DNA of 30,272 bases from a virus: positions 1 through 30,272 of IMG/VR virus record IMGVR_UViG_3300037835_000023; one strand, given 5' to 3'. Under the pieces are notes generated by a model, which saw only the letters and a list, made by a program, of their open reading frames with translations, was not told the origin of the DNA and ran no database searches. Every line of letters begins with the position of its first letter. Position 1 is the first letter of the stretch. Both the position numbers and the translations under genes were made by a program. Below are positions 1 through 30,272 of the stretch, piece by piece.

Positions 1-1
1 T

Positions 2-427
2 GCGGCGGCACGAACGCAGGTCACCATTGATGGCGCTTTGGGTGACTTTGGTCATCCTGAAGTAGTGCATGGACCCGGACAGGTTCTGCACTTTTGGAAT
101 ACGGTGACTAATAAACTGACCCCGAACGGTCTGAATAACTTCGGCATGGTGCGTGTGTCTTGTGTTGGACAGTCCACAGCAGCATCAGTGAACCGCTTTG
201 AGTTTGAGCTGGATGTTGGTGGTGGCACACCTCCTGTTATCTACCATGAGACCTCAGTGTTTGCGAAGGGTGCTGGCAACCCGCAGAGTTTCAACTTCAT
301 CATTCCATTGTTCTCTGGCGTTGACTTTCAGGCGAACGGTGGCACGTTCTACATCACGCCACTGGCTGACGCGACCTTCTGGGAATTTGCGATCACGTCA
401 GTGCAGATATATGGAGCTGCGCCTTGA
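2..427 (+). CDS. Virion structural protein, 5' truncated by window edge
   Basis: The reading frame is open from the first bases of the window, so the true start lies to the left; a TTG at 38 is in frame but is probably internal. About 141 residues are visible. They are rich in beta-forming segments, Gly, Thr and Asn, with no signal peptide or membrane segment. The fragment ends at a TGA that overlaps the TTG start of the next gene. I do not recognise the family. Its place directly before an adaptor gene in a late operon suggests a capsid-associated protein such as a decoration or head-fibre protein, but this rests on position and composition only. Confidence 0.7.
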   Translation, partial: AAARTQVTIDGALGDFGHPEVVHGPGQVLHFWNTVTNKLTPNGLNNFGMVRVSCVGQSTAASVNRFEFELDVGGGTPPVIYHETSVFAKGAGNPQSFNFIIPLFSGVDFQANGGTFYITPLADATFWEFAITSVQIYGAAP

Positions 428-1083
428 GCAATAAAACATATACTGAGTTGAGCGACAATCTTCAGGCATGGATGGAAGATGATGACCTCGAATTTCAAGG
501 GGCGATCGATGATCTGATCAATCTTGGTGAGATGCGTGCGTGGCGCGATCTCGACCTATCCATCTTCACATCAGAAAACACAGCACCAACTTCTAGTGGC
601 GTAGAGACAGTAACAAAGCCTGTTGCCGACACTGAGCTGGTGGTGACACAATCTATTTATTACGACAACGCAGGCGTGAGAACTTTTCTCGAACTGCGGT
701 CTACCGATTTCGTCAGGGATCATCAGGTGATAGGGGCAACAGCTCCACCTAAATACTACTCTGAACAGACTGAGACTGATTGGCTTCTCTCACCGATTCC
801 TGACGGGACTTATACACTTAACGCTCGTGGCGTGACGCGCCCAACGAGACTCTCTGTTGGTAATGCAACGACATGGTTATCACTGCATCAGGATGATCTG
901 CTCTTCAAGGCGTGCCTTGCTGAGTCAGAGAAGTTCCTGAAGGCTGATGATCGAGTTGAAGTATGGAAGACCGATTACACCGAGCTGCTGGTGATTGCAA
1001 AGAGAGAGACTTACGAGCTACTCAATCAACGATATAACCTGACACCCATGGAAGTGCCAGCGTCACCGACTAATCAGAGGTAA
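424..1083 (+). CDS. Head-tail adaptor (connector) protein, SU10-like
   Basis: This 219-residue protein starts at a TTG inside a TTGA overlap with the upstream stop, which indicates translational coupling. The N-terminal pattern (TYTELSDNLQAWMEDDD, then a helix with INLGEMRAWRDLDL) and the later LHQDDLLFKACLAESEKFLK segment resemble the podovirus adaptor family typified by phage SU10. Those proteins form a ring below the portal and join it to the tail nozzle. The length fits the family. The hub/nozzle gene three places downstream supports the role. The identification is by pattern memory and has not been checked by a search. Confidence 0.7.
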   Translation: MSNKTYTELSDNLQAWMEDDDLEFQGAIDDLINLGEMRAWRDLDLSIFTSENTAPTSSGVETVTKPVADTELVVTQSIYYDNAGVRTFLELRSTDFVRDHQVIGATAPPKYYSEQTETDWLLSPIPDGTYTLNARGVTRPTRLSVGNATTWLSLHQDDLLFKACLAESEKFLKADDRVEVWKTDYTELLVIAKRETYELLNQRYNLTPMEVPASPTNQR

Positions 1084-1086
1084 GAA

Positions 1087-1950
1087 ATGTCTACCATTAG
1101 CCCATTACTCAGGATGACTCTACAGGCTCTGGATGAGAACCCAGACACATGGGGAACCGTTCTTAATGTCAGCGCTCTTCAGGTTCTGGAAGACGGTATC
1201 TCTGGTACTGCTGATCTCGATATAACAGTCGCACAGGACTACACGCTGGATGACACTGCTGGTGGTCCCAGTAACGCGACAAGCGCTCGCTACATGATCC
1301 TTAATCTGTTTGGATCACCCGGTGGGTCTCGTAACATCATCGTGCCAACTCGCAGCAAAATTTATCTGGTTGCGAACACATCCGATGGTGATGTTGTGGT
1401 GAAGACGGTTGCAGGCACAGGTCCAACAATTATTGCTGGTGAGGCACAGTGGGTGTTCTGCGACAGTACTGACGTAATCGCAGCATCCGCAGCGACATCT
1501 GTAACGGCAGCGAGCGCAACGGAAGCCGCGAATTCTCTTCAGTTGATTAGTGTTGATGGTGCAGACTTTGCACAAAAGGCTTTAGCACAGACGTTCACCC
1601 AAGGTCAGGTAACAGAACGAGTAGAGCTGCTTATTGATACTGGCAACGTCAACATCGACTGTGCAGACAGTAATGCCTTCTACCACCTGACAACCGCTGC
1701 ATTCAATTTAACAGCACCTGCCAATGCGACTACCGGGCAGCAGTTCAGCTTGTTTGTTGAGCAGGGTACTGGCGCACCACATGCCATGACTTTTGCGTCT
1801 TCCGCATTCATGGCAGCTGGTGGCGCACCTGTATTATCAACGGCATTCGGCAACATTGATTACCTTGGTTTCGAGTACGTCACTGGTCTTAATGACATTG
1901 GTGGAGCGCGATGGCTGGTGTCGATAATCAAGAACGTGGTTGTTATTTAA
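1087..1950 (+). CDS. Short fibre-like virion protein
   Basis: This 287-residue protein begins at an ATG preceded by a good ribosome-binding site (AGAGGTAAG, 1076-1084). The first 25 residues contain a D-x-W-G motif (NPDTWGTVLN) that I associate with the start of small phage fibre-like proteins, probably a virion-anchoring segment. Residues about 45-130 form a beta-rich unit with a pattern like the C-terminal knob of the 2010-residue fibre: a Thr/Val-rich strand, a K-I-Y-x-V strand, then GxxxWVFCDS. An Ala-rich helical stretch follows at about 131-150, then a second beta-rich unit. It shares its last base with the next gene in a TAATG junction. It is probably a fibre or tail-associated protein; the exact role is unknown. 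Confidence 0.6.
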   Translation: MSTISPLLRMTLQALDENPDTWGTVLNVSALQVLEDGISGTADLDITVAQDYTLDDTAGGPSNATSARYMILNLFGSPGGSRNIIVPTRSKIYLVANTSDGDVVVKTVAGTGPTIIAGEAQWVFCDSTDVIAASAATSVTAASATEAANSLQLISVDGADFAQKALAQTFTQGQVTERVELLIDTGNVNIDCADSNAFYHLTTAAFNLTAPANATTGQQFSLFVEQGTGAPHAMTFASSAFMAAGGAPVLSTAFGNIDYLGFEYVTGLNDIGGARWLVSIIKNVVVI

Positions 1951-3161
1951 TGTGGCGCATACCAATCTCTCTTATCGGTGGTAGCGGAGTCTTTGATGTA
2001 GAACCAGAGATCGACACCTACATTGGCGACCTATGGGTATTTTTAGGCTCTCCGTCTGAACCAGTTGATGTCGTAGTCAGAGCAAACAATGTTGATCTTG
2101 CGGAAATAATCATCCCGGCTGATTTTGCTGCGGGTAGCACGTTCCAGTTTACCGCTACCAATAATGGACGCTTCATCGGAACAGGTGGTGCTGGTGGTGC
2201 TGGAGGTGACGATAACGGCAACCAAGGCACTAAGGGTGGTGGCGGTGGTAGCGGTGGACATGCAATTCAATCAGACACCTTCGCCGTTAATATTGATATT
2301 GATGACGGCTTCCTGCTCGGCGGTGGCGGTGGAGGTGGTGGTGGTAGTTTCAACGACACTGGTCTTGATGGTACTCCGGGCGGCGGTGGTGGCGGTGGCA
2401 TCGGTTGGGGTGATGCCGCTGGTGGCGCAGCAGGCTCTCCGACAGGCTCTCCGATAGCAACAGCTGGCACGGCAGGCACTCAGACCTCAGCAGGTGGTGG
2501 TGGAGCAGGTGGCACATCTGGCACTAACAATGGTGGTTCAGGGTCTGGCTATGGTTATGGCGGCACCTATGGTCAGTTTGCCAATCCATCCACAGGTATT
2601 ATTGGTGGTAGTGGGGCTGGTAACGGAGGTTCCGGTGGTAGAGCTGGAGCAGCCTTTTTCCCAGAGAACCTTGCGCCTCCTACATTCAATGGAGCGAAAT
2701 CAGAAGCAACTCTTCGTGCTGAATTACGCCTGAAGGGTGAGACTGATGGTGTTCTCAACCTTTTCGATATAACCAGTTTTGCCGTCATTGTCAGCTCTGG
2801 GACTGACACTGTTGGCTACGGGTTCTTGGCTGACAGCGGTGGTACTTTACAAAGAATAAATACTGAGAGCGGCAATCAGAATTTAACTACTTCGTGGTAT
2901 GACGGTAATTCCATCACTCCGGGCGACTACGAAGTACGAACGGTAGTTGGAACTGGTGGTCAAGTTTGGGACTTGACTGGAGCAGCTGATGGGACGTGGG
3001 TTGCACTATCAGTCCTTAAAACGTGGTCGGTTTCAGCTACAGATGTGCGTGATTCAGCATCCTCTCTATTTCAAATAAGAAGGGCTGGTGATACTGGTGG
3101 TGGTGATGAAGGGACGGCTGCATCTGCATTACTTATTGCCATTATAGAGTTCGAGCCGTAA
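1950..3161 (+). CDS. Glycine-rich tail fibre / adhesin-like protein
   Basis: The start is taken at the ATG in the TAATG junction at 1950, giving 403 residues; an in-frame upstream ATG at 1911 would overlap the previous gene by 40 bases. After a 75-residue N-terminal beta domain, residues about 75-235 consist largely of Gly with Ala, Ser and Thr, including runs of seven to nine Gly. This resembles the polyglycine helix region of T-even gp38-type adhesins and other Gly-rich phage tip proteins, where loops between glycine helices contact the receptor. The phrase SxFQFTATNNGRFIGTGG matches the entry into such regions. The C-terminal 165 residues are a separate beta-rich domain. It is probably a receptor-contacting fibre component. 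Low sequence complexity makes homology uncertain. Confidence 0.6.
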   Translation: MWRIPISLIGGSGVFDVEPEIDTYIGDLWVFLGSPSEPVDVVVRANNVDLAEIIIPADFAAGSTFQFTATNNGRFIGTGGAGGAGGDDNGNQGTKGGGGGSGGHAIQSDTFAVNIDIDDGFLLGGGGGGGGGSFNDTGLDGTPGGGGGGGIGWGDAAGGAAGSPTGSPIATAGTAGTQTSAGGGGAGGTSGTNNGGSGSGYGYGGTYGQFANPSTGIIGGSGAGNGGSGGRAGAAFFPENLAPPTFNGAKSEATLRAELRLKGETDGVLNLFDITSFAVIVSSGTDTVGYGFLADSGGTLQRINTESGNQNLTTSWYDGNSITPGDYEVRTVVGTGGQVWDLTGAADGTWVALSVLKTWSVSATDVRDSASSLFQIRRAGDTGGGDEGTAASALLIAIIEFEP

Positions 3162-5659
3162 TGACACAGAAAGCTGTCTTTAATTTACCGATTGGTGCTG
3201 GTCAATATACTGAGCAGTCTGAGCGCGGTGCTGTTGGTCGCTGGTTCTCGATGGACAAAGTGCGCTTCCGCAAAGGGCTGGCTGAGAAAATAGGTGGCTG
3301 GACAAAGGTTGAGCCACAGTTCATTGGCACCTGTCGTCGCTTGTTGGATTGGTCTTCGCTGGATGCCAAGCGCTGGTCTGCGATTGCTACCGACACCAAA
3401 CTGTATCTATGGCAGGACGGCACCCTCTTTGACATCACTCCGCTAAGGCACGTCTCAGAGCCTGTTAATGGTGGTCTTGGTCCTTTTGAGACCTTCACTG
3501 GTGAGACACGTGTGCAGGTTACTGACATAAATCATGGGTCGCAGCTTGGTGACTACGTAGAGTTCTCGAATGCTATTATCGGTGGAGCCAGTGGCCTTGA
3601 CTTCAATGGTGAGTACACGGTTGATCTGATCATTAATCCAAATCTCTATGAGGTAACCAATGCTGGTACAGCGGCTACTGGTGGTGCCAACGAAGGTGGC
3701 ACAGTGGTCAGGGCTGAGTATCAAATCACCATAGGAAAAGAGACCGCTGTCGCGGCTACTGGCTACGGCACAGGTCCGTATGGGCGTGAGGGCTACGGTA
3801 ACGAACGGACAGGATCAACACTGGTGCTGCCAATACGAACATGGTCCCTCGATACGTGGGGCGAAGACTTACTGTGCTGCCCACGTGGTGGACAAATGTA
3901 CTGGTGGGATCGCTCTAAAGGTACTGGCACAAGAGCCTCTCCATTTGGTGGTGACGCGCCACCCAACAATGAAGCAATGATCGTCTCGCAGCGAGACCGA
4001 CATGTGATCGCTCTGGGTGCGTTCGACTTCTTCAACAACGCCTTTGACCCGATGTTGATCCGATGGTGTTCCACTGAAGACCTGAATGATTGGGTGCCTA
4101 CCAGCACCAACACGTCAGGTGACCTCAGACTATACTCAGGCTCCAAAATCGTCACAGGCGTACGCTCACGGCTTGAGACGATCGTTTTCACGGATGTCAG
4201 CGTTCACACATTGCCGTTCTTTGGTGGCTTTGATGTCTTCGGTCTGAATACGGTCGGTGAGAACGTCTCCATACTGGGTCCGAACGCAGCAGTACCGATT
4301 GATGCTCGCGTAATCTTCATGGCTGAGTCTGACTTCTACATCTATGACGGTATTGTCAGGGTGCTACCGTGCGACGTACGCAACTGGGTGTACGACTTCA
4401 TTAATGTCGATCAGCGAGACAAGGTTTACGGTGGTCTGAATCGTGAGTTCAATGAGGTCTGGTTCTTCTACCCATCGTACGATCCACTGGCTTACGCGCA
4501 GCAACCGTTCGATCTGAGGTTACCATCGGGATTTTCTCTATCGCAGGGCAGCGGCACGATCGGATACGACTACGTATTCAACTCATCTGATGGATTTACA
4601 ACGCCAACTCGCACAGCAGATAATGGTTACGAGTACGATTACGTCCTGACCAATGATGAGCCAATCCTGACTCCGACAGAGTGTGAGTGGGCTGTAGAGT
4701 TTGCGTTTGATTCTCTTGGTGGTGGTGCTGAGCGGTGGGGTGGCATGGTGTTCCTGCGTACCGAGATCACAGGCACTCCTGACACTACCTCTGATGATGC
4801 TCAAGGCATCTACATTGAGGCTGACATCTTTACTGATACGATTCGCGTCAGGAAGAAGAACGCAAGCGGCGTGAAGAGCGTCTTGGATAATGATCCGGGC
4901 TTGGTTACGTTCACCGCAATATCGTCGGCAGCTGTAGTGGATACGAAGTACACACTAACGGTGCAGTTCGACACACCAAATCTTACCTTGTGGCTCGATG
5001 ACGTTCAGGTATGGCAGATTGCCTTATCTACTCCTGAGCTGGCGTTGTACACAGACGGTTCTGCTGGGCTTCATATGGAACCAGCGGCAACAGCTGTAAA
5101 TGCGTTCCGCTTCTACAACTTTGCAGTTGGTCCGGTTGGCGTACTGACTGCACAGAACTTTGACATCAGCCCGATTGAAGTGAATCGTTACGTGATGTAC
5201 AACTACGAAGAAGGCACGTGGGCTACTGGTATGCTGGCTCGTACAGCATGGGCAGATCGCTCACCCCAGTTTGAGAAAGCCTATGCAACTGGCGCTGACG
5301 GTTACCTGTATGAACATGAGACTGGCACCGATGCTGACGGCGTAGCGATGTCAAGCTATATCGAATCATTCGATATGGAGATACCGACCGCTGGTGAGGA
5401 ATTGATGCACGTAGACCAGCTTATCCCCGACTTCCTGACGCTCCAAGGTAGCGTTACTGTGAACCTGACGGGACGCAAATATCCAGCGGCTGACAGGATA
5501 ACGAAGGGACCGTACACGGTGGATGCCAACACAAGGAAGGTATCAACCAGAATACGTGCGCGGCAGGTTGCAGTTAAGGTCTCATCCTCTGATACCGGAG
5601 ACAAGTGGCGTATGGGCAACTGGAGGGGAAGAGCAGGACCACACGGTAAGCGCGGATGA
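3161..5659 (+). CDS. Tail hub/nozzle protein (P22 gp10-like) with inserted lectin-like domain
   Basis: This 832-residue protein is coupled to its neighbours by TAATG and ATGA junctions. It matches the pattern of the podovirus stabilisation/nozzle family: N-terminal RGAVGRWFSMDKVRFRKG and a GGW segment; a small beta insert at about 110-195 (INHGSQLGDYVEFS...FNGEYTV); then propeller-like strands such as FTDVSVHTLPFFGG and VIFMAESDFYIYDG; then EFNEVWFFYPS. After residue about 441 the expected continuation is interrupted by about 230 residues that look like a concanavalin-A/LamG fold (WAVEFAF, WGGMVFLR, KYTLTVQFD, LTLWLDDVQVW). The family pattern resumes at VNRYVMYNYEEGTW, LARTAWADR and GYLYEHETGTDADG. 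The protein probably closes the tail below the adaptor. Confidence 0.72.
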   Translation: MTQKAVFNLPIGAGQYTEQSERGAVGRWFSMDKVRFRKGLAEKIGGWTKVEPQFIGTCRRLLDWSSLDAKRWSAIATDTKLYLWQDGTLFDITPLRHVSEPVNGGLGPFETFTGETRVQVTDINHGSQLGDYVEFSNAIIGGASGLDFNGEYTVDLIINPNLYEVTNAGTAATGGANEGGTVVRAEYQITIGKETAVAATGYGTGPYGREGYGNERTGSTLVLPIRTWSLDTWGEDLLCCPRGGQMYWWDRSKGTGTRASPFGGDAPPNNEAMIVSQRDRHVIALGAFDFFNNAFDPMLIRWCSTEDLNDWVPTSTNTSGDLRLYSGSKIVTGVRSRLETIVFTDVSVHTLPFFGGFDVFGLNTVGENVSILGPNAAVPIDARVIFMAESDFYIYDGIVRVLPCDVRNWVYDFINVDQRDKVYGGLNREFNEVWFFYPSYDPLAYAQQPFDLRLPSGFSLSQGSGTIGYDYVFNSSDGFTTPTRTADNGYEYDYVLTNDEPILTPTECEWAVEFAFDSLGGGAERWGGMVFLRTEITGTPDTTSDDAQGIYIEADIFTDTIRVRKKNASGVKSVLDNDPGLVTFTAISSAAVVDTKYTLTVQFDTPNLTLWLDDVQVWQIALSTPELALYTDGSAGLHMEPAATAVNAFRFYNFAVGPVGVLTAQNFDISPIEVNRYVMYNYEEGTWATGMLARTAWADRSPQFEKAYATGADGYLYEHETGTDADGVAMSSYIESFDMEIPTAGEELMHVDQLIPDFLTLQGSVTVNLTGRKYPAADRITKGPYTVDANTRKVSTRIRARQVAVKVSSSDTGDKWRMGNWRGRAGPHGKRG

Positions 5660-8600
5660 GTCGGCAACGAGTTGCATTTCCATCCTTTCGGATAGAGGAA
5701 CCGATCAAGCCGTACGATATGCGGCTGCTTGTGGCTGCACTCGAATATCGTTTCCAGTCACTGGAAGAACAAGAATCCACCATCCCTGACACTGAGTTTG
5801 ACGACAACCTTGATGCTCTCTTTGCGCCAATAATTCACACGCACGTTGTCGCTGACATCCTCGACTTCGAGGAAAACGTACCGTCAAGCATTTTCGATCT
5901 TGATGATGTTACTGGCATACCCATCATTGGTGAGAGTCTTATCTGGGATGGTGATGAGTTTGTACCCGGAACTGCTGGTGGGACTTTAGCGCTCGGTGAA
6001 CTGACAGATGTTCATATACCAGCCCCAGAAGACGGTGAAATACTTGTTTACGTCGATGCTAATAACAGATGGGAAGCGATAGAAGCGCCCGGTGGTGTCA
6101 GCGTTGATTCTCTTTTTGGTCTGACTGATACCGACCTTGCCACAATACCTCAACAAAGGTACGACTTGCTGTTCAATGCTGACGGTACTGAGTGGAAGAA
6201 CACAGGAGGCAAGCTGATATGGGACCATGATGTTGGTTTCTTGCAGTTTAAGATCGGTGCGTCAATCAACTGGGAAGACTCCAGTTTTGTTTCAAACAAG
6301 TTTATTGAATTTACTGAGCTTGGTGAAGTGTTAGATGGCGATCCTGAGTTCGCCCTTGTCTCTATCCTTGCTCCGCTGACTGGGGATAATGGCACCACCG
6401 TAGCAACAGACCTTTCCAACAATGCGCATGGGTCTGGCACGTTCGTTGATAACGCACATATAAGTGACGCGATCACACGTTACGGAGAAAACACACTACT
6501 ACTTGACGGCACTAACGATATTGTTTGGTGGCCTACCGATCACTCTTTGCACCCTGCGCATGACCCCGGTGATGATGGGGCAACAGAGATAGGAAACTTC
6601 ACAGTAGAGATTGATGTTTATTATGTCGTTGATCCTTCCACCAGCCAGACGATTGTAAGTAAGTATGATACCACTGGCGGCGAACGTCACTGGGACATGC
6701 GGCTAACTAGCGGCACTCAGATGGAGGTTCGTACAACTGATAATGGTAGTGGCGCTACCTTTGCTACAAACGGGGCATGGAATCCAGTAGCAGGTCAGTG
6801 GTACACGCTCTGCTGGGAAATATTTAGGGGGTATAATGGTGGTGTCAACGACGAATGCTATTTTTATGTTGACGGTGTTCTGACCATAACAAATACCGGA
6901 ATAACTAATCACACGAACCTGTGGCAAGGGGATGTATCACCTCTACGTCTTGGTGCTTGGGAGTGGACTTCTGGACCTGTTGATTTCTTTGCTGGTCATA
7001 TGGCAAATCTTCGTATTACAAAAGATTTTGCCCGGTACAAAGGTGTGTCTTACACACCGCCAACTGGTCCGTATCCGACCAGTCTCCTTGGTGGGTTTGT
7101 CGGTAGTAGCAATGAGTTCATTGTTGGTGATCCCGGTTTCGTAACTCGTGTTGATGGAACACGGATTGATATTGCAAACAACATTGGTATCAACTGGGAA
7201 GATTTTGCTGGTGATCCATCTGAGTTTCTGAACCTTTCCGCATCAGGTGCCTCTAGCAGTGTAGGTTCGGTTCTCGCAACAATCTTCACCAATCCCGGTG
7301 ATGATTTTCAGGTATCCACAGATGGGGCTGTTACTTGGACCCCATCTACCAACGATCTTCGTTCAGGCACAATCGGCGTAACTGCTTATTCGCGAACACA
7401 AGGCAGATGGATTCGCCAAGATGGTGGTAGCGGTAGCTGGGGTCACTATAGTGATGATGATGCTCTAACTTGGACTGAGCTTGTGCCAACAGGTGGTCCA
7501 ACCGATGGGTTCAACGGCACAATCATGGGCTACATTGATGAGCTTGAATTATGGTATTGGGGTCTTAATGGCTCTGGAATCTATTATTCGGTTGATGGGA
7601 TTGCGTGGACGCAATCAGATTATCCAACCGGCCTTGCACCAACTTCCCTTTCTTGGTCACCGGAACAGCAACGTGCGGTGGTGACACCGAGCATCTCGAA
7701 CAAAGCGTATTATTCTTCTGATCTGATTACATGGACAGCTGGTACGACCGACATAACGGCAGCACATGGGCAGTGGATATCGGCGCATAGTCATTTTCTA
7801 GCTGTTACGACTCAGACGGATACGTACACCTCGCCAGATGGTGATGTCTGGACGTGGCACGAGGACGCAATGCCGACTGGGATTACTCCTTCACAACAAA
7901 GCTCATCGTATTCACCAGCCTTAGATATTGTTGTGGTCGTTGATCATACTGGCACCCAACAGGTTGTTTGGTCGGACGATGGTGGTCTTTCGTTCACGCT
8001 CGGAACAGGTTTCTCATTAGTTGGATACGCGAATCCCATATGGGACGCGCAGCATGAAAAGTTTCTGATACACGAACATGGCACTAGTGCCAATGCCATC
8101 ATGATCGAATCAACAGATGGGAAGGTGTGGACCAGTCTTGGCATCCCATTCGTGAGCGAGTTCGGCATAATAGACCTCCATTACGGTGAATCAGTCGCAC
8201 CAAGTTTTACTCTTGATAGATTTATTGTCGGTGATCCTCTTTTCGATACCATCATTGACGGACTGACAACCAATATAACTTCAGCATCCACTGACATTGA
8301 CGGCACACTGAATGTCGATGGAGCATCAGTATTCCAGTCCACGCTAAACTCAATAGGTGCTGTTGATTTCGACAGCACGTTGAACGTCGATGGGGCAGCT
8401 ACATTTGTCACTACCCTGAACGCTCAGGGTGCGGTTGATTTTGATACTACCCTTAACGTCGATGGTGCGGTTGATTTTAATACTACTCTGAACGTCGATG
8501 GTGAGGCTTCTTTTCAGGACGACGTATCTCTCAGTGATGTGTCGGCTGTCAACTTCGACGCTAATGAGATGTTGGTTCTTGCCGCTGGTGCAATTGAAGG

Positions 8601-11600
8601 CATCCAAACAGGAGACCGTAACTGGAGCAGCGTTTCTCTGTTAGCTAACTTCGACGGAGATGACACTGACGCTTTTTATACATCTGAAGATGATGCACTA
8701 CGAACAGCCACCTTCGTTAGCACTGCTCAGCTTGATACTGCTCAGAGTATGTTTGGTACAGCGTCATTGTTGTTGGATGGTATTTCAGACTATGTGACTT
8801 TCCCTGATTCTGCTGACTGGGAGTTTGGAAGTGGCGACTTCACGCTGGAGTTTTGGGTTCGGTTCAATGGTGATCCATCAGGGGGTAGCAACCAGACGTT
8901 TCTTAGCCATTGGGAGTCAGACGGAGATGAGAGGTCGTGGTTGCTTGGCTATCAAGGAGGAACAGATGAGCTTGCTATCACTACGTCATCCGACGGTACT
9001 GGGGGTGGGAATATAACCACGTCGGGCGCGTGGAACCCAGTCACCGATCAGTGGTATCACATCGCGGCTGTACGAAGCGGAGATGACATGCTTCTCTTTG
9101 TTGACGGCAGTCAAGTTGGAGCGACTGGTACGCATAACCACACTCTCAACCCTAACGCGGAACCCCTGATGGTTGGTGCGCTAGATGCTTTCGGTCCTAT
9201 TGTTAATTTTGTTGATGGATGGATCGACAACGTTCGCATCACCAAAGGAGTTGCGAGATACACCACCACTTTCACGCCACCGACAGAAGCATACCCTGAT
9301 TTCGATTCAAACTGGAGTAGTGTCGGCCTACTGGCGAATTTTGACCGTGCTGATGGCACTACAACCTATACATCTGAAGACGATACAAACCACGACTTCA
9401 CTTTTTTCAGCACTGCCGAGATAAGCACCACTGAATCGAAGTTCGGTGGATCATCGCTGTTTTTAGATGGAGTTAGTGATTACGTAACAGTTCCGCATAA
9501 TACTAATATCGGTGTGCTGAACGGCGAAGATATTACGATTGAGTTCTGGCTTAGGGCGACCAGCCTTATTACAAATTCTAGGACGATACTTAATAAGTCT
9601 GGTGTGCAAGGCTCTGTCTGGCCTAACTGGAACAGTTCGATGCAATCCGACGAGACTGTCAAATTCGGAATTTATTTTAATGGTGGAGCCATAAATGAAG
9701 TCTTTTCAACAACCTCTCTCGTGGTTGGCGAGTGGGCGCATATTGCGTTAGTTTGGGACGATCACAATGATACCGCGTACATATACTTCAATGGAGTTCT
9801 TGAGGATTACGATAAAGCAACCGGAACAATATTCGATAATGGTGCTGCGCTCTTTATTGGAGTACAGGATGCCGACAATAGACACTTCCCCGGTAACATT
9901 GATGATCTACGTATAACGAAGGCTGTACTGCACGGCAGGGTTCCAGTTCCCAGAGAAGAGTACACCCCGGCAGACGAACCAAGTGCAGTCCTGTTTAATT
10001 TCAACGGTGCTGATGCTGCTACGGCTTACACCAGTGAAGACGCTAGTGCGACTGTAGTCACCTTCTTTGGAAGTGCGCAACTAGATGACGCGAGCATTAG
10101 CCGACGCAATGGATCAACTGGGTTGCTGTGTGCAGCAACGACTGACTATGTGACGATCCCAGCGGCGAACGTAACACTAGGTAGCGGTGACTTCGGAATT
10201 GAATTTTGGACTAGAGCGACCACGAGCGTAGCCAGCAAAACTGTTTACGAGCAGAGAATATCCAACGCTGCTCAAGTAGCACCAACAATCTATACATCCG
10301 CGAGTAGTTTTTTTACATTCTTCGTTAATGGGGCAGATAGAATAACCGGGACAACGGTTGTCGTGATTGGTCAGTGGTATCACATAGTCGTACAACGAGA
10401 AAACGGCGTAACTAGGATGTATGTGGATGGCTTTCAGGAGGGTGAGCATTACGTTGATGCAAATAATTATCTCTCACAGCTAGTCACGTTCGGTGCGCGA
10501 TGGGATGCAACTACAAATTCTTTTACAGGTTCGCTTGATGGGCTTAGAGTTCTAGTCGGCGCACCACTGTACCCGATTAACTTCACGCCGCCGACAGAAG
10601 CATATCCAACTGAAGACACATACTTTGGCAGTGTTGCCTTTTTGGGAAATTTTGACGGTGCTGATGGGGCTACCAGTTACACATCTGAGGATGGTGGACA
10701 ACGGGTTGCAACTTTTGAAGGGAGCGCAGAAATTGATACCGCTCAGTTCAAGTTCGGAACTTCGTCAGCCTTCTTTGACGGCACTACTGACTGGATTCAC
10801 TTCCCTGATTCCGATGATTTTTCGTTTGGTGCAGGCCAATTCACTGTTGAAGGTTGGTGGCGATTCAACGGTGATCCCGGCACTGGCTCTCATTTGCTCG
10901 TCGCTCACTACGACCATGTTGCAAATGAACGTAGCTGGCTTATAGAGCTTAACAACAATGAACTCTGGTGGGCATGGACTACAGACGGTAATCCGGGTAC
11001 ATACGCACAAATAGATACCCCGTGGAACCCTGTCGGTGATCAATGGTATCACCTTGCAGTTACACGAGATGCTAGTAATGATCTTCGTATTTTTATTGAC
11101 GGCGTAGTGCTAACGACAGTAGCTAATGCTGTGACATATCATCCAGCAACTAGCACCTTATCGGTCGGTGGAACGGCGACAGGCAACGCTTCAATGCTAG
11201 GCTGGATTGATGAGGTCAGGGTTACTAAGGGTGTAGCACGATACACAGCTGCCTTCACCCCTGTGTCATCAGCATTTGTGGGAGCGCCTGCCGCTGGTGG
11301 GGCAGCTGCCGATTCTGTTTTTACTGTTGGTGACCCGCTTATAGTGACACAGATTGATGGACCGACAACTCAGGTAACAGGAGAGTTGGAGTTCCTCGGT
11401 AAGCTGAGCGCGAATGTAACGACTGTGATCACGACCACTCATACGGCAGCTGATGAGCATGTGATCTTGGTTGATGATGACACAGCAGCAGCTACTGTTA
11501 CGGTGACGCTGCCAGCCGCAGCGACAGCAAAGACTATCTATCAGATTAAGAAGCTCGGCACGACAGCGAGCGTGATTATTGATGGTGATGCCAGCGAGCT

Positions 11601-11688
11601 GATTGACGGCGCTCTCACTATTACCTTAAACGCACAGTACGAATCAGTTATGCTGGTCTCGGACGGAACATTCTGGAGCATCATCTAA
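5656..11688 (+). CDS. Giant composite tail fibre: five LamG-like domains plus Asp-box propeller
   Basis: This 2010-residue protein starts at an ATG in an ATGA overlap. Approximate order by residue: N-terminal attachment region 1-230; LamG-like domain 1, 230-475; VGDP linker 488; seven Asp-box-like motifs 553-825, spaced 40-47 residues (for example STDGAVTW, YSVDGIAW, SPDGDVW); VGDP linker 856; six 12-residue repeats 884-955; LamG-like domains 2-5 at 990-1215, 1218-1438, 1443-1652 and 1655-1874; VGDP linker 1889; a beta-rich knob ending in GTFWSII. The LamG-like units share a DG-x-x-DYVT strand, EFW, a QWYH-type strand, xVDG and a GWIDNVRITKGVARY-type end, several followed by FTPPTEAYP. The protein probably binds glycans or other surface ligands. 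No catalytic residues are evident, so depolymerase activity is not claimed. Confidence 0.8.
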   Translation: MSRQRVAFPSFRIEEPIKPYDMRLLVAALEYRFQSLEEQESTIPDTEFDDNLDALFAPIIHTHVVADILDFEENVPSSIFDLDDVTGIPIIGESLIWDGDEFVPGTAGGTLALGELTDVHIPAPEDGEILVYVDANNRWEAIEAPGGVSVDSLFGLTDTDLATIPQQRYDLLFNADGTEWKNTGGKLIWDHDVGFLQFKIGASINWEDSSFVSNKFIEFTELGEVLDGDPEFALVSILAPLTGDNGTTVATDLSNNAHGSGTFVDNAHISDAITRYGENTLLLDGTNDIVWWPTDHSLHPAHDPGDDGATEIGNFTVEIDVYYVVDPSTSQTIVSKYDTTGGERHWDMRLTSGTQMEVRTTDNGSGATFATNGAWNPVAGQWYTLCWEIFRGYNGGVNDECYFYVDGVLTITNTGITNHTNLWQGDVSPLRLGAWEWTSGPVDFFAGHMANLRITKDFARYKGVSYTPPTGPYPTSLLGGFVGSSNEFIVGDPGFVTRVDGTRIDIANNIGINWEDFAGDPSEFLNLSASGASSSVGSVLATIFTNPGDDFQVSTDGAVTWTPSTNDLRSGTIGVTAYSRTQGRWIRQDGGSGSWGHYSDDDALTWTELVPTGGPTDGFNGTIMGYIDELELWYWGLNGSGIYYSVDGIAWTQSDYPTGLAPTSLSWSPEQQRAVVTPSISNKAYYSSDLITWTAGTTDITAAHGQWISAHSHFLAVTTQTDTYTSPDGDVWTWHEDAMPTGITPSQQSSSYSPALDIVVVVDHTGTQQVVWSDDGGLSFTLGTGFSLVGYANPIWDAQHEKFLIHEHGTSANAIMIESTDGKVWTSLGIPFVSEFGIIDLHYGESVAPSFTLDRFIVGDPLFDTIIDGLTTNITSASTDIDGTLNVDGASVFQSTLNSIGAVDFDSTLNVDGAATFVTTLNAQGAVDFDTTLNVDGAVDFNTTLNVDGEASFQDDVSLSDVSAVNFDANEMLVLAAGAIEGIQTGDRNWSSVSLLANFDGDDTDAFYTSEDDALRTATFVSTAQLDTAQSMFGTASLLLDGISDYVTFPDSADWEFGSGDFTLEFWVRFNGDPSGGSNQTFLSHWESDGDERSWLLGYQGGTDELAITTSSDGTGGGNITTSGAWNPVTDQWYHIAAVRSGDDMLLFVDGSQVGATGTHNHTLNPNAEPLMVGALDAFGPIVNFVDGWIDNVRITKGVARYTTTFTPPTEAYPDFDSNWSSVGLLANFDRADGTTTYTSEDDTNHDFTFFSTAEISTTESKFGGSSLFLDGVSDYVTVPHNTNIGVLNGEDITIEFWLRATSLITNSRTILNKSGVQGSVWPNWNSSMQSDETVKFGIYFNGGAINEVFSTTSLVVGEWAHIALVWDDHNDTAYIYFNGVLEDYDKATGTIFDNGAALFIGVQDADNRHFPGNIDDLRITKAVLHGRVPVPREEYTPADEPSAVLFNFNGADAATAYTSEDASATVVTFFGSAQLDDASISRRNGSTGLLCAATTDYVTIPAANVTLGSGDFGIEFWTRATTSVASKTVYEQRISNAAQVAPTIYTSASSFFTFFVNGADRITGTTVVVIGQWYHIVVQRENGVTRMYVDGFQEGEHYVDANNYLSQLVTFGARWDATTNSFTGSLDGLRVLVGAPLYPINFTPPTEAYPTEDTYFGSVAFLGNFDGADGATSYTSEDGGQRVATFEGSAEIDTAQFKFGTSSAFFDGTTDWIHFPDSDDFSFGAGQFTVEGWWRFNGDPGTGSHLLVAHYDHVANERSWLIELNNNELWWAWTTDGNPGTYAQIDTPWNPVGDQWYHLAVTRDASNDLRIFIDGVVLTTVANAVTYHPATSTLSVGGTATGNASMLGWIDEVRVTKGVARYTAAFTPVSSAFVGAPAAGGAAADSVFTVGDPLIVTQIDGPTTQVTGELEFLGKLSANVTTVITTTHTAADEHVILVDDDTAAATVTVTLPAAATAKTIYQIKKLGTTASVIIDGDASELIDGALTITLNAQYESVMLVSDGTFWSII
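8305..8520 (+). repeat. Six tandem 36-base (12-residue) repeats in the fibre gene
   Basis: Six in-frame units with consensus T-L-N-V-D-G-A-x-x-F-x-x occupy residues 884-955 of the fibre. Units 1, 3, 5 and 6 keep TLNVDG; units 2 and 4 read TLNSIG and TLNAQG. Short regular hydrophobic/Gly repeats of this kind commonly form intertwined trimeric beta structure in phage fibres, so this is probably a shaft segment between the propeller and the LamG cluster. Confidence 0.85.
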
Positions 11689-12455
11689 TGTCTTATTCCC
11701 CTTTTAGTGATTACAACATTGAGGTTCGGCTTGGCAATATCGCTGGTCGCTCAATGGTTGATATTAGTGGTCACAACGAAGACCTCGGCACAACCAGAAC
11801 GACCGTGGCACCTACACTGGACACGCTCGATATTGATCAAAGCGACCTGACGACCACACCCGCAACTGTCGATGTTGCATCTACAGAGAACGTAGAGGAC
11901 GTTGATACGACTGGCACAGGTCTGAGGTCACTGACATTGTTTGGGCTTGACGCTTCTGGCATAGCACAGTCAGAGACGATCCTGATGAATGGCAATACCG
12001 AGGTACTCAGCGGTCTCACGTACTCGGCAGTGCTTGGCTGGGAGGCGCTTACTTGGGGTGCCACTGGCTTCAATGAGGGGGTCATCTGGGTAGGCAACGG
12101 CACCTTCACCACTGGTGTTCCAGCGACCAAGTACTTTTCCGGTGACATCGGACACAATAATGGACTGTCAGCCTATTACGTTGTGCCAGCAGCGAAGACG
12201 CTTTTACTGCAACAGATCGTGGTTAATGCGACCACCGCAGCAGCGGCAGTAGAGATTTTTATTGAGACCAGCTCAGATGGGGCTATCTGGTTTACTCGAC
12301 CACCTCTTGGCTTCGATGCTGGTGGGGTGATCACCTCACCCATCATTGGCATGGCTGGTCTTGTGGCAGGAACGCACGTCAGGATACAAGGGGTAGCTTC
12401 AGCAGCAGCTACTGATACGACAGCCATCTTGAGCGGAATGTTGATAGACGACTAG
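11688..12455 (+). CDS. Virion structural protein, beta-rich, family not recognised with certainty
   Basis: This 255-residue protein is coupled to the fibre gene by a TAATG junction. It has no signal or membrane segment and is rich in Thr, Ala, Gly and Val. The first half contains an LRSLTLFGLDASGIAQSE strand pair followed by TEVLSGLTYSAV, a pattern I associate with beta-sandwich virion proteins of marine-type podoviruses. The second half (IFIETSSDGAIWF, VRIQGVASA) looks like a second beta domain. Position after the fibre suggests a fibre-associated or head-decoration protein. Function is unassigned. Confidence 0.6.
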   Translation: MSYSPFSDYNIEVRLGNIAGRSMVDISGHNEDLGTTRTTVAPTLDTLDIDQSDLTTTPATVDVASTENVEDVDTTGTGLRSLTLFGLDASGIAQSETILMNGNTEVLSGLTYSAVLGWEALTWGATGFNEGVIWVGNGTFTTGVPATKYFSGDIGHNNGLSAYYVVPAAKTLLLQQIVVNATTAAAAVEIFIETSSDGAIWFTRPPLGFDAGGVITSPIIGMAGLVAGTHVRIQGVASAAATDTTAILSGMLIDD

Positions 12456-12465
12456 GAGAACGAAG

Positions 12466-12591
12466 ATGATGAATTTGATTATTGGAATGATCGCTGGAGC
12501 AGTCATTATTATGCTGCTACCACCGAAGTATGAGGACTGGCTTCGCCAGTGGATTATCACACAGTGGCAAAAACTTACCAAAAGGGGGTAG
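12466..12591 (+). CDS. Small single-pass membrane peptide, 41 residues
   Basis: A strong ribosome-binding site (AGGAGA, 12454-12459) lies seven bases before tandem ATG codons at 12466 and 12469. The product is 41 residues: a hydrophobic N-terminal helix (NLIIGMIAGAVIIMLL) followed by PPKYEDW and a basic, Trp-rich tail. The stop TAG lies one base before the ATG of the acetyltransferase gene, so the spacing is operon-like. It is probably an inner-membrane peptide. The function is unknown; a minor lysis or virion-entry role is possible but unsupported. Confidence 0.65.
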   Translation: MMNLIIGMIAGAVIIMLLPPKYEDWLRQWIITQWQKLTKRG

Positions 12592-12592
12592 A

Positions 12593-13099
12593 ATGACTAC
12601 CATAAAGATCAGACAGGCTAAGCCCTTAGATGCTTCCAATATCGCTCGACTCTTGATCGAGTGCCATGAGGAAGGTAGCGCTTACCCACCAGTCGATCAC
12701 ACCATCGGACTTCGATGGATAACACGGACCCTAGAACATGGCTACGTTCTTGTAGCTGATGTGTCCGGCAGACTGGTGGGAACACTGGCTCTCACCAACT
12801 ATCAGTTTCCATGGTCACCCAAGTGGTACATGTACTTGGAGTGGCTCTATGTGCAGAATAAATTTCGTAAAGGTGGAGCATTCGAGGCGCTGTTGACAGC
12901 CACTCACGCTCACGCAGATGAAGTTGATGCACCGATAGTTGCCGGGGTATCGGCTGCTGATGCAAGGGTCATCTTGAAGGACAAGATGTTCCAACATCAC
13001 GGCTATAAATATCTCGGTGGCGACTTCATCAGGAGTGAAGCCAGTGGGCGGCAAGAAAACCAAGCAGACGGACACGTACACACCACCATCGTGGGTTGA
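12593..13099 (+). CDS. GNAT-family N-acetyltransferase
   Basis: The start at the ATG at 12593 is favoured because AGGGGG (12583-12588) sits just upstream and the protein then opens with the typical GNAT strand MTTIKIRQAKPLDASNIARLL; an earlier in-frame start is less likely. It is 168 residues, a normal single-domain length. The expected elements appear in order: strand GYVLVADVSGRLVGTLAL, then YMYLEWLYVQNKFRKGGAFEALL, the acetyl-CoA loop region. The loop keeps the Gly and Ala positions but has Phe where Gln/Arg is usual. A late HHGYKYLGGDFIR strand closes the fold. The substrate is unknown. It lies among virion genes, so it may act on a virion or host protein. Its 3' end overlaps the next gene by about 56 bases. 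Confidence 0.82.
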   Translation: MTTIKIRQAKPLDASNIARLLIECHEEGSAYPPVDHTIGLRWITRTLEHGYVLVADVSGRLVGTLALTNYQFPWSPKWYMYLEWLYVQNKFRKGGAFEALLTATHAHADEVDAPIVAGVSAADARVILKDKMFQHHGYKYLGGDFIRSEASGRQENQADGHVHTTIVG

Positions 13100-13922
13100 A
13101 AGTAACGCACAGCTTGCCAATCAGATTGGCAGCAGGATCGGCACCAAGGAATGGGAAGGCTATAGCGGCGAGCGTGTAGCAGGTCTATCTGAGAACGAGC
13201 AGATGGGTATGCAGCTGGCGCGTGACAATGTTGGCATAGCTCAGCCGTATTACGACAAAGCTGAAGGCGCTCTTGAGAGCGGGATGCAGTCGTGGGCTGA
13301 TGCCGACCAATCCAAATTCATAAACCCGTACATCAAAGGTGCATTGGACCCGGCAGCTCGTGAGATACGAGAGCAGGGCGCGAGAGATATTAACGCGCTT
13401 GAGGGTAGATCAGCGTCCATGAATGCCTTCGGTGGCAGTAGAGCGGCTCTGGCTCAGTCTGAGGCACGTAAGAACACCCTGCAAGGTGTCGAAGACCTGT
13501 ATGGCAAAGGTTACGCCGCTGCCTACGAGTTCGGCGCTCAGATATTCGGTGATGAACGTACTCGCGATCTGGAAGCGGCTGGTAGATTCCAGTTACTCGG
13601 TGGAGCAGTTCAGGACTCATCACAAACAGACATCTCCACCTTAATGACAACGGGCGCTACTGATCGCGGTATTCAACAGTCGATTGCAGATTTTGATTTT
13701 GCTCAATTCATGGAGGAACGAGACTGGGATTGGAAGCAGCTCGCAGGTGTTGTCTCTGCCCTTCAGGGTACTCATGGGTCGTACGGCACTACCTCCACCA
13801 GTGAGACCGAGCAGAGCGGTGGAGAAGGTATGCAAGCGCTTGGCATGATCGCACAGGTGGTCGCGGCTATGTATACAGGTGGAGCATCAACAGTAATAAC
13901 TGAAGGACCCATTGGCGGCTAA
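13044..13922 (+). CDS. Internal virion protein candidate
   Basis: The start is placed at GTG 13044 because AGGAG (13031-13035) is eight bases upstream; GTG codons at 13017 and 13035 are alternatives. The product is 292 residues. It opens with GGKKTKQTDTYTPPSWV and continues with SGERVAGLSENEQMGMQLARDNVG, then YIKGALDPAAREIREQGARD and a MNAFGGSRAALAQSEA segment. This is a pattern I have seen in podovirus proteins encoded next to internal (ejection) proteins. It is mainly helical and ends in a hydrophobic, Gly-rich segment (MIAQVVAAMYTGGAS) that could contact membrane. A role like that of T7 gp14 in building the ejection channel is an inference from position and composition. Confidence 0.6.
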   Translation: MGGKKTKQTDTYTPPSWVESNAQLANQIGSRIGTKEWEGYSGERVAGLSENEQMGMQLARDNVGIAQPYYDKAEGALESGMQSWADADQSKFINPYIKGALDPAAREIREQGARDINALEGRSASMNAFGGSRAALAQSEARKNTLQGVEDLYGKGYAAAYEFGAQIFGDERTRDLEAAGRFQLLGGAVQDSSQTDISTLMTTGATDRGIQQSIADFDFAQFMEERDWDWKQLAGVVSALQGTHGSYGTTSTSETEQSGGEGMQALGMIAQVVAAMYTGGASTVITEGPIGG

Positions 13923-13934
13923 CGGAGTTCAACC

Positions 13935-15332
13935 ATGGTTATGAAAGACCCATTGGTAGGGGCACTACCAGAACAAACAAACATGGCATCTCAGCCTTTG
14001 ACTGGGTTGCCATCATCCATGACTGGTGGTGTTGGTACAGGCATGATCCCACCTCAGTCAGGGCAACCCGGTTTAGCTCCTGCACCATCTCCCAATAGTA
14101 CGCAAGTTGGTGGCGCACCCCTGTCCGGCAACGACGCAGACACTCGGCAAGCTGGTGCAGGAGCTGATTTCGATTTAGTAAAAGATCGCGGAAAACCTGA
14201 TGAGTTCCATGCGAACAATCTGCTTGAGGCAGGCTCTGAAAAAGCCACTCAACTGGCAACAGATATAGCAGGTGGAAACCGCACTGGTGATGGCATGAAT
14301 CAGGAGGACATCAACAGGGAGGGTACTCGCGCCAATGTTGCCATGGGAATGGACACTCAAGCGAAGGCTGATGCAGTTGTAACTCAAGTGGTTCTTGACC
14401 CTCTCGCGAAGACGATTAAGGCAGAGATTGCGAGTGATGATATTGATCCTGAAACTGGTCTTACCCGTCAGTCTCAAACCCAACTACAGGTCAGTGGTGC
14501 CGAATCATCAAAGGACGTTGAGACTCAGGTTGATGCAGCAGCTAAGCGTACTGGCATCAAGGACAAGGGAGTTATAAAACGAACCAAAGAAGCCATGGTC
14601 AAATGGTGGAAACTTGGTAAGGATAACCCCAACACTGAAGAGCGAGAAGACCAAACGGTACAGGTCACCAACTTCATGGGAGGCATGAACAGGCAAGAGC
14701 TTGGCATGTTCGTATTCCAGTGGGGCGCTATGTTGATGGCGAACTCCAGTGAGGGTTTTGGAGCCATGGGTACAGCTAGTCTTGGTGCGATGCAAGGACA
14801 TCAGGGTCGTAAGGCAACCGAAGCAGCATCTGCTCTCAGTGCCGAAGAGATGGACATCAAGCGACGGAATGCTACTTCGTCAGAGGAGACAGCTGCGGCT
14901 GCAACAACTCGTGCTGAAGCGTATGCGGAAGGTATGGGTGCGGTGCGTGGTGGCGTAGGTGAATGGAAGCGAGAGTTCTACAGATCAATTGGCTGGTCTG
15001 ATGAGAAGATCGCACAGGCTGCTGAAGGCATCCTAACGACAGAACAGCTGTTCGATGACGTATCAGCTGGACTGAGAGATCAGCGAGCTGAGGCTGCCGC
15101 CAAGGAGACCATGAATATGCCAGATAATATGAGGCGTAAGACTGCAATGCCTGATGGTACAAAGGTTCCAACGGCAGACCTAACTGACCAGCAGATCAAT
15201 GATCTTGCAACAGCATCGACACAGAGTTCGATTAAAGCACGTGGTGCATTGGGTGGCGCAAAGCCGGGAAGCTCAGCGCTGAATAAGAGCACATCCGATT
15301 ACCTAAACGAAGCCCAAACTAACGACGAGTGA
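13935..15332 (+). CDS. Internal virion protein candidate, 465 residues
   Basis: The ATG at 13935 is preceded by GGAG (13924-13927). Residues 1-85 are Pro/Gly/Ser/Thr-rich and probably disordered; most of the rest is helical. A conserved-looking hydrophobic segment at about 240-285 (NFMGGMNRQELGMFVFQWGAMLMA, then GFGAMGTASLGAMQGHQGRK) is glycine-rich and amphipathic, as in proteins that insert into or cross the host envelope. There are no catalytic motifs. The position between the previous gene and the giant polyvalent protein fits a three-gene internal/ejection protein set. No family is assigned with certainty. Confidence 0.6.
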   Translation: MVMKDPLVGALPEQTNMASQPLTGLPSSMTGGVGTGMIPPQSGQPGLAPAPSPNSTQVGGAPLSGNDADTRQAGAGADFDLVKDRGKPDEFHANNLLEAGSEKATQLATDIAGGNRTGDGMNQEDINREGTRANVAMGMDTQAKADAVVTQVVLDPLAKTIKAEIASDDIDPETGLTRQSQTQLQVSGAESSKDVETQVDAAAKRTGIKDKGVIKRTKEAMVKWWKLGKDNPNTEEREDQTVQVTNFMGGMNRQELGMFVFQWGAMLMANSSEGFGAMGTASLGAMQGHQGRKATEAASALSAEEMDIKRRNATSSEETAAAATTRAEAYAEGMGAVRGGVGEWKREFYRSIGWSDEKIAQAAEGILTTEQLFDDVSAGLRDQRAEAAAKETMNMPDNMRRKTAMPDGTKVPTADLTDQQINDLATASTQSSIKARGALGGAKPGSSALNKSTSDYLNEAQTNDE

Positions 15333-15338
15333 TAATAC

Positions 15339-18300
15339 GTGAGCGTATCGCGAGAGCAGATCGAACGAGCATTGGAGTCGGCTAAGCAGGATAATAACCA
15401 GTCAGCCGTCAGCGAGCTTCAGGGAATGTTGGAGTCTCAGCCAGCCGTACCAGCAGGGTATCAACCCGGAGCGCTGAGCACTGAGGTTGGCGGCATCGAT
15501 GCGCCGCCATTATCTCAGCCAACTGCGACTGAATCTGATATCGATTCATCTCTACAAGCTCGTCTCAATCCTGAGCCAGCACAGCCAAAACCAATGATGA
15601 ACGATCGTGAGCGAGGAATGGCTCAGGAAACGTATGACGCTGATATGGAGCTAGTGAAGAGCGGCGCTGCCAAACCGACACAAGATCAGCTCGATGAATT
15701 CATGGGTGCGAAGATGGGCAACACCCCATGGACTGATCCACTTGGTCGGCAGGTTGTTGTCGATCAGAAGACTGGTAAGGCACGTTGGTCTGCTCTGTCG
15801 CCTGACCAGATGGAAGAGTCTCTACGTCGTAAAGATCGAGGCAGCACAACAAAGGCAACGGCTGGTGCTATTGGTTATGGTGCCACTCGTGTTGGTGGTG
15901 CCCTGCTGGGTACTGCTGAAGCCGAGATATCACAGAACAATGCCTTCCAGCAGTTCCTACTGACAGGTGACAAGTCACTGCCAAAGTCTGAGCAAGATCG
16001 CATCATGGGGCTGGCACGCGAAAAGTACGGTGACGATGTTGACCCCGGATCAATCCCCGCTGGTCAGGTAAAGAAGTGGATCGACATGAACCCAGAGAAT
16101 GATCTGGCGTTCAGGAATATCGCTGGTGATGAATGGTGGGAAGAGCGCAAAGAGTTCGCTGCCAGACTGGGTAACCGCATTAGCTCAGTGGTCCCTCGTA
16201 TGCCAGTCAACCTCTTCGGTGCTGATGATCCCATTGGTGCGCTGACAGGTCAGGATGCGTACGAAGGTATTGACTACACTGGCAAGAGAGAGCCGTCATT
16301 CCCCGGTGCGTCAGAGATGATGCAAAGCTGGGAGTCAGATGCAGACAAGGGCACCGGAATCTATGAGGGTGTAATCCTGCCGCTTGTGAAGCGTGAAACT
16401 GGAAAGTCACCAGCACTACATGCGGAGGAGTTCTCAGAAGGATTCATTGACAAGTACTACGATGAAGAGCAGCTCGCTGAGAGAGAGATGCCGATCTTCT
16501 CTGGTGATGTGGAGATCAACAGCCTTGGCGACATCCTGAACTCCGATCTATACACGGACCCGAACAGTAAACTGATGAACCCTGAAGCGTTGTTCCTGAT
16601 GTTCATGGAAAACGCACCTGAGCTTGGCGTTAGTTTCGCCGTCACTCGTGGTGCTGGTGCTGCTGGTGCACGTGTTGGGGCACGTGGTGCTTACGGTCAG
16701 ACCGTTGAACGAATGAACAAGGCGCGTGAAACAGCAGCTGGTCGTAGTGGCATGTTGGCTGGTGGCGCAACAGAAGGCGTGCTGGTCCAGACTCATGTTG
16801 AGAATGAGACCCGGAAGATACTCGATCAGATTCCCATTGAACAATGGGAGAGCAACGAATCGTTTCTGGCGATGGTTGAGGCAGGCTTAACTCCAGAGGG
16901 CGCTAAACAAGTCCTCACACAGGAGAAGGCGAGCAAGGCTGGCACCAGTGCGGCTGTAGTCACCATGTTGTCTGGTGCTCCAATGAACCGACTGATGGCT
17001 AGGAGCGCAGCTGGTGAGTTGATGCAGAAAAATGTAGCGGCACGACGCACTGTCGGCGCACTCGGTGAGCCACTGACTGAAGGTGGTCAGGAAGTCATGG
17101 AGATGCTACAGACAGAAGCGGCTGTTCGTCCCATTGATCCAGACAACCCTATCTTCGCTGACCCGAATCGCTACTACGAAGCGTTCGGTGGTGGTGCTTT
17201 AATTTCAACTCCGTTTGGTATCTCTGGCGTAATGCAGCCCGGAGCACCAGTTGGTATTGATAAGGCAGACCTTGCTGCCATCAGGTCAACATCTAATTAC
17301 ATGAAGGCGACCAACGAGCGATTCAAATACGAAACCATGCTCTCCGATCCAGAGCATATTGCAGACACGTCACCGAACGAACGTCTTGCTGAGCTAAACA
17401 AACTTGAGAAGCTCCAGTTGGTAGAGTCAGAGTCGATCCTCAAGGCTGAACCCAGCATGAGGAAATTCCTTCAGAAGCAGAACACACGTACTGCTGAAGC
17501 CGAACTGAAGATGCTCAATCGCTTGGTGATGCGTGCGAACGCAATGAAGAACGACATCGCTGTTGCTCGATCAAAGCGCACTACGGCAATGGAGATGCGT
17601 GACGCTGAGCGTGAGGTGATGACGGATCGTGCTGAGCTTCAGAAAAAGGTCAACGATCAGGTCATTAAGCTCGAAGATATTCAGAGTCTTACCGCAGCAA
17701 TCGAGTCGGTACAGGAACTTGGTTCTGTCTCACCAGAGCAAGAGCAGTCTCTAATCAAAGAGGGATACGCGAGGCGATCAAAAGAAGGTCAGCTGGTAAT
17801 CTTGCCAAAGGGCAGGCGTGCCACGAAGGAGCTTAACCGACAGGCACGTGGGTTACAGGACCGTCTGGAGAAGGGTTTCACTGGAGATGAACGCAGGCAG
17901 GGTGAGAACCTCCTTAAGCGAGACTTAGTTGATTCCGCTGGTCCGGTTGAACGCGAGTCGATGCTGTATCAGGACAACCTGACTGGTGCACAGAACCGAA
18001 GAGCATTCAATGAGCGTCAGGAACATATAGACGTTCGCGAGGGTGATGAGAAGATAGAACGTGTTGGCGCAGCGCCAGCTATCGCTGCGGTTGATGTGGA
18101 CTCTCTGGCATGGGTGAACGACAACATGACTCACTCATCTGGAGATCGTTTGCTGGTAGCCGTCTCAGACGCGCTGAGCAAACAGAAGGGAGTAGAGGTC
18201 TTCAGGTTAGGTGGTGATGAGTTCGCCGTTACAGCAGCCTCTCAGGAGGCGTTGGAGACCGCTATGCAGGCAGCGGCAGCTGAACTTACAGAGACAGAGA

Positions 18301-21300
18301 TCATCGCTGGCGAAGATGTCGTTACACCGCAGATCACATGGGGTAAGGGCGAGACCTATGCTGAGGCTGACGCTGAATCCCTGACCATGAAAGATGATCG
18401 CACCTCTCGTGGTATTACCGCCAAACGCAAAGAGAAGGCAGCGACGTACAGGCACCGTGCTCAGCAGGGATTATTTCAACTGGACAGTGAGGCGGCTCTG
18501 CCACGTTATTGGCATCGAGTCAGAGGTCAGGTTGAACGTGGAGACAGCGTTGAAGTACTCACGCCTGATGGTGCGGTGCAGGGTGTAGTCACCAAGGTTA
18601 CGAATAAGCGCGACCGACCACGGTTGACAGTCAATATTCAGGGTAAGGACTTCCTGTTCAACCCACGAAGTAATCACCTGATTATTCCAAAGACAATGAG
18701 TCCTTCTGACCTCGCATGGATCACTGGTGATGCTGAGTACGCGCAACCCGATCGCGACACATTCCCGCAGGTGCTATCTGATGTCCAGATTGGACACCTT
18801 GGTAAGGATGGAAACTGGTACGCAGACCTTGCTGATGACTTTGAATATGAGTCACCAACACCGTGGTGGCAGGAGATGTACCCGCAACACAACTTCCATC
18901 CTCAAGTGCCGTTCATGCCAAAGGAGATGGAGGCATTACCATCTGAGATAGCGGTTGCTGAGACTGTTAAAGAATCAATATCTGATGGCATGGGAAATAT
19001 GCCTGAAGTTCATATTGTCAAGAGCATTAGCTGGCTGAAAAAGAATTACCCATCTGTGGTTGAGCAGATCAGGGATGAGCTGGTTGCGTCCGGTGGTAGC
19101 GGGTCATTCAGTGGCGTGCGCGGCTACATGGATCACATCAATCCTGAGAATGGCGTATTTATTTTTCCAGCACATATTGGTGGCATTGTTGGTGGTGAAA
19201 CCTACGAGCAAAACGTCTTGGAGACTGTTTATCACGAAGTGATTGGTCACTGGGGTGTTCGCGGTACTTTTGGTCATGAAGCAGCTCTACGACCATTCAT
19301 GAATGAAATCGTTGATGCCTTCCCTCGGTTATCTGATTTCTACTCAAGCACCCTCAGTTTGGATAAGAATAATCCAGAGCAGAAGCAGGTGCTCGGTGAA
19401 GAAATGGTTGCTTACCTTGCTGGTCAGGTTAAGGCCGGGAAGATTTCTTTTAATGACAAACAAAGAAACCTCTGGCAGCGCTTCATCGCATGGATAAAAG
19501 AATTCATGGTTCGCAGGAGGCTGGATAGATTTTCTCCTGTGAAAAAGATGGTCACCTTGCATGACAGTAAGGAGGTCTTCTGGAATGACGACCGGGTACA
19601 GGACTTACTGGCTCATTCGAGAAACTTTGTACGTCATGCCAACGGCATCAGCTGGACACCATTGAGTGAGTCTGTTGAGACCTTTATGCGTGACGGCGAG
19701 ATGTTTCAAGCTGGCTTCATTACAGCAATGAAGACTGCAACATTTAAGCCCAGCAACCGAGAAAAGAATGAGCTGGCGAAGCGTTACGGTGGCAAGGAAA
19801 ATGTACCTAGCGAAGTGCCGATGTTCCCTGATGACGCTAGTCCGAATGCATGGAAGCAGCTCATCATTAAGGCGCAGAAAGATAACTGGATGACTGGGCG
19901 AGAGATAGAGTTGTCCGGCCTCAGTGATAAAGCAAACTTCAGTCTGTTCCGTGATGGCACCTACGGCACGCTGGAGCGATACATGCGTCAGCTCAACAAC
20001 GGTTTCATGATGCCAAGATGGTATCAAGGGATTGTTCCTGCTGATGTAGCAGCAGAGCTTGATGCAATTAATGATGCGATAGAGAAGAACCATATCGAAG
20101 GTCCTCTCGCAGCTTCAGGGAGTCAGCGCGGAGAAACTGGTCTGGAATACGAGATAGTGGCTCGCCCATCAGTCAATGAGGTCAGCGCCGAACTCATGCG
20201 TACTCGTATCGCAGAGATCATGTCGCAGAAAATGAACCCAAAGAAGACGCGACTGACGAAAGAATTAATGATGGCTCACATGCTGTCTGAGAATGCCTAC
20301 CGAGTCTTTGTTGAGAAGCAGGGTGGTCATCCGGGCATTACTCTTACACAGGCACAAGAAAAGCTGTTCGGTACATTAACAACTGAGGAAGTAGACGCTC
20401 TTACCAACGAACAGATGCAGATGGTTAAAGATGAGGTGAAGCGAACCAGAGATAAGGGCTATGACATTGGCTACGATCGTGACACAGATCGCTGGTTGGA
20501 TTGGGCGGCTCACACCACGGAATATTCAGAGTGGTCACCACAAGGTTCTCGAACAAATAGAGACTTTCGTGTCACTCTAATCAAGAGTGAAGGTGCTGGT
20601 GGGGAGATGGGTTACACCGGACACTATGATCCAAATATCATGCACGTCAGGACTGGTGTTGCTGAGCTTCTTAACTGGGATGGTATGCCAGAGCTTGAGT
20701 ATCCGAACCCGGCTATGAAGGGTCAGATGTTATCACTCATCGAGCTTCAGTCTGATTGGTTACAGAAGCTGCGTAAGGGTTTCAGTAGTCGTGGCAGTAG
20801 GGATGAGGCAACTGAAAGTGCGCAAGAAAAACGCACTCTCCTTAACATGGTTGGCGATCAACTTGGTCGTGGAATATCTGAAGATGTATGGGCTGTTGTT
20901 GAGTCATCAATTATGCCGATCATTGACCTTACTGATGGCACAACTGGCAAGGAGAATGACAGCTCTCCATTATTCGCTGAGATGCAACAGCTTGCAGTCA
21001 CTGATACTGGCAACTCTTGGGAGACCCTTTCTCCTGACCAGAAGCGTGAGGTCTGGAAGAAGTTCACCGTTCAGAAGTTCGACCTTATTCGTGAAAACTT
21101 CACTGTGGCAAGAAACAGACTTATAGAATACGCAGATAGTATGCCGAAGATAACCGATCTTGCCGGGTCAATGGACGCTCGTGCTTTTCAGGCTCTTGAT
21201 GCGTATGCCGCTAAAAGGGTATCGAACGCAATGCTACTGGAGTTCGAGCGACTCACAGATAGAATACAGAACAACTTGCGTTACGCCGATACCCAAGTTG

Positions 21301-24300
21301 AAATGGAAGCATTTCGCGACATCATACAGCGCAATCATGGTAAGGCGTTTGATCGTTTGGCAAGCAATAGTGATTACGATGAGGGGCTTCGGTTGCCAAT
21401 GGCTGAGTATCTGCTCAGACCTATGCTTGAGATTACGTATGATGCGATCGGTGCTGATGAGACCAAAGTCGCAGAGCGTATGTCGGGGCTTAAGACTCGC
21501 GAGATGGCAACCGTTCGGGTTCCAAACACTGTGTTACTGGATTTGAATACTGCCATGACTGGCAGGTGGGACCCAGTTCATCTAATGAATGAGATGATGT
21601 CTGCCAGCCGTATTAGCAGGCACAGCGATATCGCTCCGGGTGGCTTGAGTCTTACGGCTGTAAGTGCTGGTGATGAGTTCGTTGATGTCAAAGTTGTTGG
21701 TAATAAAGCGGATGTCAGTAAGGCGCAGGATTTAATTCCCAAGCTGATTGAAACGTGGGTAGAAGACCATGGTGCTGAGAAAAGAAGCATCAACATACGG
21801 GAGAGAGCCAACCGCACCATCAGTCAGGATGTTGATGGCGACTACTCATTCAGTGAGCTGGAGAGCGAGTTTGATCTTGAAGAAGAAGATACCTCTGGCG
21901 AGCAAACAGAAGCGATGCGTGACGAAGGAGTTGAGAGCTTCTATAGTTTTGAGGAAGATCAGCTGAGCGATATTGAGATGGAGCTTGTCAATTATGCCTT
22001 TGAGAATATGTCTGAGGGAGATTGGGATGAACAAGAACAGTATCACGAGGGTGTAAGTAGGCAGGGTGATACATATCGTGGTGAAGTCGAAATTGACGCA
22101 GACGGTGATGTTGACAATGCCGATGCAGAGGACAACCTGAACGAAGCGAGGGATGAGTACCGTACTGATGTGCTGTTTCAGGATGATGACATCCGTCAGC
22201 AGGCATCTGATCAGCTCCGCGAGCAATGGGACGAGCGTGGAGAGACAGCCCTGATTAAAGGACAGTTGCCGATAGCATGGGATGAGGACGGTAACTCAAT
22301 CAATTCCGTTGAAATTATGATACGGGCACAGGACCCCGGTGACGCTTACGATATGTATATCGATGGGTCAGAAGAGGACTATGAGTCCGACCTTGAAACA
22401 GCCAAAGAAAACCTATCTAATATCATCAAGGAATATTATCGCAACGAGAGTATTCGCCCACCACCCGGTGCATTCTTCGGTCCTTCCGATGAAGTTGTTG
22501 CTGAGCGTGAAGAGCAGACAGAAGACTCCAATCCTCCGAATTGGGATATCGTCAAAGGCAATATTTCAGAGAACCTATCCATGATGAGCGATCAAGCTCA
22601 GAAGATGGATAAGGTTTATGAAGAACTCGTGGTGCTTAATAAGCGACTTAGCTATGGTGAGATTCACAAAGAGAGTCCTGTAGGAAAAGATGAGCAGTGG
22701 AGACCGCTGGCGCTGAAGTACCTGATCTCTGATGCGGTTCGTCGTGGACTTGGTGGGGTGATGTGGAACAACGGACTGTCATCGTCTACTCGTGGTGGCA
22801 TGGGCCAGTCTGGCGTTAGATCGACAGAGCGAATCACATGGAGTAAGGAAAAGATTGGCATCCGTGGTGAGGAGCAAGAGGTCTATGTTATTCGCTATGC
22901 AGAGTCAGTTAAGCCAATGGTTGTTTCTCGAAACTCAATGATTCCTGTTCTTGGATCGGATGTAGCTCGCCTGATTTACATGCAGGAAAACGGCAAGCTG
23001 GAAGTTCCTTCTGCTACCCCTACAGAAGTTGCTGAGGCTCCAAGCGCTCGTGACGGTTACATCGTTGCTGACACAGACACCGACACAAGGGCGATATATC
23101 GCAGAAGCACGAATGGATTCGTTGGATTTGCAAGCAGTGAAGAAGCCATTGATACGCTTATATCTAATGACAGAATTCACAACCCGGATACGTCCACCAT
23201 GGCTGGAGAGCAGGCAATGGATACAGCCGAGCCTCTTGGTGAGGTGGTGTCTAAGGGTGTGATTGATGAGGCTATGGCTGGTGGAAAAATTCACGTCATG
23301 GTTGGCGATAGAACAAGATCGTACGCGGCAACTTTTTCACGTCCCAGACTTGCTGGAGCGAGGCAGTCTTACGAAGACATCACGGTTCGCATGTGGAATA
23401 AAGAACTGAAGAAGTATGGTGTTCACATTAGCGACACCTTCGTCAAAGCCAAGGACATGAATAAAGCGATGACTGAAGAAGGTCAGGCATCCATGAAGTC
23501 GCCTAAGCGGGACGCTCAGATCGCTGAAGAGCACGGTCGTTTGTATCTCGCTGAGGTTACTGGTGGTATGCATAACTGGGTGGTCATGAGTGAAAAGAAA
23601 GGACCAGTCGTTAATGACGTGTTCACTGACCGTGATTTTGCACAAACCAGACTGACTAATTACATTGAAGAAAACTTTGGCAGTGATGCCGAAGGTGTGC
23701 AGGTCATGTACTTCCCTATCAATGAAAAGATGCGGGAAGAGTTTAGTGGTCCGGTTGCTCCATTCCATTACGATCCAACTCAAGACCCAGCCATGAAGTC
23801 TGCTGCCGAGAAGATTGGCTATAAGAAGAAGCCCTTAAGGGAGCGCTTCAATGAGTGGCGTATGGGCGCTCGTGCCGAAGCTACGCAGGGCGCACTTGAT
23901 CAATTCCATGGACTGAAGAAAGCACTTAATGAGGCTGGTCAGAGTGATGGTGCGTACATCAGCGCTCGACTAACAACCTCTCTCGAATCCATGATGAAGG
24001 CTGTTCTAAATTACGGTCACCCAGTATGGAAGGACGGTATTGTTCAGAACGAAGGTAAGGGCTTACTCGACATCTTCCAGCCGATCCTGAATGATCCTGA
24101 CACGTGGGGTCTGTACATGGCTGGCAAGCGTGCCAAGGGTCTTATGATGGAAGGCTATGCCTCACTCGAACCAGAGATGAGAGCAAAGATTGATGCTGCC
24201 GCGAAACAGTTTGGCACTGGGCCTGATAGCGTGTTCGAGGTGCTGGTGAAGTATCAGGCTATGGAGCTTTACGATCATGTTGAAGTTCAGGCAGGTGACC

Positions 24301-27095
24301 TGACCAATAGTGAGCGAGCTTCGCTGTCGAAGATTGAGAGTAAGTTCTGGGCTGACTTCCTACCACATACCAAGCGCGACATGCAGCCGAAGAAAGGTAG
24401 CACAACGAAGGCACCGGGTGGACGCTGGCAGATATTCGACTGGCGCGTACCGAGCCAACGAAACACGCAGAAGAACATCGACTCCAAGTACAGGATGGCG
24501 ACTAAGGCGCTCATGGGTCGTGGCTATAAAGTTAAGAGCGAAGCAGACGCACGCAAGATCGTGGACAGGCTTACCGATTTGGCACTGACGAAACAGCAGC
24601 AGTCGAACGCTATGCGTGAGGTTCGGGTGCAGTCCAGTAAGGCAGCAGCGGCAGTAATTAGTAACGGTCGCGAGCATCTGTTTGAGGCACCAGAGATCAA
24701 GTCGATGGCTGCTCTGGGTGATAAGTTCCAGCACTTCAAGCGCGTTGCAAAAGACTATGCAGCGTTCAACAAGAAGATGCTCGACTTCGCGGTTGAGTCT
24801 GGGATTATCGATCCAGAGGGAAGGTCTTTATGGGAGAACGCTGACTACGTACCGTTCTACCGGGTAGATGATAATAGACTCTCTGGCTCTGGTATGTCAC
24901 CTACCGCTGGCATCGCAAATCAACGGTCTCCAATCAGAAGATTACGTGGCGCTGATAACAGGATGGGCGACATCATGGGCAACATCATGATGAACATGAC
25001 CAAGCTGGTTGATGCATCTGTAAAGAATAATGCTGCGGTAGAGTCGGTTGATGCACTTCGCGGCTCAGGAATTATCTCCAAGAAACCGATGGAGTGGAAA
25101 CCTGAAATGATACCCATGAGCCAGATGAAGAAAGTGCTGATCGACAAAGGTGTAATTGTTGCAGAGGATAAAGAGGGCATCCACCTCAGTGACATCCCTG
25201 AAGAAGCGCTGACTGGAATGCAGAAGATGTTCGCCATGAAGGCACCGGAAGGTGATGGCGTTATCAGCATCATGCGAGATGGCAAGAGAGAGTATTACTA
25301 CACTGACGACATGCTGCTGTATCGATCAATGGCTTCAATAAACAAGAAGCACTTCGGTGCATGGATGGCATTATTCAGTGCGCCGAAGCGGCTGCTGACT
25401 ACGATGATAACGATTGATCCTGCGTTCATGATTTCCAACTTTATTCGTGACACAGGGTCTGCCTTTGTTATCGGTAGGGACAAGGGCAACCTCCCTGTAC
25501 TGTCAGCTATCAAGGGATTCAATCAGGCGCTACTGGAAGACGAAACCATGCGTACCTTGGTGGGTGCTGGTTCCGCATTTGAGAACGGCTACATCACTGC
25601 TGGTGATCCGCGTAAGACAAAGAAAATGCTTAAGGCTGCAATGAAGAAGCGTAGCTTTGTGAACTCAGTCCTTGACTCTCCATTCAAACTGGGAAGGGCA
25701 TGGTTGCACCTCGGTTCGTCCATTGAAAACTCAAACCGTATAGCGGTATATAACGCTGCGATTGCGGCAGGCAAATCGAAGAAGCAAGCCGTGTTTGAAG
25801 CGAAAGACCTAATGGATTTCTCCATGGGTGGCGATTACCCAACCGTAAGGTTCCTAATACAAAGCGTTCCATTTATGAACGCTCGTGCACAGGGCACCTA
25901 TCGTCTTGGTCGGGGCATGAATGAGAACCCGAAGAGCTTCTCCATGAAGGGGATGCTGGTTGGGTTGGCTGGCATGGCTCTGTATCTTTCCTTCAAGGAT
26001 GATCCGCGTTACGAAGCTCTGGAGATATGGGATAAGCAGGCTTACTTTCATTGGTGGATTGGTGACGTTCATTATCGTTTGCCAAAACCGTTTGAGGTTG
26101 GTGCTATCTTCAACACCATTCCTGAGATGTTTGTTGCTTACGCTTACAACAAAGAGACTGATGATGGTAAGACCTTGATGAAAGAGTTCGGGCACATGAT
26201 TGCTCAGACCTTCTCGATGAGTCCAGTACCGCAGACGATTGCACCGCTTCGTGAGATGAACAACAACTGGAATTACTTCACGAAACGACCGATCGTCAGT
26301 TACTACGAAGAGAAGCGATTACCTCCTGACCAGTACAGAACCAGAACCAGTCCAACATTTATTGAGTTGGCGAAGCGTCTGCCCTCTGGTCTGGATACAG
26401 TCAGTGGCAAGATTCGGTCACCACTGCATCTTCAGAACCTGTATGCCGGGTATACCGGAACCATCGGTCGATACATGCTTCAGGGTGCTGACTGGATTAC
26501 TGAGCGAGCGCTTGATTATCCACTGCCTCCGTCACCAGAGATACAGGATTATGCTGTGCTCGGCAGGTTCATGCGCGGAGATAACCCACCTCGTAGAACC
26601 AAGTACGAGACCGAGGTCTATAAGCTGTTGGAGAAGACGACAATGATTCAGGGGTCGCTCAGCTTCCACGAGAAGAGCGGCAACGTCGATGAGTACCTTT
26701 CCACCAACGAAGAGTACCTGCCGTACATCCAAGCGGCTGAGGCACTGAACACTGTTCGCGAGAATATTCAGGAAGTAAATAAAGCCATCATGGCGATCAC
26801 CAAAGACCCTGAGAAAGATCGGGACCTTAAGCAAAAGGAGATCGATGAGCTTGAAGAGACTCGAAACTTCTTATTCAAAGAAGGCTGGAAGCTCCGACCG
26901 GGCGGCGAATACAATCCCAAGGTCGAGCCAGTTACTGAGAACCAGATCATGGACCTTATCGATAACTGGGGAGTCGATACTTCTGTTGCGTCACGCATAA
27001 AGAAAGATGCTCCTGACACTCATGGGTTGCTGGAGATGGTCAACAACGATATGTCTAAAAACAACCTCACTTCACTCGCTAGGGTTAATAAATAA
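15339..27095 (+). CDS. Giant polyvalent virion protein with GGDEF and zincin domains
   Basis: This is a 3918-residue protein with a GTG start. Approximate order by residue: short helical N-terminus; Gly/Ala-rich, potentially membrane-active region 420-635; coiled coil 690-790; GGDEF (diguanylate cyclase-like) domain 875-1010; small SH3-like segment 1060-1115; HExxH zinc-peptidase region 1224-1375 (HEVIGH, H1299-H1304); a phage polyvalent module beginning near 1504 with YSEW (about 1730) and IELQSDW (W1807), completed after an approximately 645-residue insert by WRPLALKYL (2454) and a KYGVHI-type segment (about 2690); helical module from 2834; a region resembling LPD38 (large polyvalent protein associated domain 38) at about 3326-3613; helical C-terminus. 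Such giants are known in podoviruses and are thought to be packaged and delivered with DNA. Processing and delivery are inferred. Confidence 0.8.
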   Translation: MSVSREQIERALESAKQDNNQSAVSELQGMLESQPAVPAGYQPGALSTEVGGIDAPPLSQPTATESDIDSSLQARLNPEPAQPKPMMNDRERGMAQETYDADMELVKSGAAKPTQDQLDEFMGAKMGNTPWTDPLGRQVVVDQKTGKARWSALSPDQMEESLRRKDRGSTTKATAGAIGYGATRVGGALLGTAEAEISQNNAFQQFLLTGDKSLPKSEQDRIMGLAREKYGDDVDPGSIPAGQVKKWIDMNPENDLAFRNIAGDEWWEERKEFAARLGNRISSVVPRMPVNLFGADDPIGALTGQDAYEGIDYTGKREPSFPGASEMMQSWESDADKGTGIYEGVILPLVKRETGKSPALHAEEFSEGFIDKYYDEEQLAEREMPIFSGDVEINSLGDILNSDLYTDPNSKLMNPEALFLMFMENAPELGVSFAVTRGAGAAGARVGARGAYGQTVERMNKARETAAGRSGMLAGGATEGVLVQTHVENETRKILDQIPIEQWESNESFLAMVEAGLTPEGAKQVLTQEKASKAGTSAAVVTMLSGAPMNRLMARSAAGELMQKNVAARRTVGALGEPLTEGGQEVMEMLQTEAAVRPIDPDNPIFADPNRYYEAFGGGALISTPFGISGVMQPGAPVGIDKADLAAIRSTSNYMKATNERFKYETMLSDPEHIADTSPNERLAELNKLEKLQLVESESILKAEPSMRKFLQKQNTRTAEAELKMLNRLVMRANAMKNDIAVARSKRTTAMEMRDAEREVMTDRAELQKKVNDQVIKLEDIQSLTAAIESVQELGSVSPEQEQSLIKEGYARRSKEGQLVILPKGRRATKELNRQARGLQDRLEKGFTGDERRQGENLLKRDLVDSAGPVERESMLYQDNLTGAQNRRAFNERQEHIDVREGDEKIERVGAAPAIAAVDVDSLAWVNDNMTHSSGDRLLVAVSDALSKQKGVEVFRLGGDEFAVTAASQEALETAMQAAAAELTETEIIAGEDVVTPQITWGKGETYAEADAESLTMKDDRTSRGITAKRKEKAATYRHRAQQGLFQLDSEAALPRYWHRVRGQVERGDSVEVLTPDGAVQGVVTKVTNKRDRPRLTVNIQGKDFLFNPRSNHLIIPKTMSPSDLAWITGDAEYAQPDRDTFPQVLSDVQIGHLGKDGNWYADLADDFEYESPTPWWQEMYPQHNFHPQVPFMPKEMEALPSEIAVAETVKESISDGMGNMPEVHIVKSISWLKKNYPSVVEQIRDELVASGGSGSFSGVRGYMDHINPENGVFIFPAHIGGIVGGETYEQNVLETVYHEVIGHWGVRGTFGHEAALRPFMNEIVDAFPRLSDFYSSTLSLDKNNPEQKQVLGEEMVAYLAGQVKAGKISFNDKQRNLWQRFIAWIKEFMVRRRLDRFSPVKKMVTLHDSKEVFWNDDRVQDLLAHSRNFVRHANGISWTPLSESVETFMRDGEMFQAGFITAMKTATFKPSNREKNELAKRYGGKENVPSEVPMFPDDASPNAWKQLIIKAQKDNWMTGREIELSGLSDKANFSLFRDGTYGTLERYMRQLNNGFMMPRWYQGIVPADVAAELDAINDAIEKNHIEGPLAASGSQRGETGLEYEIVARPSVNEVSAELMRTRIAEIMSQKMNPKKTRLTKELMMAHMLSENAYRVFVEKQGGHPGITLTQAQEKLFGTLTTEEVDALTNEQMQMVKDEVKRTRDKGYDIGYDRDTDRWLDWAAHTTEYSEWSPQGSRTNRDFRVTLIKSEGAGGEMGYTGHYDPNIMHVRTGVAELLNWDGMPELEYPNPAMKGQMLSLIELQSDWLQKLRKGFSSRGSRDEATESAQEKRTLLNMVGDQLGRGISEDVWAVVESSIMPIIDLTDGTTGKENDSSPLFAEMQQLAVTDTGNSWETLSPDQKREVWKKFTVQKFDLIRENFTVARNRLIEYADSMPKITDLAGSMDARAFQALDAYAAKRVSNAMLLEFERLTDRIQNNLRYADTQVEMEAFRDIIQRNHGKAFDRLASNSDYDEGLRLPMAEYLLRPMLEITYDAIGADETKVAERMSGLKTREMATVRVPNTVLLDLNTAMTGRWDPVHLMNEMMSASRISRHSDIAPGGLSLTAVSAGDEFVDVKVVGNKADVSKAQDLIPKLIETWVEDHGAEKRSINIRERANRTISQDVDGDYSFSELESEFDLEEEDTSGEQTEAMRDEGVESFYSFEEDQLSDIEMELVNYAFENMSEGDWDEQEQYHEGVSRQGDTYRGEVEIDADGDVDNADAEDNLNEARDEYRTDVLFQDDDIRQQASDQLREQWDERGETALIKGQLPIAWDEDGNSINSVEIMIRAQDPGDAYDMYIDGSEEDYESDLETAKENLSNIIKEYYRNESIRPPPGAFFGPSDEVVAEREEQTEDSNPPNWDIVKGNISENLSMMSDQAQKMDKVYEELVVLNKRLSYGEIHKESPVGKDEQWRPLALKYLISDAVRRGLGGVMWNNGLSSSTRGGMGQSGVRSTERITWSKEKIGIRGEEQEVYVIRYAESVKPMVVSRNSMIPVLGSDVARLIYMQENGKLEVPSATPTEVAEAPSARDGYIVADTDTDTRAIYRRSTNGFVGFASSEEAIDTLISNDRIHNPDTSTMAGEQAMDTAEPLGEVVSKGVIDEAMAGGKIHVMVGDRTRSYAATFSRPRLAGARQSYEDITVRMWNKELKKYGVHISDTFVKAKDMNKAMTEEGQASMKSPKRDAQIAEEHGRLYLAEVTGGMHNWVVMSEKKGPVVNDVFTDRDFAQTRLTNYIEENFGSDAEGVQVMYFPINEKMREEFSGPVAPFHYDPTQDPAMKSAAEKIGYKKKPLRERFNEWRMGARAEATQGALDQFHGLKKALNEAGQSDGAYISARLTTSLESMMKAVLNYGHPVWKDGIVQNEGKGLLDIFQPILNDPDTWGLYMAGKRAKGLMMEGYASLEPEMRAKIDAAAKQFGTGPDSVFEVLVKYQAMELYDHVEVQAGDLTNSERASLSKIESKFWADFLPHTKRDMQPKKGSTTKAPGGRWQIFDWRVPSQRNTQKNIDSKYRMATKALMGRGYKVKSEADARKIVDRLTDLALTKQQQSNAMREVRVQSSKAAAAVISNGREHLFEAPEIKSMAALGDKFQHFKRVAKDYAAFNKKMLDFAVESGIIDPEGRSLWENADYVPFYRVDDNRLSGSGMSPTAGIANQRSPIRRLRGADNRMGDIMGNIMMNMTKLVDASVKNNAAVESVDALRGSGIISKKPMEWKPEMIPMSQMKKVLIDKGVIVAEDKEGIHLSDIPEEALTGMQKMFAMKAPEGDGVISIMRDGKREYYYTDDMLLYRSMASINKKHFGAWMALFSAPKRLLTTMITIDPAFMISNFIRDTGSAFVIGRDKGNLPVLSAIKGFNQALLEDETMRTLVGAGSAFENGYITAGDPRKTKKMLKAAMKKRSFVNSVLDSPFKLGRAWLHLGSSIENSNRIAVYNAAIAAGKSKKQAVFEAKDLMDFSMGGDYPTVRFLIQSVPFMNARAQGTYRLGRGMNENPKSFSMKGMLVGLAGMALYLSFKDDPRYEALEIWDKQAYFHWWIGDVHYRLPKPFEVGAIFNTIPEMFVAYAYNKETDDGKTLMKEFGHMIAQTFSMSPVPQTIAPLREMNNNWNYFTKRPIVSYYEEKRLPPDQYRTRTSPTFIELAKRLPSGLDTVSGKIRSPLHLQNLYAGYTGTIGRYMLQGADWITERALDYPLPPSPEIQDYAVLGRFMRGDNPPRRTKYETEVYKLLEKTTMIQGSLSFHEKSGNVDEYLSTNEEYLPYIQAAEALNTVRENIQEVNKAIMAITKDPEKDRDLKQKEIDELEETRNFLFKEGWKLRPGGEYNPKVEPVTENQIMDLIDNWGVDTSVASRIKKDAPDTHGLLEMVNNDMSKNNLTSLARVNK
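17961..18370 (+). other. GGDEF domain within the giant protein
   Basis: Residues about 875-1010 of the giant follow the diguanylate cyclase signature in order: DNLTGAQNRRAF; AAVDVDSLAWVND with D919, D921, N927 and D928; H932 and GD (G935-D936); FRLGGDEFAV with the exact GGDEF motif at 958-962; then ITWGKG and a degenerate ADA...K...G end. Metal- and GTP-contacting positions therefore look retained. Differences are Leu-Ala in place of the usual Phe-Lys after the DxD, and Thr for Gly before H932. The usual RxxD inhibitory site ahead of GGDEF is replaced by KQKG, so product feedback is probably absent. Confidence 0.82.
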
Positions 27096-27535
27096 TGCCG
27101 TCATTCGGAACAACATCACGCGCTCAGTTGGACACCTGTCGTTCTGAGATCATCGAGACGCTGGAGATCGTCGTCATTGAGTACGACATCAAAGTGCTCG
27201 AAGGAGTGCGCTCGTGGGACAGGCAGGCACAGCTGCTTGATGAGGGTCGCACAAAGGTTGGACCCGGAGGGTCGGACCACAACCCACCAAAGCTGCCTGA
27301 TGGAACTGAAGACCCGGACTGGAAGTCGAACGCAGTGGACGTAGCGCCGTACCCGATTGACTGGAAGGATGCACGTCGCTTCATATACATGGCTGGCATG
27401 ATCATCGGTGTCGGTCGCACGCTTGGCTACGACTTCGGTTGGGGTGGCAACTGGGATGAAGATCAGATTATCCTTGATGATCAGAACTTCGATGACCTGC
27501 CGCATTTCTGGTACAAGGGGTTGCTCAATGAATAA
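27095..27535 (+). CDS. Endolysin, M15-type L-alanyl-D-glutamate (or related) peptidase
   Basis: This 146-residue protein has its start in a TAATG junction with the giant gene. The M15 zinc-peptidase pattern is visible: a GVRSWDRQAQLLDEGRTKV segment, then GGSDHNP with the first zinc His, SNAVDVAPYP with the zinc Asp, and DLPHFWYKG with the final His. An FGWGGNWDED segment lies between them. Length and motifs match single-domain T5-like endolysins, which cut peptide stems of peptidoglycan. There is no signal peptide or membrane helix, so release should depend on the holin downstream. Whether it cuts L-Ala-D-Glu or another bond cannot be told from sequence. Confidence 0.88.
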   Translation: MPSFGTTSRAQLDTCRSEIIETLEIVVIEYDIKVLEGVRSWDRQAQLLDEGRTKVGPGGSDHNPPKLPDGTEDPDWKSNAVDVAPYPIDWKDARRFIYMAGMIIGVGRTLGYDFGWGGNWDEDQIILDDQNFDDLPHFWYKGLLNE

Positions 27536-27812
27536 GTGGGATCGAGGTGCAGTTTTACTGAATGCCTATCGGGTGTTTCCGAGAATCTGGTTAGGCACGT
27601 ACTACCTGTTTTTCGTGTACGCATGGTTCTTTATTGTGAAGTGGTTCATCAGCTTCGATTGGAACCAGCTGCCTGATGATCAGATCGTAGGGTCGGTGGC
27701 GGCTGCTGCAATCGCTGGCTTTCCAGCAATCATCCTTGGTATCTTATCCAAAATACTGAAAGACCTGACGCAGAGTTACTGGAACGGAACGCCAAAGGTA
27801 GCAGATCAATGA
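27528..27812 (+). CDS. Holin candidate, two membrane segments
   Basis: The start is placed at ATG 27528, within an ATGAATAA overlap with the endolysin stop and after AAGGGG (27515-27520); in-frame upstream extension is not needed. The product is 94 residues. Two hydrophobic segments are seen, YYLFFVYAWFFIVKWF at about 26-41 and IVGSVAAAAIAGFPAIILGIL at about 53-73, separated by an acidic loop (WNQLPDDQ), with a polar C-terminus. Size, topology and position directly after an endolysin fit a holin that permeabilises the inner membrane. No named holin family is claimed. Confidence 0.7.
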   Translation: MNKWDRGAVLLNAYRVFPRIWLGTYYLFFVYAWFFIVKWFISFDWNQLPDDQIVGSVAAAAIAGFPAIILGILSKILKDLTQSYWNGTPKVADQ

Positions 27813-28060
27813 CTGAAATGATGATGTTTTTTATTGGGCAGTCGATCGTTATTATCATGACGATCGTTGGCACCCATGTGTCTACAAAAGTCGCGATAGC
27901 AAGACTGGAAGTCAGGTTTGATGGCTTGATGTCTGACCATGCGATTGCCAGAAGTGAGCGAGGCAAGCTCACCTCTCAGGTGAACGGCATCAGCCGCAAC
28001 CTTGCTGCTGTTTCTGGCGAGCTGAAAGCCTGCCCACACCTACATGGGAAACCAACATGA
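27809..28060 (+). CDS. Small membrane protein of the lysis cassette (holin/antiholin candidate)
   Basis: This 83-residue protein has its ATG in an ATGA overlap with the preceding stop. A single hydrophobic helix at about 5-24 (MMFFIGQSIVIIMTIVGTHV) is followed by a charged, probably helical or coiled tail and a short CPHLHG C-terminus. It sits between the holin candidate and the spanin genes. Its form is like small one-helix holins or antiholins and XhlA-like proteins, but no diagnostic motif is present. Its role in lysis is inferred from position. Confidence 0.6.
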   Translation: MTEMMMFFIGQSIVIIMTIVGTHVSTKVAIARLEVRFDGLMSDHAIARSERGKLTSQVNGISRNLAAVSGELKACPHLHGKPT

Positions 28061-28497
28061 ATCCATACGTTATTGGTGGGGGCGTTGCCATCATCGCTGT
28101 CATGGGCTTTCTTCTCAAGGGTGCTTACGAGCGCAATGGTGAGCTGGAGGTAAAACTGAAAGTACAGGCTGAGCAGACAGTAGAGGCTGTTGATGCTAAC
28201 GCCACGAACATGGGCACGATCAGGCGACTGGAGAAGCGCATCAACACCATGATTGAATCTCGGCGCGTGGACACGGTAGCACGTGAACGGCTGCTGGTTG
28301 AGCGCGAGGCAGACCTACTGACAGCGAGAGCTGAGAACGACATACTAAGGGAAGCACGAGAAGATGAACAAGATGAGAATGCTGACTGCAAAGACCTTTC
28401 TGGTTTACGGGTTGATTTTTTCTGTCCCGCTACTGCTGATCAGTTGCGGCAGCGATCCAGAGGTCCGGGTAGTAACGGAGACGCAGACAGTAATTGA
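28057..28497 (+). CDS. Rz-like inner-membrane spanin (i-spanin)
   Basis: This 146-residue protein is coupled by an ATGA overlap to the gene before it. One N-terminal membrane helix (YVIGGGVAIIAVMGFLLKGAY, about 4-24) is followed by about 85 residues of charged coiled coil, and a C-terminus with Cys at about 111 and 122. This is the layout of i-spanins, which span the periplasm and bind an outer-membrane lipoprotein partner to fuse the membranes at the end of lysis. The o-spanin gene starts inside it in another frame, the classical Rz/Rz1 overlap. Confidence 0.8.
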   Translation: MNPYVIGGGVAIIAVMGFLLKGAYERNGELEVKLKVQAEQTVEAVDANATNMGTIRRLEKRINTMIESRRVDTVARERLLVEREADLLTARAENDILREAREDEQDENADCKDLSGLRVDFFCPATADQLRQRSRGPGSNGDADSN

Positions 28498-28693
28498 GCA
28501 GGTCGAGGTCTACAAGGAGCTGCCAGTTAACCTGACAGCTCCTGTAGCGTACCCTGCTGGGCTTGATGAGGAATTTACGGTCGATGACCTGTTCGACCTG
28601 ATCTTCAGCCTGTACGACGCTCTGGATCAGGCTAACAATGACAAGGCTGATGCTGGTGAGCTGACGGCACCTTCTTCCGAATCTCCTCAGTAG
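28364..28693 (+). CDS. Rz1-like outer-membrane lipoprotein spanin (o-spanin)
   Basis: This 109-residue protein overlaps the i-spanin gene by 134 bases in a different frame and extends 196 bases past it. A basic N-terminus, a hydrophobic stretch (FLVYGLIFSVPLLLI) and the lipobox LISC place lipidated Cys at residue 28, leaving a mature protein of about 82 residues. A start at ATG 28373 would give the same lipoprotein. The mature part is acidic with a TVIEQVEVYKELP segment and is longer than lambda Rz1. It should sit in the outer membrane and pair with the i-spanin. Confidence 0.82.
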   Translation: MNKMRMLTAKTFLVYGLIFSVPLLLISCGSDPEVRVVTETQTVIEQVEVYKELPVNLTAPVAYPAGLDEEFTVDDLFDLIFSLYDALDQANNDKADAGELTAPSSESPQ

Positions 28694-28835
28694 AGGAGAT
28701 CATGTGATCGCCATGGAGATCGCAGCGCTGTGCTGTCATCTGGTCTGGACTAAAGGTCTGGACACACCCGCACCCGAAGGCGATGTGGATAACCTTCTCG
28801 TACATTGGGAAAACTTTATCAGTCAACGTGTTCAT
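28632..28835 (-). CDS. Small Cys/His-rich protein, possible zinc-binding, 67 residues
   Basis: The start is placed at the leftward ATG at 28835 because AAGG (28843-28846) lies seven bases upstream; a GTG six bases earlier is an alternative. The core reads VIHIAFGCGCVQTF then QRCDLHGDH, a C-x-C ... C-x2-H arrangement seen in small zinc-binding phage proteins. The C-terminal tail (QHQPCHC) adds more ligands but may be only the overlap with the o-spanin gene on the other strand. The function is unknown. A competing rightward frame exists across the same bases, so gene status is moderately certain. Confidence 0.5.
   Translation of the reverse strand: MNTLTDKVFPMYEKVIHIAFGCGCVQTFSPDQMTAQRCDLHGDHMISSTEEIRKKVPSAHQHQPCHC
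28681..28700. terminator. Perfect 8-bp hairpin at the convergent gene junction
   Basis: ATCTCCTC and GAGGAGAT form a perfect 8-bp stem around the loop AGTA. The hairpin covers the o-spanin stop codon and lies inside the end of the leftward 67-residue gene, where the two transcription units converge. There is no T-run on either strand, so a standard intrinsic terminator is not proven. It could instead slow polymerase or protect 3' ends. Confidence 0.35.
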
Positions 28836-28856
28836 ATTCACACCTTATGTGAATAT
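28834..28856. promoter_or_regulatory. Perfect 9-bp inverted repeat over a ribosome-binding site
   Basis: ATATTCACA and TGTGAATAT flank the five-base centre CCTTA. On the leftward strand the centre reads TAAGG, the ribosome-binding site of the 67-residue gene, and the repeat ends on its start codon. It could be a repressor operator, or an RNA hairpin presenting or masking the ribosome-binding site. No promoter can be named with confidence. Confidence 0.45.
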
Positions 28857-28866
28857 AACTGACAGA

Positions 28867-29046
28867 TCAACCCTCTGAGAGTTCCTCAGTAGCCTTCAGG
28901 CGCTCGATTGACACAGTGGTAATCTCGCCTTGCAGGAACTCGATCAGCTCCTGTAGCAGCTCAGGGCGCTGCTCTGGGGTCCTACGCTCCCTGATCCTGA
29001 GCACCTCTCCCTGAATGAGGTTGCTTATGTGGATGAAGTCAGCCAC
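28867..29046 (-). CDS. Small helical protein, 59 residues
   Basis: The leftward frame runs from GTG at 29046 to TGA at 28867, and its start overlaps the upstream gene's stop in GTGGCTGA. The product is acidic and helical, beginning MADFIHISNLIQGEVLRIRE and continuing through PELLQELIEFLQGEI to a Glu-rich end. There is no membrane segment or known motif. The tight coupling to the 190-residue gene upstream and the good coding composition support it as real. The function is unknown. Confidence 0.6.
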   Translation of the reverse strand: MADFIHISNLIQGEVLRIRERRTPEQRPELLQELIEFLQGEITTVSIERLKATEELSEG

Positions 29047-29611
29047 GGACCAATCTCATCTGCGACTTGGTGTGGCGATCGAAGGCTCCCTGTAACGAGC
29101 TGAGAAGGTCACCACCAGTCTCAATCTTAAACGGTATCCTGAGATTGCTTGGTCCCTTGTAGACTGCCTTACCCTTTGTGACTCGTGCAGAACCTGTGGT
29201 GGTGAATGTGTTTGATGTGCTTGTCGAGGTGGTTGTTCCTGTATTCCAATAAACCATTTCGTCTTTTCCTCTTGCTAGGTCCATGCCCATCATCTGTCTA
29301 TCTCTGAACGGATCGAAGCGCATTGCCACCCGGTCCTGACCAGCGTGTCGATACGCCTCACCTGTTCCCTCACCGTAGCGATAGTCAAGGAAGCGTATAG
29401 GGTCCATCTGGAATTTCTTGAAAGTCCAGTTGTTCATGCATATTTTCTGCACCTCTTCGTGCAGTTTATGCTTGTCGCAGACCCACGTGTCGATGTCGGT
29501 ATCGAATGCGTGTTCGTGCTTCCAGAAACCCGAAGCCAACCGTCTGGCTGACTCCGGGTCCATGGTTCGCGGATCAATACCCTTCCAGTGTCCGGGCGTG
29601 ATCGTCGCCAT
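29039..29611 (-). CDS. Hypothetical protein, 190 residues
   Basis: The start overlaps the stop of the coiled-coil gene in TGATG, so translation is probably coupled. The first 120 residues are polar and rich in aromatic, His and Asp residues (GHWKGIDPRTMDPESARRLASGFWKHEH, split by DTWVCDKHKLHEE). A Thr/Ser-rich linker at about 125-145 follows, then a basic C-terminal part ending AFDRHTKSQMRLVRG. There is no signal or membrane segment. I do not recognise the family. The Ser/Thr linker between two parts suggests a two-domain structural or accessory protein. Confidence 0.7.
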   Translation of the reverse strand: MATITPGHWKGIDPRTMDPESARRLASGFWKHEHAFDTDIDTWVCDKHKLHEEVQKICMNNWTFKKFQMDPIRFLDYRYGEGTGEAYRHAGQDRVAMRFDPFRDRQMMGMDLARGKDEMVYWNTGTTTSTSTSNTFTTTGSARVTKGKAVYKGPSNLRIPFKIETGGDLLSSLQGAFDRHTKSQMRLVRG

Positions 29612-30039
29612 CAGGCTTTCGTTTTTTCTTTGATGTCCTTGGTGATCGCCATGGATACATCAGGCAGTCGCGTGAGAACTTCGGTGTACATCGACTTCAG
29701 TTCGTCGCCACGTTTCTCCAGCTGATTTTCCAGCTTATCGCGGTACTCATCCTTGGTCTTGCCCACCTCAGTGATGATCTTCTTCTCGGCTTTCGTCTCC
29801 GCTTCAGAGATGCGCTTTGCGCACTCAGCATCGACAGACTCTTCGCGCATCTTCAGCTTGTGCGCGATCATCTCTTCGCTCATCTGCTTTGTTTGTTTGA
29901 GCTTCTTATTCTCGCTGACCAGCCCAGCATTAGAGTCGAGCAGCTGGTCACGTATATCGCTGAGGCTGAGAACTCTCTTCTCCAGCATCTGTACCCTCGC
30001 GTCGAGCCTTACTACATTTCTTTTATTGAGTCCGAACAT
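29611..30039 (-). CDS. Coiled-coil protein, 142 residues
   Basis: The ATG at 30039 is preceded by AGGAGA (30045-30050), which itself overlaps the stop region of the lipoprotein gene. After a basic N-terminus (MFGLNKRNVVRLDARV), heptad-like patterns run through most of the protein (VQMLEKRVLSLSDIRDQLLD, then long Lys/Glu-rich helices). No catalytic motif, signal or membrane segment is seen. It could be a small virion or scaffold-like protein, or a regulator of assembly. Function is not assignable from sequence alone. Confidence 0.7.
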   Translation of the reverse strand: MFGLNKRNVVRLDARVQMLEKRVLSLSDIRDQLLDSNAGLVSENKKLKQTKQMSEEMIAHKLKMREESVDAECAKRISEAETKAEKKIITEVGKTKDEYRDKLENQLEKRGDELKSMYTEVLTRLPDVSMAITKDIKEKTKA

Positions 30040-30048
30040 TGTTTTCTC

Positions 30049-30272
30049 CTATTGTATTCCTGCACACTGAACCCGCTCTGCGGGAAACATGAATGTGCGT
30101 GTCGTACCGTTAGTAATTCGGTACATGGTTACCATTCTGCTACTTGATTTTATGTTCTGGCGATAAGCGAGAAAGGTTCCCTCTACTCGCTCGACAGTGC
30201 ACTCATAACCGTAACTGTCCTCACTGGCGCTATTGCAACCAGTGAGGACAATCATGGCAATTACGAAGCAGA
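30049..30272 (-). CDS. Small lipoprotein, 5' truncated by window edge
   Basis: The leftward frame stays open to the right edge, so the gene begins outside the window. The visible N-terminal part (FVIAMIVLTGC) is the hydrophobic end of a signal peptide with the lipobox LTGC; the ATG at 30255 lies inside it and is probably not the true start. The mature part is about 62 residues with one further Cys pair and a RTFMFPAERVQC segment. Envelope location is well supported. A superinfection-exclusion or receptor-masking role is known for some phage lipoproteins but is only a possibility here. Confidence 0.7.
   Translation of the reverse strand, partial: CFVIAMIVLTGCNSASEDSYGYECTVERVEGTFLAYRQNIKSSSRMVTMYRITNGTTRTFMFPAERVQCAGIQ

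Follow-up and report, generated by a model that had tools for sequence, protein, structure and literature searches.

Known systems around phage GGDEF domains

GGDEF domains have been described in phage polyvalent proteins, where they are predicted to interfere with cyclic nucleotides, and the perturbation of host cyclic-nucleotide signaling by an injected GGDEF domain has already been proposed (Iyer et al. 2017, PMC5512222). Among the examples in the excerpted text is an Acetonema longum protein (WP_004096050.1), a multi-enzyme giant with a GGDEF domain, a metallopeptidase, and predicted injection. The same excerpts describe such GGDEF domains as not very widespread and report no phage-specific group, RxxD loss, or pyrophosphatase adjacency.

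A literature search on phage-encoded diguanylate cyclases returned only a review of the YIP peptides of PB1-like Pseudomonas phages, which raise host c-di-GMP and lower motility; these peptides bind the host cyclase YfiN, and the excerpted passage mentions no GGDEF enzyme of their own (PMC9145820). Short GGDEF proteins of about 150 aa occur in Vojvodinavirus and in YuA, where gp44 (156 aa) is annotated as “contains diguanylate-cyclase domain; putative role in host cell conversion”; they are encoded outside the virion genes and are not part of a giant. N4 virion RNA polymerase-type giants are, in the excerpts of Iyer et al., very large ORFs that lie with virion genes and have a putative metallopeptidase motif. 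Bacterial diguanylate cyclases, such as PleD, WspR, DosC, and SiaD, work as dimers.

A giant polyvalent protein

The stretch of DNA analysed here (the window) comprises all 30,272 nucleotides shown in part above, and all features given below lie on its plus strand. It contains a 3,918-aa ORF with a GTG start (15339–27095), open over 3,918 codons, which is a phage polyvalent protein. Complete homologous ORFs have 3,941, 3,955, 4,262, and 3,947 aa (L009–L012) and 3,998 aa (L207). As is typical of polyvalent proteins, several unrelated domains occur in one chain, namely GGDEF, large polyvalent protein associated domain 38 (LPD38; 26001–26552; Pfam E 6.8e-34), and a conserved HExxH region, and the gene lies among virion genes. 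Its neighbors include a member of the phrog_4287 family, described as a DNA ejection protein (13017–13922; E 5.8e-15), an SU10 adaptor protein (head-tail adaptor; 424–1083; E 5e-20) that also matches the virion structural protein family phrog_2941, and the virion structural protein phrog_3287 (3161–5659; E 4.1e-64).

The initial annotation had called the giant virion-type. This is supported by context (LPD38, the ejection-family neighbor, and the virion and head-tail adaptor genes), and we infer that the giant is probably carried in the virus particle. In phage PTXU04, whose giant has its C-terminal part in common with the window's giant at 28% identity, mass fingerprinting assigned four virion bands, and the excerpted report does not list the giant among them (PMC6563267), which is counted against the packaged reading. 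A literature search for mass spectrometry of virions in connection with large polyvalent proteins found nothing, and a search of deposited phages for near matches at the DNA level found none to the giant.

The Pfam scan of the window's giant gave no match to methyltransferase, helicase, ART, or RNA polymerase domains. The absence of the first three, together with the presence of LPD38, distinguishes it from the GGDEF-bearing polyvalent proteins described before, while the absence of the last sets it apart from the N4-type giants. No sensor domain was recognized by Pfam, and no PADLOC defence model matched in the regions scanned (aa 1–837, 838–1064, and 1065–1954).

Zincin-like metallopeptidase domains are common, though not universal, in polyvalent proteins. 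Here a putative zincin-type metallopeptidase region (18846–19568) contains the motifs HEVIGH (19233–19250) and GEEM (19395–19406), in which the H, E, H, and EE residues are unchanged in all five sequences compared. Its AlphaFold model (pLDDT 75.6) finds weak best matches in the VIA structure comparison, to a conserved hypothetical protein (Z 5.9) and a predicted zincin (Z 5.2), and a search of aa 1222–1621, which include the HExxH motif, against phages gave no match.

Identity and fold of the GGDEF domain

By sequence and predicted fold, a true GGDEF domain lies in the N-terminal third of the polyvalent protein, with its core at aa 877–1003 (17967–18356; Pfam PF00990 and AlphaFold model). The initial annotation had described such a domain as near-canonical and had proposed an HMM search and a structural comparison with PleD; both, together with a profile search of the PDB, confirm it. 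PF00990 is matched at E 4.3e-10 and 40 bits, above the cutoff of 23.8, and in the record itself the same family scores 46.3 bits. When a five-row profile was built from the window, one copy identical to it at 100%, and three relatives, 35 distinct PDB sequences matched at E ≤ 0.001; the majority are named GGDEF or diguanylate cyclase and the rest response regulators, motility regulators, or uncharacterized proteins. The model of aa 853–1052 (17895–18494; pLDDT 86.9) has a diguanylate cyclase fold, with the best match to 3ign (Z 16.9, rmsd 2.0 over 138) and a close one to PleD (2v0n; Z 15.0, rmsd 2.6 over 140). The 50 matches listed by the VIA comparison (Z 13.9–16.9) are proteins with a GGDEF domain, as are the 50 listed by Foldseek against the PDB, some of which (WspR/PA3702, SadC, and PleD) have titles that do not name the domain. 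A chance motif in an unrelated fold, with nothing in its favor, has a negligible probability and is ruled out by the profile and structure matches.

Active-site residues

The motifs named in the initial annotation lie exactly where it had placed them. A DxLT..NRR motif (aa 879–888; 17973–18002), recognized by sequence and alignment, is followed by D919-V-D921 (18093–18101), the equivalents of the metal residues D327 and D329 of PleD. The guanine contacts fall in N927-D928…H932…G935-D936 (18117–18146), and an exact GGDEF signature (aa 958–962; 18210–18224) sits on the hairpin. Where the RxxD feedback site would stand (aa 949–952; 18183–18194), the sequence reads QKGV, which bears out the claim that this site is missing. 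Both metal residues (PleD D327 and position 370; D919 and D960) and both guanine residues (PleD N335 and D344; N927 and D936) are thus present.

Across the 33 phage rows labelled giant, the D327 equivalent and N335 are invariant, as are the residues at PleD positions 370 and 371. The D344 place holds D in 28 rows, N in three, and T in two (the last two groups being L013, L014, L021, L036, and L037). The K442 place is K in 32/33 (K1018 in the window), and the R1021 equivalent is R in 30/33. The hairpin signature reads SGDEF in 21 rows, GGDEF in 11, and QGDEF in one.

The catalytic checklist for diguanylate cyclases includes the metal residues, K332, K442, and R446 (PMC6629876). In the window K332 is replaced by A924 (18108–18110); this place is K in 24, A in six, and G in three of the phage rows versus K in all 46 bacterial rows. 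Because this checklist residue is lost, the domain is filed as GGDEF, and cyclase activity is what we infer. The outcome that the initial annotation named as refuting, a non-GGDEF fold or a pocket unable to bind GTP or metal, is not seen as far as sequence and model go: fold, metal residues, and both guanine residues are as in a diguanylate cyclase, with one phosphate-side lysine lost. Its interpretation is in this sense partly supported.

Two features go beyond that annotation: the replacement of K332 by A924, and an arginine near the place of PleD R446 that comes one residue earlier, R1021 lying three residues after K1018 (18390–18401) and R446 four after K442.

Compared with bacterial diguanylate cyclases, the domain has the same fold and most of the active-site residues; it differs in the missing RxxD (likewise missing in 19/46 bacterial rows), the replaced K332, the lack of a Pfam sensor domain, and a different end after the K442 helix. 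The last point is drawn from alignment A2, for which five of 31 loci were set aside: L008, whose domain is 100% identical to that of the window, and the duplicate, cut, or short L015, L029, L033, and L035.

A phage group without the RxxD site

The domain belongs to a phage lineage that, on sequence grounds, is separate from the bacterial rows and is without the usual RxxD off-switch. In the tree it falls in a phage GGDEF group of 33 giant-labelled and five shorter rows, apart from 46 bacterial rows, with an SH-aLRT of 92, which falls under the 95 mark in a quick tree without bootstrap. YuA gp44 and the Vojvodinavirus proteins are in the same group. The giant-labelled rows include L026, of only 637 aa, and L031, which is cut at its 5′ end, and the five stand-alone rows include L213, with a frame of 811 aa; L212, L221, L228, and the permuted L166 were omitted, and near-copies (such as L063 and L064) were not added. 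By alignment column, RxxD occurs in 0/38 rows of the phage group (0/33 giant-labelled) versus 27/46 bacterial rows.

Since WVNDN was among the locus-search patterns, the frequencies of N335, D336, and the tryptophan partly reflect selection by the search. A set recruited by the hairpin alone and an LPD38 set serve as controls, with 22/71 hairpin contigs and 6/11 GGDEF-bearing LPD38 contigs overlapping the earlier loci. Of the 71 hairpin loci, 63 fit the counting pattern, with D327 in 63/63, D344 in 56/63, and no RxxD in 62/63, counts that lean high because N335 and G343 were fixed in the pattern and only the candidate with the best score was kept; the other eight fall outside it, some with other spacing and VD replacing GD. 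Sixteen bacterial rows recruited by the same WVNDN scan still lie outside the phage group in the tree.

GGDEF is found in 11/11 LPD38 giants whose identity to the C-terminal part of the window's giant is 48% or more and in 0/59 at 40% identity or less (some of these giants being incomplete), which makes the domain accessory. Mean identity to the window over four relatives is 74% in the core and 55% in the rest of the giant, and dN is 2.1–2.7 times lower in the core. Stronger selection on the domain than on the whole giant is unsupported, because core dN/dS (0.10, 0.13, and 0.09) is no lower than that of the rest (0.11, 0.12, and 0.11), with dS near or past saturation.

GGDEF in phage polyvalent proteins is already known, and the window's giant adds one more case; what is new here is the phage GGDEF group, its RxxD loss, and the closeness of GGDEF and pyrophosphatase in some members.

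Pyrophosphatase neighbors in related giants

An inorganic pyrophosphatase (InPase) domain occurs in 15/71 hairpin loci; its distance from GGDEF is at most 170 aa in 14 of the 15 and at most 100 aa in 10, a proximity that is counted for the cyclase reading. By 60%-identity clusters, the gap is within 100 aa in 6/11 (null 23%, p 0.02) and within 170 aa, a limit picked after the gaps were seen, in 10/11 (null 34%, p 1e-4). A first count, which includes the sisters L019 and L023 and shares loci with the hairpin set, had placed 6/7 InPase domains within 100 aa, where a position-matched null expects 25%.

It is distance, not frequency, that stands out. Phage giants very often have InPase (at least 510 relatives), GGDEF accompanies it in only 2/80 InPase loci examined, and its enrichment in 11/50 hairpin-set clusters versus 5/59 LPD38 giants without GGDEF falls short (p 0.06). 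Neither the window's giant nor L009–L012 have the domain, which counts against the cyclase reading; since the window's giant lacks it, the coupling is not used as evidence on the window.

Proposed function and alternatives

At the level of sequence and predicted fold, four points are established: that the domain belongs to the GGDEF family, that the residues for metal and guanine are present, that nearer relatives retain it, and that RxxD is absent. The best reading, to which about an even chance is given, is a constitutive cyclase that leaves the head together with the DNA. The giant would be packed in the head and ejected with the genome, perhaps being cut free by its own HExxH region. It would then pair with a second copy and convert host GTP to c-di-GMP without feedback, the RxxD product-inhibition site being absent. 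The host would be driven toward low motility together with a changed state of its surface or envelope, or its c-di-GMP-linked responses would be disturbed, before phage gene expression. If active and injected, such a domain could allow the phage to reset a global host signal at the onset of infection with no transcription needed.

Several observations weigh on the other side. The dimer requirement of cyclases and the accessory status of the domain are counted against the reading, and A924, the displaced R446 equivalent, and the N or T at the D344 place in five rows count against an active cyclase. Bordetella lysogens of LK3, a phage with a related small gene, show increased biofilm and, in the excerpted account, increased flagellar motility as well (PMC8471281); the motility rise is counted against the reading, as high c-di-GMP usually does otherwise.

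The alanine and the shifted arginine would also suit a domain that binds GTP, no longer makes c-di-GMP, and gives the giant a GTP sensor or a structural part, and degenerate non-catalytic GGDEF domains are known, as excerpts of PMC3974145 describe. This is somewhat unlikely, given that the metal residues, GDEF, and the K442 equivalent are (nearly) invariant over 33 divergent rows and that relatives have the adjacent pyrophosphatase. The domain could also be active but late, in the infected cell making the giant or in lysogens, rather than injected. Its tree group includes short proteins, such as YuA gp44, whose genes lie away from the structural gene block, and hyperbiofilm, perhaps connected with the small gene, is reported for the LK3 lysogens (PMC8471281), but the giant of the window is encoded among virion genes, adjoins an ejection-family protein, and carries LPD38, which leaves late action improbable. 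The residues at the D344 place in the five divergent rows, and a palm fold common to Cas10 and the ATP-using Panoptes enzymes (PMC12657218, in part), would be compatible with another product, such as cGAMP or a linear nucleotide; with both guanine residues, N927 and D936, present in the window, this is very improbable.

Beyond the ejected constitutive cyclase of the window, it can tentatively be proposed, with more doubt than confidence, that phages own a lineage of feedback-blind diguanylate cyclases in virion giants, repeatedly placed next to a pyrophosphatase that would clear the by-product, so that a virion could inject a second-messenger pulse before expression. With this phage group, which has no off-switch and, in some members, a pyrophosphatase neighbor, the short prediction of 2017 becomes an enzyme family that can be tested. 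Its annotation is thin: seven PHROG families match the domain at E < 0.01 (5594, 14602, 11823, 8342, 9661, 26035, and 34213), all labelled “unknown function,” and 74 deposited phage records hold a protein match, every one below 60% identity.

The GGDEF domain of the giant protein

A single open frame on the + strand (15339-27095) of the 30,272-base virus record encodes a protein of 3,918 aa that carries a GGDEF domain at aa 877-1003 (Pfam, E 4.3e-10) and an LPD38 domain at aa 3555-3738 (Pfam, E 6.8e-34). The initial annotation had recognized the former from its residues, every one of which lies in the giant where it had been placed, and had proposed a profile search and a superposition on PleD, a bacterial diguanylate cyclase; the profile search returns the Pfam GGDEF match. 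Seven PHROG families overlap the same stretch (E < 0.01), none with a named function.

Relatives in IMG/VR were recruited by the window's domain (4 loci) and then by a five-row alignment (31 loci), and an alignment of the window with 26 of these 31 served as input for AlphaFold, which modeled the domain with a mean pLDDT of 86.9 and a pTM of 0.81. Foldseek yields 95 PDB matches at E <= 0.001 (best E 5.7e-10), the best 50 of which are GGDEF-domain proteins, some of them being entries that we take to be such. By VIA-align, the top match of the model is 3ign (Z 16.9, rmsd 2.0 over 138), and the superposition on PleD (2v0n) attains a Z of 15.0 (2.6 over 140). Against a viral structure library, the model scores best with a nameless entry of 1,143 aa, with the GGDEF protein of Bordetella phage CN1, and with Bacillus phage G gp350. 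On residue positions, Pfam match, and modeled fold alike, the original observation was correct, and the window's domain is a GGDEF domain of good quality.

Active site and feedback site

The PleD checklist of functional residues comprises D327, K332, N335, D344, position 370, K442, and R446 (PMC6629876). The window retains D919, N927, D936, D960, and K1018, has A924 where PleD has K332, and places its arginine at K+3, as opposed to K+4 in the checklist (PleD R446). The domain is likely to be an active diguanylate cyclase, with one checklist residue missing. Across 33 phage rows, including the window, D327, N335, and positions 370 and 371 are invariant, while K442 is kept in 32 and K332 in 24, and the D344 place is occupied by D (28), N (3), or T (2). 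The 46 bacterial rows retain D327, N335, and D344 in 45 cases each, K442 in 44 (two gaps), and position 371 and K332 in all. The N or T residues belong to five phage GGDEF domains (L013, L014, L021, L036, and L037), for which a shift in base preference is possible.

The signature of the 33 phage rows is SGDEF in 21, GGDEF in 11, and QGDEF in one; active enzymes with SGDEF and AGDEF, one each, have been described (PMC3974145). RxxD, the product-inhibition site of diguanylate cyclases, occurs in none of the 33 rows labeled giant, none of the five shorter phage-type rows, and 27 of the 46 bacterial rows, its share among GGDEF proteins in general being ~53% (PMC3974145).

A phage GGDEF group

In an 85-row maximum-likelihood tree, moderately supported and with many of its inner forks open, a branch with an SH-aLRT of 92 separates the 33 rows labeled giant and the five shorter ones (YuA, MW2, L038, and L210 and L213 from Acidobacteria assemblies) from the 46 bacterial rows and phage G gp350. 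A separate scan by the SGDEF hairpin region alone recruits 71 loci, 67 of them in frames of at least 1,000 aa; 32 of the 45 complete frames reach at least 2,000 aa. In L166, a locus left out of the tree, aa 925-1098 of the frame that starts at locus base 632 form a GGDEF domain that looks circularly permuted, its SGDEF hairpin preceding the DxD…ND motif; an inorganic pyrophosphatase domain (InPase) adjoins it.

A pyrophosphatase neighbor in related giants

Diguanylate cyclases give off two pyrophosphates for each product. An InPase adjoins the GGDEF domain in three related giants examined by Pfam (L019, L032, and L132), and, of the 15 hairpin-recruited loci (among 71) that contain an InPase, 14 have it within 170 aa of GGDEF on either side. 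After clustering at 60% identity, 10/11 clusters keep within this distance, a limit set post hoc, where a null matched for position predicts 34% (p 1e-4), and 6/11 keep within 100 aa (null 23%, p 0.02). InPase is present in 11/50 clusters of GGDEF giants versus 5/59 other giants (p 0.06), which is no demonstrated excess. For such InPase domains, Iyer et al. proposed a possible role in removing the pyrophosphate that nucleotide-processing reactions release, with mention of replication and transcription (PMC5512222). Our own reading, which concerns the family and not the window's giant, where no InPase is found, is that the InPase is tied to GGDEF chemistry. The L132 locus (IMGVR_UViG_3300037851_001498) combines GGDEF, InPase, DUF6908, and a strawberry-notch-type helicase pair in a single polypeptide.

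Retention and divergence

Among 70 LPD38 giants recruited by the C-terminal part alone, the GGDEF domain is present in 11, namely all those with at least 48% identity to the window's C-terminal part, and in 0/59 of the others, some of which are truncated. The 11 include a 100% copy of the window in that part (L057) and two loci with identical figures (L062 and L063). Mean identity of four relatives to the window is 74% in the GGDEF core and 55% in the remainder, and dN is 2.1-2.7 times lower in the core. Because dS is also lower there, dN/dS is alike in the core (0.10, 0.13, and 0.09 for L009, L207, and L010) and the remainder (0.11, 0.12, and 0.11). The whole giant is under purifying selection, with no demonstrated extra selection on the core. 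The dS values, near or past saturation, are 0.97, 1.05, and 1.8 to L009, L207, and L010 in the core (17967-18413) and 2.5, 2.4, and 3.3 in the remainder; the lower values may stem from a swap of the domain through recombination or from added constraint. The L011 giant has ~250 extra aa between its GGDEF and HExxH motifs (aa 1004 to 1593, versus 976 to 1312 in L009).

Gene neighborhood, delivery, and host

The genes upstream of the giant encode a member of the DNA-ejection family phrog_4287, a GNAT acetyltransferase, and structural and adaptor proteins of the virion. The giant also contains a conserved HExxH…GEEM region, whose model has weak matches (Z 5.9 and 5.2, the second a predicted zincin). 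From gene neighborhood and domain company, we infer that the giant is delivered into the host. The PTXU04 giant, 28% identical to the window's in the C-terminal part, was not among the four virion bands identified for that phage (PMC6563267). The initial annotation had read the domain as a possible means of raising host c-di-GMP upon delivery, which is plausible and, in outline, not new. What is added here is the phage GGDEF group, its missing RxxD, and the InPase adjacency in relatives, for none of which did the literature searched, accessible in part, hold an earlier description.

Among organism-named records, L207 comes closest: this 65-kb contig of a Desulfuromonadales assembly encodes a giant of 3,998 aa with a domain 72% identical to the window's. 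That assembly has 19 GGDEF matches in all, 18 besides that of L207. The record hints at a Desulfuromonadales host, though the contig may be free phage binned in that assembly. Upstream of the giant, a 2,010-aa ORF (5656-11688) shows recurring motifs, along with a 36-base tandem repeat at 8410-8503.
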